Origin: Methanosphaera sp. BMS
GTDB lineage: Archaea > Methanobacteriota > Methanobacteria > Methanobacteriales > Methanobacteriaceae
DNA: 64,000 bases
Direction: 5' to 3'
Assembly (NCBI RefSeq): GCF_003268005.1
Contig: NZ_CP014213.1
Location: 1,860,001-1,924,000 of the forward strand
The first letter of the stretch is position 1. Every line of letters begins with the position of its first letter. The position numbers were made by a program, and so were the translations under genes. This document shows positions 1 through 64,000 of this stretch, piece by piece. The notes under the pieces were generated by a model that saw only the letters and a program-made list of their open reading frames with translations, ran no database searches and was not told where the DNA came from.

Positions 1-386
1 TGCTTTATGGCTACCTTGGTAGATAACACGAACAATACGTTGACCAAAACGAATATCAAACCATACATTAACTCGGGCAACAAATCATAAGGGTTATGTG
101 CCACCCATGCCGTAAAGTATGGAACCAATGTAACAATGAAAATCAATACAGAATACATCCAGATAACATTATTGTTAATATCCTCAAGAAAATTGAATAA
201 CTTCCGATGATGGTCCCATATGCTAAAGAGTATTATGAAACTTAGAAAATATGCAAAAAACATTACATGCAGATCCCATATCCCCCTCATGGTCATAGTT
301 GTCGGTTGGGGAATCTTAAGTACCATAACAGTCATCATGATTGCAAGAATTGCATCAATAAATGTTTCAAAACGACCAGAATCCAT
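1..386 (-). CDS. TMEM175-type (DUF1211) membrane protein, partial
   Basis: The reverse strand is open from an ATG at 386 to the window edge, giving the first 128 codons. The start is preceded by a strong ribosome site, GGAGGTT, at about 391-397. The N-terminus reads RFETFIDAILAIMMTVM, close to the R-F-S-D-A pore-helix signature of prokaryotic TMEM175 potassium channels; the usual FSD is FID here. Three hydrophobic segments follow, at roughly residues 10-27, 40-58 and 75-92. Prokaryotic TMEM175 channels are about 200 residues, so the C-terminal part is missing. Potassium-channel function is inferred from the family only. The gene diverges from cbiD. Confidence 0.72.
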   Translation of the reverse strand, partial: MDSGRFETFIDAILAIMMTVMVLKIPQPTTMTMRGIWDLHVMFFAYFLSFIILFSIWDHHRKLFNFLEDINNNVIWMYSVLIFIVTLVPYFTAWVAHNPYDLLPELMYGLIFVLVNVLFVLSTKVAIK

Positions 387-886
387 TATAAACCTCCATA
401 AATAATTATTGTCACATTATGAAAATAAACAATAATCAAAATAATAATAACAAACAATATGATTTAATAATAATTTTGAGATTATTCCTATTTAAATTAG
501 TAACATGAATACAAAATAGTGATAAACAGTGAAGAATTTAACCAAAAGATACCATGCTGAGAGAAAACACCGATCAAATCCTGCTGAGGCTTTTTATAAT
601 GATTAACCAAGAAACACTTTTAAAAACGCTTGAACAAAAGAATATAGTATAATGATACATAATTAGAGTTCAACAATAGCTATTATCAATCACGTCAGTC
701 TTAAAATTGTTTTTAGATGATTATAAGCAATAACTGTAAGGCAATGCTTATGATTGAATTACTGCCAGGTTGATATATTTTTAAGCAGATTTAAGTAAAT
801 ATTATTGAATTAAAAAAGATATATAATATACATATAATAAATTATTCAATCAGTACAAGATGTAATGTATTAAGGAATGTATAACT
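387..886. other. 500-bp intergenic region between divergent genes
   Basis: This AT-rich stretch separates the TMEM175-type gene from cbiD, so it should hold both promoters. A TATA-like run lies at about 819-840 upstream of cbiD. A hairpin with the 6-bp stem ATAAGC/GCTTAT (723-728 and 746-751, 17-nt loop) is the only clear secondary-structure element. I see no coding region, tRNA or recognisable riboswitch. Confidence 0.5.
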
Positions 887-1987
887 ATGGAACATCATAA
901 AAATTCGGAAGAGAAGTCAGGAATTACAACCGGAAGCTGTGCCACTGCGGCAAGTGTTGCGGCATTGCTGACAATACTCGACAAGTCACCTGCTGTAGTT
1001 AACATAATTGCACCGAATAGCCAGTTAACTGCAGAAATATATGATACGAAGAAGCTTTCAGATACACAGGCAGAAGCTATCGTTGAAAAGCCAACATATA
1101 ACGATCCGGATGTTACCCGTGGAATTAAAATTGTATCACAGGTTTGTTTGACGGATAATATAGGAGAAGTTGAAATAACGGCGGGTGAAGGTGTTGGAGT
1201 TGTTACAAAACCGGGTCTTCAAATACCTGTGGGTGAATATGCCATCAATCCCGTTCCAAGAAAGATGATTAAGGAAAATATTAAAAGGTTCTTACCTGAT
1301 AACAAGGGTGCGATTGTTAAAATCATAATTCCGGAGGGCAAAGAGATAGCACCAAAAACTATGAACAGCCGTTTAGGAATAATTGATGGAATATCCATAC
1401 TTGGAACTACCGGTATAGCCAGACCAATGTCCAATAAGGCATATACAGATTCACTCAGAGTACAGTTGGATGTGGCAAGTGCCAATGGATATGAGGAGCT
1501 GTTATTTGTACCCGGCAATATCGGTACAAGAATTGCCAATGAAAGACTCGTTATAGATGAGGATGCCATAATCGAGATGAGTAACTTTGTAGGTTATATG
1601 CTTGATGAGGCAGACAAGATGGACGCGTTTAAATCAATAACAATCTTTGGTCATGCGGGCAAACTAATTAAGATTGCCGCAGGAATATTCAATACCAAGC
1701 AGAGTGTGGCCGATGCCAGACGTGAGATTATGACTGCCTACAGCGGATTATGCGGTGCAGATACAAATACCCTGCAGAGGATATTTGATTGTATCACCAC
1801 GGAGGACGTCATTAAGATATTGGATGAAAACAATCTTACCACCGATGTATTCGAGTTGATTGGTGATAAGATAGAAGAGTTATGTGAGCTTAAGTACAAC
1901 ATCAAGTTTCATGCCATTATCGTGAAGATGAATGGCGAAATATTAAATCCATCCAAAACAGATACAATCCCATTTGAATGGAAATAA
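887..1987 (+). CDS. cbiD: Cobalt-precorrin-5B (C1)-methyltransferase CbiD
   Basis: The 366-residue product begins with the family signature GITTGSCATAA at residues 12-22, where CbiD proteins bind S-adenosylmethionine; the overall length is typical of the family. CbiD methylates C1 of cobalt-precorrin-5B in the oxygen-independent (early cobalt) corrin pathway. This supports cobamide synthesis for methanogen methyltransferases. An AAGGA site sits about 10 nt upstream of the ATG. A second corrin gene, cbiT, lies at 20.8 kb, so the pathway is scattered rather than in one operon. The glycosyltransferase starts 60 nt downstream on the same strand but looks functionally unrelated. Confidence 0.93.
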   Translation: MEHHKNSEEKSGITTGSCATAASVAALLTILDKSPAVVNIIAPNSQLTAEIYDTKKLSDTQAEAIVEKPTYNDPDVTRGIKIVSQVCLTDNIGEVEITAGEGVGVVTKPGLQIPVGEYAINPVPRKMIKENIKRFLPDNKGAIVKIIIPEGKEIAPKTMNSRLGIIDGISILGTTGIARPMSNKAYTDSLRVQLDVASANGYEELLFVPGNIGTRIANERLVIDEDAIIEMSNFVGYMLDEADKMDAFKSITIFGHAGKLIKIAAGIFNTKQSVADARREIMTAYSGLCGADTNTLQRIFDCITTEDVIKILDENNLTTDVFELIGDKIEELCELKYNIKFHAIIVKMNGEILNPSKTDTIPFEWK

Positions 1988-2047
1988 TCCCATTAAAATA
2001 ATTGAACGGTTAAATTATAAAGAAAACTCAAAGAGAAGTGTTTTACC

Positions 2048-3121
2048 ATGAATATTTGTATTGTTGGTCAGTATCCCCCACAATTAGGTGGCATATCCAC
2101 ATACACATCCAACGTTAAAAATCAACTTGAAAGACTGGGCCATAATGTATATGTACTAACATATCCCAGCAATGCTACCAGAGAGGATAATGTATTTGAA
2201 GCCAGTACCGTTAATGTTCCAGTACTTCGTGGCTTGAGCTTTATAATTTCAAGTTACAGATTACTCATGAGGATTGTTGAAAAATATGATATTGACTTGA
2301 TACATGCAAACTATATCCTTCCACCGGCACTGGTGGCGGTATTGACAAAAAGAAAGAAAGGCATAAGAATTGTTACAAGTGTCCATGGATCTGACATAAA
2401 TATACTAGCCAATAACATCCTGCTTAAAGGGATAATAAAATACACATTAAAAAAGAGTGATGATATATATTTCGTTAGCAAAGAATTATACAATAAAGCG
2501 TTGAAATTGAATATCGAGGGCCTGGAGGAAAAATCAAGCATAACACCAAACACAGTTGATATAGAAAAGTTCAATGAAGACACGTCCGGCAAAAGTCCAC
2601 TTAAACAAGAGTATAAAAAGCCGCTGGTGATATTCATAGGAAATCTTGTAAAACAGAAGGGATTGGAATACCTGCTTGAAGCAAAGGCCATCTCCAAAAC
2701 AGATTATGTACTGTTAATCTATGGGGATGGAGCTGAACATGACAACCTTAAGGACATTATAGAAAAAAATAACATTAAAGACACTTATCTGATGGGAAAA
2801 ACATATAACCCCGAAAAGATAATACCACAGGCCGATGTGATGGTACTGCCATCAGTATCAGAGGGGGCAAGCATAGTGGCACTTGAATCCATGGCCTGTA
2901 AAAAGGCATTCATATCAACAGATACCGGAAATATAAAAGATGTGATTACAAATAATGAAAATGGAATAATAGTAGCACCAAGAGACAGTAAAGCATTATC
3001 ACATGAAATTGACAGACTCATAATTGATGAGAAATTAAGAGAAAAATTAGCAGACAACGCTAGAAAAACCATAATTGATAAATATTCAAAAATAAACATC
3101 CCATACCTGGAAAGGGAATAA
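2048..3121 (+). CDS. Family 4 glycosyltransferase
   Basis: The 357-residue protein has the GT-B layout of GT4 enzymes. The N-terminal half starts with GQYPPQLGGISTYTSNV, the glycine-rich acceptor-side loop. The C-terminal nucleotide-sugar half carries an E-x7-E motif, EGASIVALE, at about residues 272-280, preceded by DVMVLPSVS. No membrane segment is seen, so it is probably cytoplasmic or membrane-peripheral. It would transfer a sugar from an activated donor to a glycolipid, polysaccharide or glycoprotein acceptor; the substrates cannot be told. It ends 59 nt before the helicase gene, which has its own ribosome site. Confidence 0.88.
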   Translation: MNICIVGQYPPQLGGISTYTSNVKNQLERLGHNVYVLTYPSNATREDNVFEASTVNVPVLRGLSFIISSYRLLMRIVEKYDIDLIHANYILPPALVAVLTKRKKGIRIVTSVHGSDINILANNILLKGIIKYTLKKSDDIYFVSKELYNKALKLNIEGLEEKSSITPNTVDIEKFNEDTSGKSPLKQEYKKPLVIFIGNLVKQKGLEYLLEAKAISKTDYVLLIYGDGAEHDNLKDIIEKNNIKDTYLMGKTYNPEKIIPQADVMVLPSVSEGASIVALESMACKKAFISTDTGNIKDVITNNENGIIVAPRDSKALSHEIDRLIIDEKLREKLADNARKTIIDKYSKINIPYLERE

Positions 3122-3180
3122 TGAAAAGAGGATATCCATAACAATAATTAAAAAAAATAGAGCATATAGGGGGAAAAGCC

Positions 3181-5274
3181 ATGGCCAATATAGATTCGAA
3201 TATTGAAGAGATAATGAATAAAGCATACCCGTTTATCGAAGAATATAATCCTGCACAGCAAGCCGTGATAGACTCAGGATACCTGGAAAACAATGACAAT
3301 TATATAATATCCATACCTACAGCCAGCGGTAAGACTGTACTGGGAGTGCTTGCAATGCTCAAGGTACTTCTTCAAGGGGGAAAGGTGGTATATGCAGTGC
3401 CGCTTATTTCACTGCAAAACGAGAAATACAAGGAATTCAAGGTATTCGAACAATTCGGATATAAGGTGGGAAAGCACCCTCGAAACAGTGACATATCCGT
3501 AATGGTATTTGAATCATTTGATGCACTTACAAGATTTTCCATGAACGTCCTGCATGAGTTGGACCTGCTTATCATAGATGAGTTTCACATGATAGGCGAA
3601 TACAGCCGTGGACCTACAATAGAATGTGCAATAACCAGGATAAAGGAAAACAACAAGTCCATCAGAATCATAGCATTATCAGCCACACTCCAGAACATGG
3701 ATGAGATGGCCCATTGGCTTGAAGCCGAAGTGGTAACACATGACTATAGACCGGTACCGCTACACAAGGAAGTGCTATGTGCAGAGGAATTCGGTACAAA
3801 GGACAAGAACAACATAATATACAAGCTATTGAATGATAGCTTAGATGATTCCTCACAGATGCTGGTATTTGTATCAACAAGGCGATTTACAGAATCATTG
3901 GCCGCCAACATGGCAGATAAGATTTCAAGATACATACCCGACAGTCAAAGGGAGATATTTAACAACATTGCCGAGGAAATACTTGAAGTTCCACGAAAAA
4001 GTAACTCCCAACCGACGGAGGTATGTAAGAAGCTGGCCGAATGCATGAGATGCGGAGTGGCCTTCCATCATGCAGGGCTGTTTGACAGACAAAAGGAGAT
4101 AATAGAGGATGAATTTATAAATGGAAATCTTCTTATGATAACGGCAACGCCCAGTTTAATGTATGGGGTAAACCTTCCATCAAAAAGGGTTGTTATACGT
4201 GACTACAACCGCTGGACAGATCAGGGACAAACCACCATTCCAGTATTTGACTATGAACAGATGTCCGGTAGAGCAGGCAGACCCGGATTTGATACGGAAG
4301 GATATTCATACCTTCTTGCAAAGACATATGATGAGGCATTTGACCTTGATGATCATTATGTTCATGGAGAAATTGAGGTAACAAATTCAAAGTTAATAGA
4401 CAATGAAGATGCCGTGTTAAAACAGATAATCACACAGATATCCACGGGATTTGCAAAGGACTTGGATGATTTGATAGAATTCTTCAACAAAACATTCTAT
4501 GGATTTCAAATAGCACATACCTACAGTACAATGAGCTTTGGATTTAGTGATGAATCCATAAAATATGAAATATCCTCTGCACTTGAATATCTTATCCAGA
4601 ATCAGATTATCAGGGTTTCCCCTTCAGGACTTCAGACAACACCTCTGGGAACATTGATATCCAAAAACAACTATGCCGTTAAGACCGCCGTAAAACTTAA
4701 GGATTACTCTACAATGCATACAAATACATTTAATCCCGCCGAGATAATCTATGAAATATCCAAGACAAAGGATATGCCTCAAATCAACACGAAGTTCAAA
4801 GCAAATAAGGATAATATCAGAGAGGTATTAAGCAATAAGGGAGTATTCGTAAGCTTTGTACAGAACAATGAGTCAACCGCTGCAAGTCTACTGGAATGGA
4901 TTAACGAACGAAAAGAGTTTGAAATAGAAAACTATCTTAAGGTATATGCGGCTTCAACCAGACGTGCAAGCTATGAAGCGGCAAACCTTGTCAAATACTA
5001 TCAGGATATCTGTAATGTCCTGGGTAACTACAAATACCTGACAGAGATTGACAAGTTAAGCTCAAGGCTATATTATGGCGTGAAGGAAGATATTCTTCCA
5101 TTGGTTATTGGAATAAAACGCTTAGGTCGTCAAAGAGCAAGACTGGTTACCAACGTATTCGGCAAAAACCTTGCATATGTTGACATTAATGAATTAACCA
5201 AGATTGACGGGATCGGTCCAAAGACTGCCGAGAAAATAATCGAATTCTACGAACACAACAAAGAAATAATGTGA
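3181..5274 (+). CDS. hel308: Hel308-type superfamily 2 DNA helicase
   Basis: The 697-residue product has the Ski2-like helicase motifs in order: a Q-motif-like YNPAQQAVI at residues 22-30, Walker A PTASGKT at 46-52, the DExH box DEFH at 133-136, LSATLQN near 166, and motif VI QMSGRAGRPG at about 360-369. It ends in a helix-hairpin-helix, DGIGPKTAEK, near residue 677, as in archaeal Hel308. Hel308 is a 3'-5' helicase acting on stalled or branched replication forks. The ATG at 3181 follows a GGGGGA ribosome site. The next gene begins 1 nt past the stop, so the two are probably co-transcribed. Confidence 0.88.
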   Translation: MANIDSNIEEIMNKAYPFIEEYNPAQQAVIDSGYLENNDNYIISIPTASGKTVLGVLAMLKVLLQGGKVVYAVPLISLQNEKYKEFKVFEQFGYKVGKHPRNSDISVMVFESFDALTRFSMNVLHELDLLIIDEFHMIGEYSRGPTIECAITRIKENNKSIRIIALSATLQNMDEMAHWLEAEVVTHDYRPVPLHKEVLCAEEFGTKDKNNIIYKLLNDSLDDSSQMLVFVSTRRFTESLAANMADKISRYIPDSQREIFNNIAEEILEVPRKSNSQPTEVCKKLAECMRCGVAFHHAGLFDRQKEIIEDEFINGNLLMITATPSLMYGVNLPSKRVVIRDYNRWTDQGQTTIPVFDYEQMSGRAGRPGFDTEGYSYLLAKTYDEAFDLDDHYVHGEIEVTNSKLIDNEDAVLKQIITQISTGFAKDLDDLIEFFNKTFYGFQIAHTYSTMSFGFSDESIKYEISSALEYLIQNQIIRVSPSGLQTTPLGTLISKNNYAVKTAVKLKDYSTMHTNTFNPAEIIYEISKTKDMPQINTKFKANKDNIREVLSNKGVFVSFVQNNESTAASLLEWINERKEFEIENYLKVYAASTRRASYEAANLVKYYQDICNVLGNYKYLTEIDKLSSRLYYGVKEDILPLVIGIKRLGRQRARLVTNVFGKNLAYVDINELTKIDGIGPKTAEKIIEFYEHNKEIM

Positions 5275-5275
5275 A

Positions 5276-5764
5276 GTGCTGGAAATGCTGACTGAGGGCA
5301 ATTTAACATATGACCAACTGAAAGAGATACTTCAAGAAAAGGCTGATGAGATTAAACTGGATGATTTGTATGAATTGTCATACCTTTTTAATGATGACGT
5401 GAAATATCTGCCGGACAAATATGGAGAGGATTATAGAAAGTCAATAGTCCAGTTGATGATAAAAAGGTACAACCTATTGAAAAACGATAAGAAATCATAT
5501 CCCGGATTAGTGGATAAGGACGAAATAGCTAAAATCAATGAACTGTTGAATAGGGAATTTGAGGATAAAATATTAAATAAGTTTAACATAATTATTATAT
5601 ATACAGGATACTTTTTAAAAGAACCAATACATCCAAGCAGCAGCGTATTTGCTGGATTAAAAAGTATCAGCTATGATGGTGAAAATTATTATTGTCCCAT
5701 AAAGAAGCATCACGTTGAAAACGAGAACGCCATATGCAAGTATTGCATTGCAAAGGAGGTCTGA
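5276..5764 (+). CDS. UPF0305/DUF2115 family protein
   Basis: The 162-residue soluble protein begins at GTG, 1 nt after the helicase stop; the in-frame ATG at 5285 is an alternative start. It resembles the methanogen UPF0305 (DUF2115) family: an N-terminal helical part with LSYLFNDDVKYLPDKYGEDY, an ILNKFNIIIIYTGYFLKEPIHP segment split around the middle, and a C-terminal YYCPIKKHH...CKYC end. The C-terminal cysteines suggest a metal site. The family has no established function. Tight coupling to the helicase suggests translational coupling, and perhaps a nucleic-acid role. Confidence 0.68.
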   Translation: MLEMLTEGNLTYDQLKEILQEKADEIKLDDLYELSYLFNDDVKYLPDKYGEDYRKSIVQLMIKRYNLLKNDKKSYPGLVDKDEIAKINELLNREFEDKILNKFNIIIIYTGYFLKEPIHPSSSVFAGLKSISYDGENYYCPIKKHHVENENAICKYCIAKEV

Positions 5765-5768
5765 GAAA

Positions 5769-6122
5769 ATGGTAGATTATGAAGAAATATTAGAACGTCT
5801 TGAAAATAATAAAAAGCTACATGAAAAAATGGTTAAGGAAGGCGTGGAGAACATAAATAAAAAACTTAAAAGCGATAAATATACCGTAGACAGCCTAGTA
5901 GCAGACAGTGACCTGGGCCATAAGTATCATGACTTGATTGACCAAAAGGACATGATTAATTCAAAGTTAAAGATGGATGTTAATAAGCGTCTTCATCAGA
6001 TAGATGTTGAGTTATATCATTTAAACAATTCATTGGACAATCAAAGCAAAATGATTAACTACAAATTTGAAAGCAAGAAGGAAGAACTGTTATCCAATCT
6101 CAAATATAAAGTCAACTCCTAG
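5769..6122 (+). CDS. Small coiled-coil protein
   Basis: I do not recognise a family. The start is fixed by a strong AGGAGGTC site at about 5753-5760, just before the ATG at 5769, giving 117 residues. The sequence is highly charged (many Lys, Glu and Asp), has no membrane segment and few small hydrophobics, and shows heptad-like leucine spacing (ILERLENNKKLHEKM, then KLKMDVNKRLHQIDVELYHL). This points to a long coiled coil. It lies 4 nt after the UPF0305 stop and closes the helicase-UPF0305 operon. The reading-frame support is good; the function is unknown. Confidence 0.7.
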   Translation: MVDYEEILERLENNKKLHEKMVKEGVENINKKLKSDKYTVDSLVADSDLGHKYHDLIDQKDMINSKLKMDVNKRLHQIDVELYHLNNSLDNQSKMINYKFESKKEELLSNLKYKVNS

Positions 6123-6200
6123 AAATATACAAATAAGACAAATAATGTCATTATGATGGTGACTTTCAGTTAGATGGTGGAAGCCTAGTTAAAACATGAA

Positions 6201-6247
6201 AAATGTTATTGTTAGAATCAGTAATAGATTCTTCCAACATAACATTT
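6201..6247. repeat. Imperfect inverted repeat, hairpin copy 1
   Basis: AAATGTTAT (6201-6209) pairs with ATAACATTT (6239-6247), and AGAATC (6214-6219) pairs with GATTCT (6227-6232), around a 7-nt loop. The right half, AATAGATTC-N8-cATAACATTT in outline, recurs in copy 2. Confidence 0.6.
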
Positions 6248-6360
6248 ATGAACTAATTTTAGATATTTATCCAATTTTACCAATCTTGATTCTTAAACTT
6301 ATATGAGCAATACTTTTTTTGTTTAAAAATACTTTTTGCCAAGTCTTATTAAGGTGTAAA

Positions 6361-6411
6361 AAAAATGTTTTTATATGATTCTTTGAATAGATTCATTTAA
6401 AAATAACATTT
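6361..6411. repeat. Imperfect inverted repeat, hairpin copy 2
   Basis: AAAAATGTT at the left faces AATAACATTTTT at the right, with a GATTC/GATTC-containing centre. AATAGATTC (6386-6394) and ATAACATTT (6403-6411) match the right arm of the copy at 6201-6247, so the two hairpins look like members of one short repeat family. Confidence 0.5.
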
Positions 6412-6823
6412 TTAGATATACTGCTTTTTTTTAATAATTTGTATGGTATTTCTATTTTTTCTTACTTATTATATTTGTTCACATATTATGATAATAAACA
6501 ACACCACATTAAATAAAAGTTATATATTTAATGGAAAAGTCACCATGTTCAAATTCTTCTTAATCAAAAACATCCTTTATAAGATCCAAATTCATATCTT
6601 TCATAATTTTGGATAACAATTTTTTGGGATGGAATTTATGTTATTTTTCTATGATATGTTATTTTATGTTGTATATTATATAAATTATCTAAAATAATTA
6701 ATTATATATATTATACTACACAACTATTATCTGGGATTTATATCTTATAATACATAAAAATGATAAAAAATTAAATTTTATTTCTTTTACTATATAAGAT
6801 TATTATAATTACATTATCTGGAA

Positions 6824-8071
6824 GTGAAAATTCATGCTAAAACGTCAATTTACCTGGATAAAATTAAAAGGCTTATGGATACGAATGAAATAAAACTTAT
6901 AACTGGTGTTCGTCGTTCAGGAAAGACCTATTTTTTAAAATCAATAATGGAAGAGTTAAAAGATAGGCAGATACATGACGATAATATTATTTTTATATCA
7001 TTTGAATCAGGACAATACCGTAAAATTAGAATAGATACCCAATTGGATGAAATACTCAAATCATCAATACCACAAAACAATAAAAAAGTATACTTACTTT
7101 TTGATGAAATTCAACGAGTATCCGGATGGGAAGAAAGTATAACCTCCTATCTTGTTGACTATAACTGTGATATTTATATTACAGGTTCAAATTCTAAAAT
7201 GTTATCTGGAGAATTAGCAACAAATTTAAGTGGAAGATATGTGACACTAGAATTGTTCCCATTTTCATTCAATGAAATTATGGAATACAATGAAAAAATA
7301 TTGGAAAAAAAGGTTACATTAGAATTAGAAAACAAATTATTTGAGGAATATCTGGAATATGGTGGATTTCCGGGATTATTACAGTATAATGAAAATGAAT
7401 CCAAACAAAATTATTTAAAATCCACTTATGATTCAATAGTACTACATGATATACTTGAAAAAAGCAATATAAGAGATTTTGATTTATTGGAAAGATTATT
7501 AGATTTCCTTATAAGTAATACAGGACAAATGTATTCGGCTAATTCAATTTCAAAATATCTTAAGGAAGACAATAAGTACATTAAACGTGAATCTAGTGAT
7601 ATATCTGTAAAAACTTTAATAAATTATAATGATAATATACAAAAATCTATGATTATATCAAAATGTAAACGAGAGGATATTATCGGAAAGAAAAAACTGA
7701 AATTTTTAGAAAAATATTATGTTGTAGACTTAGGCTTTTACACATTACTTAATGAAAATAAACGTAACTATGGTCAAATACTGGAAACAATTGTATATAA
7801 TGAATTAAGAAGACGTGGCTATGCCGTAACTGTAGGTGAAGTAAATAATTTAGAAGTGGATTTTATTGCACGAAAATTTAAGAAAAAAATATACGTACAA
7901 GTATCAACAAGCCTTCAAGATGACAAAACACGTGAGAGAGAATTTAAACCATTGAAGAAAATCAAAGATAATTTCCCAAAATATATTATTTCAAATGATA
8001 CATTTGATTTTTCAGAAGATGGTATCATACATTTAAACATAAAAGAATTTCTTAAAAAGGAGACTTTTTAA
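6824..8071 (+). CDS. AAA_14/DUF4143 ATPase
   Basis: The 415-residue protein starts at GTG. Walker A GVRRSGKT is at residues 28-35 and the Walker B-like YLLFDEIQ near 90-97, followed by ITGSNSKMLSGELATNLSGRY, a split version of the TGSSSxLLS...GR pattern of the AAA_14 domain. The C-terminal part (ETIVYNELRRRGY...EVDFIARKF...IYVQVS) is the DUF4143 domain with a PD-(D/E)xK-like fold. Such proteins are common, patchy accessory genes in archaea and bacteria, and their role is unsettled. Here the gene stands alone between an AT-rich repeat region and transposase debris, which fits horizontal acquisition. Confidence 0.82.
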   Translation: MKIHAKTSIYLDKIKRLMDTNEIKLITGVRRSGKTYFLKSIMEELKDRQIHDDNIIFISFESGQYRKIRIDTQLDEILKSSIPQNNKKVYLLFDEIQRVSGWEESITSYLVDYNCDIYITGSNSKMLSGELATNLSGRYVTLELFPFSFNEIMEYNEKILEKKVTLELENKLFEEYLEYGGFPGLLQYNENESKQNYLKSTYDSIVLHDILEKSNIRDFDLLERLLDFLISNTGQMYSANSISKYLKEDNKYIKRESSDISVKTLINYNDNIQKSMIISKCKREDIIGKKKLKFLEKYYVVDLGFYTLLNENKRNYGQILETIVYNELRRRGYAVTVGEVNNLEVDFIARKFKKKIYVQVSTSLQDDKTREREFKPLKKIKDNFPKYIISNDTFDFSEDGIIHLNIKEFLKKETF

Positions 8072-8126
8072 TATCTGCCCTACTTTAATACCTGATACAA
8101 CCAGCATATAAATAATATTTAGGGTT

Positions 8127-8850
8127 CTAGAAATATTTACTTTCAGAAAGCTTTTGGAAGTCTACTTTTGTATTGACACACAGTTGTATGATTATGCCTG
8201 ACAATAGTACAATCAATGAAGTGGCTTATACATTGAATCGAATGTATATTTGTGTAAATGCTTAAATCCCAATTCCTCTTTTATAAATTTAAAATAATCT
8301 TCAATAAAAACTACATTGATATTAATAACTTATGTGTTAAGAAAGTTTGACCATTAATTCATTAACTAACATTTTATATTCTCTTTTTAAACATTTAGTA
8401 CCTTTTTATTAAAGAAATAGTCTAATGGATAACTAAAAATTGAATTAATTCTTTTTCTATTAAGTTCACCTTTTACAAGAATTAATGGAATAACTTTATA
8501 CATTTTTAAAGCAATTTTATAATTGTGATAGGAGTAATAACCTCTATCAAATAGTAATTTATCTCCAGTTCTAATTATTTTTCTTTTTTTAGTTCTTTCA
8601 AAATAATTGGAACCATTTTTGTATCATGAGGTGAACCAGTGCTTAACAAGAACAACACAGGCATTTTCGTGTGATAATCAAGAACCAATGTTATTTTAAA
8701 GCCCAAATAATTTCCAAGTGCAGTTCCCCAAGATTATTTATTGTCTTTTCCTTCAAGTGATTTCTTAGTAACTTTTTTAAATCTAAAATTAATTCCACAT
8801 CAGCAGGCGTACCATCAACGATTAAAGTTCTATTAGAAGATTTACATTGA
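8127..8850 (-). pseudogene. Decayed DDE transposase
   Basis: Reading the reverse strand in shifting frames gives consecutive transposase-like pieces: VDGTPADVELILDLKK, then LGFKITLVLDYHTKMPVL and LSTGSPHDTKMVPIILKELK, then LLFDRGYYSYHNYKIALKMYKV, then EDYFKFIKEELGFKHLHKYTF, ending near 8127. Several frameshifts and stops interrupt it, so it is inactive. The pieces align one after another with the transposase at 39.4-40.6 kb (DATPVDVD, SGAPHDT, KVLKELKRR, YYSLENYKIG), so both belong to one IS family. No terminal inverted repeats were found at this copy. Confidence 0.72.
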
Positions 8851-9039
8851 ATGGGGAATAAATGATGATGGTACTCCTAGAAACAATTTTAGAAAAAAAG
8901 TAACAGTCAATGATGTATTAGGTATGATAGAAGATGATAGTACTGATAGTTCTGTAGAACTTAAAAAAAGCATATACAAATGAGCAAACTATCATTAGCT
9001 GCATCATTCATTGTGGATATTTTCAAAAAAGTAATTTAG
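8843..9039 (+). pseudogene. Possible gene remnant next to transposase debris
   Basis: From 8843 the + strand is open to a TGA at 8981-8983, with plausible coding composition (EWGINDDGTPRNNFRKKVTV, then DVLGMIEDDSTDSSVELKK) but no start codon. A 19-codon reading frame beginning ATG at 8980 overlaps that stop in ATGA fashion and ends at 9039 (MSKLSLAASFIVDIFKKVI). Together they look like the 3' end of a gene truncated by the adjacent insertion. I do not recognise the family. The call is weak. Confidence 0.3.
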
Positions 9040-9045
9040 GCGGAA

Positions 9046-9348
9046 TTATCCTCCACCAACGGCGTGTCCGCTCATTTCAGAACTGACTTTCTTGTTGACC
9101 TGTTTTTTAATATCTTCCATTGTAATTTCTTTAGGTTCACTGCTTGTATCCTTATAGTATTTCTTATCGGTCACTTCAATATTTCTAGTGTTATACCATA
9201 GTTTAGTCAAATCATCATATTGGATTAATACCCATGAACCATCCTTATTGGTTTTGGTATCTATCACTTCACCAACAGTTCCTATTCTGGTATATATTAC
9301 ATATGATCCTACTTCAATATCTCGTCCATGTTTATCTACAACTGACAT
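9046..9348 (-). CDS. DUF2098 family protein
   Basis: The 100-residue protein contains an SH3-like core, GSYVIYTRIGTVGEVIDTK followed by GSWVLIQYDDLTKLWYN, the hallmark of DUF2098, a methanogen-specific family of unknown function. The C-terminus is a short charged helix. The ATG at 9348 follows AAAGGACGTG. The gene sits 26 nt downstream of the Sua5/YrdC gene on the same strand and may share its transcript. Confidence 0.7.
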   Translation of the reverse strand: MSVVDKHGRDIEVGSYVIYTRIGTVGEVIDTKTNKDGSWVLIQYDDLTKLWYNTRNIEVTDKKYYKDTSSEPKEITMEDIKKQVNKKVSSEMSGHAVGGG

Positions 9349-9374
9349 AATAATGCACGTCCTTTATTAACTAT

Positions 9375-10007
9375 TTAATCATCATAGTATAAATTCATTT
9401 TTAATATCTTGTTAATTTTATCTTCATCACACATTCCCTTACGTACAATAACGGGTTTATCTCCGGTTAAGTCTATGATAGTGGAATATGTATTGTCCTT
9501 GATAACTCCATTATCGATATATATTGATATGTCATCCCCGAGTTGCTTGATTATATCGGGTATATTGTTTGGAGTCATGCTATTTGATATGTTGGCACTT
9601 GTGGTTGTTATCGGAAAATTCTTGGTTAACAAGTATGATATCCTATTGTCAGGTATTCTAACACCGATTATATCTGAATTGGATGTCAATAATTGTGAGA
9701 CATTTTCTTTCTTTCTAAATAGCAGGGTATAGAATCCCGGCAGTAATGATTTGGCAATTTTTCTTTGAATGTGATTTATATCCGCGACAAGCTCCAATTG
9801 TTTAAAGTCATGCACACATACTGATAATGGTTTTTCATGACTTCTGTTTTTTACATCAAATACCTTGTTGATGGCATTTGAACTATGTATGTTGGATGCT
9901 ATGCCATAAATGGTGTCTGTTGGATATACAACCAGATTATCATTGGACAATTCGTTTATGATTGATTTTATATCATCACTTGTAGGATTTTTAATTATTT
10001 TCATCAT
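9375..10007 (-). CDS. L-threonylcarbamoyladenylate synthase (Sua5/YrdC family)
   Basis: The 210-residue product is a single YrdC domain: VYPTDTIYGIASN near residues 32-44, KNRSHEKPLSV near 63-73, GVRIPDN at mid-protein and TTSANISNS near 136-144. These motifs bind threonine, bicarbonate and ATP. The enzyme makes threonylcarbamoyl-AMP for t6A modification of ANN-decoding tRNAs. It lacks the extra C-terminal Sua5 domain, so it is the short YrdC form. ATG codons at 10007 and 10004 are both possible starts. It diverges from the phosphatidyltransferase gene across 74 bp. Confidence 0.88.
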   Translation of the reverse strand: MMKIIKNPTSDDIKSIINELSNDNLVVYPTDTIYGIASNIHSSNAINKVFDVKNRSHEKPLSVCVHDFKQLELVADINHIQRKIAKSLLPGFYTLLFRKKENVSQLLTSNSDIIGVRIPDNRISYLLTKNFPITTTSANISNSMTPNNIPDIIKQLGDDISIYIDNGVIKDNTYSTIIDLTGDKPVIVRKGMCDEDKINKILKMNLYYDD

Positions 10008-10081
10008 ATCAAGTCAAATTTTTGGATTGTAAAGAAATGTTATAATAATTATTATATAGCTTTAGTTATAAATAGAATATT

Positions 10082-10657
10082 ATGCTGAATGATAAATTAA
10101 GACCAAAAACTAATAAAATTACTGGTGAAATTGGCCAGAAAATAGACATCGATCCAAACATCGTAACGATTATAGGATTACTTATCAGTATATTTGCTGG
10201 TGTATTATATGCATCAGGTAATTTAGGGGCAGGGGCTTTATTTATAATCATTAGTGGATTTTGTGATGTTATTGATGGAGCTATAGCTCGTTCACACAAT
10301 CGTAGGACAAAGTTCGGTGGATTTTTAGATTCAGTATGTGATCGTTTTGCCGATGCGGCAATAATAATAGGTATCATCTACAGTGGATATGTGGATCCGG
10401 TCTTAGGTGCACTTGCAATACATGCATCATTGACCGTTAGTTATATCCGTTCACGTGCCGAAAGTGAGGGATTAAACTGTACTGTAGGTATAGCTGAAAG
10501 AGCTGAAAGATTACTTATTATAATCGTAGGTTCATTTATAGCTGCAATACTTGGCGGATCACATAATGTTATGGCAATAACCATTGGACTATTAACTGTA
10601 TTAAGTTACATAACTGTATTCCAAAGAGTTAATTATGTATGGAACGAGTTAAACTAG
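10082..10657 (+). CDS. CDP-alcohol phosphatidyltransferase, probably archaetidylinositol phosphate synthase
   Basis: The 191-residue membrane protein carries the diagnostic motif of the family in the form D-V-I-D-G-A-I-A-R-x8-G-G-F-L-D-S-V-C-D-R, at about residues 60-86. It has some five hydrophobic helices. The family moves a phospho-alcohol head group from or to a CDP-activated lipid. In Methanobacteriales the closest role is archaetidylinositol phosphate synthase, and the length fits. The specific substrate is inferred from taxonomy, not from sequence. A tight hairpin at 10709-10728 may end the transcript. Confidence 0.82.
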   Translation: MLNDKLRPKTNKITGEIGQKIDIDPNIVTIIGLLISIFAGVLYASGNLGAGALFIIISGFCDVIDGAIARSHNRRTKFGGFLDSVCDRFADAAIIIGIIYSGYVDPVLGALAIHASLTVSYIRSRAESEGLNCTVGIAERAERLLIIIVGSFIAAILGGSHNVMAITIGLLTVLSYITVFQRVNYVWNELN

Positions 10658-10708
10658 CTATTCATCAATTTAATTTTTTTGAACTTTGCTAATAACATAA
10701 ATAATCAC

Positions 10709-10728
10709 GATAAAAAGATTTTTTTATC
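10709..10728 (+). terminator. AT-rich hairpin after phosphatidyltransferase gene
   Basis: GATAAAAA (10709-10716) pairs perfectly with TTTTTATC (10721-10728) around a GATT loop, 51 nt after the stop at 10657. It could help end transcription, although archaeal termination needs mainly T-runs. Confidence 0.4.
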
Positions 10729-10873
10729 ATTAACCCCCTAATTTTTTTAATTCAATTATTTTTACATCATATATTCTTTCAAGGAAATTCATATTTAATA
10801 TTTATAAACAATTTTAAGTATTTTATTGATAAATAAGTAATATAACAAGAAGCATATTTTGAAAGTGGAAAGT

Positions 10874-12109
10874 ATGAAGTTATATAATACCGTTATTGTT
10901 GGAGGAGGTGCCAGTGGCATTCTGGCCGCCATTTATTTAAATGATTCAAATAGCATTCTCCTGGAAAAAAACAATATTCTAGCTAAAAAGATGTTAATTA
11001 CCGGTGGTGGTCGTTGTAATATAACAAATAATGCCTCATTTAATGAGTACATGAAATGTTATTATAATTCTGGTAATTATTACAGGCAAGCATTTACAAA
11101 CTTCTTTAACAAGGATATCATCCGTTTACTTGAAGAAAACAATTGTAAGACAAAGGTTGAAGAGGATAACAAGGTATTTCCTGTTAGCGATAGTTCCAAG
11201 ACTGTAGTAAATACCCTGATTGACGTACTTAAAAAGTCAAATACAAAGTTCCAAGTAAATTGCAGGGTAACGGAGATTAATAAAATAGATGAACATTTTA
11301 TCATAAATTATAACGGCAAGAAAATTAAGTCAAGAAACGTCATATTATCAACCGGAAGCAGCAGCTTTCCAAGTACCGGCTCAAACGGTGACGGATACCT
11401 GTTTGCAGAGAAATTGGGTCATGATATTCCTGACACCATGGGTGGATTATGTCCAATTGAAATAGAAGAAAAATGGATTAATAAACTTCAAGGGATCACA
11501 GTGGATGTTGATATTGAGATAAAGGCCGACAATAAACGCATAGTAAAGGATCATGCTTCATTGTTATTTACACATAAAGGACTTAGCGGCCATACGATAC
11601 TTGACAACAGTATGAAGATTGAAAGCAGCCTCAGAAAGAATAAGAAGTTAATGATATTCATAGATTTGGCTAAGGACTACAGCTATGAACAGCTCGACAA
11701 GACACTGCAGGATGACTTTAAAAACAATCCTAAGAAGCATTTGAAGGGTTATTTGCATAAATATCTTCCAAAGAACATGACCAGCGTATTCATGGATGCC
11801 ATTAATATTGAGGACAAGACACTGAATCAAACTACAAAACAGGACCGGATAGTTTTACGGGACAATCTCAAGAAGTTAAAGTTAAACATCAAAAGAGTGT
11901 GTTCGGATGAGGCCATTGTGGAAAACAGTGGCATCAGACAAAAAGAAGTTGATCCCAATACATGTGAATCAAAAATCGTGCCTGGATTGTATATTACAGG
12001 AGAATTGATTGAAGGATGTGGAATATGTGGGGGATTCAATCTTCAGAAAGCATTTTCAACAGGTGTATTGGCGGCTTGCAGTATTAATGGGAGATATTTA
12101 GATGATTAG
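10874..12109 (+). CDS. BaiN/HI0933-like FAD-dependent oxidoreductase
   Basis: I choose the ATG at 10874 because the FAD-binding strand follows at once (YNTVIVGGGASGILAAIYL); an in-frame TTG lies 15 nt upstream. The product is 411 residues, the usual size. The family mark GGGRCNITNN lies near residues 43-52, and STGSSSFPSTGSNGDGY near 160 and a C-terminal CGICGGFNLQKAFSTG complete the HI0933-like pattern. The enzyme would be a cytoplasmic NAD(P)/FAD oxidoreductase of uncertain physiological substrate. It overlaps the next gene by 8 nt, so the two are probably translated together. Confidence 0.85.
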   Translation: MKLYNTVIVGGGASGILAAIYLNDSNSILLEKNNILAKKMLITGGGRCNITNNASFNEYMKCYYNSGNYYRQAFTNFFNKDIIRLLEENNCKTKVEEDNKVFPVSDSSKTVVNTLIDVLKKSNTKFQVNCRVTEINKIDEHFIINYNGKKIKSRNVILSTGSSSFPSTGSNGDGYLFAEKLGHDIPDTMGGLCPIEIEEKWINKLQGITVDVDIEIKADNKRIVKDHASLLFTHKGLSGHTILDNSMKIESSLRKNKKLMIFIDLAKDYSYEQLDKTLQDDFKNNPKKHLKGYLHKYLPKNMTSVFMDAINIEDKTLNQTTKQDRIVLRDNLKKLKLNIKRVCSDEAIVENSGIRQKEVDPNTCESKIVPGLYITGELIEGCGICGGFNLQKAFSTGVLAACSINGRYLDD

Positions 12110-12602
12110 TATAAGTTACGATAGAAGACAGTACCAGGAGGATATGATTGACAACATTGAAAGCTTTGACAATGTGGTCGAACTGGGTTGTCATGTAGGT
12201 ACATCCACCAAGATAATATCCAGATTATGTCAGGATGCGACTGTATACGCCTTTGACAACAGCCCGGAAAGTGTGGATGCCATGAATAATCTTGGAATTG
12301 AATATAAAAATATCATATTTGAATGTATGGATGTTAGGGATAAAGATGTTTTGTACGACTTTGCTAAATCACATACTGATATTGACGTATTATGTATTGA
12401 TTTAGGCGGAGGTTATCATCCTGATACTGTTTTTAAGGTATTTTATTTATGGTCTTCATTTTTAAAGCCAAAAGTTACATTGATTAGAAATAGAGGATTG
12501 GCTGATTTTGTAAATTCATCAAAAAGCATTGAAAAGATTTTCTCTAGTGATGGATATCTATCTTCATGTGCATATGATGTCATACCGGATGAACTTAAAT
12601 AA
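12102..12602 (+). CDS. Class I SAM-dependent methyltransferase-like protein
   Basis: The 166-residue protein has a Rossmann methyltransferase core: motif I NVVELGCHVGTSTKII near residues 24-39, an acidic strand end VYAFDNSPESVDAM near 50-63, and DVLCIDLGGGYHPD near 97-110. The substrate is not evident; the small size and DLGGG motif resemble archaeal nucleic-acid or small-molecule methyltransferases. It overlaps the flavoprotein gene by 8 nt (start inside the preceding stop region), which supports a two-gene operon. Confidence 0.7.
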   Translation: MISISYDRRQYQEDMIDNIESFDNVVELGCHVGTSTKIISRLCQDATVYAFDNSPESVDAMNNLGIEYKNIIFECMDVRDKDVLYDFAKSHTDIDVLCIDLGGGYHPDTVFKVFYLWSSFLKPKVTLIRNRGLADFVNSSKSIEKIFSSDGYLSSCAYDVIPDELK

Positions 12603-12765
12603 TACAAAAATAGAATTATAAGCGTTTTGATTATAAATTTTTTAAAAAAAATAAATTTAAATGTACATCTTCAAAATAACAACGTTATAATAATCATTTT
12701 ATAATACAAAATACAAAGATAAGAGTAAGATAAATAATTATTCAAAAAAATAATGAAGGGATAAT

Positions 12766-13560
12766 ATGATTGGAAAAAAAATAAGAATTGAAAGAATAAT
12801 AAACAGAAAAACAGGAAAATGCGTAATAGCACCAATGGATCATGGAATAAGTGGTGGACCAATACCAGGAATCATCAACATGACAGAAACAATCGACTCC
12901 GTGGCAAGCGGAGGAGCAAATGCAGTACTAATGCATAAAGGTATGGTAATTAACGGCCACCATGGCTACGGTACAGACATCGGATTAATAATACACCTAT
13001 CAGCAAGTACCGACTTAAGTGTCGACCCATTCCACAAAGTACAAGTAACAAGTGTGGAAAAAGCATTGAAACTCGGGGCAGACGCCGTAAGTGTACATGT
13101 AAACATTGGAAGCGAAAAAGAACCGGAAATGTTACACAACACGGGTAAAATAGCAGAAACATGTGCAGAATGGGGAATGCCCCTATTAGCAATGATGTAC
13201 CCACGTGGACCAAAAATCGATAACGAACACGACCCTGAAGTCGTAAAACTGGCAGCACGTGTAGGAGCAGAACTAGGTGCAGACATTGTAAAGACCAACT
13301 ATACCGGAGATCCTGATTCATTCAAAGAAGTAGTGGACGGTTGTCCAGTACCGGTCATAATAGCAGGCGGACCAAAAATAGAAACCGAAAGACAACTGTT
13401 TGAAATGGTATACGATGCAATAAACGTTGGAGGAGCAGGAGTAGCATTCGGAAGAAACATATTCCAGGCAAAAGATCCTGCAAAAATGACACGTGCACTG
13501 GTAGGAGTTGTACATGAAAAAATGACTCCTGATGAAGCATTGGAAATCCTAAAAGAATAA
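12766..13560 (+). CDS. 2-amino-3,7-dideoxy-D-threo-hept-6-ulosonate (ADH) synthase
   Basis: The 264-residue protein is a DhnA/class I aldolase-type TIM barrel. [14 protein letters not shown] lies near residues 19-32, the likely Schiff-base lysine is K176 in [11 protein letters not shown], and the phosphate-binding end is VIIAGGPK followed by [13 protein letters not shown]. In archaea lacking the usual DAHP route this enzyme condenses 6-deoxy-5-ketofructose 1-phosphate with aspartate semialdehyde. That role is favoured over fructose-bisphosphate aldolase because 3-dehydroquinate synthase II follows 13 nt later. Codons are more GC-rich than in neighbouring accessory regions, typical of a highly expressed core gene. 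Confidence 0.9.
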
Positions 13561-13573
13561 CAAGGGTGTAATC

Positions 13574-14653
13574 ATGAAATTTGCATGGGTAAGACCAAAC
13601 GGTACCTGGAATGAACGTAAAGAAGCCATTGTAAGCGCACTTGAATCAGGCTTTGACCATATACTGGACTTTGATAATGCAGAAACAATCAAGGAACTGG
13701 GCGATATCAAAATAGTATCAAATAATGAAGATTCCGACATATTACTATTAGGCTTTGAAGAAAAAATCACAGTAGATGACGTTAAAAAGGCAATAGACAA
13801 AGATAAAAAAGTAGCGGCCTATATTGAAATCAACAACAAAGAAGACGAACTCCTGGTTTCCCAGTTAGGTACAATAGCAGATTATGTTATACTAAAAGGT
13901 AAAAACTGGAAAGTGATACCACTAGAAAACATCATAGCAAGCTTGCAGAAACGCACATCAAAGATAATGGTAGACGTTACCACATATGAAGAAGCAAAAC
14001 TGGCACTTGAGACAATGGAACATGGATCAGATGGTGTTTTAATCTCATCAAACGATGGAAATGCCATAAGAAAACTAGGTCAACTGATAGAAAAGTCATC
14101 AACTGAAAACTATGAACTGAAAGAGGCCACAGTTACAGAGGTAAAATCCCTTGGATTGGGAGACCGTGTATGTGTAGATACATGTTCCATGATGGAAGTG
14201 GGTGAAGGAATGCTAATCGGTTCATTCTCAACCGGATTATTCCTGGTACACAGCGAATCATTAGAAAGTGAATATGTGGCAAGCCGCCCATTTAGAGTCA
14301 ACGCCGGACCGGTACACGCATACATTATGACTCCGGGAAACAAGACAAGATACTTGTCTGAAATTCAGGCAGGAGATGAAGTATTAACGGTAAACAGTGA
14401 AGGCGACACTAAAACCGCAATAGTGGGCAGAGTAAAGATTGAAAGAAGACCACTCATATTAATCGAAGCGGAATATGAAGGTCAAAAAATAAGAACACTT
14501 CTACAGAATGCAGAGACAATCAGACTAGTAAGCGATAAAAAAGAAGCCGTATCCGTTGTCGACATCAAAGTTGGAGACAAGATACTGGCATACTTCACTA
14601 CAGGTGCAAGACACTTTGGTATGGCCATCGAGGAACAGATTATTGAAAAATAA
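13574..14653 (+). CDS. 3-dehydroquinate synthase II (archaeal type)
   Basis: The 359-residue product begins [17 protein letters not shown], highly characteristic of the archaeal NAD-dependent dehydroquinate synthase. Other conserved stretches are [34 protein letters not shown] and [12 protein letters not shown] in the middle third. It oxidises and cyclises the product of ADH synthase to 3-dehydroquinate, entering the shikimate pathway. The gene starts 13 nt after ADH synthase with its own AAGGGTG ribosome site, so the two pathway-opening enzymes form an operon. This matches the order and roles known from Methanocaldococcus. Confidence 0.93.
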
Positions 14654-15012
14654 TATTTTCAATTCCCTTCATTAAACAGTTAACCTCCCCGTTATAAATT
14701 TTTTTTAAATATAAACATGTAGCAATTCCGTTTCATGCTTTTTAAACGTTAATTTACTAATACTGCATTTTTACTTTTATCTAAAATATGCAGTTAATAC
14801 TATACACTCCACATAGCAATTTAATTGTCACACGTCCTCCTTAAAAATAAAAAAAATAGTCTCAAGGAAGGTTGTGTCATATCATCATAATTGTTGTACA
14901 CTCCCCGAATATTATGAGAACATATATCATAAATAAGTATTATAACTTACTAAAAGATATATAGAATAATTGAAAAGACATTTATAGAATAAATGGTTAT
15001 GTGTGAATTATT
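14654..15012. other. 359-bp intergenic region with a long hairpin
   Basis: No coding sequence is seen. T-runs at about 14698-14707 probably end the shikimate transcript. A stem-loop at 14762-14794 pairs ACTGCAT with ATGCAGT, and the inner TTTTA with TAAAA, around an 8-nt loop. The rest is AT-rich promoter-like DNA upstream of the cysteine-cluster gene. Confidence 0.45.
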
Positions 15013-15579
15013 ATGATGATTACTGCTGATGAAATGAAAAAGACCATGGAAGAAATCTATGAAAGACTTGATAAGGTTTCACCGGTAGACTTTGACTGTG
15101 GAAATCTATGTGGAGAAATATGCTGCGTCTATGACAAGAATCAGGATGCAACGGAAGAATTAATGTTATATCTCATGCCAGGGGAAGAGTTGATGTATGA
15201 GGATAGTGACTACTTTGAACTATATACCATAGGTGCAAATGCCTCCGATTACCCGGACAACTGGGAGGATACCCTATTTATAGTAAAATGTACCGATCCG
15301 CCAAGGTGTGACCGTAAAATTAGGCCGATTCAATGCAGGACATTTCCACTGATACCCCACATATCCAGTGAGGATAAATTTCACCTGGTATTTGATGAAA
15401 GCGAGTATCCGTACGTATGCCCACTGGTAGAAAAGAAGATAAAACTAAATGACGACTTTGTAAACGAGACATACTCTGTGTGGAAGATGCTTCTTAATAA
15501 TCCAGTAGTATATGATCTTGTGAAGATGGATTCACGGCGTAGAAACGAGAAAAAGGTAGAATATGAAATTGTAAAATAG
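15013..15579 (+). CDS. YkgJ-like cysteine-cluster protein
   Basis: The 188-residue soluble protein has a cysteine pattern resembling YkgJ/CxxCxxCC-type putative metal-binding proteins: DCGNLCGEICCVY near residues 28-40, then CTDPPRCDRKIRPIQCRTFPL near 98-117 (C98, C104 and C113 by my count), and YPYVCPLV near 138. Such proteins are proposed to bind zinc or an iron-sulfur cluster; no enzymatic role is firmly known. ATG at 15013 or 15016 may be used. A 63-nt gap separates it from the nuclease gene. Confidence 0.68.
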   Translation: MMITADEMKKTMEEIYERLDKVSPVDFDCGNLCGEICCVYDKNQDATEELMLYLMPGEELMYEDSDYFELYTIGANASDYPDNWEDTLFIVKCTDPPRCDRKIRPIQCRTFPLIPHISSEDKFHLVFDESEYPYVCPLVEKKIKLNDDFVNETYSVWKMLLNNPVVYDLVKMDSRRRNEKKVEYEIVK

Positions 15580-15642
15580 GTAAAAAGTATAAATATAAAA
15601 AATCATCAATAATCATATGAATAAGCAATTGGGGAAATAATT

Positions 15643-16404
15643 ATGGTAAATTTAACTAAAAAGATAACATGTCTTATGATAATACTTATATCATTCATGT
15701 TTATATCTGCCACTTCGGCATATACAGGTACGGGTTTTAGTCATGACATACCTGATAATTACTACGGTTCATTTTCCACGGAGGACATATTGAACAAATA
15801 CAACAACACATACCTGACAAGTGAAAAAAGAAGTGTATGTACACAGGTAGTCGATGGAGACACGATATACTTGGCAAATGGAGAAAAGGTGAGACTTGTT
15901 GGTGTAAACACCCCTGAAAGAGGAGTTAAGGGTTATCAGGCCTCCAAGAATTTTGTTTCAAAGTTATGCTTGAACAAGGAGGTAGGCATAAACGTTGACG
16001 ACAGAAAATACCGGGACAAGTATGGCAGGACATTGGCCGTGGTAATAGTTGACGGTAAAAACCTTAATGAAATGCTTTTAAAGGAGCATCTGGCTGAAGT
16101 GATGTATATACCTCCAAGTGAGTTTACACCACAGAAATGGACTGATGGCGGTACTCAAACAGCCCAGATTACTGCTACAACACAGCCATCCCAACAATCA
16201 AACAATAATATACAATCAACTGCAAAAAAGCAGTCAACCTCAAGTGACACCTCATCATATATCGGAAATTCCAATTCATACAAGTTTCATAAAGCAGACT
16301 GTGAGGCTGTCTCAAAGATGAGCGAGAAAAACAAGGTCATCCTCAACTCAAGGGATGATGCGATAAACAGCGGTTACAAGCCATGTAAGATTTGTAACCC
16401 ATAA
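15643..16404 (+). CDS. Secreted thermonuclease-like protein with C-terminal metal-binding domain
   Basis: The 253-residue protein has a signal peptide (hydrophobic residues about 8-22, ending near TSA-Y). A staphylococcal-nuclease (SNase) domain spans about 64-155. R84 and E92 in VRLVGVNTPE, and R129 in YRDKYGRTLA, match the catalytic Arg/Glu/Arg set. A T/Q/N/S-rich linker at about 160-205 leads to a C-terminal FHKADCEAVSKM...GYKPCKICNP segment like the Ada zinc-binding fold. The protein is probably an extracellular or surface Ca-dependent nuclease, perhaps for nutrient recovery or DNA defence. The ATG follows a TTGGGGA site. Confidence 0.85.
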   Translation: MVNLTKKITCLMIILISFMFISATSAYTGTGFSHDIPDNYYGSFSTEDILNKYNNTYLTSEKRSVCTQVVDGDTIYLANGEKVRLVGVNTPERGVKGYQASKNFVSKLCLNKEVGINVDDRKYRDKYGRTLAVVIVDGKNLNEMLLKEHLAEVMYIPPSEFTPQKWTDGGTQTAQITATTQPSQQSNNNIQSTAKKQSTSSDTSSYIGNSNSYKFHKADCEAVSKMSEKNKVILNSRDDAINSGYKPCKICNP

Positions 16405-16662
16405 TTACCACTTTTTTTAAGATTTGAGAATAGAAAAAATTCATTTTTTGGGATAACCTCCCATGAATTTACAATGCAATGTGAGATAAAATTAGTCAGT
16501 TGTCTGTCCACAAAGCATGATTGGTTGAATAATATGAATAGGATATTTAGTTTGTTTTAAATCCCTGATTATCCCAATATAACTCAGAAGAAAAAAAGGA
16601 ATAATTGAAATTTGTTAATTTCAATGTTCTATTGCTTTTAATACATCAACAGGTCAAAATCC

Positions 16663-18660
16663 TTAATTACTTTCCATTTTATTATTTTCCTTAATGTTTT
16701 CTAAATTTGTTTTTAATATCTTGTAGATGTTTTCTGCACCCACAATTTCCTCATCAGGAACTATCCAATCTGAAGGATATAATATGAATGGTTCTGATTG
16801 GCTTCCTCCAACTCCTCCATGGCTTCCAACCAATTCTTCAAATGCACAAACCTCATCCTTTTCGGCATCATAAAAACTGTTGACTAAAATGTCTGGCGTG
16901 TATTTAAAGCGACTGCTTCTTTTTAAATGTTGAACTATGTTCTTTCCAAAGCCTTCAAGAGGATTTTCTCCTTCTATCTCATCGGTATCCAAGTAATATG
17001 TTCCGTTTTTAGCTATTGCCATGTCACCTTTTTCAGATGATTTGACTAAAATAAAGCCTATGTATTCATTATTGACGATTTCATGAATAAATTCTGGAAA
17101 CATTCTGTTTATTTCTTCATATGTTAGTCTATGACTCCATTGGGTTAGATAAATCATTGCAAGATTTCCTGATGCCAGAACAATGAGTTCTGATTCTGAT
17201 AGTTCCTTTTTTTCATCTTCCTTGCTTCTGTTTTTAATTTTTTCAATCTGATCCGAAAATGGAACGTAAACTTCGGCAAAATGGTCTTCATTTGAAGACA
17301 TCTTTGCATAGAGACTAATGTCTTGAGGAAGAAGGGATTTGACAAAGTCCTCAAAGGATTGTCCATATCTTTGTTTGAATGTTGCACCATTTGTTTGACC
17401 ATGATCAGATTGAATTACGAATTGATAATCCCTTGGAGAATAGTTGTTTCCATCCAATAAACGTTTTATCTGCCTATCCATTCCTTTAAGAGCATAGAAT
17501 GCATCCTCATCTCTTACCCCTGAATGGTGGGCAATTTCATCATAACCCAAATAAGTGGAATATGCCACGTCAATATCTCCAACCAGTATGTCTCCAATAA
17601 GTGTTTTAGTGTTGATTTCCCTCATAAATACGTTGGTTCCGGCTCTTGTTGGAATGTAAGTGATTCCACGTGAAATTCTTGGTTGGATGTTTAATATCTT
17701 ATGTTTAAGTTGGGAGTATATTTCATGAATCATATCTTCAATGACCAAGACAACTATACGTGCGAAATCGCTTGGATTTGAAAAAATTGAAAACCATGCC
17801 CCGTTATATAGTTTTCTCAAATCCGTTATTTTACTGAAAGTGAAAATCACATTGTCTGTATCACCTGAAAATAGATTGGATCTACTTGCTCCATTATCAA
17901 CAAGCAATCCATTTCCATCCGATATCCTATCTTCGAGTATTTTGACTTTTGTAACTCCTGAACATTGCATCATTTGATTGTCATTTTCTTTTTCAATCCA
18001 TCTGAAAGCTGTGATGTCCTCATTATTTCCATGAAGAATACCTGCTTGGCTGGCTCCTGTCTGTGAAGACAAATCCGTTTCCCATTTTTTAAGTGAATGA
18101 CTTTTATTGTCTATCATGGATTTAATGGTTGGCATATATCCATTGTCGATAGCCTCACATAAGACATCATATGCAAGACCATCTATTTCTACAATTATCA
18201 CTCCGGGATATTTTTTAACATCTTCCCCCCTTATTATTTGAGCTTCTCTTAATACTGCCTGGTAATATGCCCCATCATCATCCATCATCAATATGGTTGA
18301 TAAGATTACCGTTATTAGTGCTACAGTTAATGGTGCAAGAATTATTCCCCATCCAGTAATCTTCAAGCCAAAAAATGGTCCGAAAAAGGCAAATATCCCC
18401 CCATTTAAAATTAGAGACCCAATTCCAAAGGTCCAAACTAGAAATGGCATAAATACCTTTGTTATAATAGGCCATAATGCAGCGTTGAAGACACTTATGA
18501 AAAATATGAACAATACCACATTAAAAAGATTGCTGATGGTAAAATCCAACCCAAAACTAATTATATACAATCCGATTAAATTTGCAATAAAAAGTATCAG
18601 ATATCTTTTGAGTGATAGTCCCGGTGTTTTTTTAAGTTCTTCAATATTTCTCCTATTCAT
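16663..18660 (-). CDS. Membrane-anchored type I phosphodiesterase/phosphatase with holin-like N-terminus
   Basis: The 665-residue protein has two parts. Residues 1-130 form four hydrophobic helices like the phage-holin_4_2 membrane family. Residues about 150-640 form an alkaline-phosphatase-fold domain: GVIIVEIDGLAYDVL supplies the first metal-binding Asp, QTGASQAGILHG the nucleophile region (Thr or Ser), and VAYSTYLGYDEIAHHSG, VIQSDHGQTNG and LVGSHGGVGGSQSEPF further metal ligands. It should hydrolyse phosphodiester or phosphomonoester substrates at the membrane; which ones is unknown. The ATG follows GGGGATAGG. It stands alone and converges on the nuclease gene. Confidence 0.8.
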   Translation of the reverse strand: MNRRNIEELKKTPGLSLKRYLILFIANLIGLYIISFGLDFTISNLFNVVLFIFFISVFNAALWPIITKVFMPFLVWTFGIGSLILNGGIFAFFGPFFGLKITGWGIILAPLTVALITVILSTILMMDDDGAYYQAVLREAQIIRGEDVKKYPGVIIVEIDGLAYDVLCEAIDNGYMPTIKSMIDNKSHSLKKWETDLSSQTGASQAGILHGNNEDITAFRWIEKENDNQMMQCSGVTKVKILEDRISDGNGLLVDNGASRSNLFSGDTDNVIFTFSKITDLRKLYNGAWFSIFSNPSDFARIVVLVIEDMIHEIYSQLKHKILNIQPRISRGITYIPTRAGTNVFMREINTKTLIGDILVGDIDVAYSTYLGYDEIAHHSGVRDEDAFYALKGMDRQIKRLLDGNNYSPRDYQFVIQSDHGQTNGATFKQRYGQSFEDFVKSLLPQDISLYAKMSSNEDHFAEVYVPFSDQIEKIKNRSKEDEKKELSESELIVLASGNLAMIYLTQWSHRLTYEEINRMFPEFIHEIVNNEYIGFILVKSSEKGDMAIAKNGTYYLDTDEIEGENPLEGFGKNIVQHLKRSSRFKYTPDILVNSFYDAEKDEVCAFEELVGSHGGVGGSQSEPFILYPSDWIVPDEEIVGAENIYKILKTNLENIKENNKMESN

Positions 18661-19597
18661 TAACCTATCCCCTGCTTTTATAAACTTGGATATTTTCCAA
18701 AATATTCATCCACAATTTCCTTTTTATCATGATATATATTAGAATACATCGAAATAATACACAATCTTCCATGATTGAGTTTTTGATTTTAAAGGAGGTA
18801 TTTTTAAGTGTTTTTATAAATTATTTGGTTTTTTTTTTATTCTATTGTTAATTCGATAATGTCGACCATCGCCGAATGAATAATTTATGGAAAAAATTAT
18901 AATTTAACAATATATATTATAATTTACAAATTATTTAAAAATTTTTAGGGATAAAAAAGAAACACGGCAAAAAATAGGATTGATTTTGATTTTTTTATGG
19001 AGTTTATTTTTTGAGATTGTGGGGATAAAAGAGTTATGAAGCAAATCAGAAATAAGAATCATAAAAGAATATGAAAATGAATTAGCAAAAAATCATAGAA
19101 AAAAATGGAAACCCAAAGTACAAGAAGAATACAAAAAAGATCACCTATAGAACCATCATTTATGTTTGCCATTCTTATTTATTGTGCTTTACGTCATGTT
19201 GATGGAACTGATAAATTTACTGAAATGGTGGAGCATCATCAGAATTCTCTTGTGTTATATGCTATTTGAAAAATATTTATTACAGGACATTCTTAAAACT
19301 TATTTCATGAATATAATACGTATGTATCCTCATGTTTTTAAATACAAAAAATGGCATTAATTTATGAAAATAGAGTTAATTTTAAGTCTGAATTATAATA
19401 CTGCATTTTACATAATTTTATTGTCATCCAAATAAAACCTAATATAAATTTAGATAAAAATAATGGAGAAATCTAAAATTATCAAACAAATAAAAGTGTT
19501 ACAATAATAGAAAAAAGAGAACTTATGCCAACACTCAATCCATCAAAAAATTATTTTTGTAACTTTCCACATATATTATTATATTGGAGATTATATT
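18661..19597. other. 937-bp gene-poor region containing transposase debris
   Basis: The first 370 bp are AT-rich, with no coding signal apart from what may be the promoter of the phosphodiesterase gene. A decayed transposase fills about 19040-19360 (listed separately). The rest, to thpR, is plain AT-rich DNA with a TATA-like run near 19573-19584. Confidence 0.45.
19040..19360 (+). pseudogene. Decayed transposase N-terminal fragment
   Basis: Three frames join into one plausible protein. 19040-19150 reads IIKEYENELAKNHRKKWKP and KVQEEYKKDHL before a stop. 19144-19269 reads PIEPSFMFAILIYCALRHVD, then GTDKFTEMVEHHQNSLVL. The third piece, to 19360, reads EKYLLQDILKTYF and MYPHVFKYKKWH. The basic HRKKWKP part followed by EPSFMFAIL and a GTDKFTEMVEH segment is typical of the N-terminal region of DDE transposases. 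At least two frameshifts and no catalytic remainder mean it is dead. It is unlike the other transposases in this window. Confidence 0.5.
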
Positions 19598-20152
19598 ATG
19601 CGTGCATTTCTAGCTATTGAGATTGAAGATTACATTAAGGATAACATTGACAGGACCCAGAAAATAATTAAGGAAAGTGATAGTGCAAGAATCAACTATG
19701 TCAAGAGTCAAAACATACACCTGACCCTTAAATTCTTTGGGGATATAGATGAAGATAAGAAAAAGGAGATATGTGATGTTGTTAATAAGGTTACAAGTCA
19801 GTATAATGAGTATAAATTGAAGCTGGTTAATGTTGGAGCATTTAGAAATATTAACAATCCACGCGTCATATGGATAGGAATAAAGGATAAGACAACTGTT
19901 GATTTAATAAGGGAATTGGACTCTGAATTTGAAAGGATTGGCTTTGAAAAGGAAAGAAGTTACACGCCACATATAACAATTGGAAGAGTAAAAAACATCA
20001 ATGATAAAGCCAAGTTAAAGGATACTTTGAAATCACTACAGAAGGAATATTACGGTAAGATGGAAGTAAAGGAAATTCATTTGAAGTCAAGTACCCTGAC
20101 ACCTTCAGGGCCAATATATAAGACGGAAGAAACATTTAAGTTAGGAAAATAG
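19598..20152 (+). CDS. thpR: RNA 2',3'-cyclic phosphodiesterase (2'-5' RNA ligase family)
   Basis: The 184-residue protein is a two-lobed 2H phosphoesterase. The two catalytic H-x-T-x motifs are visible: HLTLKFFGD at residue 41 and HITIGRVK at residue 125. The family opens 2',3'-cyclic phosphates and can ligate 2'-5' ends of tRNA halves in vitro; a role in tRNA or RNA end metabolism is likely. The gene opens a four-gene same-strand run: thpR, ubiX (26-nt gap), cbiT (44-nt gap) and cca. thpR and cca are known neighbours in other methanogens (family knowledge). Confidence 0.9.
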   Translation: MRAFLAIEIEDYIKDNIDRTQKIIKESDSARINYVKSQNIHLTLKFFGDIDEDKKKEICDVVNKVTSQYNEYKLKLVNVGAFRNINNPRVIWIGIKDKTTVDLIRELDSEFERIGFEKERSYTPHITIGRVKNINDKAKLKDTLKSLQKEYYGKMEVKEIHLKSSTLTPSGPIYKTEETFKLGK

Positions 20153-20178
20153 ATATCAAAAGGGGGATTAGAATAACA

Positions 20179-20733
20179 ATGAGAGTAGTTGTTGCAATTA
20201 CTGGTGCCAGTGGTGTTATCTATGCCATCAGGTTACTTGAACAATTAAATAAGATAGATGCCGAGTGTCATCTTGTAATCAGTCAGATAGCAAGGGATAT
20301 CATCTGTCATGAAACAGAATACAGTGTTGATGATGTTATAGGATTGGCCGATTATTATTATGAAGAAAAGGACTTGACGGCTAAAATCAACAGCGGATCA
20401 TTCTATTTCGATACGTGCATCATTATTCCATGCAGTATGAAGACATTATCTGCCATCAGTACAGGTTATGCGGACAACACAATTACACGTGTAGCGGATG
20501 TGACCCTTAAGGAAAGAAGGAAGTTGATAATTGTTCCACGCGAAACACCACTTAGAACTGTTCATCTTGAAAACATGGCCAAGATAAGTAGAGAAGGAGC
20601 AATAGTACTTCCTGCTATGCCCGGATTTTATCATAACCCCAAAACAATTGATAATCAGATAGATTTCATTGTTGGAAAGATTTTTGATATTCTTAAAATT
20701 AATAATAAATTATTTACTAAATGGAAACAATAG
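20179..20733 (+). CDS. ubiX: UbiX-family flavin prenyltransferase
   Basis: The 184-residue product begins VVVAITGASGVIYAIRLLEQ, the flavin-phosphate loop of UbiX/Pad1. It continues with IIPCSMKTLSAISTGYADN and RRKLIIVPRETPLRTVHLEN, which line the prenyl-donor site. UbiX attaches a prenyl group to FMN to make the cofactor of UbiD-type decarboxylases. No ubiD is in this window, so the partner must lie elsewhere. The ribosome site AAGGGGGAT sits upstream of the ATG. It lies within the thpR-ubiX-cbiT run. Confidence 0.92.
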   Translation: MRVVVAITGASGVIYAIRLLEQLNKIDAECHLVISQIARDIICHETEYSVDDVIGLADYYYEEKDLTAKINSGSFYFDTCIIIPCSMKTLSAISTGYADNTITRVADVTLKERRKLIIVPRETPLRTVHLENMAKISREGAIVLPAMPGFYHNPKTIDNQIDFIVGKIFDILKINNKLFTKWKQ

Positions 20734-20777
20734 AATATATTAAGTAAGAATATATATTTTTTTGGAGGGATAACAAA

Positions 20778-21356
20778 ATGATGTTTTTTGACATTACACC
20801 AGATGATGAGTTTTATAAATGTGAAAATGTTCCTGGTCCAACAAAAGAGGAAATACGGGCATTAGTAATTAGTAAGGTATGTTTAACTGATGAGGATGTT
20901 GTTGTTGATGTTGGATGTGGAACCGGTGGTTTAACATTGGAATTTGCTAAAAGAGCTAGAAAAGTATACAGTATCGACATAAATAGTGATGCAATAAAAA
21001 CAACCAGAAAAAACTTGGAAAAATTCGGATTAGAAAATAAGGTAGAAATACTGGAAGAGGAAGGATTATCTGCAATTGACCGCATTGAAGACTTTACGAA
21101 ATTAATGATTGGTGGAAGTGGCGGTAATCTTAAAAATATTATAGAGACAGGTTATCTTAAGTTACCTGTCGGTGGAAAGATAATTATTACCTCCATCGTT
21201 CTTGAAACAGCTACTGAAAGTGTTGAAATGTTAAAAGAATTAGGAGCCAACCCTGAAGTTGTAAATATAAACGTTTCAAGAGGTACCATCCTAGATCGTG
21301 GAGTGATGATGAAAGCATTAAATCCTATAACCATTGTCAGTGCAAGAAAAGAATAA
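20778..21356 (+). CDS. cbiT: Cobalt-precorrin-6B C15-methyltransferase (decarboxylating) CbiT
   Basis: The 192-residue protein has the CbiT start, FYKCENVPGPTKEEIRAL, then motif I VVVDVGCGTGGLTLEFA near residues 40-56 and YSIDINSDAI as the SAM-ribose strand. MIGGSGGNLKNII near 110-122 and LPVGGKIIITSIVLE are also present. Archaeal CbiT methylates C15 and decarboxylates C12 of the corrin ring. Together with cbiD at 0.9 kb it shows the anaerobic cobamide route is encoded. The GGAGGG site upstream fixes the ATG at 20778. Confidence 0.93.
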   Translation: MMFFDITPDDEFYKCENVPGPTKEEIRALVISKVCLTDEDVVVDVGCGTGGLTLEFAKRARKVYSIDINSDAIKTTRKNLEKFGLENKVEILEEEGLSAIDRIEDFTKLMIGGSGGNLKNIIETGYLKLPVGGKIIITSIVLETATESVEMLKELGANPEVVNINVSRGTILDRGVMMKALNPITIVSARKE

Positions 21357-21472
21357 AATCATTTCCACTTCTATATTTTTTTTATACAAATCCTATTTTT
21401 TTAAACGAATTTTATTATTGGATTTGAATGAATCCATATTGGATTGAATAAAGCAAATACCCTTTTAACAAG

Positions 21473-22843
21473 GTGATTATTATATATGATGAAATATTAG
21501 CCGACATTAAGCCTACTATTGAACAAAGAAAGAGAATCCTAAAGTTTAGTGATAATCTGATGAATATCATACTAGAATATGCCAAAGAATTAAATCTTGA
21601 CGTTGAATGCAGGCTTGTCGGGTCAATGGCCAAAAAAACCTCACTCAAATCAAAGGCGGACATAGACATATTCATGACATTTCCACTGGAGTACAGCGAA
21701 GAAAAGCTGAAGGAATACGGTTTGCTGTTAGGTGAATATTGTATAGATAAAGCAGGCGGCAAAGCTGAAAAAAGATATGCATCACACCCCTATATGACCG
21801 GCCTTATAGAAGAATTTGAAATAGACTTTGTGCCGTGCTATAGAATCAGTGATTCAAGCCAGCTTAAGTCGGCGGTTGACAGGACGATACTGCATACCGA
21901 TTACATTCAGTCACATATGAGCGACGGGCAAGCGGATGAAGTGCTGCTTCTCAAAAAGTTCATGAGTGCAATAAACACCTACGGCGCCAATTACAAGGTA
22001 AGCGGTTTTTCAGGATACCTGTGCGAACTGCTGATACTGGAATATGACAGCTTTGAAAACGTGCTGAAGAATGCATCCGAGTGGAGGTTGCATCAAGAGA
22101 TTGACCTGGAAAACTACGGCACATGCAAAAACTTCAAGGACGCATTAATAGCAATAGATCCTACAGACAAAAACAGGAATGTGGCGGCTGCGTTGACCAT
22201 GCAGAAATTCTCGGAATTTATCGTCGCTTCAAGAAACTACCTTAAAAATCCATCACCGGAATACTTCAAGGACAGAAAGGTCAAAACAGACAGGATTGAA
22301 CTGATAAATGAATTCAATGATAGAAATACCACCTGTCTAATGCTGTCATTCAATATGCCCCAGCTACCGACAGACGTAATATATCCGCAGGTCAACAAGA
22401 CATGCAATTCACTGGAGAAAATATCAAACAGCCATGACTTTAAGGTATTGAAGGCAAAATACTACATCGACGACAATAATAGAGCCCATATCCTGATTGA
22501 ATATGAAGTTGCGACATTATCCAAGCTGAAACTGCATTATGGTCCTTTGGTGACGGATGTCAAAAACACCGAAAACTTCATAGCCAGACATCCCGATTGC
22601 TATGTTAAAGACAAGAAATGGGTCGTATTGAAAAATAGAAAGTATACCCACAGCATAGAACTGTTGGAAGACATGCTAAAAGAAGAAAATATGCACATGC
22701 TGAAGCTTGGAAAAAATGCAAAAGAAGAGCTGTTGAAAGAATATGAACTGGAATATATCAACGACTACATAAATGATATGGATGAAAGCGAATTTATGGA
22801 TATTTATACCTTTTTACATCCAAATTACAGGTTAATCAGATAA
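21473..22843 (+). CDS. cca: Archaeal (class I) CCA-adding enzyme
   Basis: The 456-residue protein shows the nucleotidyltransferase signature VGSMAKKTSLKSKADIDIF near residues 44-62 (G-S followed by D-x-D metal ligands). Archaeal features follow, such as the KRYASHPYMTGL and FEIDFVPCYRI stretch and LLKKFMSAINTYGANYKVSGF-like elements. It adds or repairs the 3' CCA of tRNAs. Start choice is awkward: GTG at 21473 is the only in-frame initiator before residue 31. An AAGGTG site with an ATGATG downstream (21486) points to a different frame that stops after four codons. Confidence 0.9.
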   Translation: MIIIYDEILADIKPTIEQRKRILKFSDNLMNIILEYAKELNLDVECRLVGSMAKKTSLKSKADIDIFMTFPLEYSEEKLKEYGLLLGEYCIDKAGGKAEKRYASHPYMTGLIEEFEIDFVPCYRISDSSQLKSAVDRTILHTDYIQSHMSDGQADEVLLLKKFMSAINTYGANYKVSGFSGYLCELLILEYDSFENVLKNASEWRLHQEIDLENYGTCKNFKDALIAIDPTDKNRNVAAALTMQKFSEFIVASRNYLKNPSPEYFKDRKVKTDRIELINEFNDRNTTCLMLSFNMPQLPTDVIYPQVNKTCNSLEKISNSHDFKVLKAKYYIDDNNRAHILIEYEVATLSKLKLHYGPLVTDVKNTENFIARHPDCYVKDKKWVVLKNRKYTHSIELLEDMLKEENMHMLKLGKNAKEELLKEYELEYINDYINDMDESEFMDIYTFLHPNYRLIR

Positions 22844-22858
22844 TCCCCCATTTCAACC

Positions 22859-23144
22859 CTTTTTGTGCAACAAGCAATTGTCTTTAATTTTGATCACACA
22901 TTATATTCTTTCTTTATTTGGATTTTTGTTAGTCTGACATCAATTTGAACGGATACAATTAACCTTGTTGAATGGGTTATTCACCCTTGAAACTGCGTTA
23001 CTGGTAACAGCAGCAGGTTGCATGATAGGTAAAGCCTAATCTTACTCCCAACATCCATGAAGTGGTAGGCAAGAAAAAGACCAATATTGACTAATGTTAA
23101 ATGAGGATAGAATGTGAGAGCAACCTTTCTAACTTATCCGACCA
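22859..23144 (+). repeat. Long direct repeat R1, candidate structured RNA
   Basis: About 286 bp match R2 at 36389-36674 with roughly ten mismatches and no gaps; R2 lies 13,530 bp further on. Conserved self-complementary parts include GGGT/ACCC at 22974-22986, an 8-bp stem with one bulge at 22993-23013 (CTGCGTTA/TAACaGCAG), the long-range pair AGGTTGC/GCAACCT (23015-23021 with 23120-23126), and inside it GCCTA/TAGGC (23034-23038 with 23066-23070). No start-bearing reading frame explains the conservation. Its function is unknown. Strand is assigned arbitrarily. Confidence 0.85.
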
Positions 23145-23187
23145 TATAACCATATCCTCCCCCACATAAAGGACTATTAATAATAGC

Positions 23188-23540
23188 TAAATTTATATGC
23201 CATTCAATATTTTCTCCCATCACTTCGCTATATTTTCATATAATGAAAAAACATAGCCACTTAAAACACGTTTTTAATCCAACATACCTCACTTTTACAA
23301 CATCATTTCATTATAAAAATAATTTCACGAACAAATACTAAACCAGGCAAAAAAGAAGTTACTAGCAAAAAAAATATATGGATATTATATGAATATAAAG
23401 GTTACCTAATAATTTGCCCCTTATTTCATTTTTAACCTAATAAAATCCACTATAATAAAATATACCATATCTTTTCCTTCAAATCCAAATATAAAACCTA
23501 ATAAAAAAATATACAAAACAAGCAAAATAATCAATTCTAA
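23188..23540 (+). promoter_or_regulatory. ALP1 upstream region, copy P1 of a duplicated leader
   Basis: This segment aligns with 28069-28201 joined to 29920-30080. The shared landmarks are TTTCATATAATGAAAAAACA, TAGCCACTTAAAACAC, a CAAAAAAAATA stretch and TTTTAACCTAATAAAATCCA. Both copies precede adhesin-like genes, so it probably holds promoter or leader functions; no transcription start can be fixed. The copy here is uninterrupted, whereas the other is split by an insertion sequence. Confidence 0.55.
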
Positions 23541-23857
23541 AAATAATAACGAGTAATACTTCAATTAAATCAATAAAATTGTATAAATTAATAAGCATAT
23601 AACTCTATAAAAGCATACATTTAATATATCAAATTATAAAAAATATACATGATAATAAAGTACACTTGAACATACATAAAATTTTACAAAGTATACTATA
23701 ATACATGGATTGATAAAAATAATGCATTAATAAATCTACTAATAAACTAGTACTACAATAATTCAATACAAATCCAATCCTCATTAATTTCAAAGATAGA
23801 TTCATTTTAAACTTTATTATCAAAAAGAAATTGATTTATAAAATAGGAGGAAAAATT

Positions 23858-26800
23858 ATGAACAATAATGTAAAAATATTGTTTTCTGTACTTGCACTAT
23901 TAATGATAGTATTTGCTGTATCAAGTGTTAGTGCAGTTGAAGATAATGACTGCACTATAGAAAAAAGTAGTGATAATCAGAATATAGAAATTGAAAAAAG
24001 TAATCAGAATATGAAAACTGATAAAGAAGTTAAAACTTCTTCTAAAACAATAGTTCTTAACAGTACTAATTTCAATAATTACGTTACTGATAAGCAGTTT
24101 AATGAAAATGTATCCGATGGAGATACCATAGATATTCAAGGAAAATTAGATGGCTCTAAGTTTTCTTTAGACATTGCAAAACCAGTGAACATTATCTCTT
24201 CCAATAATGCATACATCAATCTTCATACAGGAGAATATCTTAATTATGGTGAAAGTGAAAGAGGTATACTTAGAATATTATCAACGGGTGCTGGTACAAA
24301 CATCACAGGAATACAATTACACAACACACGATTATCCATAGAAAATACACGTGATGTTACAATCAACAACATTTCATGTATTGATGAAAATGCAGCCATA
24401 GGACAAAATGTAGGAGCAGTAAGCATACGTGAAGGATCAGAAAACATCACCATAACTAACAGTTACTTCAAAACTCTAGATAATGGCGGACACAGCAATG
24501 TAGTATTTGCAGTAGCATACAACTGTCTATTTGAAAACAATACTATTGAAGGTTATTGTAATGGGCATACAATTGGTATTGGAAACTTATTATATTTAAC
24601 AACATTTAATGTAGATACAACAAATATTATACCACACAATGTGAATATAACAATCAGAAACAATATTATCAAGTCATATAATGTGTCAACAGATTTAAAT
24701 ATTTGTTGGGCGTTAGTACTTGAAGGATATGGACACGTTATAGAAAATAATATAATTAATCATTCCAATGTGGCAGTTACAGGTCAATATAGTGACCCAG
24801 AATATGGATCAGAAACAGAACTGGGTGAAATGAGATTTACCAACAATACAATCTATGGTGGAACATCTGGTCTAGCTTTCCCAGGAATTGTTGCAAACAA
24901 TACATTTTATGATACAGCAGGAATATCCAAAGCTGAATGTTCAAATAATAGATTCACCGATGTTAATATAGGTAGCAATATATATTTCCATGATAATACT
25001 GCAAACCATCTTAAAATAATCGAAGATAACAATACCGTTGACAATAATACATTCTTCACAGACAAGGAATATGCAATCACAATACTAGGAGAAAACAATA
25101 CGGTATCAAATAATTCAATTGGAAGTATTAATGGAAGAGGAGAAGCCGCAATAAACAATACAACCAATTATATAAATATCAACAATGATAAACCAGCAAT
25201 ATTCGTTATTACGGGTGAAAATAAAGACGCATATGTTGAACCTATCACAAACCCTAGGGGAATAATTACAGGTTATTCATTAAAAGATAATAAATTTATC
25301 GATAACGACTCATTAATATTAAATGTTACTGTTGCTGATATATCTCCAAATCGAATTTCAGACCCTTACAATTATTATGGAGATATTACATTAAATCTAT
25401 TAAATTCAAGCGGTATCGTATTTAATGTGACAAATACAAGGGTAATCAATTCACAAGTAGCTGCATATGTAAATATTGAAGCATACAATTCTTTTATTAG
25501 TGGTTGTGGGAATGTAATTTATAGTGAAAATTCATATATATATGATAAAGGGATATGTCCTAATGAAAATCAAGTTTTATTATATAATAAAAACATAAGA
25601 ACGCTTGCTAATGAAAATATTCAAGAAAATCAGGAATTAATAATAATCAAACAGTATAATACTCCTCTCAATATAACAATACCAGTAAACATCACAGGAA
25701 AATATCAAGAAACAAACATCAGTACTTTTACTAATAATGTGACTTTTAATGAAGGCTCTCAAAATACCAATGTTACAAATTGTTCTTTCGCACCTGCAAA
25801 AAGTATCAGAACAATTAAAATAAATACAGATGAGCTTTCATTTAGCAATTGTTTATTTTTAAATTCAACAGTAATAATTAACGGAAATAATATTAACTTC
25901 ACAAACTGTACATTTGACAAAGAATTAACATTAAACGACACTAGTTCAATCAACATCATAAACTGTACATTCAATACTCAAAACACACCAATTACCGTTT
26001 ACAACTCAGCAAGAATAACCATAGAAAACAACACTATCAACACAACATCCCCCAATACAATAATCTTCGATGAAGACTCCGATAAAAACACAAATAGTGT
26101 AAAAAACAATACACTTATAACCTCATCATATTTAGGTAATGATAATGTTGTTGCACAGACTAAAATAAAAGTTCAGGACAACATACCACGATACCCTACC
26201 GAAATACAAGTAGAATATCCTCAAATAATGTTCAAGGATGAAACAGCAACAATAAATGTGTCAGTATACAATACATTCAACAACACACTTGTCGATAGTG
26301 GTTTCATAGAAGCATACATTGACGGAATGTACTTAATAAACAACACACTAACAAACGGAATAACCTCATTTAACCTTTCATATCCAATAAACAACAAAAC
26401 ACTACCATTAAAAATATGGTACTATGACACCAACAACAAATACGAAGACAATGTACAACGAGTTAACATAACATTTACCAAAACAAATGTAACAATAGAA
26501 GTAGAAGATTTCACCGCAAAACTGAATGAATATGCCACGATAACAGCAACATTCAAAGATGAAAGAAACAACCCCCTACAAGAGGGCAATGCAACATTCA
26601 CAATATCCAACCTCAAATACAAAACAGAAATAACAAATGGAATAGCCACAATAACAGAAAAAGTAACAGAAGAATGGTTAGACAAAAACACCTTCACAAT
26701 AACAGTAACCGAAACAGATTATAACCTACAAACACAAACAAAATTCCCACTCAACACACAAAAGGGTGATGTGATAATAAACAAAACAGCATTAACAAAC

Positions 26801-27931
26801 AATGAAACAATAACACTAAACTTAAGCATTAAAAATGTTCTGGATGAAAACATAAATGAAGGAACAATAACAATTACAGACGAAAACAACAACCCACTAA
26901 ACCAAACAAATGTAGAAAATGGAATCGTGTCAATCAAGTTCCAACTACCAGAAAATTCAAATAGAAACATAAACATCAACTATGATAATGCAGAATACTA
27001 CTCAACCACTACAAAAGAATTATACATACCTCAACAAACACAACTAACAATAACAGCAACTGAAAAAGTGCTTGTAAACAAAACAACACCAATAACAATC
27101 ACATTAACGGATGAAAACAACCAACCAATAGCAAACCAAGAAATAACTGTGACAATAAACGACGAAAACCAAACAGTCAACACCAATGAAAATGGCGAAT
27201 ATAACTATATTTTCTCATCAAACCAAACCGGTGATACAACAATCACGGCAAAATACGATGAAACAGAACAATACTTTGAATCAGAAGATAGTATAACAAT
27301 AAAAGTCATAGAAATAAAACTAATAATAGATCCTATAAATTCACAAGCAGAAGAAACAATCAACATAACCGCAAGAATCCTAGCAAACGATGAAACATAC
27401 ACATCCATCAATTCAGGAAAAGTAACATTCAAAGTCAACGGTAAAACACTAAAAGACACAAACGGCAAAGTAATCTACGCTAAAGTAGTAGGCGGAGTAG
27501 CAACAATAGAAAACTACATAGTACCAGCCGACTGGACTAAAAATGGCACAACAATAGAAGCAATATACACAGGATCCACACAATACGACAAACTAACAAG
27601 CGAAAAAACAGAGATAACAGTTACACCAAAAGAACTAACACTCACCACAGAAAATGTAACCACAACCTCTGGTAACACAACCACACTCACAGCAACATTC
27701 AACGACAACACAATAAACACAGGTAAAGTAATATTCAAAGTAAACGGTAAAACACTTAAAGACACAAACGGTAAAGTCATATATGCCAAAGTAGTTAACG
27801 GTCAGGTAACTGTAAATTACACCATACCTGAAAGCATGAAGGTAGGTAACTACACAATAACTGCAGTTTACACTTCACCTAACAGTGAAAAAGTAACTTC
27901 AGAGGCAACAATGACCGTTGTAAAAGCTTAA
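23858..27931 (+). CDS. Adhesin-like protein ALP1 (beta-helix plus Ig-like repeats)
   Basis: The AGGAGG site at 23845-23850 selects the ATG at 23858, giving 1357 residues. The signal peptide is about residues 1-27 (VLALLMIVFAVSSVSA). An acidic, Asn-rich leader contains KTIVLNSTNFNNYVTD, also found in ALP2 and ALP4. Residues about 110-780 are short N-x-T/N-N-I repeats typical of right-handed parallel beta-helices (NosD/pectate-lyase-like). Residues about 800-1357 form Ig-like modules, the last two with FKVNGKTLKDTNGKVIYAKV. Many N-x-S/T sequons suggest glycosylation. No membrane anchor follows. Residues from about 875 on are identical to ALP2 except for one Thr/Ile change. Confidence 0.9.
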   Translation: MNNNVKILFSVLALLMIVFAVSSVSAVEDNDCTIEKSSDNQNIEIEKSNQNMKTDKEVKTSSKTIVLNSTNFNNYVTDKQFNENVSDGDTIDIQGKLDGSKFSLDIAKPVNIISSNNAYINLHTGEYLNYGESERGILRILSTGAGTNITGIQLHNTRLSIENTRDVTINNISCIDENAAIGQNVGAVSIREGSENITITNSYFKTLDNGGHSNVVFAVAYNCLFENNTIEGYCNGHTIGIGNLLYLTTFNVDTTNIIPHNVNITIRNNIIKSYNVSTDLNICWALVLEGYGHVIENNIINHSNVAVTGQYSDPEYGSETELGEMRFTNNTIYGGTSGLAFPGIVANNTFYDTAGISKAECSNNRFTDVNIGSNIYFHDNTANHLKIIEDNNTVDNNTFFTDKEYAITILGENNTVSNNSIGSINGRGEAAINNTTNYININNDKPAIFVITGENKDAYVEPITNPRGIITGYSLKDNKFIDNDSLILNVTVADISPNRISDPYNYYGDITLNLLNSSGIVFNVTNTRVINSQVAAYVNIEAYNSFISGCGNVIYSENSYIYDKGICPNENQVLLYNKNIRTLANENIQENQELIIIKQYNTPLNITIPVNITGKYQETNISTFTNNVTFNEGSQNTNVTNCSFAPAKSIRTIKINTDELSFSNCLFLNSTVIINGNNINFTNCTFDKELTLNDTSSINIINCTFNTQNTPITVYNSARITIENNTINTTSPNTIIFDEDSDKNTNSVKNNTLITSSYLGNDNVVAQTKIKVQDNIPRYPTEIQVEYPQIMFKDETATINVSVYNTFNNTLVDSGFIEAYIDGMYLINNTLTNGITSFNLSYPINNKTLPLKIWYYDTNNKYEDNVQRVNITFTKTNVTIEVEDFTAKLNEYATITATFKDERNNPLQEGNATFTISNLKYKTEITNGIATITEKVTEEWLDKNTFTITVTETDYNLQTQTKFPLNTQKGDVIINKTALTNNETITLNLSIKNVLDENINEGTITITDENNNPLNQTNVENGIVSIKFQLPENSNRNININYDNAEYYSTTTKELYIPQQTQLTITATEKVLVNKTTPITITLTDENNQPIANQEITVTINDENQTVNTNENGEYNYIFSSNQTGDTTITAKYDETEQYFESEDSITIKVIEIKLIIDPINSQAEETINITARILANDETYTSINSGKVTFKVNGKTLKDTNGKVIYAKVVGGVATIENYIVPADWTKNGTTIEAIYTGSTQYDKLTSEKTEITVTPKELTLTTENVTTTSGNTTTLTATFNDNTINTGKVIFKVNGKTLKDTNGKVIYAKVVNGQVTVNYTIPESMKVGNYTITAVYTSPNSEKVTSEATMTVVKA

Positions 27932-28010
27932 TAATTAATAAATTACAAGTAAAACAATTAATTAAACCTTAAAAAAATAGGATGGAAGTTTTCATAACTA
28001 TTCCATCACT
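26481..28010 (+). repeat. 1.53-kb near-identical tract, ALP1 copy
   Basis: This tract, covering the last 483 codons of ALP1 plus 79 bp after its stop, matches 34852-36381 with only a couple of substitutions (around 26633-26640). Upstream of it the two genes are clearly homologous but diverged at many positions. The sharp boundary points to recent gene conversion or recombination rather than whole-gene duplication. Confidence 0.9.
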
Positions 28011-28020
28011 ATTTTATTCT
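27981..28020 (+). terminator. Hairpin and T-rich tract after ALP1
   Basis: GATGGAA (27981-27987) pairs with TTCCATC (28001-28007), followed by ATTTTATTCTCTCTTTTT. The same hairpin follows ALP2 at 36352-36378. It lies 50 nt past the ALP1 stop and is the likely transcript end. Confidence 0.6.
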
Positions 28021-28068
28021 CTCTTTTTATATAACAATATCATCTCCTAACACAAATATTAAAAGTAA

Positions 28069-28201
28069 CTAAATTTTATACCATTAAATATTTTTCACCA
28101 CTCCCTATACTTTCATATAATGAAAAAACATAGCCACTTAAAACACATTTTAATCCAATATATCAGTTTTTACAACAGACATCCACTTACCAAAAAAAAT
28201 A
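28069..28201 (+). promoter_or_regulatory. Duplicated ALP leader P2, left part
   Basis: This is homologous to 23188-23380 upstream of ALP1, sharing TTTCATATAATGAAAAAACA and TAGCCACTTAAAACAC. The insertion sequence interrupts it at a run of eight A residues. Confidence 0.55.
28192..28201. repeat. Target-site duplication, left
   Basis: AAAAAAAATA occurs directly before the left inverted repeat and again directly after the right one (29910-29919), a 10-bp duplication as expected for IS4-type insertion. Confidence 0.75.
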
Positions 28202-29909
28202 CAATGCTGTCAACTTAGTGAGTTATTAATTTTTTAGTCTATTTTTATTTTAAATTATTATTTTATTTTTATTTTTGTTATTTTTATTATTTTTTCTTTA
28301 TTTTAAATAATTAGTGCTTTGTTTATTTTAATAGTATTTATTGTAACTGTTTATTATTTTAATCTTATTTTTAATTATTAATTATGGTTATATTTATATA
28401 TTAGTAGTTATATATTTATTATTAGTGAATATGATTTCTATATTTTTTTAATTTAAGTTGTAGTTTTATCATGTTCATTTTTATTTGAATTTATAGTATT
28501 TATGGTGTTTGTTTATGAATTTCATGGTTGAGGTTGAGAATTCTATTTGTAGGATTGAGGATTATAATGATTATAAGTATTGGTATGGGCGTAAAACTTT
28601 TACTCGGGTTCGTAAATGGAGTTTTATGGATTATGTGATTTTTATTTTAGTTAATAAAGGTCGTAGTAGTGTTATTGAGATTGAAGAGTATGTTGAAGAA
28701 CGTTGGGGTGATGCATCTAAAATTATTTCTAAGCAGGCTTTATCAAAGCAACGACTCTTAATTAAACCTAAAATCTTTAAGGATATGAATATTGACTTTA
28801 TTAAGGATGTATTTAATAGTTCTGAATTTGAGCATGATTTTGAAGAGTATCTGTATTATTAGTTGATGGTTCTGATTTTCAATTACCTAATATTAAAATT
28901 ACTAAAGAAGAATTTAATGTTGCACCTGATACTATTGTTTATCCCAATCACCGAGTGTTAAAGCTTCTATGTTAATAGATGCTAAATATAACCTTGTAGT
29001 TGATGTAATTTTAGGTGATTATAAATCTAATGAACGAGAATTAGTTAAACAACATATATACAATATTGAAGAAAAAATTAACTTAGAAAAAACATTAGTA
29101 ATCTTTGATAGAGGTTATATATCACTTGAATTAATGTTATTCCTTGAAAACAAAGGTATTAAATATTTATTCAGATCCAATGGAAGATACTATCAAAATG
29201 AAATATTAGCTATGAAATCTCGTGATGAAACAGTACAATTAGAAATTAATTCTAATAGAACTCAAAATATCAAAGATAAAAACATTAAAAAACAAGCATT
29301 AAATATGGAATATTATCAAACAAGAATAAGTAAACCTATATTAGACAATGGAGTTACAGAAATACTATTTACTAACCTATCTGAAGCAGAAGCTGACATT
29401 CACAAACTCAAAGAATTATACAAAATGAGGTGGGAAATCGAATTAAATTATGAAAAAATCAAAAATAAATTACGAATAGAAAATTTTTCTGGAAAAAGAA
29501 GAACTATAATTGAACAAGACTTCTATTCACAAATATATCTCTTTAATTTACAAATGGCAATACAGAACAAAGCACAAAAAGAACTAGAACAAGAAAATAA
29601 AGAATTACGAGAAAAATCAGATAAAGAAAAACGATCAAACACCAATTTGGGAATTGGACGTCTCAAAAATAATTTAATCAAGATGGTATTAAAGCCATTA
29701 ACAGAAATTAAAATAAGATTGAAGAATTTAATAGGTAAAGCAGTGAAATTCACCACGGATCATAAATTCAACAGACCTTCAACAAACAGAAAAATCAAAC
29801 GACGAGTAAAATACCCTTATAATCTAAGAAGAAGCTTTTAATCAAAAAAAAATTTTCTAGAAAAAATAATATCAAACAACACGAATCAAAAATTAAGTTG
29901 ACAGCATTG
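28202..29909 (+). mobile_element. IS4-type insertion sequence, 1708 bp
   Basis: The ends are perfect 16-bp inverted repeats, CAATGCTGTCAACTTA (28202-28217) and TAAGTTGACAGCATTG (29894-29909). They are flanked by 10-bp direct duplications of AAAAAAAATA. The single transposase gene is broken by two frameshifts. The element sits in the middle of the P2 leader; the uninterrupted relative at 23188-23540 still shows the target sequence CAAAAAAAATA. Ends and target duplication look fresh, so insertion was recent, but the element cannot move by itself unless the shifts are sequencing errors. Confidence 0.88.
28515..29841 (+). pseudogene. IS4-family DDE transposase with two frameshifts
   Basis: An N-terminal frame runs from ATG 28515 to a TAG at 28860-28862. 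A middle frame then reads SVLLVDGSDFQLPNIKITKE (first catalytic Asp in DGSDF), and a third frame resumes near 28955 with PSVKASMLIDAKYNL and continues to 29841. The third part carries LVIFDRGYISLELM (second Asp) and the Y-(2)-R-(3)-E-(6)-K signature, seen as YKMRWEIELNYEKIK (catalytic Glu), then NFSGKRRTIIEQDFY. The shifts lie near 28850 and 28950. Joined, the protein would be about 440 residues, normal for IS4 transposases. Confidence 0.85.
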
Positions 29910-29919
29910 AAAAAAAATA
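29910..29919. repeat. Target-site duplication, right
   Basis: AAAAAAAATA repeats the left flank at 28192-28201 exactly. Confidence 0.75.
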
Positions 29920-30080
29920 TGAAAAAAATTAAAAAGTGGATAAAATTCACTGTATATGAAGTTAACCCAATAATTCCTCTTTATATTATTTTAACCTAAT
30001 AAAATCCAACCTAATAAAAAATACTCGCCTTCCTTTTAACCCAATTAAGAACCCCAATACAAATAATATATAAAAAAAAT
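29920..30080 (+). promoter_or_regulatory. Duplicated ALP leader P2, right part
   Basis: This continues the homology to the ALP1 leader (23380-23540), including TTTTAACCTAATAAAATCCA and a following CCTAATAAAAAA stretch. It now lies about 590 bp from the short ALP. Confidence 0.5.
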
Positions 30081-30666
30081 CGATTAAAACAAATATAAAA
30101 GATAAATCATATTCCAACCAAATGAAAACTAAAAATTAATGGTTTATAATAAGATTTAAGATAGTAAGAATAAGAGGGGTTCATTAAAAAACATTTTAGA
30201 ACCAGAAGAAACTATCCCTAAATTATTCACATAAATATTATGGACAGAAAAAAAATATTCCATGTCCTTTAATTCAGAGTACTACCGCATATCTTTTTGT
30301 AATCATCATCCTGCCCATTTATCAATAATGATACTACATATCCTAAATGATATGTTTTTAATAATATAAAATAAATCTTATTAATCAATATAATTTTTAA
30401 TATAATGAAGTAAATATTAATATAACTGATAGACATAATATTAATTACCTTAATAAATTACAAAAAAAATTAACTTGACCATAAAAAATAAACAGTTTAG
30501 TAATAAATAAAGAATATAAATTTTATTTATTGAGACAATTTAAAATTCAGTAAACCCATTGAAACGGATTTTTGTAGTTGATTAAGATTAATGGTTAAAT
30601 GACATTATATGAAACAATTTATACTTTTGAATAAAATGATTGTTTTTTTTATGGAGGTTGATATTT

Positions 30667-32247
30667 ATGAAAAATATCAATAAACTTTTCCTATTATCAA
30701 TAATTTTCTTCCTAGCAGTAGGGGCAGTTTCAGCTACCGAAGTGGATGATACAACTGTTGATGTTTCAGATATAGAATCTGTTGATACACCTCAAATAAT
30801 TGAAACTACAAATACTGTTTCAAACGTTGATAATACTGAATTAAATGAATTAAATACGGAAGAAGAAACACAAAGTTGTACAGGAAGAACATACAGCAAT
30901 CCAATATCCATTACTCCAAACAATTACCAGAACGATATTGGTAATATTTATGATTATGACGCTGTAGAATTTTCTGGAACATTTACCAGTACATTAACAG
31001 GTGGTAGTATAAGTATAACATCACCTATAGTCTTTACATCAATCTCAGGAGCAACATTTGAAGATACTCAATTTGTCATAAACTCAGATGATGTAACTAT
31101 AAAAAACTTAATAATTGAAAATGATAATAATGCATATGGTGCAGCAATAACTGCAACAGGTTATGATAATGTTGAAGTAATAAACAATACTATTACAGTA
31201 ACAAAAACTACCACACAAGAAACATTTGGAATAAAAATATCAAATTCCAATAATACGACAGTATGTAAAAATATAGTAAATGTTTCAGCAGTACCACAAT
31301 CCATGGGATGGGATAATTCAACAGGTGAATGGCTTGGAGCAGTACAAGTTAGTGGAATATTATACAGTAATGTTAACAATAGTAGAATAAACTGTAATAC
31401 TGTAACGGTGAATGATTCATCGAGTTTCACTCCTTTTGCATGGTCAACAGCTGATGGAATAACTGTAAAAGGCGGTTCTGAAAATACAACTGTAAAAAAT
31501 AACAATGTGAACGTTACGGGATCTGAATACAATTATGGTATATCATTAAGTGAATTTGTAAAAAATATAACTGTATATAATAACACTATCACTATGGAAA
31601 CTATCAATCAACTATGTGGTATACAATTATCCGCAGGAACAGATTCAACAATTAAAGGAAATAAAATATATGGAAACTGTACAACGATAACTAATACAAC
31701 AGCAAGTTATGAAGCCTTTTCCTATGGAATAGTAGTTTCAACTGCAACATATGGAGCAAGTAGTAGTGAATCTTATAATATATACATTGAAGATAATGAA
31801 ATAACATTAAACTCAACTATTGCATATGGTATTGAATTAAATAATGTGGAAGAGACTTACGTAACCAATAACACTGTAAATGTAACAGGCAATGTAGTCA
31901 TGGCTCTTGGAATATACAATTCATCTGACATTAGTATAACTGATAACACATTTTATTCAACTGGTGATACAATAACATTAAGTGATTATATATACGATGC
32001 AATATATCCTGAAACAACAGGAATAAAAATCAATGAAACATCAGAGAATATATTAATCTATGGAAATTATATCGATGTTACAGAAAACAATAATAGTATA
32101 ATATCATATGCAGTAATATTAGATGATTGTAATAATTCTGATATTACTTACAATACTTTATATGTTAATGGAGATACAACTACACCATTCTACTATGATG
32201 ATTTTGTATTAGATAATGGAACTGGAAATACTATATTTAATCCGTGA
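30667..32247 (+). CDS. Short adhesin-like protein, beta-helix only
   Basis: The ATG at 30667 follows ATGGAGGTTG and gives 526 residues. A signal peptide (LSIIFFLAVGAVSA) is followed by an acidic threonine-rich leader and a right-handed beta-helix region with NNTI, NNTV and DNTF turns from about residue 90 to the end. It lacks the Ig-like modules and the NGKTLKD...GKVIYAKV ending present in the other ALPs. It resembles the N-terminal half of ALP3 (both have a W-containing stretch near SMGWDNSTGEWLGAVQVSGI). Its stop lies only 5 nt before the ALP2 ATG. It may be a truncated ALP or a distinct short form. Confidence 0.85.
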   Translation: MKNINKLFLLSIIFFLAVGAVSATEVDDTTVDVSDIESVDTPQIIETTNTVSNVDNTELNELNTEEETQSCTGRTYSNPISITPNNYQNDIGNIYDYDAVEFSGTFTSTLTGGSISITSPIVFTSISGATFEDTQFVINSDDVTIKNLIIENDNNAYGAAITATGYDNVEVINNTITVTKTTTQETFGIKISNSNNTTVCKNIVNVSAVPQSMGWDNSTGEWLGAVQVSGILYSNVNNSRINCNTVTVNDSSSFTPFAWSTADGITVKGGSENTTVKNNNVNVTGSEYNYGISLSEFVKNITVYNNTITMETINQLCGIQLSAGTDSTIKGNKIYGNCTTITNTTASYEAFSYGIVVSTATYGASSSESYNIYIEDNEITLNSTIAYGIELNNVEETYVTNNTVNVTGNVVMALGIYNSSDISITDNTFYSTGDTITLSDYIYDAIYPETTGIKINETSENILIYGNYIDVTENNNSIISYAVILDDCNNSDITYNTLYVNGDTTTPFYYDDFVLDNGTGNTIFNP

Positions 32248-32252
32248 TTAAA

Positions 32253-35200
32253 ATGAAATTAAAAAATATTTTCTTTTTCTTTTTTATTTTTTGTTTAATT
32301 ATTTCTTTAACTTCCATAAATGCTATGGAAGAAAACAACATTATTGAAAAATCAAGCGATACACAAATAAATGTTGAAAAAGATACACAAATAATAACAA
32401 CTAATAAAGAAGTCAAAAATTCCCCAAAAACTATAGTTCTAAACAGTGGTAATTTTAAAGAATATGTAACTGACAATAAATTTAATGATAATGTATCTAA
32501 TGGAGATACTATTGATATTGATGGTAAACTAGATAGTTATAAGTTCAATTTAACTATTGATAAAGCTGTGAACTTAATTTCTTCAAAAAATAATTCATAT
32601 ATTAATTTATATTCATCTTCCAATCCTGGAGAACATAATGGTGCTTTGAAAATTATTAAAGAAGGTTCAGGAACTAACATTACAGGATTATATTTTTATA
32701 ATACACATATTAGACTTGAAAATACTACTAATGTACAAATAGATAATATTACATTTATTAATGAAAATCAAAGTATCGGTTATGGAGTTGGTGCTGTTTC
32801 TGTCCGCGATGGATCAGAAAATATCACTATAACTAATAGTTATTTTAAAACTTCATTTAATGGTGGTCATAGTAATGTAGTGTTTGCGGTTGCATATAAT
32901 TGTCTCTTCGAAAATAACACTATTGAAGGATATGGTAATTCTATTGGAAATTTATTATACTTAACAACATATAATGTTGATGAAACTATTACTCCATATA
33001 CTAACATTAATATCACAATTCGAAATAATAATATAAGAACTATCAATACATCTAAAGATACAGCTATATGTGTAGGGATGGTATTAGAAGGTAGAGGACA
33101 CGTTATTGAAAACAACATTATTAATCGTACAGGTACAGCAGTAATGTCACAATACAGTGATCCTGATTACGGAACAGTTACTGAAGTTGATGAAATAACA
33201 TTTATTAATAATACCATTTATGGAGGTACATCTAGCCTAGGATTCCCTGGTATTGTAGCAAACAATTCTTTTGATTCACTTGTAGGATTATCAAAAGTGG
33301 AATGTTCAAATAATATTTTTACAAATGTTCGTATTGACCATGATGTAAACTTCCATGACAATATCGCCAATATACTACAAATTGTAGGTAATAATAGTAC
33401 TATCGACAATAATACAGTCTTCACAGATAAAGAATACGCAATCACTATAACAGGAGAAAACAATACAATATCAAATAATTCAATTGGAAGTTTAAATGGA
33501 AAAGGAGTTAATGCTATAAATAATTCCACAATTTATACAAATATAAATAATGATAAACCAGCAATCTTTGTTTTAACAAGCGAAAATAAAGATACATATC
33601 TTGATCAGGTTTTAAATCCTAGAGGTATGTTGATAGGATACTCTTTTAAAGATAATTTATTTAATGAGAATGATATGATAATATTTAATGTTACCCTTTC
33701 TGATATAAAAAATAATAAAATTTCAGATATAAATAATTATTATGATAATCTTACATTAACTTTATTAAATTCTTCTAATTTAGCATTTAATGTAACAAGT
33801 TTAAGAGTTATAAATTGTATATATGTAGGTAATACTAAGAATATTGAAACATACAATTCAATTGTTAATGGTGGAAATGTAACCTATTATGAAAATTCAT
33901 ATATTACTCATGAAAATATTGGTATTAAACCTAACCAACTTATATTAGCTGGTAAAAATATACAAACATTAATAAATGAACAGATTACTGAAGAAACAGA
34001 AGTAATAATGATTTCACATAATCAAATTCTCAATGTTACAATACCTGTAAACATCACTGGAATCTACAAAAGATTGGAATCTTTAGGTGTATCTACTTTT
34101 GCTAGAAATGTATCATTTAATGAAGGTTCAGAATATACAAATGTAACAAATTGTTCATTTGTAGACAATGGTAGAATTCATCCAAGTGTTAACATTAACA
34201 CAAATGATATTACTTTTAAAGATTGTTTATTTAATGCAACAGTAAAAATTAATGCAAGTAATATTAACATCATAAACTGTACTTTTTACCAAGAATTAAC
34301 AATAAACGATACAAGTTCAATCAACATCATAAACTGTACATTCAATACTCAAAACACACCAATAACTATTTACAACTCTGCGAGAATAACCATAGAAAAC
34401 AACACTATCAACACAACATCCCCCAATACAATAATCTTCGATGAAGACTCTGACAAAACCACAAATAGTGTAAAAAACAATCAATTAATCACAACATCCT
34501 ACTTAGGTAATGATAATGTCATTGCCCCAACAAAAGTTAAAGTTGAAGATAACATACCATTATATCCTATCGAAATACAGGTAGAATATCCTGAGAAAAT
34601 GTTTAAAGATGAGCTTGTAACAATAAATGTTTCAGTTAATAACCTAATTAATGATACACCAGTAAATAGTGGTTTTATAGAAGCATATTTTGATGGAATA
34701 TATTTAACAAATAATACATTAACAAGTGGAATGACATCATTTAGCTTCTCATATACAGAAAACAACGAAACAATTCCATTAAGAATATGGTATTATGATG
34801 CAAACAATAAATATGAAGAAAACAACACAAAATTAAACATTAATTTCGTAAAAACAAATGTAACAATAGAAGTAGAAGATTTCACCGCAAAACTGAATGA
34901 ATATGCCACGATAACAGCAACATTCAAAGATGAAAGAAACAACCCCCTACAAGAGGGCAATGCAACATTCACAATATCCAACCTCAAATACAAAACAGAA
35001 ATAATAAACGGAATAGCCACAATAACAGAAAAAGTAACAGAAGAATGGTTAGACAAAAACACCTTCACAATAACAGTAACCGAAACAGATTATAACCTAC
35101 AAACACAAACAAAATTCCCACTCAACACACAAAAGGGTGATGTGATAATAAACAAAACAGCATTAACAAACAATGAAACAATAACACTAAACTTAAGCAT

Positions 35201-36302
35201 TAAAAATGTTCTGGATGAAAACATAAATGAAGGAACAATAACAATTACAGACGAAAACAACAACCCACTAAACCAAACAAATGTAGAAAATGGAATCGTG
35301 TCAATCAAGTTCCAACTACCAGAAAATTCAAATAGAAACATAAACATCAACTATGATAATGCAGAATACTACTCAACCACTACAAAAGAATTATACATAC
35401 CTCAACAAACACAACTAACAATAACAGCAACTGAAAAAGTGCTTGTAAACAAAACAACACCAATAACAATCACATTAACGGATGAAAACAACCAACCAAT
35501 AGCAAACCAAGAAATAACTGTGACAATAAACGACGAAAACCAAACAGTCAACACCAATGAAAATGGCGAATATAACTATATTTTCTCATCAAACCAAACC
35601 GGTGATACAACAATCACGGCAAAATACGATGAAACAGAACAATACTTTGAATCAGAAGATAGTATAACAATAAAAGTCATAGAAATAAAACTAATAATAG
35701 ATCCTATAAATTCACAAGCAGAAGAAACAATCAACATAACCGCAAGAATCCTAGCAAACGATGAAACATACACATCCATCAATTCAGGAAAAGTAACATT
35801 CAAAGTCAACGGTAAAACACTAAAAGACACAAACGGCAAAGTAATCTACGCTAAAGTAGTAGGCGGAGTAGCAACAATAGAAAACTACATAGTACCAGCC
35901 GACTGGACTAAAAATGGCACAACAATAGAAGCAATATACACAGGATCCACACAATACGACAAACTAACAAGCGAAAAAACAGAGATAACAGTTACACCAA
36001 AAGAACTAACACTCACCACAGAAAATGTAACCACAACCTCTGGTAACACAACCACACTCACAGCAACATTCAACGACAACACAATAAACACAGGTAAAGT
36101 AATATTCAAAGTAAACGGTAAAACACTTAAAGACACAAACGGTAAAGTCATATATGCCAAAGTAGTTAACGGTCAGGTAACTGTAAATTACACCATACCT
36201 GAAAGCATGAAGGTAGGTAACTACACAATAACTGCAGTTTACACTTCACCTAACAGTGAAAAAGTAACTTCAGAGGCAACAATGACCGTTGTAAAAGCTT
36301 AA
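32253..36302 (+). CDS. Adhesin-like protein ALP2 (beta-helix plus Ig-like repeats)
   Basis: I choose the ATG at 32253 (1349 residues); a GTG at 32244 overlaps the preceding stop. No ribosome site is visible, so translation may depend on the upstream gene. The signal peptide is a very hydrophobic stretch of Phe and Ile (IFCLIISLTSINA). The same KTIVLNSGNFKEYVTD leader, beta-helix and Ig-like order as ALP1 follow. Residues up to about 866 are clearly related to ALP1 but diverged; residues about 867-1349 are identical except Ile for Thr in KTEIINGIATI. It is surface-exposed by inference, and no transmembrane anchor is seen. Confidence 0.9.
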   Translation: MKLKNIFFFFFIFCLIISLTSINAMEENNIIEKSSDTQINVEKDTQIITTNKEVKNSPKTIVLNSGNFKEYVTDNKFNDNVSNGDTIDIDGKLDSYKFNLTIDKAVNLISSKNNSYINLYSSSNPGEHNGALKIIKEGSGTNITGLYFYNTHIRLENTTNVQIDNITFINENQSIGYGVGAVSVRDGSENITITNSYFKTSFNGGHSNVVFAVAYNCLFENNTIEGYGNSIGNLLYLTTYNVDETITPYTNINITIRNNNIRTINTSKDTAICVGMVLEGRGHVIENNIINRTGTAVMSQYSDPDYGTVTEVDEITFINNTIYGGTSSLGFPGIVANNSFDSLVGLSKVECSNNIFTNVRIDHDVNFHDNIANILQIVGNNSTIDNNTVFTDKEYAITITGENNTISNNSIGSLNGKGVNAINNSTIYTNINNDKPAIFVLTSENKDTYLDQVLNPRGMLIGYSFKDNLFNENDMIIFNVTLSDIKNNKISDINNYYDNLTLTLLNSSNLAFNVTSLRVINCIYVGNTKNIETYNSIVNGGNVTYYENSYITHENIGIKPNQLILAGKNIQTLINEQITEETEVIMISHNQILNVTIPVNITGIYKRLESLGVSTFARNVSFNEGSEYTNVTNCSFVDNGRIHPSVNINTNDITFKDCLFNATVKINASNINIINCTFYQELTINDTSSINIINCTFNTQNTPITIYNSARITIENNTINTTSPNTIIFDEDSDKTTNSVKNNQLITTSYLGNDNVIAPTKVKVEDNIPLYPIEIQVEYPEKMFKDELVTINVSVNNLINDTPVNSGFIEAYFDGIYLTNNTLTSGMTSFSFSYTENNETIPLRIWYYDANNKYEENNTKLNINFVKTNVTIEVEDFTAKLNEYATITATFKDERNNPLQEGNATFTISNLKYKTEIINGIATITEKVTEEWLDKNTFTITVTETDYNLQTQTKFPLNTQKGDVIINKTALTNNETITLNLSIKNVLDENINEGTITITDENNNPLNQTNVENGIVSIKFQLPENSNRNININYDNAEYYSTTTKELYIPQQTQLTITATEKVLVNKTTPITITLTDENNQPIANQEITVTINDENQTVNTNENGEYNYIFSSNQTGDTTITAKYDETEQYFESEDSITIKVIEIKLIIDPINSQAEETINITARILANDETYTSINSGKVTFKVNGKTLKDTNGKVIYAKVVGGVATIENYIVPADWTKNGTTIEAIYTGSTQYDKLTSEKTEITVTPKELTLTTENVTTTSGNTTTLTATFNDNTINTGKVIFKVNGKTLKDTNGKVIYAKVVNGQVTVNYTIPESMKVGNYTITAVYTSPNSEKVTSEATMTVVKA

Positions 36303-36381
36303 TAATTAATAAATTACAAGTAAAACAATTAATTAAACCTTAAAAAAATAGGATGGAAGTTTTCATAACTATTCCATCACT
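34852..36381 (+). repeat. 1.53-kb near-identical tract, ALP2 copy
   Basis: This is the partner of 26481-28010, offset by exactly 8371 bp with no gaps. It covers the Ig-like half of ALP2 and the 79 bp after its stop, and ends 7 bp before the R2 repeat. Confidence 0.9.
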
Positions 36382-36392
36382 TTTTACTCTTT
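36352..36392 (+). terminator. Hairpin and T-rich tract after ALP2
   Basis: GATGGAA (36352-36358) pairs with TTCCATC (36372-36378), followed by ACTTTTTACTCTTTTT. It is the copy of the ALP1 terminator and runs directly into R2. Confidence 0.6.
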
Positions 36393-36674
36393 TTGTGCAA
36401 CAAGCAATTGTCTTTAATTTTGATCACAGCTTAGATTCTTTCTTTATTTGGATTTTTGTTAGTCTGACATCAATTTGAACGGATACAATTAACCTTGTTG
36501 AATGGGTTATTCACCCTTGAAACTGAGTTACTGGTAACAGCAGCAGGTTGCATGATAGGTAAAGCCTAATCTTACTCCCAACATCCATGAAGTGGTAGGC
36601 AAGAAAAAGACCAATATTGGCCCAGGTTAAATGAGGATAGAATGTGAGAGCAACCTTTCTAACTTATCAGACCT
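36389..36674 (+). repeat. Long direct repeat R2, candidate structured RNA
   Basis: It is the second copy of the 286-bp repeat, in the same orientation as R1. The pairs AGGTTGC/GCAACCT (36545-36551 with 36650-36656) and GCCTA/TAGGC (36564-36568 with 36596-36600) are kept; one base of the CTGCGTTA stem is changed (C to A at 36526). Mismatches cluster at two short spots, 36429-36434 and 36620-36626. It fills most of the 424-bp gap between ALP2 and priS. Confidence 0.85.
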
Positions 36675-36726
36675 ATTATTAATTAATTCGTCGACAACCA
36701 TTGAATTACATTAACAGCATCAGCGT

Positions 36727-37698
36727 TTATTTTCTTTCATATACAAACTTTGGAACGGCATCGTCAAATGGATCGAATTTTTCAATATTCTTTATCAGCG
36801 TCGACTTCATGCTGACCTTGGAATGAAGTGTGGATGGAAGCCTTAATATACGCTTTAAGTCAATTGAAACCTTAGTATCAGTAATGTCCATATTAACCCT
36901 GCTTACCGCCTTGATAAGTTTATTATATCTTATTGGACCAATATTTGCCCTGAATAACCCCCATTGATTCTCATCCAACAAATGCCTATTCTTAATTGTA
37001 TCATTAAGCAATTTCTTGTTTACATCATTCAACTGGTTATTTTTAGTTAAGTGATTGATGGTGTACTTTGACCATTTGGTGAAGTTTCTTGGATAGCCGT
37101 ATGGTATGATGAAGTGCTGAAGATTCTTATAGTCCATTGGATTTAATAATTCGAACGTCTTGGCACCTACAACATATTGCACTACCTGTCCCCTGATTTC
37201 ACTGGAGGAATCCATAACCTCCTCATCAAGTACCCTTACGTGATAGCCCCTACCTGAATAGACCAGGTTAATGTCCTTTAATCCCAAATCACCCTTCAGT
37301 ACATCCCTTATCATGAGCACTATTTCTTTTGCCTGATTTAAGCATTTGTCACATACCTGTCCTTCCTCACAGTCACATGTACGTATCGGTATATCCTTCG
37401 CATCCACATCAAATACCAATTCCGATTTTTTCCATCCCTGCCTTTTTTCAGGTTTTTCATAAAAGGCTACCGATACGTATGCTGCAAATGGATTTTTAAG
37501 TTTCATGAAACGTTTTAGTCTAGCCCTATCAATGAATGTTTTATAACGATCATTTGGTCCCTGTCCGTAATGATCAAAACCAAATTCCCTGCTAGGCAAG
37601 GAATCCATTATAAATGAGGGTACATCATCAATGTTCCATTCTTCCTTATAGAATAGTTTACGTTCATAGTTTGATGCAGGTTTTAACTCAATTTCCAT
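36727..37698 (-). CDS. priS: DNA primase small (catalytic) subunit PriS
   Basis: The 323-residue product shows the archaeo-eukaryotic primase core. REFGFDHYG lies near residues 37-45, the catalytic acidic motif VFDVDAKD near 94-101 (D-x-D), a zinc-binding-type [12 protein letters not shown] near 107-118, and [12 protein letters not shown] near 145-156 with the conserved SGRG-H. It makes RNA/DNA primers for replication in complex with PriL, encoded 62 nt upstream on the same strand. The length is typical of methanogen PriS. Confidence 0.93.
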
Positions 37699-37760
37699 AA
37701 TTATTCACATCACTTTACATAATTTAAGCATGTTCTCATAGTTTAATAGTTTGACTATAA

Positions 37761-39140
37761 CTATTCATTAGACGTGCTTTCTTTATTATTATCCTCATTT
37801 ACGACATTATTGTTTTCTCTTGCAAGCAATCTTCTCTTACGATTATAGTATGTTAACGGATTTCCTATTTTTTTACAGTCCTTATTTGGCACACATAAGT
37901 GGGACAGGTGAAGTTTTGTTTTTTCACAACTCATAGGCGTGTACCATTGAGTTTCACCCTCATGATCCAGTTTAAGTTCTGTATGCATACCGAATCCCAG
38001 TTTTGAATTGATATTTATCTTTTCTTGTGGCTGGTCACTAAACAGTGGAGGACTGCATGCATTTGCAGCCTCATATATCAATGGTATTACTTCATTGTGG
38101 GTAATGTCCAATGATGAATCCACCATGGATATCTTCATTCTCTCATCGATTGAAAATATTCCCGGACACAGTCTTGCATATGCTATAAATGGTGTTAAAA
38201 ACAATACTATTGCATCATTACGTCCACCGCTTTTTATTCCCTTCATGCACTTTCTGACACATGGTGGAAATGCATCCATGTTAAATTCTGTAGGCTGCGT
38301 GTCATTCTTATAATTTCCACTACCTGAGCCTGATGAAAAACGCAATTCCTGGATTTTATCTTCAAGCAAACGAATATCCTCTGCCAAATTTACAAGTAAC
38401 GGATTTGGTTCCACCATCTTCTTGGATTTTTCATAAACCGTTTTAATGTATTCCCTTGTTTTAATCATGATTAAACTTCTAAGCAGGATATTTTTTAGTT
38501 TAAATCCACATGTCACCTGATACATCATCTGTGGATCACGATACTCTATCAAATCACCAAATTCTTCTATAAAATCCTCATATTCCACTATTACCTTACC
38601 GTCAGATAGCAGTAAGTTATCCAGGTCAAGTTCGCCCAATTCCAGCACTTCCTTTATGTCTGTCCATTTGATGTTGTTTGTATCTATCAATTGATTTAGG
38701 GTTGTTCTTAAGAAATCCGTTTGATATTCGTATGATTCCCTTTGAATCCTGCCCAGTCTGATTGATATCAATTCTTTTTCTGATTCCAAAAATTGCTTTG
38801 CTTCATGACTATCCGGCCCATATCCTATGGCAATGGCCTGACATAACAGATAGAATGCCACGACATCGTATTCATATATGTCGGGATTGAAGAGATATTC
38901 ATAATTTTTCTCATCATATTTATCGGTTTTCTTATATAAAAACCATTCAAAACGTTTATATGCTAATTTTTGTAGTGTGTCAGGTATTTGTGCATCTCTA
39001 CTAACATATTGTGAGTGAGTATGGATTATAATGTTAAATAATTCCTCATTTCGATTATTTAATGAGTCCATATCACCCAATTGACGAACAATCTTTTGAG
39101 CATCATTACTGAATGGGTTAATAAAGGAAGTTTTTATCAT
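37761..39140 (-). CDS. priL: DNA primase large subunit PriL
   Basis: The 459-residue protein has an N-terminal helical part and a C-terminal iron-sulfur domain. The four expected cysteines fit FPPCVRKCMKGIK (first), EAANACSPPLF (second), and MSCEKTKLHLSHLCVPNKDCK with GNPLTYYNRKRR near the C-terminus (third and fourth). PriL binds the nucleotide and template and regulates PriS product length. The gene precedes priS, so priL-priS form an operon read towards the ALP block. The terminal 20 residues are Asn/Glu/Asp-rich, a likely disordered tail. Confidence 0.92.
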   Translation of the reverse strand: MIKTSFINPFSNDAQKIVRQLGDMDSLNNRNEELFNIIIHTHSQYVSRDAQIPDTLQKLAYKRFEWFLYKKTDKYDEKNYEYLFNPDIYEYDVVAFYLLCQAIAIGYGPDSHEAKQFLESEKELISIRLGRIQRESYEYQTDFLRTTLNQLIDTNNIKWTDIKEVLELGELDLDNLLLSDGKVIVEYEDFIEEFGDLIEYRDPQMMYQVTCGFKLKNILLRSLIMIKTREYIKTVYEKSKKMVEPNPLLVNLAEDIRLLEDKIQELRFSSGSGSGNYKNDTQPTEFNMDAFPPCVRKCMKGIKSGGRNDAIVLFLTPFIAYARLCPGIFSIDERMKISMVDSSLDITHNEVIPLIYEAANACSPPLFSDQPQEKININSKLGFGMHTELKLDHEGETQWYTPMSCEKTKLHLSHLCVPNKDCKKIGNPLTYYNRKRRLLARENNNVVNEDNNKESTSNE

Positions 39141-39403
39141 AGTGATATATCTATTTAAGAAAATAGATAATACTTTACATTGAAAATGAAATTTTATTAC
39201 AAAATTTGAAAAAGGAGTGTTTTCAAGGGAATTTAAAAAAAGTCTTTGTGCTTTTAATCAAAGCAATCTTTTTTTGTTCATAGATTATGATTTAGTTTTG
39301 ATTTTAATTAATATTTAGTTCTGGAAAATTACATTTGGGTTAATAAGAATATTTAGTCAAAAAACTTTTTTTTGACATTTTTTTGTTTGTGTTGAATATA
39401 AAT

Positions 39404-40806
39404 ATAGGGTACTTGAATTAAGACCAATCAAATAATGTTTTTTGTTTGGTTTTTTGGTAATCTAAGAGTGTTTTTTGATTGGTTGTTTCAGGTACAGAAG
39501 AATTATTTCTTTTATCAGTTTCTTCGGTTTTCTTTTTTCTTCTGTGTTTTATAGGTGGTCTTCCTTCTATGTTTCCTTCTGATAATTGTTGCATTTTTGT
39601 TTTTGTCATGAATCCTTGTTGTATGCAGAGTGTTGTTAATAATATGCATAAATATATGCTTTTACTTACTGATTTTGTTGTATATTTATGGAATTTTCCC
39701 AATCCAAAGGCATCTTTGGCTACTTTAAAGAAATCTTCTATTAATCCTCTTATTGGTTTTAAATCTTCCCAATTTTCGATTTGTTTTATTAATATTGTTT
39801 TTAATGTTTTATATTCTTTTTTTGAGTTCTCATTATTATTTGAATTAAATACTTCGAGTGGATATGAAAGATTGTCTTTGATTTTTTGGATGGTGTTATC
39901 ATATTTTGGGGCTATTATTGGAACTATTTTATAGCGGTTGATTCCTATTTTATAATTTTCTAATGAGTAATATCATCTATCAAGATATAATAATGTTCGT
40001 TTAGTAAATAATCTTCTTCTTTTTAATTCTTTTAATACTTTTTTGTATATTACAGTGTCGTGTGGTGCTCCAGAGTGTATGAGAATGGATACAGGTGATA
40101 AAGTATCTTTATCTAGTACTACTGTTACTTTAAATCCAATATAATGTAGTTTTGTCTTTGAAAATCCCCATTTAAGGTTTAATTTCTCTAATTCCTCTTT
40201 TGTAATGTATTTTTTTATGGTATTTATATCTACATCTACAGGTGTTGCATCAATCAAATAGTGGCTTATAACTTTTTTATTAGGTTTATAAATTCTTGAA
40301 CATATGCTATTTGTTAAATTATTGAATATTTCCGGCCATATTTGCTAAAATATTCATAAAATTGTTGTTCATTAAAATTAGTGCTTATGTTAAAATGAGT
40401 TTTTAATTTTTCATTTCGATTGATTTCACGGATCATGTCGGAAATTGTATAATCAAAGTACATAGTCATTAGTATTATTTTTATACAATCTATCATCTTA
40501 TTGATATTATGTACATCATTTCTTGCTAATGATTGTTTAACATATTTTTCATCGAAATGTTTAAGTATTTTGTCTAACAAACATATTTTTGGGTCTTTTT
40601 TATCTAAATTTATACTAGGTTTCATCTGATCACAATATAATATATGTAAATCATAGTATTTATAATTTAGGGTTAAAATTGACCCTATTTTTATAATTTA
40701 ATAGTTAATTTTTTGTACCTAAAGTAATGACAACATATATATGTTGTAATTTATAAAAATAAGCTTAAAGAGTACTGTTTTAAAAATTATTTTTCAAGTA
40801 CCCTAT
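39404..40806 (-). mobile_element. Decayed insertion sequence of about 1.4 kb
   Basis: Perfect 14-bp inverted repeats mark the ends: ATAGGGTACTTGAA (39404-39417) and TTCAAGTACCCTAT (40793-40806). If the true ends are GGG and CCC (39407-40803, 1397 bp), the element is flanked by TA on both sides, compatible with TA-target insertion. The transposase inside is interrupted. It lies between priL and metG in non-coding DNA, so it disrupts no gene. It belongs to the same family as the debris at 8127-8850. Confidence 0.78.
39418..40625 (-). pseudogene. DDE transposase with one frameshift and one in-frame stop
   Basis: The N-terminal part (40625 to about 40314) is helical and basic, with TISDMIREINRNEKLKTHF and EQQFYEYFSKYG. 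One extra A near 40330 shifts the frame; the sequence resumes as IFNNLTNSICSRIY and reaches LIDATPVDVD (first catalytic Asp) and SGAPHDT. An in-frame TGA at 39970-39972 then interrupts a DRxYYS motif where most relatives have DRGYYS, consistent with a GGA to TGA change. The remainder (IRGLIEDFFKVAKDAFG, then a basic Thr/Lys-rich tail) runs to 39418. Inactive as it stands. Confidence 0.8.
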
Positions 40807-41085
40807 TTTGGATATCCCCTTTAAAATGATAAATAAAATTGATACATTGAAAAAAATAGAACTTTTTTCTAGTTAAAATAGTTGACGTGTTTGATTTTAT
40901 CTTCCAAATGTTTTTAGCAATTTTGTGTTTTTAATTATATTCTATTGAAAAACTTATTTCAAGCAATAAAATAGATAAATGATAAATTACATATAAATAT
41001 ATTAATAATCTATGACGAGAATAAAATTAATATTTTTTTTATATTTGAATAATATTAATAAACAAAGTTTATGGGGGAGAAAATT

Positions 41086-43104
41086 ATGGATAAGTTATTT
41101 ATTTCATGTGCATTGCCTTATGCCAATGGGCCATGCCACTTGGGACACTTGCGTTCCACATATATTCCTGCAGACATTTATGCCAGATTTAATCGTATGA
41201 ATAATGTGGACACTCTAATGGTTTGTGCTACCGATGAGCATGGAACGCCTATAGCAGTTAGGGCAGAACAGGAAAATAAAAGTCCGAAGGATATTACAGA
41301 TGTTTATCATGAACTTATTGGAAATGATTTGAAGGCATGCAACATATCACTGGACAGCTTTAGAAGAACCACCGATAAAAGACATTATGAAATGGCACAG
41401 GAATTCTTCTTAACATTAAACGAAAAAGGATATATCTATCAACAGGAAATTGAACAGCTATACTGTGACAATTGTCAAAGAAGCCTACCTGACAGATATG
41501 TTGAAGGAATCTGTCCTTACTGTGACAGTGAAGCAAGAGGAGACCAATGCGAAGTATGCGGACACCACCTCGATCCGATACAACTGAAGGAACCTCACTG
41601 TCTAATCTGTGAAGGAACACCACATCCTCAAAAATCAAATCAGTACTACTTTAAACTTGAAGAATTTGAGGATGAACTTAAAGATTGGATAAACAACAAC
41701 GAACATTTGCCTAAAAACGTTAAAAACTTCGCAGCCGAATGGGTAAATGAAGGACTTAAAAATTGGATTATGAGTCGTGACATGAAATGGGGTATTCCCA
41801 TACCACTGGATGACGCAGAAGGAAAGGTACTATACGTATGGGGAGAAGCATTTATAGGATACCAATCATCCGCCAGCCAATGGGCAGATGAACATGATCT
41901 AAACTGGTTGGACTACTGGAATGACAAGACCGTTCATTTTATTGGTAAGGATATCATATATCACCATACAATATTCTGGCCAAGCATGCTTATGGGTAAA
42001 AATATGAAACTGCCATACAGCGTGATTGGTGGAGGATACCTCTCCCTTGAAGGACGTAAAATGTCCACAAGTAAAGGATGGGTCATATGGGTAAAGGATT
42101 TCCTTGACAAGTTTGACAGTGACTTATTACGTTATTATATGGTCATCAATGCCCCACTGGACAAGGATACGGACTTTTCATGGGATGACTTCCAGAGAAG
42201 AATCAACAATGAACTAACAGACAGTCTTGGTAACTTCGTTCATAGAACATTTACATTCACCCATAAGTTCTTTGACGGCAAAGTGCCGGAAAAAGGAAGC
42301 TTTGATGAGTTGGATGAGGAATTTTTATCAATGATAGAACAATTGCCGGATAAGGTAGCAGATGAGATTGATACGTTCAACTTCCGTGACGGACTACAGG
42401 AAATCATGACCACCTGTAAATTTGCAAACAAATACTTCAATGACAAAAAACCATGGAAGGCCGTGAAGGAGGATATTGAAAGTGCAAAAACATGTCTGTA
42501 TCTGTCCAACCAACTGGTTCATACATTAGCTGTTGTACTAAATCCATACTTACCTGAAACCGCACAGAAAATACGCGGCATACTTAACATGCCTACTGAA
42601 GATGTTGAAGGATTTATGAAATTTGAAAACAGGACTCCACTGGTTTGTTGGGATGAGGCCAAGGAATTTCTAGATGAAGGTTATGAAATTAACAAGGCAA
42701 AACCATTATTTAAGAAGATAGAAGATGACGTTATTAATGAAGAAAAAGAAAAATTATACAATACATTAGATGAACAAGAGGATGATAATATGAGTAACAC
42801 AATTAGTATAGATGAATTTGGAAAAGTTGAATTGATAGTAGGTCAAATTAAAGAAGCAGAAAAAATAGAAAAAGCAGACAAATTACTTAAGGTTCAAGTG
42901 GACTTAGGCGATGAAGTAAGACAAGTGGTTGCCGGTATTGCAAAAAGATACTCACCTGAAGAATTAATCGACAGAAAGGTTATTGTAGTGGCAAACCTGG
43001 AACCTGCCAAATTATTTGGTGTAGAATCAAATGGTATGCTTCTTGCTACAGACAGTATGGAATTGCTTACAACCGAAGGTAAAGTAGGTGAACATATCAG
43101 ATAA
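41086..43104 (+). CDS. metG: Methionyl-tRNA synthetase with fused C-terminal tRNA-binding domain
   Basis: The GGGGGAG site selects the ATG at 41086 over the ATG at 41071, giving 672 residues. The class I signatures are HLGH at residues 18-21 and KMSTS at about 325-329. Four zinc-type cysteine pairs (CDNC, CPYC, CEVC, CLIC) lie between about 123 and 176. A C-terminal EMAPII/Trbp111-type domain spans about 575-672 (FGKVELIVGQIKEAEKIE, then NLEPAKLFGVESNGMLL). It charges initiator and elongator tRNA-Met. An internal GAGGATGATA-ATG at 42790 lies in frame exactly at the start of the tRNA-binding domain. Confidence 0.95.
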   Translation: MDKLFISCALPYANGPCHLGHLRSTYIPADIYARFNRMNNVDTLMVCATDEHGTPIAVRAEQENKSPKDITDVYHELIGNDLKACNISLDSFRRTTDKRHYEMAQEFFLTLNEKGYIYQQEIEQLYCDNCQRSLPDRYVEGICPYCDSEARGDQCEVCGHHLDPIQLKEPHCLICEGTPHPQKSNQYYFKLEEFEDELKDWINNNEHLPKNVKNFAAEWVNEGLKNWIMSRDMKWGIPIPLDDAEGKVLYVWGEAFIGYQSSASQWADEHDLNWLDYWNDKTVHFIGKDIIYHHTIFWPSMLMGKNMKLPYSVIGGGYLSLEGRKMSTSKGWVIWVKDFLDKFDSDLLRYYMVINAPLDKDTDFSWDDFQRRINNELTDSLGNFVHRTFTFTHKFFDGKVPEKGSFDELDEEFLSMIEQLPDKVADEIDTFNFRDGLQEIMTTCKFANKYFNDKKPWKAVKEDIESAKTCLYLSNQLVHTLAVVLNPYLPETAQKIRGILNMPTEDVEGFMKFENRTPLVCWDEAKEFLDEGYEINKAKPLFKKIEDDVINEEKEKLYNTLDEQEDDNMSNTISIDEFGKVELIVGQIKEAEKIEKADKLLKVQVDLGDEVRQVVAGIAKRYSPEELIDRKVIVVANLEPAKLFGVESNGMLLATDSMELLTTEGKVGEHIR

Positions 43105-43175
43105 GAAATTGCACAATTAAAATAATTATCATTATAAACTTAGATACCATACAAACAAATATAAGGTGAAGTTAA

Positions 43176-44789
43176 ATGAGTGAAGTGCTAGTAAAGCATG
43201 CAGAGACGTTTCTTAAGGATATCCAGAAAAAGCCCGTCATAGCAGAGGGCATTGAGGACTTTGACAGTTACATAGAGATATACTCCTATCTTTATGATAA
43301 CCTCACAAAGCTTCAAAACCTAAGAAACAAGATGGAGATAAGAGGTTTTACCTCACCATTTGCTGCCATTAAAAGGTTTAATAAGGGAGCCAATACCGGA
43401 AATGCACCCGAGATTATTCCTGATGATGTCCATGACCAGTCACGTCATGCTCAGTATTTTAGGATTAAGGCATCCAATAAGAAAAATATATTGGATCAAG
43501 TTAAATCTGCTATCGCTTCACATAAAATAGCAATCGGACACCTTGAAGAGTATGGTACATTCAAATGCAACGAATGCAAACAAAAATATACAAAAAACCA
43601 TATCCAGGATTTGTTAACATACGACGATGACTACGATGTAACCGGATTCATGTGTGAATGCGGAAACAGTGACTTTACATTTGAGGAGACAGTCAGTGGT
43701 ATCTGCCGACTGGAATTAATAAAATACCTGCCACTAGGTGGAGAATACCTTCTTAAAAGATCACAACTTACCCGGTATAGCCTGGAAGCATACCGTGACA
43801 TTACAAAGATTATGAAACAGGAAAAAAGAGGTCGTGTAAAGAGTGTTACAGTCATTGCTAAGGTAAAAGATGAAAAAACAGGCAAATGGGTTAGTAAAAA
43901 GGCAAACATTGACTATGCAGATGAACACAACTATGAATTAGAACTTCGTAAAAGATACGGATCCAATGCCCGAATCGAATTATTGCAGTTTAATCATAAA
44001 AAGCCATCACTGATTAACGATAAATACGTTCAAAATGCCCTGGCCATAGCATACCTGCAATATACCGAAAATATAGTGAACAACCAGATTGATGACATCA
44101 TACCCCTGCACATCCGGAATATGGACAAGGTAAACAAATACAACAGAATACTTGAACAGGCAAGAAGCGATGCCAGCAGACTGGCAAGGGAAGCTGATGA
44201 ACGTATAGAACTGGAAGAGGAATTAAAGTACCTGAAACTTAAAAAGGAGAATTTGATTAATTCAAACCATGAATTGGACAGGGGACTTAAAGAGGATCTG
44301 GCACGAGAGGTAAAGATTAGAAAACATTATTATATTGATACTACAAAGACAATCATACTATGGGATTTGTTCAAGTATTACATGACAACATCCGAAAACA
44401 GACGAAACAATTACTCGGGACCATTTCCCAACCTCAGGCCAACTCTTGACTCCAATCAAATAAAAGTCTTCGACAGGGTATTTTCAAAGGACATCATCCA
44501 ACTATTACATGACAACGATGAAAACATAGCCATCATTGAAAATATGAAAGAATGCATACAATACAAACAAGACCTGGAAAACAAACGTAAAAATCTACAC
44601 TTAAAGTCCAATCAAGCAGCCTGTGGAGCGGTCGTCTTAAATAAAAAATCAAACATATCCCTGAATAAAGCTGCGGATTTATTATATGTTGATTATGAAG
44701 AGGCATCCAAAGAAAAAGTTGAATTAAACAGAATTGAAAAGCCTAGCACGAAAAAAGCTAAGAAATTCCTAGAATTAATTAACAAGTAA
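43176..44789 (+). CDS. DUF530-like methanogen protein
   Basis: The 537-residue protein matches the length and features I associate with DUF530, a methanogen family of unknown function: GIEDFDSYIEIYSYLYDNL near the N-terminus, a central zinc-finger-like CNECKQKYTKNH...CECGNSDF near residues 129-170, and a long C-terminal helical coiled coil rich in Lys and Glu (about 320-400). No membrane segment is present. It follows metG by 71 nt and precedes the HTH gene by 18 nt. DUF530 next to metG is, as far as I recall, conserved in related methanogens. Confidence 0.62.
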   Translation: MSEVLVKHAETFLKDIQKKPVIAEGIEDFDSYIEIYSYLYDNLTKLQNLRNKMEIRGFTSPFAAIKRFNKGANTGNAPEIIPDDVHDQSRHAQYFRIKASNKKNILDQVKSAIASHKIAIGHLEEYGTFKCNECKQKYTKNHIQDLLTYDDDYDVTGFMCECGNSDFTFEETVSGICRLELIKYLPLGGEYLLKRSQLTRYSLEAYRDITKIMKQEKRGRVKSVTVIAKVKDEKTGKWVSKKANIDYADEHNYELELRKRYGSNARIELLQFNHKKPSLINDKYVQNALAIAYLQYTENIVNNQIDDIIPLHIRNMDKVNKYNRILEQARSDASRLAREADERIELEEELKYLKLKKENLINSNHELDRGLKEDLAREVKIRKHYYIDTTKTIILWDLFKYYMTTSENRRNNYSGPFPNLRPTLDSNQIKVFDRVFSKDIIQLLHDNDENIAIIENMKECIQYKQDLENKRKNLHLKSNQAACGAVVLNKKSNISLNKAADLLYVDYEEASKEKVELNRIEKPSTKKAKKFLELINK

Positions 44790-44807
44790 TTATTGAAGGT
44801 GATAACC

Positions 44808-45302
44808 ATGGCATCAACAGTACATGTAAACAAACCATTATCATCCAAATATATTTTAGAACTATTAGATGAAAATCCGGACTTGGAAGTAATAGAATGT
44901 CCTCAAAGTCTATATGAAAGAACATCAGACACCTATTTAGATGCTCTTCGTGAGTTAGACATTGAAATAAAAGTGCTTGAAAGCAGGGGTAGACCTAAAA
45001 AATACGACAGCAGCTTGGTCAAGAAGATTAATGAAATGATAAACTCAGGATTATATCCAAAGGCAATAGCTAAAAGGTTACATATAGACTTGAAAACTGT
45101 TTATTACCTTAAGGATAAGAAGTTAAAGCAAGGCCCTAAATCAAAGTACTCCGATGATACGAAACAGGAAATTGTAAAGTTAAAAAATAAGGGTATCAGT
45201 GTTAAGAAGATTTCATCAATGATGAACATACCAATAAGAACAATATATCATATACTTCAAAAGGAAAGAGAACTGATAAACAAACAAACAAAAGGAGTGT
45301 AG
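44808..45302 (+). CDS. Two-HTH DNA-binding protein
   Basis: The start ATG at 44808 follows GAAGGTGAT and gives 164 residues. An N-terminal mixed segment (residues 1-60) precedes two repeated units. Each has a short basic lead (GRPKKYDSS and GPKSKYSDD) and then a resolvase-like helix-turn-helix: SGLYPKAIAKRLHIDLKTVY and NKGISVKKISSMMNIPIRTI. The lead resembles an AT-hook. It is likely a DNA-binding regulator, target unknown. It lies between the DUF530 gene and the glycosylphosphotransferase gene, with 3 nt before the latter, so it is probably co-transcribed with them. Confidence 0.65.
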   Translation: MASTVHVNKPLSSKYILELLDENPDLEVIECPQSLYERTSDTYLDALRELDIEIKVLESRGRPKKYDSSLVKKINEMINSGLYPKAIAKRLHIDLKTVYYLKDKKLKQGPKSKYSDDTKQEIVKLKNKGISVKKISSMMNIPIRTIYHILQKERELINKQTKGV

Positions 45303-45305
45303 ACA

Positions 45306-46265
45306 TTGCTGAACAATTCCACCTACCTACTTGTCACTTCTGGTATATGTGGCCTGGTAGCATTTCTAATGACATTCGGAGTAATGCCTACCCTGATTAG
45401 AAGACTGAAAAATGCCGATATTGTAGGACGTGACATACACAAGTTTACCAAGCCAGAAGTTGCAGAGATGGGAGGTATTGGAATACTCTTCGGATTTGCC
45501 ATAGCAATAATGCTGGGAGTATACCTTTATCCGCAATGGCAAAGCCAGCTGACAATAACCCTGATAGTCATATTGCTGGTGGGCATCATCGGAATGGTGG
45601 ACGACCTTATAATGCTATCCTCCAAGGAAAAGCTGGTCCTATTATGGATAGCGGGTCTGCCTATAATGTGGGTAACACCACCCAACGTTAGCATAATCTA
45701 TATGTTAAGCATTCCAATAGCAGTTACTGTTGCATCCAACCTTACCAATATGCTGGCGGGTCTGAACGGTATAGAAACAGGACTGGGCGTAATAGCCTTG
45801 ACATCACTTACCCTAAGCTGTATAATAATGAACAAATATGACGTGGCCATAATATCATTTTCCATGCTTGGAGCTTTAATAGCATTTCTATTCTATAACA
45901 AGTATCCTGCAAACGTATTTCCGGGTGATGTTGGAACCCTTATTATCGGTGCAAGCATAGCGATTATAGCATTTATAGGTAGGGTAAAGATTATCGCATT
46001 TATCGTACTTCTTCCCAACATTATAGATGGAATACTAAAGTTCAGAAGTGCAGGTGTAATGGAACGACAAAAACATAAGCCTACACAGGTAAAGGAGGAC
46101 GGATTGCTTGTAGTACCGCAGGGTGGATTCAACTCACTCATCAGATCCATACTGAAAAAGCCTATGAAGGAAAGCCAGGTAGTTCATATCATATGGCTAA
46201 TCGGTATCATATTTGGACTTATAGGAATAATAATAGCATACACGGCAAGTAATGCTATTATATAA
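45306..46265 (+). CDS. MraY/WecA-type glycosyl-1-phosphate transferase
   Basis: The 319-residue polytopic membrane protein starts at TTG 45306, supported by GGAGTG eight bases upstream. It has about ten hydrophobic helices. Family motifs are GMVDDLIML (Asp-Asp) near residues 97-105, NLTNMLAGLNGIETGLG near 145-161 and FPGDVGTLIIG near 203-213. Such enzymes move a sugar-phosphate, or in MraY a phospho-muramyl peptide, from a UDP carrier onto a polyprenyl phosphate. In Methanobacteriales it could start pseudomurein or glycolipid assembly; the substrate is not decided by sequence. A hairpin at 46269-46295 follows at once. Confidence 0.85.
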   Translation: MLNNSTYLLVTSGICGLVAFLMTFGVMPTLIRRLKNADIVGRDIHKFTKPEVAEMGGIGILFGFAIAIMLGVYLYPQWQSQLTITLIVILLVGIIGMVDDLIMLSSKEKLVLLWIAGLPIMWVTPPNVSIIYMLSIPIAVTVASNLTNMLAGLNGIETGLGVIALTSLTLSCIIMNKYDVAIISFSMLGALIAFLFYNKYPANVFPGDVGTLIIGASIAIIAFIGRVKIIAFIVLLPNIIDGILKFRSAGVMERQKHKPTQVKEDGLLVVPQGGFNSLIRSILKKPMKESQVVHIIWLIGIIFGLIGIIIAYTASNAII

Positions 46266-47135
46266 CATAATATTGGAATTGTATTGTCCAATATTACCTT
46301 CACCACCCCTCACACAATTTACTTTATAATACATACTTATTTTAGAGATAATTATATACTGTTAGTTAACCTTTATTCAAATCAAGGTATGAACTGATTT
46401 TAGAAAGTTATCCCCAAATCATTAATGAAAATATACGACTTATTTTGCCATACAAATTATATGCCTTATTAGCATATATCAAACAGGATATCACTACAAT
46501 TAACACATATCTACACAGTAACAACTTCATGAGAGTCCTAAAACTGAATTTTTAAACACTTTTTAATAGAAAAAAAACATACAACAAACACCATACTCTT
46601 ATTTTAGAGATTAAACAATGATTTTTAAACAATAGCATTTAAATAAAATTTTATGATAAGCATATGCCAAAAAAGTAATTTTAAATAATTCTAATAATTT
46701 TGAATAAAAAACAAAATATAATAATTACCTTTTAGATAAACATATACAGTAATGAAGATTTATATCAATTTATTAATTGATTTAAAAATACATATAATCA
46801 AAAGTATTAAAATATTAAATATAATCTTTAAAAATTTAATATACAGTCATACGTTGAATTATAAAGATTATCTTGGCATCGATTAACGAAAATAAATCCT
46901 CATTACTACTCAAATAAGATAATGATGAAAATGTAACAATCACGTGCATATGTGAAAAAAAACATATTCAACATCACATATACTAGAACAATGTTTCTAT
47001 ATCTGGTAAAACATCTAAAAAAACAAAATCAATATAGAAAAAATAAATTGTTACACATTATCCATCATAAAAACAACCTATTAACCATATAAAAAGTATA
47101 TGATTAATAAAAAAATTCAAAAATGGTGACACATA
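46266..47135. other. 870-bp AT-rich region upstream of ALP3
   Basis: Apart from the 3' hairpin at 46269-46295 and a weak hairpin, ATATGTG/CACATAT (46948-46954 with 46975-46981), I see no gene or repeat. A TATA-like run near 47090-47101 is the best promoter candidate for ALP3. Long AT-rich leaders precede other ALPs here too. Confidence 0.45.
46269..46295 (+). terminator. Hairpin after glycosylphosphotransferase gene
   Basis: AATATTGG (46269-46276) pairs perfectly with CCAATATT (46288-46295) around an 11-nt loop, 3 nt after the stop. No long T-run follows, so it may stabilise the transcript 3' end rather than terminate. Confidence 0.45.
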
Positions 47136-50100
47136 ATGAATAAAAAGAATATATTCATATTTGTCTTAATACTACTTGTTGGTATGACAGCAGTTAGTGC
47201 AGCTGACATTGAAGACGATGACACGACAACAGCAGCAACTATTGAAACGCCACAAGTAGAACAGACAAATACAGAACCAATAGCACAACAAGAAGTGCAA
47301 GAAGTAAAGAAAGAAAAAACATTGAAAGAAGACTCAAATGATGAATTACCCGCACCACGTGTAATTGATTCGGATTTAACAATTGATGATGATAATTTTG
47401 CCGATTTCAATAATGTTAACTGGACTGTTAATGGTCAAGTTACAGTAAATGGTGCAGGATATCAATTTACTAATGTAGCAATAAATGTTGTAGGAGATTA
47501 TGTAACATTAAACAATCTTAAAATTACTACAAATAATGATACAAAGTTAATTGATGCTACTGGTGTCAAAAACCTTACAATAACTAATTCAATATTAAAT
47601 TTACGAAACGAAGGAACATCTAGTAACAACCAAGCGATAGGTATTGACTTAACTAATACTGAAAATATTACAATTAGCAGTACAACTCTTCAAGTAGAAG
47701 CACCATCTCAAACCCAACAGTGGTACAATACCACCCCCGAAGACTGGTATAGCGTGCTTGAAGTTTCAGCCATACTAATAAATAATGCTGATAATGTAAC
47801 TATTAATCAAAACACTATTCGAATAATAAACACTACTGAAAAGGTAGTTAATTCAACAATGCCCGCTATTACTATTAAAAATGGTACAGAAAACATTAAT
47901 GTAACATTTAATGATATATACGCAACTGGAGCTCACTTCGTTTATGGTGTGATGATGAACGATGGTGTGACAAATGCTGCAATAAAAAACAATACTGTTA
48001 CTTGTGTTGGTCCATTATATGTGGCTGGAATTGATGCTTCAACAGCAACTGATTCAGTAGTATCAGGAAACCTAATAAATCCACAAAGTACTGGTCAGGC
48101 AACATATAATCCAGACAACAGTGAAGAATCATTAGCATATGGAATAATTTCCAATACTTACATTACAGGCAACCAAAACAATCGAATCTGTAAAAACACC
48201 ATTAATCCACAGGCAAATGTAATATATGCAATTGAAGTATACAGAGGAAATAACATCACAGTATGTTCAAATCATATTAATGAATGGTATAATGCTGTAA
48301 AATCCATTGGTGTGGCATTTGCATTTACCAACAACAGTAAAATAATCAATAACTTTATAAGAGTAGACGGTACAACAGGAACTACTCATTCATTCTATGA
48401 AGAAATAGCCCCGGTTAATACTGGAGTAATATTAACAAACCAATCAAATAATAATTTGATTCAGGGGAATGACATTCGAGTTACCGCTATGGGTGATGCT
48501 GCTGCCAGAAGTGTAAATATTACAAATGACACAGGCAATACTGTAACTGATAATAGATTAGAATATCAAGTAAACGAAGGTATTAGTGTAGGTAGTGAAA
48601 CTGCCCTAGTGGAATCAGGAAATACAATTTCCAATAGTGTAACTCCAGTATTATACCCTTGTGATTGTGGATGTATGAGTACTGAAAACCAGAATATGGG
48701 AATCACTGAATTCAAAAGAATATCAGTCAAAAAATCATTGAAAAAAGATTTGCCTGATAATTTACCTGATGATGTGACGATAATTGATGACAGTAATATA
48801 AGCACATATGCAATGGTTATGGATTGGAATCCAGTAATCAGTTTTTATAGTGCTAATGCAATAAGAAATAAAAAAATAATTTTTAATATAAGTATGGATA
48901 AAAACATAAGTTTTACGGGACTTTCTTCAGCCAACTGTACAATATTAGGTGACTATTCAAATGTTAGTAGAACAATAACCATTGGTGGTGCAAATATAGA
49001 TAATTTTTATGGGCCTAAAGTTACACTCCTGCAAGTGTACAATTTGACAAATTCAGTAATTGGAAGTGTAGCTAATTTCTATGGTAGAAATAATATTGCT
49101 GAAAATAATACAATTATCAATAATAATCTAGGTACTTCTTTAGCAATTAATTCTTATGACGTTAACACAAAGAATAATTATATAGTACGTATTAATGGAA
49201 ATACAGTGCAATTTTCAAAAGGCCTTCGAATTAATGGAGACAATAATACACCAACTTATGATGATGGATATGCATTGAATAATAGTAACTATGATACATA
49301 TTTTGACGAAACAAATACCTTAAAAAGTGAATATGCAGATTCTGTTTTATTTGCAACTGAAACAATTACAAAACCAGTAATTATTAACAGTAAAGTAACT
49401 TTATCCGCTTTACGTGATGTTGGTGGATTTTATAGTGTAACATTTATTGAAGGATCAGATTATTCACTAGTAGAAGATGCAACAATCAATAAGCTTACAT
49501 TAAATGGTGTTAATAAAGTCAATGTTAATCACAATACATTACTTGCAGATGATAGCAGTATAGAACTTATCGGATCAACAGATTGTAACATTACAAACAA
49601 CATAATCAACACAAAACTTACCAATACAATAACATTAGACGATGATTCATTCAATAATATCATTGAAAATAATGAGTTATATGCTAGTAGTTACAAGGGA
49701 GATAAAAGTGTTAGTGCTGACAGAGAATCCAATACAGTTCAATCAAACATCCCTATACCAGTACCAGTATTAAAAGTTAATACATGCGAATTTACTGTTG
49801 GAAGTACTGCCACTATTAGTGCTAGCATCACACTTGATGATGAAGTAGCAACAACTATTAATAAAGGAAAAGTAGTATTTAAAGTAAATGGTAAAACCTT
49901 GAAAGATGCTGATAATAAAGTAATCTACGCAAAAGTGGTAGATGGAACTGCAACAATCGAAAACTTTGAAATTCCACAGAGCTGGTCTAAAAACGGTACA
50001 ACAATTACAGCAACATATAGTGGTTCAACCCAATGTGAAAAACTAACAAGTGATGCAACAGAAATCACCACAACATCAACAGAACCAATAATTTCTACAG

Positions 50101-50387
50101 AAGACATAACTACAACAGCAAACTCACAAATCACACTCACAGCTACAATAAACGATGGTAACAAACCAATAAATACTGGAAAAGTAGTATTTAAAATCAA
50201 TGGTAAAACAGTTAAAGATGAAAACGGCAAAGTAATCTATGCTAAAGTAACCAATGGAATAGCAAGCATACCTAACTATACACTACCAGAAACATTTAAA
50301 ACAGGAACATACACAATCACAGCAACATTCACAGCACCCAACTATGAAAAACTCCAAACAAATAGTACTCTAACAGTCACATCTTAA
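47136..50387 (+). CDS. Adhesin-like protein ALP3 (two beta-helix regions plus Ig-like repeats)
   Basis: The 1083-residue protein starts at ATG 47136 after GGTGAC. The signal peptide is about 1-22 (VLILLVGMTAVSA), then an acidic Thr/Gln leader. Residues about 80-500 form a right-handed beta-helix related to the short ALP. A unique cysteine patch, CDCGC at 509-513, and a charged linker (KKSLKKDLPDNLPDD) lead to a second beta-helix, about 545-865. The last 200 residues are two Ig-like modules, each with the F-K-x-N-G-K-T-x-K-D...GKVIYAKV core. The product is presumably extracellular. ALP4 follows after 110 bp with its own ribosome site. Confidence 0.9.
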   Translation: MNKKNIFIFVLILLVGMTAVSAADIEDDDTTTAATIETPQVEQTNTEPIAQQEVQEVKKEKTLKEDSNDELPAPRVIDSDLTIDDDNFADFNNVNWTVNGQVTVNGAGYQFTNVAINVVGDYVTLNNLKITTNNDTKLIDATGVKNLTITNSILNLRNEGTSSNNQAIGIDLTNTENITISSTTLQVEAPSQTQQWYNTTPEDWYSVLEVSAILINNADNVTINQNTIRIINTTEKVVNSTMPAITIKNGTENINVTFNDIYATGAHFVYGVMMNDGVTNAAIKNNTVTCVGPLYVAGIDASTATDSVVSGNLINPQSTGQATYNPDNSEESLAYGIISNTYITGNQNNRICKNTINPQANVIYAIEVYRGNNITVCSNHINEWYNAVKSIGVAFAFTNNSKIINNFIRVDGTTGTTHSFYEEIAPVNTGVILTNQSNNNLIQGNDIRVTAMGDAAARSVNITNDTGNTVTDNRLEYQVNEGISVGSETALVESGNTISNSVTPVLYPCDCGCMSTENQNMGITEFKRISVKKSLKKDLPDNLPDDVTIIDDSNISTYAMVMDWNPVISFYSANAIRNKKIIFNISMDKNISFTGLSSANCTILGDYSNVSRTITIGGANIDNFYGPKVTLLQVYNLTNSVIGSVANFYGRNNIAENNTIINNNLGTSLAINSYDVNTKNNYIVRINGNTVQFSKGLRINGDNNTPTYDDGYALNNSNYDTYFDETNTLKSEYADSVLFATETITKPVIINSKVTLSALRDVGGFYSVTFIEGSDYSLVEDATINKLTLNGVNKVNVNHNTLLADDSSIELIGSTDCNITNNIINTKLTNTITLDDDSFNNIIENNELYASSYKGDKSVSADRESNTVQSNIPIPVPVLKVNTCEFTVGSTATISASITLDDEVATTINKGKVVFKVNGKTLKDADNKVIYAKVVDGTATIENFEIPQSWSKNGTTITATYSGSTQCEKLTSDATEITTTSTEPIISTEDITTTANSQITLTATINDGNKPINTGKVVFKINGKTVKDENGKVIYAKVTNGIASIPNYTLPETFKTGTYTITATFTAPNYEKLQTNSTLTVTS

Positions 50388-50402
50388 ACAATCAATTGTT
50401 AA

Positions 50403-50438
50403 GGAGGATATAATTATAACCTCCACTATACTTTTTTT
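50403..50438 (+). terminator. Hairpin plus T-run after ALP3
   Basis: GGAGG (50403-50407) pairs with CCTCC (50420-50424) around an AT-rich interior that is itself partly self-complementary. A run of seven T residues lies at 50432-50438. It separates ALP3 from ALP4. Confidence 0.65.
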
Positions 50439-50497
50439 ATAATAAACAACCAATTAAACTAAGTTTACTTAAATAGAACGAAGGGGGTTAATCCATA

Positions 50498-53400
50498 ATG
50501 AATAGCAAGAAAATAATACTATTTTTAATTATATGTATTATTGGAGTAAGCATGGTTAGTGCAACAGATGATAATACCACATTTGAAGATAAGAATAATT
50601 TTATTGATGATTCAACAAGTAATGATATTATTGAAAATTACAATATTGAAAGTAACACAAATACAAATAATATCCAAAATACAGAATCAATAGAAAAAAA
50701 AGACAAAAGTATTAAAAAAGATTCCAATCCTAAAACAATAATATTAAACAGTACCACTTTCCATGAATACATTACAAATGAACGATTTAACGACAAAGTA
50801 AATAACGGTGATACAATAGACATCCAAGGAATTCTTGATGGAAACTTCACCATTAAAATCAACAAAGCATTAAATATCATCTCCTCGACCCATGATGGAT
50901 TCATCAATATTGAAAGATATAGCGAAAGTTTTGGCGGTACTTTTAATGAGTTTGACATATTAACAGAGGGATCAGGAACAAACATTAGTGATATCCGACT
51001 TCATAATGCACATATCCTACTCATCAATACCCATAACATCACGATAAATAATCTAACCGCTTCATGTGATATGAGTGTTGGTATGGGAAGTGGTATGATA
51101 TCTATACGTGAAGGTTCAAGTCATGTGACAATAACCAACAGTTACTTTGAAACAAGCAGCAACGGAGGACATAGTAATGTAGTTTATTGTTTTGCACGTG
51201 ATTGCCTATTTGAAAATAATACCGTTATAGGTCATGGAAATGTAGGAAATATACTTTATCTTACTACTTATGGTGGTGTTGATGCTAGTGGTGAGATAAA
51301 CGAGACCTATGGAAACATTAATATTACTGTTAGAAATAATATTATAGACGGAATGGATGTGGATCCACAGTCCCCAATCTGTGTAGGACTTGTCTATGAA
51401 GGAGCAAACCATACATTTAAAAATAATTCCATTTTAAGAGGATCTAGAACAACCATGATTCAACACAACGATTATGGAACAAATGTATATAATATTACCT
51501 TTGAAAACAATTACATACCATTTACTGGAAGAGATTATATAACAGATAACAATTTTAACAGTTATGGTACTCTTGACTCTGAAGGAGTATATACATTAGC
51601 TAATGACACTTCCAATAAAGCATTCATCATCAATGCAACTAACATTTCTACTGTAATAAACAATTACGGTTCTAGAATCTATGCATTAAGCTCCAATATA
51701 CAAACCTACATCACAAATTATATTGATAATGAAACATATAAAATAGATAATTTATATGCTCCAAATACTACTGTAATTATAAATCGTCCACTTAACATTA
51801 CAAATTCCATTGTAAAACAATTGAAGGTAAACACATCTGCAAACATTACAAACAACATTATTATAAACCAATTGAACAATACTATAATTTCAAACAATCA
51901 AATAAACAGTACAGTAATAAAAGACAATTATTTACTCTCTTATAATAAAAAAAATATTACTTATGGTGATGACACAATAAGCTTTAAAAATGGTACTGTA
52001 ATAAATAACGGGCCAAACCTAAATGGAGTCCATCATTTGACAAATGAAAACTATAATGAATTATTCAATGAGAATTATACATTAAAAGAAGGTATAAATG
52101 GTACAATAATAGCCTTGGATAATCTTACAAATCCAGTTATAATAAATAAAGCAGTTATATTAAAAACTGCCCCAAACATAAATACCAATTTCTCCATTGT
52201 CAACAGATTACATGGACATCCTGGAAAAAATCCAGTTGAAGACTTCCTTGGACGATATATTTACTGCCATACATATGACGCTCAATATTATACAATAAAT
52301 GGACCAATATACTCATATTCAAACATAACCTTCGTTAATGGATCAGAAAAATCCAATGTTACTAATATCATAGCCCAAAACATACAGATAAATACAAACA
52401 ACATCACAATAGAAAACTCATCATTATACGGAAAAATAACTACAAATAACTCCAACAATAGCAACTTAATAAATAATGTGTTATTCGGTAACAATTCTTC
52501 CATTAACATTATAAACTCAAATAACAATAGATTGAAAAAGAATATAATAAACAATAATGAAGAATACACAATAATAGTGGACGAAACATCCACAAATAAC
52601 ATCATCACAGACAATGACCTGATAACAGGTACATCTAAGGGAGATTTCTCAATTCATTATACAAATAGCAATACTGTCAAAGATAACTTACCTCTAACAG
52701 AAGTCAATATATCCATTAAAACAAATTCAACAAGAGTCATGTATATAACCAACTCCAGTAATTCAAATCAACAACTTGAATATGATGTTATTTCACCAGG
52801 AAAAACATATGAAATACGAGCGAATGTTACATCAAATGAAGGAGTCACCCCAAAAGGACATGTATTAATATTATTCAACGGTACACAAATAGGCAAATAT
52901 GAGTTAGAAAATGGAACTGCCAAAACAAACATGACAGTTACAGATTTGAATCAGGGATATCTAAGAGCATGGTATCTTCCAGAGGATAACTTATATGAAA
53001 TGACATCAACAACAAAATTTATAAAAAACATGCGTTTAAATACGAACACGACAATCACTGCGAATACTACGAAAATCGGAGAGAAAATTACTGTATATGC
53101 AACTGTTATGGATGAATACAATGAAGCAGTACCCCATGGCACATTAAAATTCATAGTAAATAATGTTGAATATAATTCTACAATAACAAATGGAACTGCA
53201 ACATTTACTGCAATAACCAATGAAAGCTGGAATAATGGAATCCGTGCAAAATATTATCAATCTGCAGGATATAATGAATCAACAAGTAACATTATTAAAC
53301 TAGAAAAAGGTGATGTGTTATTCTATATTAAGCAGAAAATAGAAGGAGAAAACCTTAAAATATCAGTAAATGTAACTGATATTGGAAATATACCTGTTTC

Positions 53401-54775
53401 AACCGGATATGTGAGATTTAAAATCAACAAAACCACTAATGTTCCGATAAATAATGGAAACGCCGAATATGAAATAGCTTTAGCTAACATAACTGAAGGA
53501 CAAGAAATGTCTATAACATTCACAAGTAACCCTGCATTCAACACAAAAACAGAAAATATAACATTGTCACTCGATCCACCGACAATTACACAAATACAAA
53601 TAGAAGACATAGTAGGAAAAATAAACCAGCCCACAGTTATAACAGCCACGGTAACTGCTGAAGATGGTATAACAGTCAATGAAGGAAGTGTTACATTCAC
53701 AACAACGGACTACACAGAAACTGTAAACATCATAGAAGGAGTAGCCCAAACCACACACACATTCACACAAAGCCTGATAGATACACTGCAAGCAATATAC
53801 ATTCCGATCACATCCAACTACTATGAATGCACCAATACATGCACCATCATCATAAGCAAAGATCCTGAAAATGTGACAATCAACTTAAATGCAATCACCG
53901 GAAGAATAAACGAGGAAGTCACCCTAACAGCCACAGTTATGACAACAGACAATATGCAAGTAAGCTATGGAAATGTAACATTTACCACAATAAACTTCAA
54001 TGAAACCGTTAATATCATAGATGGAACTGCAACAACTACCCACATATTTACAGATGAAATGGATGAGCTGTTAACAGCCACGTTCATTCCAGCAAACCCA
54101 GATGACTACAACCCATCAAGCAATACAACAACTATAACAATAAAAGGCATTGAATATTCATTAAAGGTAGACACGACAACATTCACATTACTAGAGCCAA
54201 ACAACATAACAGCAAGCATATATTATGGGGATAACCTGGCAAGAAACATAAGCAAGGGAAAAGTCACATTCAAGGTAAACGGCAAGACCCTAAAAGACTC
54301 AAACGGAAAGGTAATCTATGTCAAGATAGTAAACGGTACAGCCACGATAGAAAATTACATGATATCCGATACTTGGAATAAGCAGACAACTATACAAGCA
54401 GTATATTCTGGCTCAGTCGATGTAGAATCACTAAAATCAGAGAAGGAAAATATCACAATAACAAAAGCAGCACCTACAATCACACTTAGTGACGTTACAG
54501 CAACACAAGGTCAATCTATAGAGATAAACATGCAAGTAACACTATTGCAAAATCCGGTAAACACTGGAAAATTAATAATCAAAATCAATGGCAAAACAAT
54601 CAAAGATGCCAACGGTAAAGTAATATTTGCAACAGTAACTAATGGAATGGCAACAATACTTTACACCATACCTGAGTCCATGAAGGCTAAAGATTATCCA
54701 TTAACAGCAATATTCACATCAACCGATTATGAAAGAGCAGAAGCCACAAAAACACTGACTGTTTTAAGGGATTGA
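50498..54775 (+). CDS. Adhesin-like protein ALP4 (beta-helix plus many Ig-like repeats)
   Basis: The 1425-residue protein starts at ATG 50498 behind GAAGGGGG. The signal peptide is about 1-23. The leader KTIILNSTTFHEYITNERF and the first beta-helix turns resemble ALP1 and ALP2. Residues about 120-720 are Asn-rich beta-helix repeats. Residues about 740-1425 hold some six Ig-like domains, including repeated VTITATVTA...VTFTT-type units. The last two have FKVNGKTLKDSNGKVIY and IKINGKTIKDANGKVIF. Asn-rich sequons are frequent. It lacks a transmembrane anchor and is probably a surface adhesin; the ligand is unknown. Confidence 0.9.
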   Translation: MNSKKIILFLIICIIGVSMVSATDDNTTFEDKNNFIDDSTSNDIIENYNIESNTNTNNIQNTESIEKKDKSIKKDSNPKTIILNSTTFHEYITNERFNDKVNNGDTIDIQGILDGNFTIKINKALNIISSTHDGFINIERYSESFGGTFNEFDILTEGSGTNISDIRLHNAHILLINTHNITINNLTASCDMSVGMGSGMISIREGSSHVTITNSYFETSSNGGHSNVVYCFARDCLFENNTVIGHGNVGNILYLTTYGGVDASGEINETYGNINITVRNNIIDGMDVDPQSPICVGLVYEGANHTFKNNSILRGSRTTMIQHNDYGTNVYNITFENNYIPFTGRDYITDNNFNSYGTLDSEGVYTLANDTSNKAFIINATNISTVINNYGSRIYALSSNIQTYITNYIDNETYKIDNLYAPNTTVIINRPLNITNSIVKQLKVNTSANITNNIIINQLNNTIISNNQINSTVIKDNYLLSYNKKNITYGDDTISFKNGTVINNGPNLNGVHHLTNENYNELFNENYTLKEGINGTIIALDNLTNPVIINKAVILKTAPNINTNFSIVNRLHGHPGKNPVEDFLGRYIYCHTYDAQYYTINGPIYSYSNITFVNGSEKSNVTNIIAQNIQINTNNITIENSSLYGKITTNNSNNSNLINNVLFGNNSSINIINSNNNRLKKNIINNNEEYTIIVDETSTNNIITDNDLITGTSKGDFSIHYTNSNTVKDNLPLTEVNISIKTNSTRVMYITNSSNSNQQLEYDVISPGKTYEIRANVTSNEGVTPKGHVLILFNGTQIGKYELENGTAKTNMTVTDLNQGYLRAWYLPEDNLYEMTSTTKFIKNMRLNTNTTITANTTKIGEKITVYATVMDEYNEAVPHGTLKFIVNNVEYNSTITNGTATFTAITNESWNNGIRAKYYQSAGYNESTSNIIKLEKGDVLFYIKQKIEGENLKISVNVTDIGNIPVSTGYVRFKINKTTNVPINNGNAEYEIALANITEGQEMSITFTSNPAFNTKTENITLSLDPPTITQIQIEDIVGKINQPTVITATVTAEDGITVNEGSVTFTTTDYTETVNIIEGVAQTTHTFTQSLIDTLQAIYIPITSNYYECTNTCTIIISKDPENVTINLNAITGRINEEVTLTATVMTTDNMQVSYGNVTFTTINFNETVNIIDGTATTTHIFTDEMDELLTATFIPANPDDYNPSSNTTTITIKGIEYSLKVDTTTFTLLEPNNITASIYYGDNLARNISKGKVTFKVNGKTLKDSNGKVIYVKIVNGTATIENYMISDTWNKQTTIQAVYSGSVDVESLKSEKENITITKAAPTITLSDVTATQGQSIEINMQVTLLQNPVNTGKLIIKINGKTIKDANGKVIFATVTNGMATILYTIPESMKAKDYPLTAIFTSTDYERAEATKTLTVLRD

Positions 54776-54788
54776 ATAATAAAGATTG

Positions 54789-54823
54789 GAAAGAGTATTT
54801 ATCCACTCTTTCTATCACTTTTT
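54789..54823 (+). terminator. Hairpin plus T-run after ALP4
   Basis: GAAAGAGT (54789-54796) pairs with ACTCTTTC (54805-54812), followed by five T residues at about 54819-54823, starting 13 nt after the stop. Confidence 0.65.
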
Positions 54824-54855
54824 ATATAATTAACCATTCTTATTTTTGAAGGGAA

Positions 54856-55329
54856 TCAGATCCATCTGACATCTTCACATTCTATTTCATAATTATCGGA
54901 CAACGCGGGAGTGTAGTATATCCCGTTTTGTTTTTGTTTGAATGTGTTTGTTATGCTGCGTCTTGTGTAATAGTTTATTCTTGAGGATATGATGTATTTC
55001 TCGTTGTATGTTAGTTTTGTATTTGAATGAGCGTATATCTCCAATATTAACCTTTTTTCACCGTTTTCTCGTAGGGTTATGTTTATTATATCTATATCGG
55101 TTGGATGCAGGAGTCTTGGATAGTCGCTTTGATAGTAATTGAATGTATCGTTGTAGTATGTTGCATATGCATTCTTGTCGGCTCCTTCCTGTGCTCCCAT
55201 TCTTGCACTGTCGATTATGATATTCTTTTCATTTTCATCCAGCAAGGTGCCGGCTATGAATATTAACATGACTATTATTATCGTTGAAAATAGAATATAT
55301 TCTAGTGAGATTTGTCCTTTATTATTCAT
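54856..55329 (-). CDS. Class III signal peptide (type IV pilin-like) protein, 157 aa
   Basis: The N-terminus MNNKGQISLEYILFSTIII fits the archaeal class III signal peptide: short basic leader, cleavage before Q, then Q-x-S-x-E-x-x-x-L followed by a hydrophobic helix. Such proteins are processed by EppA-type peptidases and form pilus-like filaments or their minor parts. The remaining 120 residues are hydrophilic, with a Tyr-rich stretch and basic YYTRRSITNTFKQKQ. It lies 47 nt downstream of another pilin-like gene on the same strand and converges on ALP4. The hydrophobic helix also acts as an anchor before processing. Confidence 0.78.
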   Translation of the reverse strand: MNNKGQISLEYILFSTIIIVMLIFIAGTLLDENEKNIIIDSARMGAQEGADKNAYATYYNDTFNYYQSDYPRLLHPTDIDIINITLRENGEKRLILEIYAHSNTKLTYNEKYIISSRINYYTRRSITNTFKQKQNGIYYTPALSDNYEIECEDVRWI

Positions 55330-55376
55330 AATAATCTACCTGAAAATTATAAGATAATCAGAGTTATTTTTAATAT

Positions 55377-55796
55377 TTATCCATAGATACATATTACTCC
55401 ATTATTATTAGTAAAAGTATATGTATCACCGGGTGTTAAAATTATATTTTTACTTTTTTTGCCGTTGAATGTGATATTATTTGGAATGTATTCATCCTTT
55501 GTTATTTGATAATGGGAGTTAACATAGACTCCCGAAGAGTTTATCTGCATGATGTAACTTTCATTGTTAATATGTTCGGGCAGACGGTAATTCTCTGAAT
55601 AGGAGTTTCCCTTAAAGTAAACTTCATTTATTATATTGCTTACCCGCATTGTTTGTTCTTTTGCCTCTTGTCTTGTATGTGTTTCTGATATTGAATCAAA
55701 TTCAGTGCTCGCTATTGAGATTACACTTGAAAATATTATAATAAAAAGCATAAATGTTAACAATAATTCCAAACTTACATTAGCTTCATTATTCAT
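55377..55796 (-). CDS. Pilin-like protein with class III-type N-terminus, 139 aa
   Basis: The product starts MNNEANVSLELLLTFMLFII: a short leader, then N-V-S-L-E-L-L-L, a variant of the class III motif with Asn or Val where Gln is usual, then a hydrophobic helix to about residue 30. The rest is a 100-residue soluble domain with a predicted mixed alpha/beta C-terminus (ITFNGKKSKNIILTPGDTYTF). It probably co-assembles with, or assists, the 157-residue pilin-like protein downstream. The altered Gln could mean different processing. Good coding frame; function inferred. Confidence 0.7.
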   Translation of the reverse strand: MNNEANVSLELLLTFMLFIIIFSSVISIASTEFDSISETHTRQEAKEQTMRVSNIINEVYFKGNSYSENYRLPEHINNESYIMQINSSGVYVNSHYQITKDEYIPNNITFNGKKSKNIILTPGDTYTFTNNNGVICIYG

Positions 55797-55915
55797 ATAT
55801 CTAAATTTATTCCTTTTATGATATATACTTTTTAATGATAAATAATATATATAAAAAATTATATAGTATAATTATATTTTTATTATACAATGTTTAAGAG
55901 GTAAGAAAGAATATT

Positions 55916-56425
55916 ATGAAAAGAAACAACAAAGAGATATTGATAAAAATCAATAAAACAACGGACATAAACGAAGTAGATAATCTAATCTACACAGTAC
56001 AGGACAAAATAGACCAAATAGATAAAAACTACTATCTGAAAGAATCAGAAAGCCCATTCATATACTTTTTGGAATATCCAAACCCCAATGAATTAATTAA
56101 AAAGATAAAAATAAGTGATGAACTAAACCCGTTACTGGAAATCATACCGGTTACATGTGTAATAAGTAATTCAAACTATGTACTATCAACAATCCTAAAG
56201 AAAATAAGACATAAAATCACATACAACGATACATTTAACATAACCTGCCACAATGACTATCCCTACCCGACAGACAAGAAAACAGAGACAGAACTAACAG
56301 AACAAATAAAAAACATTACAAAAATAGAGGAAAACAATACATGTCCCAACTGGGACATTAACCTATATATTATCGGAGAAATAACCGGAATAAACATAAA
56401 AAGAAAATACTATAACCAAATGTAG
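55916..56425 (+). CDS. THUMP-like RNA-binding protein, 169 aa
   Basis: The 169-residue protein is basic-acidic mixed with no membrane segment. Its C-terminal half reads ILKKIRHKITYNDTFNITCH, then PYPTDKKTETELTEQI and CPNWDINLYIIGEITGINI. This resembles the THUMP fold of tRNA-modification enzymes (F-x-V-x-C...E-L...I-x...NPD...V-x-V-x-I-x-G). No catalytic domain is attached, so it may be a stand-alone tRNA-binding partner. GAGGTAAG precedes the ATG. It diverges from the pilin-like genes. The family call is moderate. Confidence 0.5.
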   Translation: MKRNNKEILIKINKTTDINEVDNLIYTVQDKIDQIDKNYYLKESESPFIYFLEYPNPNELIKKIKISDELNPLLEIIPVTCVISNSNYVLSTILKKIRHKITYNDTFNITCHNDYPYPTDKKTETELTEQIKNITKIEENNTCPNWDINLYIIGEITGINIKRKYYNQM

Positions 56426-56540
56426 ATTAATAACGTTACGTTTGTAACCTCCTATTAATCATTTTCTTTTTAAAATCAAAAGAATATCCAACTTCTAATA
56501 TGTGAAAAAACAAGCAATCATCTGTTTTGATGTTAAATAA

Positions 56541-56666
56541 TTAGTCAGTACCCTCCGTATTATCCGTCAAGAATTATTTTTTCAAACAAGCCCATTGACA
56601 GGACATAACCTTCAAGACAAAGAAGTGTTAGATGCCACTATAAAAATAGCTTTAAAGACCAGATAA
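56541..56666 (+). pseudogene. Possible C-terminal gene remnant
   Basis: A start-less open frame of 41 codons ends at TAA 56664-56666, 1 nt before the end of the MnmC-like gene on the other strand. It reads LVSTLRIIRQELFFQTSPLT then GHNLQDKEVLDATIKIALKT, with normal protein-like composition. A stop lies directly upstream. It could be the tail of a lost gene, but chance is possible at this length. Confidence 0.28.
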
Positions 56667-56667
56667 A

Positions 56668-57867
56668 TTAACCCAATATTCTATGTAAATTATCCTCAAG
56701 TGCCAGAATCTGGTCACGACTGGACAAATTAGGATCAATATTCAATATATCATGTATCCTATAGTCATTTATTGACTCAAATCCCATAGCATTAACATAA
56801 CCATTTAATTTTTCCCTAAGATTAACATCCTCGATGCTTTCAGGATCAAGTCCTATATAGCGGGGAAGCTTACTGGATGATGGAAATACGCTTACACCCC
56901 TGATTTTTTCACGGGTGCTTCGTCTTCTGTTGACTATCGTATCATAATCATCATTCAACTCGGGATCAATATATGGAACGCCGACATCACTCAAGGCTAT
57001 TACCTTCTCGTCGCTGAATGATAATGGCGTTGTTATCATATCCTGACTTAATGAAGCTATGGTTCCACCACTTCTATGAAAACTAGGACCTTCGCCCAAG
57101 TGATAACCCGCATGAACCAATGCACTTCTAACCGGACTGGCCGCGGTATAGGTCAATATCAGAGAATACTCTTCCAAAAATTGTTTAATCCTGGAAAAGA
57201 AATCAACAGTATACAATTCAGGACTTTTTGATGGACTATAAGGATCCAAGAAAACAGCATCATATTTGCCGTGAGCCTCATTTTTAATAAATTCCCTTGC
57301 ATCACACACATGGATATTGATATGAATATTTGAAGGAACTGTACTTAAGACCTTGTTAAACTGCAGATAACCCTTGTCAATCAGATAGGTTTCCACTTCC
57401 TTTTTTACATAACTGTAGGCTTTTGATACATCAGGAATAAACAGTATGGTGGCTAACGTTTCTATTGATGATTCGACCATGTCAATTTCAATTTCAACAT
57501 CTTCATCCTTAAGGTAAGTCAACAATGCTGTTGTATTGTATCCTATGCCACTGCAAATATCCAAGACTCTGATTGACTTTTTGTGCTGGGCAATCTCCAA
57601 TAAGTTAGATGGTTTGACAAACTTCTCATATGACTCTGAAAAGGCACCATATTTGCTATGTAATGTTTCTGAATCTCCTGATTCCCTTTTGTCTGATGAT
57701 AATGTGAAAGATCCGTCATCGGTACGGATGAAAAATCCTGCAATTTCATCATGATATAATTCACGAGCATCCTTATGTCCATCCTGCTCCAATTGGAATA
57801 ACTCATGAATAAGTAATTTATTCTGTTGTAATAATTCTAGTCTTGAATGTGTATCATCATCAATCAT
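56668..57867 (-). CDS. MnmC-like (DUF752) methyltransferase
   Basis: I choose the ATG at 57867 because GGTGGA lies 6-10 nt upstream, giving 399 residues; an ATG at 57879 has no such site. SAM-binding motif IRVLDICSGIGYNTTALL lies near residues 101-118, the DARE-type VCDAREFI near 195, and FLDPYSPSKSPELYTVDFF near 213-231. The last is the hallmark of MnmC-type methyltransferases (DGFxPxKNPELW). The bacterial enzyme finishes 5-methylaminomethyl-2-thiouridine at tRNA position 34. The archaeal role is less certain, and the FAD domain of bacterial MnmC is absent. Confidence 0.75.
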   Translation of the reverse strand: MIDDDTHSRLELLQQNKLLIHELFQLEQDGHKDARELYHDEIAGFFIRTDDGSFTLSSDKRESGDSETLHSKYGAFSESYEKFVKPSNLLEIAQHKKSIRVLDICSGIGYNTTALLTYLKDEDVEIEIDMVESSIETLATILFIPDVSKAYSYVKKEVETYLIDKGYLQFNKVLSTVPSNIHINIHVCDAREFIKNEAHGKYDAVFLDPYSPSKSPELYTVDFFSRIKQFLEEYSLILTYTAASPVRSALVHAGYHLGEGPSFHRSGGTIASLSQDMITTPLSFSDEKVIALSDVGVPYIDPELNDDYDTIVNRRRSTREKIRGVSVFPSSSKLPRYIGLDPESIEDVNLREKLNGYVNAMGFESINDYRIHDILNIDPNLSSRDQILALEDNLHRILG

Positions 57868-58170
57868 GGTGTCCACCATTAAAATTTAACATAAGTAAAT
57901 ATATCTCGTACAAAGTATATATTATTTTAAAGAAAATACAAATAAAAAAAATTTTCATATGTTATGACCAAATAATGGAAAATACCCAATTAAAAGTAAA
58001 ACGGATATCGAATAAGAGCAACAAAAGGTAAAATTACATTAAAATAATATGATATGACACGTCGAATAATATTAATTTCCCGTTAAATTAATATTTTGCC
58101 ATTTTCAACAAAACAAAAAATACTCTTAAAATTAATATATTACATTTGATAAATTAAAGTAATAGGTGAT
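57868..58170. other. 303-bp divergent intergenic region
   Basis: Very AT-rich DNA between the MnmC-like gene and the signal-anchored protein gene. It should hold two divergent promoters; a TATA-like run lies near 58130-58144. I see no gene or strong repeat. Confidence 0.4.
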
Positions 58171-58821
58171 ATGATGAATAAAAGAAAGATTTCAATTATA
58201 GCTGCAATCGTTATTCTTGCAATTGTCGCATATTTTGGAGTAACACAATACCAATCATATCAGGAAGAGGTATTGACTGAAAGCTTTAATAAAAACCTGC
58301 AGAACGCCAGTGCCATTGAAGCCAATCTAATCAGTTCAACTGAAAAATTCAACAACAGGCCAAGTACTGATGTGGATGAACTAATGAATACTATAAACAA
58401 TGATATGTCACCAAAATATGCTGAAGAATTGAATGTATTAAACAAGACTTATGAATCAACAAACAATGATACGAAAAAACAATATATAAATTTACAAATG
58501 AAAAGAATAGAATTAAGCTCAAAAAATTTAAATGGTACAGTTACAACATTAAATGCTATATCACAACTTTATAAAGGTGAAAAATCACAAGAAGATGCAC
58601 AGACAGCAATAAACAATGCAAATAAAGACATAACCGACAGTTCCAATGAATTAAATAGCGTATTAACAGACATCAAAACATTGTTAAAACAGAATCCGGA
58701 CTTTGACCAAAGCCTCAGAGGATTGCATCTTGAAAAATCATTCTATGGAGAAACACAGCAACAACCACAAAACATTACAAATACAACTAATACGACGAAT
58801 ACCACAAACAATACACAATAA
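58171..58821 (+). CDS. Signal-anchored extracellular protein with N/T-rich tail
   Basis: The 216-residue protein begins with a single hydrophobic helix (IIAAIVILAIVAYFGV, about residues 9-24) after a basic MMNKRK, which fits a signal anchor or an uncleaved signal peptide. The rest is charged and helical, with Leu/Ile spacing suggesting a coiled coil (about 30-190). The last 16 residues are runs of Asn-Thr (NITNTTNTTNTTNNTQ), packed with N-x-T sequons, which could be a glycosylated stalk. I do not recognise a family. It could be a surface or chaperone-like protein. AGGTGAT precedes the ATG. Confidence 0.65.
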   Translation: MMNKRKISIIAAIVILAIVAYFGVTQYQSYQEEVLTESFNKNLQNASAIEANLISSTEKFNNRPSTDVDELMNTINNDMSPKYAEELNVLNKTYESTNNDTKKQYINLQMKRIELSSKNLNGTVTTLNAISQLYKGEKSQEDAQTAINNANKDITDSSNELNSVLTDIKTLLKQNPDFDQSLRGLHLEKSFYGETQQQPQNITNTTNTTNTTNNTQ

Positions 58822-58984
58822 TTCTTAACCCCCATCACTTTTTTAGATAAAAATAATTTTTTAGAAAAATAACTAAAAACATATTATAATGTTAGAATAT
58901 ACTATTATACATAGTAAATAAAATAAACTTAATAAAAGATAATCGACAATTATAGTTAAATGAATTAAATAGGATGTTTAAAAA

Positions 58985-59911
58985 ATGAAAACATTTAACA
59001 TGTACGTTAAAACACTTATACCGAACGAAAAAGGAAAGATATTGCTAGTTAAAGAAAAAAGGATGGATGAAAGACCTAGATGGGACTTGCCCGGAGTAGC
59101 ACTTACAGAAGATGAAAGTTTTGATGAAGCCGTTACAAAAGGTATTCAAAAAGAGATAGGCTACTATGTTTATCCGGGTAAAATCGTAGGAGTAAAGGAT
59201 TTCGTAACACATGATGAAAAGGAAATAAATGTCATAATGGATGCAAACATATTGAATGGCGATATTCTCCTAAATGATCATTACGAAAAATACTCATGGG
59301 TTAGCATGGAGAGAATCACGGAATATCCATTAGTGCCATGGTTTAACGAGTATATGAAAAGAAATAAAAGACCATTCGAAGATGTTGAGTATGAAATAGA
59401 ACAAATCAATCAACGCCAACACAAACGTAGAGAGTTAATCCAGGAAGACATCGTTTCAAGCAGAAGTGATGACAGCATATATAAAATTGAGGATAAGGAA
59501 GTTGGTGAAAGCGTAAAGAATTCATTTGGTTTACTCAAGGACACAATTATCAGAACATTCCATCCAAAACAGGCCAATGTTCGCCGTACACAGCCTAAGG
59601 AAAACGTCATCTATCAAACAACAACCAGCAGTGAAAACGACATCATACCAGAAACAAGCAGTGAAAACGACATCATACCAGAAAGACACGATGATGATGA
59701 AATAACAACAATTTCCACCGAAAAACCAAAAATCAGGAAGATAAGAGAAAACAACAGGCCTTATATCAGAAAAGTTAAAGAATCAACGGAAAAAATTAGT
59801 TTCAATACCAACAGAAAGGCATCCAATTGGAAGGAAAAGTTAAACAACATTAATAAAACCCCTTCCAATAATGAAAGAAGACCTGCTCCTAAACCAAGAA
59901 GAAGACAGTAG
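58985..59911 (+). CDS. Nudix-fold protein with degenerate box and basic tail
   Basis: Residues 1-135 resemble a Nudix hydrolase: an ILLVKEKRMDERPRWDLPG strand-loop, then the Nudix box region VALTEDESFDEAVTKGIQKE. The consensus R-E-x2-E-E is reduced to K-G-I-Q-K-E, and the first Gly of the box is Val, so catalysis is doubtful. Residues about 140-308 are a low-complexity basic/acidic tail with a 10-residue tandem duplication (SSENDIIPET then SSENDIIPER) and an Arg-rich end (RRPAPKPRRRQ), probably disordered and nucleic-acid binding. Archaeal Nudix proteins of this length are unusual. Confidence 0.7.
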   Translation: MKTFNMYVKTLIPNEKGKILLVKEKRMDERPRWDLPGVALTEDESFDEAVTKGIQKEIGYYVYPGKIVGVKDFVTHDEKEINVIMDANILNGDILLNDHYEKYSWVSMERITEYPLVPWFNEYMKRNKRPFEDVEYEIEQINQRQHKRRELIQEDIVSSRSDDSIYKIEDKEVGESVKNSFGLLKDTIIRTFHPKQANVRRTQPKENVIYQTTTSSENDIIPETSSENDIIPERHDDDEITTISTEKPKIRKIRENNRPYIRKVKESTEKISFNTNRKASNWKEKLNNINKTPSNNERRPAPKPRRRQ

Positions 59912-59947
59912 AAAGGTAAACATTTAAACATCCACCTTATCCTTTTT

Positions 59948-60592
59948 TTAAATGAATGATAACAGATAATATATCACATTTTTAATTATTTCAACACCTA
60001 TGTATCCTACCGATGCGAAATAACCCATTGTAAATATACTTGCGATATAACCCAATATCAGCAGATAACTGTCATCCTCCAGACAACTTACCGACAAAAG
60101 CAATATGGATACCGCCGGGATAAAATCCGTAAATGGTATTGGCAGTGGTAAAAACAACAATAACGCCAGCACTATGATAATCAATGAGTTTAATTTATTT
60201 AGTATCCTGTTTTTTGTCAGATCACCCCGTGGCTTGGATATCTTTTCTATATAACTCATTGCCTTATAGAGTACCTCAAAGAGCTTATTCATTGACTCCT
60301 CGGACAACGTGTACTCGGATACCATCTTGGGCAAAACCAGTTTCTTATTAAACAGTACAGATAATTCAAGCAGTATAATCAAGATTCCAAAGGGTGTGCT
60401 GCTACCTGGAATAGAAACAGGGATTAAAAATGGAGCTATCAATATGATGACCATGATATGAATACCATCGGCCAGCAGTATATCAAGCAGTTCCTTAACT
60501 GACACGTCTCCCATATCAACGGAGTCCTTAATAACATCAATCTTCTTAGATGTTGCCAGGATACTGTTTTTAAAATCAAAATCATATTCCAA
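59948..60592 (-). CDS. ExoD-like membrane protein
   Basis: The 214-residue product resembles the ExoD (exopolysaccharide synthesis) family: a soluble N-terminus with VSVKELLDILLADGIHIMVI, then the IAPFLIPVSIPGSSTPFGI signature near residues 55-73. Paired helices LFLPLPIPFTDFIPAVSILL follow near 145-164, with a C-terminal double helix. About four to five membrane segments are present. The biochemical role is unknown. The gene lies 90 bp downstream of the PfkB kinase gene and may be transcribed with it; convergent with the Nudix-like gene. Confidence 0.78.
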   Translation of the reverse strand: MEYDFDFKNSILATSKKIDVIKDSVDMGDVSVKELLDILLADGIHIMVIILIAPFLIPVSIPGSSTPFGILIILLELSVLFNKKLVLPKMVSEYTLSEESMNKLFEVLYKAMSYIEKISKPRGDLTKNRILNKLNSLIIIVLALLLFLPLPIPFTDFIPAVSILLLSVSCLEDDSYLLILGYIASIFTMGYFASVGYIGVEIIKNVIYYLLSFI

Positions 60593-60682
60593 GAGAATGC
60601 ACCTTCAACGATTTTATTATTTTGTGAGTGATTATTAGCCTAATAACTTAGTTTATTATTATATTGTTTTTTTTTTCATTTG

Positions 60683-61621
60683 TTATATTTTTGAGTTAAT
60701 TATTTCATCAATGTCTATCTCATCAATTGTTGGTATTGCCTCCGTAGCACCGGTCTTTGTTGTTGAAGCTGCGGCAATGTAACTGCCGATGACCGCGGAT
60801 TGCTTAAGAGTGTAGTTGTTTATGATTCCATATAAGAATCCTGCATTGTATGCATCTCCGGCACCAGTGGTGTCAACGGTATCGACGTTGAATATTCCAA
60901 CATGATACTCCTCATCATCCTTTTTAATAAATGAGCCATTGGTTGACCGTTTAACTACAAGTATATCCACTTTGGATGATACTTCCTCTACTGCCCTGTC
61001 AAAGTCATTTAATCCCGTTGCTATCAGCAGTTCATTCTCGTTGATTAACAGAATATCCGTTAAGTCTATGAGCCTATCCATAAATTTCTTTCCACGATTT
61101 ACATAGAGCATCCCCGGATCGAATGATACTGTGACATCGGAGGATAATTCCTCCAACAGTTCAAACTGGGTGTCTATGGAGGGATCATCAGGATTTAATC
61201 CTACAAATGACGTTAAATGTAATATTTTGGTATCGTTGATGTATCGGCGATTTATATCTTCATTGAAGATTTTATCATTTACCTTTGGTGTTACATATAA
61301 CTTACGATTTCCCTCATTATCAATAAAGCCTATTACCTCTCCTGTTTCATCATTTTCATCAATGATTAAATGGGCGGTATCGACATTATTCTCTTCCAGG
61401 TAATCCTTCATCATCATCCCATTGGAGTCCTTGCCTATCTTTCCGATGTATCCTGCATTTAATCCCATTTTACTGGTTGCTATAATGGTGTTTGATGCTG
61501 ATCCACCACATGTTTTTGCTTCCTCATAAATGAATGTTTCACCATCCTCAGATGCAAATTCATTCACCTTACACAAACGGTCAACATTCAATGCTCCCCA
61601 TCCTATTATATCAAAAGTCAT
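60683..61621 (-). CDS. PfkB-family carbohydrate or nucleoside kinase
   Basis: The 312-residue protein shows both PfkB signatures: GGSASNTIIATSKMGLNAGY near residues 39-58 and DTTGAGDAYNAGFLYGI near 248-264, whose Asp is the catalytic base. It phosphorylates a sugar or nucleoside hydroxyl with ATP; the substrate is not obvious. It follows the Ftr-like gene by 28 nt. The set HAD protein, Ftr-like, PfkB corresponds, as I recall, to ehaR, ehaS and ehaT of the Methanothermobacter eha operon, where the sugar kinase is at the distal end. Confidence 0.85.
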   Translation of the reverse strand: MTFDIIGWGALNVDRLCKVNEFASEDGETFIYEEAKTCGGSASNTIIATSKMGLNAGYIGKIGKDSNGMMMKDYLEENNVDTAHLIIDENDETGEVIGFIDNEGNRKLYVTPKVNDKIFNEDINRRYINDTKILHLTSFVGLNPDDPSIDTQFELLEELSSDVTVSFDPGMLYVNRGKKFMDRLIDLTDILLINENELLIATGLNDFDRAVEEVSSKVDILVVKRSTNGSFIKKDDEEYHVGIFNVDTVDTTGAGDAYNAGFLYGIINNYTLKQSAVIGSYIAAASTTKTGATEAIPTIDEIDIDEIINSKI

Positions 61622-61649
61622 GTTATTACCTACAAAGCATTAAATATAA

Positions 61650-62534
61650 TTATTCCAGCATTTTTTTCAAGTAGAACTTGTATTTACCAAGATTTCCCCC
61701 ATAATTACCTGCAGATACCTTAAGAACACCTTCAACACCGTTTAATGCATTTATACCTTCTATCAGTGAATTTTTAGCATCCTCCAGTGTCAGTGCATTT
61801 ATAACTATTTCCGGAATGTAATTTACGCCGTCTTCCACCTTGGACTCATCACCTATTTTTTCCTTAAGTGATGGGCAATATGGATGATTTGTTGTAGGAC
61901 CTATTTCAGGATAATTTGTTTCAACCTTTGAACCGGCAGAGCAGATATCAAATGGAGTACATATTCCATCAACTTCTGCAAGTGCATCCAATGACTTGTA
62001 ACCGGCTTCAAGTACAGCTTCTTTGCTGCTGCAGTAATACCAGAAATTAACTCCCATTATTCCTTCCATACATCCAAGCTTTTGTTCAATATAAAAGTCA
62101 GGTACACATATGGGTACTCTTATCATGGTACGACCATATATTTCCTCTGTCCATTCATATCCATCTCCGCAGTGGCCTACATGTTCGGTTGTATCTATAT
62201 AATCAAATGGGTCTATTGATGCATCGAATATCTTAACAAATGGCTTAACCAGTATGTCCTGTCTTATTCTGAAGGACAATTCCTTATCGAATTTTGCCAG
62301 GTCCTTGGTGTTATACCAGAACTGTATTAACACCCCCGGCCTGTTATCCGGTGTCTGATCGGGTGATAAAAATTTTTCAACCCCTGACTCTGTTCTTCCT
62401 ATAACCGTTCCGGGTGTTGCACATGCATCATATGCTATCTTTTCTATTGTCTTGTCATCTTCTGCCGTTACAATCATCCTTACACAGGTACCAATAAATG
62501 CTTCACAATATGTATCTTCTATATCAAAATCCAT
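61650..62534 (-). CDS. Formylmethanofuran:tetrahydromethanopterin formyltransferase-like protein (second type)
   Basis: The 294-residue protein is homologous to Ftr over its length. Shared features are [27 protein letters not shown]...[12 protein letters not shown], and the C-terminal [11 protein letters not shown] with [14 protein letters not shown]. It is diverged from the usual enzyme (for example a Cys-rich HVGHCGDGY and [14 protein letters not shown]). The typical Ftr transfers a formyl group between methanofuran and H4MPT in the cytoplasm. A divergent second copy is often found with eha genes and its activity is uncertain. A strong AGGAGTTGAT site precedes the ATG. Confidence 0.85.
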
Positions 62535-62545
62535 AATATCAACTC

Positions 62546-63565
62546 CTATCCTAAATCTCCAATGTTTTTGCCCCGTATTTTATTACGGGTTATTTTTACC
62601 TTGTCATTTAATTTGTCCACATTTTCATCATCAATTATATCTATTGATGCTTTGGTAAGTAGTAATTCCTGGGTGATACTTTCATCAATGGAATAGTCCA
62701 GCAATGCTTCCAAGGGATTTTCGTTATATTCATGAATAAAATCATATACCCCGGCGGTCGCCTTGTTATTGAATACATCGGCGATGACTGCCAGTATAAG
62801 ATTATTTTCTGATGCTATGCTGATTGACGCCGATTTGATTGAATGAATATTGCCGTTGAATGATATGCTTACTCCACCGTTATCCCGGGCATAGGATAAT
62901 GCTTCCTTGTCAGTTATGCTGTCACCGCTGTACATCAGATTTTCAGCTTTATAATCGTTTTTTTCAATTATGTCAATTATTGCCTCATATTTACCTATTC
63001 CACCAATAGGCTTGACGGATTCTATCAGTGAATTAATCTTCATATTACCTATCACATTTGAAAAGAGATTATCGATATTTTCAAAGCTTGAGTCAAACAA
63101 TATGTTTTCACGCATCTCAAGCAGTTTATCCGCTTCTTCTGTGGATAATACATATTCATCCATCTTTAATATTGTAGAGTAGGCATTCTCATAATTGAAT
63201 CCTGTCTTGTCACTTAAAGCCTTTATATACTGGTTATAACTGGTACTTACAATATAAAAGGGCATGATGTTCTGAACATAACTTATCATGGAGTATGCTC
63301 CGTCAATCATGTTAATGTTATCCTGTGAAAATTCCACCAGGTCCTTTTCTGTTAGATTATATGCCTTGAAAAAGGGTAAAATATATTTCAATGTACTTCC
63401 GGTAAAATGAGTATCAGGATACTTTTCTGCTAGCAAATCATCATAATTACTTAAAATACTGAAAAATTCACCGCCTTCTGGTATAAAATAATCAGCTATT
63501 TCATATGCATTATCATTTATTGATAATGGTCCTTCACAATCAGTTACATAAAATTTTTCATTCAT
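62546..63565 (-). CDS. HAD-type phosphatase-like protein, EhaR-like
   Basis: The start ATG at 63565 follows AAGAGGAG and gives 339 residues; an upstream ATG at 63592 lacks a site. The protein has HAD features: [10 protein letters not shown] near the N-terminus (D-x-E instead of the D-x-D nucleophile pair), IVSTSYNQY as motif II, and [13 protein letters not shown] as motif IV. Because it precedes an Ftr-like and a PfkB gene by short gaps (11 and 28 nt), it matches ehaR. The changed nucleophile motif and the lack of other eha genes in this window leave its function open. Confidence 0.75.
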
Positions 63566-63666
63566 GAAAAAACTCCTCTTTATATAATCCAAAGAATTAC
63601 TTCGCTATAATTATCTATATAACTAAAAACATAAATAGTAATATACATCAAATTAATGGACTTACT

Positions 63667-64000
63667 ATGAAAAGAATAAATAAAATAATTAAGGCATTGT
63701 TACTTGTAGCCTTAATTGTTGCAATAATCTCTGTAATTTATCTGGTTGTAATACATAATCCCGGAGAGGATTATACGGAATTCTACCTTTTGGATTCCAA
63801 TAACGATACGACGGATTATCCTACAAATGTTACACAGTATTCCATTGAAAAGATAATAATTGGAATAATAAACAAGGAACATAAACAAGTAAATTACACA
63901 GTCAAAGTTAAAAAGGATGGCTATTTACAAGCCGAATACAACTACACATTAGACAATAATGAAAAAATCGAAACACCCTATTATCTCAATAATGCAAATG
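63667..64000 (+). CDS. DUF1616-like membrane-anchored protein, partial
   Basis: The frame opens at ATG 63667 and runs off the edge (111 codons seen). A hydrophobic N-terminal helix (LLLVALIVAIISVIYLVVI) is followed by NPGEDYTEFYLLDSNNDTTD and YPTNVTQYSIEKIIIGIIN. The YTEFYLLD...YPTN...IIGIIN pattern recalls the C-terminal domain of DUF1616 proteins of methanogens. It probably faces the cell exterior. It diverges from the HAD-kinase operon across about 100 bp. Confidence 0.6.
   Translation, partial: MKRINKIIKALLLVALIVAIISVIYLVVIHNPGEDYTEFYLLDSNNDTTDYPTNVTQYSIEKIIIGIINKEHKQVNYTVKVKKDGYLQAEYNYTLDNNEKIETPYYLNNAN

Follow-up and report, generated by a model that had tools for sequence, protein, structure and literature searches.

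The chromosome of the methane-producing gut archaeon Methanosphaera sp. BMS carries a block of adhesin genes between two core genes, cca and priS, and a pair of near-identical direct repeats lies exactly at the borders of this block. The question raised by this arrangement is whether the repeats are the working ends of a removable unit, or whether they came to bracket the adhesins in some other way. Recombination between them, as an initial annotation had proposed, would excise the block as a circle and leave a single repeat between cca and priS. We address the question within a window of 64,000 nucleotides of contig NZ_CP014213.1, to which all coordinates refer, and in the genomes of related strains.

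The block and its borders

The left repeat, R1 (22859-23144), and the right repeat, R2 (36389-36674), agree at 276 of 286 positions in an ungapped alignment, in direct orientation and at an offset of 13,530 bp (BLAST E = 7e-135), as the initial annotation had described. Its placement of the core borders also holds: cca, the CCA-adding enzyme (21473-22843, plus strand; Pfam PF09249, PF21133, PF01909), has its stop at 22843, and priS, the DNA primase small subunit (36727-37698, minus strand; PF01896), ends at 36727, both in agreement with Pfam. The DNA between the repeats is indeed surface and mobile in content, all of it on the plus strand. Behind R1 lies a leader region, X (23143-23860), followed by the adhesin-like protein ALP1 (23831-27931), with C-terminal Ig-like (Big_3_5) domains in Pfam, and by a homologue of the leader, X' (28029-28177). 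Next come an IS4-family transposase (28509-29841), a short ALP with beta-helix repeats (30640-32247; Pfam) and ALP2 (32244-36302; Pfam), which overlaps the end of the short ALP. The 3' half of ALP1 with its terminator hairpin (26480-28010) recurs almost unchanged as the 3' half of ALP2 (34851-36381), forming a direct repeat of 1,531 bp with 2 mismatches and an offset of 8,371 bp.

Pfam and other searches of the block found no integrase or recombinase of its own, the sole candidate being the IS4-family transposase, which is broken by frameshifts and stops. This gene is split over three frames, and full-length copies elsewhere in the genome share only ~30% identity with it. We rejected a tRNA-targeted island because no tRNA was found within the window. 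An assembly artefact is held to be unlikely, given that the genome is a single contig and that a second genome independently places the repeat beside priS and beside X. Scans for bacterial-style promoters and terminators performed near shuffle level and were left unused. Farther out, two inverted repeats of ~125 bp, with 81% identity to each other (19337-19460 and 40597-40723), flank the block on either side, and two more large ALPs nearby (47136-50387 and 50498-54775) have C-terminal Ig-like domains with 42-52% protein identity to those of ALP1 and ALP2.

Identity of the repeats

R1 gave 13 matches when used as the query in sequence searches of its own genome (2.868 Mb, one contig), and at three of them the first 246 and last 41 bases of the repeat lie ~2 kb apart, at the two ends of an intact group II intron. 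These three introns, ~2.29 kb long and ~98% alike, encode a 514-aa reverse transcriptase/maturase (RVT_1, RVT_N, GIIM, TIGR04416) and carry domains V-VI (RF00029). Aligned to an intact copy of 2,292 bp, the repeat (R) is a 278-bp internal-deletion relic in which intron positions 1-236 are fused to positions 2252-2292 (a 5' portion of ~236 nt and a 3' portion of 41 nt), the deletion having taken out both domain V and the reverse transcriptase gene. The relic proper occupies 22865-23142 in R1 and, from alignment and inspection of the flanks, 36395-36672 in R2, both on the plus strand. Its termini are intron-like: R begins with GTGCAAC where the intact copies begin with GTGCGAC (GUGYG-type), and its copies end in ..CTTATCCGAC or ..CTTATCAGAC, the intact introns in ..CTTATCCGAC. 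Domain V is absent from R, there being no RF00029 match in the block or at the R loci, and an Rfam scan of the whole block returned no RNA family, on which ground we rejected R as a known structured RNA. Because the sequence jumps from intron position 236 to 2252 and lacks domain V, R is a dead relic and not a functional intron.

Placement of the two copies follows that of their relatives. Wherever the 5' end of an intron or relic can be read, it follows a T-rich stretch, in most cases 15-126 bp downstream of a stop codon, and this pattern is fitted both by R1, which sits after CCCTTTTT, 21 bp beyond the cca stop, and by R2, which follows the T-tract of the ALP2 terminator (ACTCTTTTT). R-like sequence occurs at about eight further loci in the genome, and other relics, here and in related genomes, have different deletions; among all of these genomes the full R form with its deletion junction is confined to the cca-priS locus, in two species. 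The initial annotation had allowed that the bracketing would be accidental if R were found at many unrelated places. The bracketing is meaningful, but R is what remains of a mobile intron dispersed in the genome and not a dedicated border repeat. We rejected the idea that R is an active mobile unit, as it lacks domain V and is restricted to this one locus. A search of viral contigs for an exact 21-mer of R gave zero matches, and hence no hint of viral carriage. Elsewhere in the genus, three ORF-less group II introns (L041 and L042 in genome G010, L044 in G009) share an identical internal deletion joining intron position 788 to 2192 and keep domains V-VI, which suggests that short intron forms may be mobilised in trans.

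The cca-priS site in related genomes

Both genes lie on one contig in 17 other Methanosphaera genomes, and in 15 of these the gap between them is 5-50 bp, with no block and no R; it is ~2.0-2.2 kb in the other two, compared with 13.9 kb here. The same tail-to-tail arrangement of the two genes is also present in several further genera of the family. Given the short gap in 15 of 17 relatives, the block is a discrete, lineage-specific insertion. The products predicted by the initial annotation were missing. A single R between cca and priS occurs in none of 20 Methanosphaera genomes, the 17 with contiguous cca and priS included, no genome searched carries tandem or multiple blocks, and a scan of contigs found no further block-carrying strains of the two species.

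Two other species, represented by genomes G019 (L022:1865-3073) and G008 (L023:1699-3585), hold unrelated cargo in the same gap, an ABC1/UbiB-like kinase and a P-type ATPase, and the gap thus looks like a recurrent insertion point. In addition to their core priS, genomes G009 and G010 contain further priS-like genes at 51-55% identity, which may reside on mobile elements.

The second species with R is the nearest relative, Methanosphaera sp. rholeuAM130, available as a fragmented metagenome-assembled genome (G005) whose contigs break at R. One contig (C3) stops 13 bp beyond the cca coding match, another (C48) begins within R and adjoins priS, and a third (C181; 5,459 bp) begins and stops within R, with X, one short ALP and one ALP in between. 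The simplest order, cca-R-X-short ALP-ALP-R-priS, would make this a ~5.4-kb adhesin unit, although because the contigs break at R both this order and the R alleles at the contig ends are indirect. The unit matches the window at 23065-23862 (96%) and 35770-36413 (98%). The ends of the island are alike in the two species (X 96-98%, ALP 3' end 98-99%), whereas the N-terminal parts of the adhesins share only ~40% protein identity. Conserved ends around a replaced interior are the mark of a recombining adhesin cassette, and the interior of the island was replaced or resized between the species.

Footprints of recombination

Three footprints in the sequence point to recombination. The first is the junction between ALP1 and X' (28028|28029), which contains no intron and aligns seamlessly to an artificial join of the left flank of R2, within the ALP2 unit, to the right flank of R1. 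The score of this alignment is 307, against 34 for the best of 100 shuffles, 98 and 126 for the actual R loci and 0 for the outer join. X' starts where the intron would sit, and its homology begins at position 2 of the sequence after R1. Because ALP1|X' matches R2-left plus R1-right, the inner flanks of the two repeats are the two sides of one intron-free ALP|X site, as expected if a circle or tandem unit joined through R had entered cca|R|priS by crossover between R copies.

The second footprint lies in R itself. At about repeat positions 230-238 R1 reads GACTAATG and R2 reads GGCCCAGG, and in G005 these alleles are swapped, the copy beside priS being of R1 type and the copy beside X of R2 type. 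At another position both copies in the window genome have T and both copies in G005 have G. The R copies have thus undergone both exchange between positions and concerted evolution.

The third is a set of abrupt changes in DNA identity between the window genome and G005. Core genes are ~82% identical, rising to ~99% over 21.3-22.85 kb on the left; on the right, identity is ~99% over 36.5-36.84 kb outside the polymorphic R sites, which account for the mismatches in the R2 tail, and then falls to ~82%. A tract from 21250 to 36840 therefore has both ends ~99% identical to the sister species. Since the level switches inside or near core genes on both contigs, the island moved between the two species along with its core flanks. 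It travelled by recombination in the flanking core genes, and not visibly by R1/R2 excision.

Origin of the island

We consider it fairly probable that homologous recombination both assembled this adhesin island and was the means of its exchange. Under this explanation a group II intron would have inserted after T-tracts behind genes, one copy behind cca (cca|R|priS) and another behind an adhesin gene, where two adhesin units meet (ALP|R|X); today each copy is a 278-bp relic with the same deletion. Crossing over from one relic to the other, whether a circle carrying ALP|R|X integrated in Campbell fashion or an ectopic exchange had the equivalent effect, would have joined them to give cca|R1|X...ALP2|R2|priS. 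Recombination in cca and at the 3' end of priS would later have carried the island between these two species of Methanosphaera, and further exchanges involving the repeated adhesin 3' halves, the X leaders and the R copies would have replaced its interior or altered its size. The sequences themselves show that R is intron-derived, that the site is empty in relatives, that ALP1|X' lacks the intron, that R alleles were exchanged and that identity is mosaic; the order of events, the circular intermediate and any excision today are deductions. Against this history stands the lack of a cca-R-priS scar, free circle or tandem block in the genomes searched. The 52 bp between R2 and priS, moreover, are absent from the empty-site relatives, which leaves the cca|R|priS precursor a postulate.

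The same pair of repeats could have been reached by two separate T-tract insertions of the intron followed by gene conversion. In that case the adhesin array was in place at the cca-priS site beforehand, the intron inserted independently behind cca and behind ALP2, conversion made both copies the same relic, and the bracketing is a by-product of terminator targeting. The consistent position of introns and relics behind T-rich stretches and the observed concerted evolution of R are both in keeping with such a history, but it needs a coincidence for X homology to start within 1 bp of the R1 3' end, and the ALP1/ALP2 homology must end at the R2 5' end without resuming beyond R2. We regard it as unlikely, though the strongest of the competing accounts.

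Excision and regain of a 13.5-kb circle in the population today, with R1 and R2 as active borders, was the full model of the initial annotation. Repeats of 286 bp at 96.5% identity would in principle suffice for homologous recombination, and past exchange between R copies has left its footprints. In this sense, together with the empty site in 15 of 17 relatives, the idea of a discrete unit that recombines through R is partly sustained, while the predicted scar and tandem forms are missing, the scar even from the 17 relatives with contiguous cca and priS. A longer and more identical internal repeat would moreover yield an 8.4-kb deletion instead. From general knowledge of homologous recombination, the 1,531-bp ALP1/ALP2 repeat should outdo R1/R2 by both length and identity, and it, not R1/R2, would be the best substrate for a future deletion; such a deletion would leave ~5 kb with a single adhesin between the R copies, near the size of the sister unit. 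Present-day excision through R1/R2 may be one possibility among several, and the full model seems to us improbable. Finally, that R is a MITE-like intron derivative which jumped to both sites with help from intact introns is highly improbable, for in spite of the three ORF-less introns with one internal deletion in relatives, R lacks the domain V required for splicing and its form is found nowhere else in its own or relative genomes.

Significance and relation to known systems

Adhesin-like proteins are abundant in gut methanogens and are thought to determine their partners and hosts, and how these adhesin repertoires change is largely undescribed. The recombination history that we favour would make this locus a concrete route, in which dead intron copies and repeated adhesin ends supply the homology by which an adhesin island is built, swapped and passed on, and its sequence junctions are testable by PCR or reads. 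A far broader proposition is that group II introns homing to terminators lay down recombination sites behind adhesin genes throughout Methanosphaera, and that the archaea use these sites and the constant adhesin 3' halves as a permanent means of exchanging surface adhesins among loci and species; it is speculative and on balance doubtful. Our searches of the openly licensed literature turned up no report of methanogen adhesin islands flanked by intron relics.

A survey of prokaryotic group II introns places archaeal copies mainly in Halobacterota and describes the insertion of bacterial class C introns after terminators (PMC8919778). The introns described here resemble these terminator-targeting introns in their reverse transcriptase/maturase ORF, their domains V-VI and their insertion behind T-tracts downstream of genes; among solved structures, however, the intact copies are closest to the T. 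elongatus maturase (PDB 6me0) and not to GsI-IIC, and R, unlike the mobile class C introns, is a dead relic. A precedent for its persistence is the Sinorhizobium intron fragment FRE652, which has been proposed to have a role in recombination of surrounding loci (PMC5894124), whereas here two relic copies bracket an island and evidence from flanks and alleles backs exchange. Composite-transposon-like islands likewise place accessory genes between two directly repeated copies of a mobile element, but here we find no transposase-driven movement of the unit and infer homologous recombination instead. The adhesins themselves are like the adhesin-like proteins described from Methanosphaera and Methanobrevibacter (PMC11532034), with N-terminal beta-helix regions and C-terminal Big/ABD-type domains; the word "recombination" is absent from that account, and the present locus differs in combining near-identical 3' halves with exchanged N-terminal parts.
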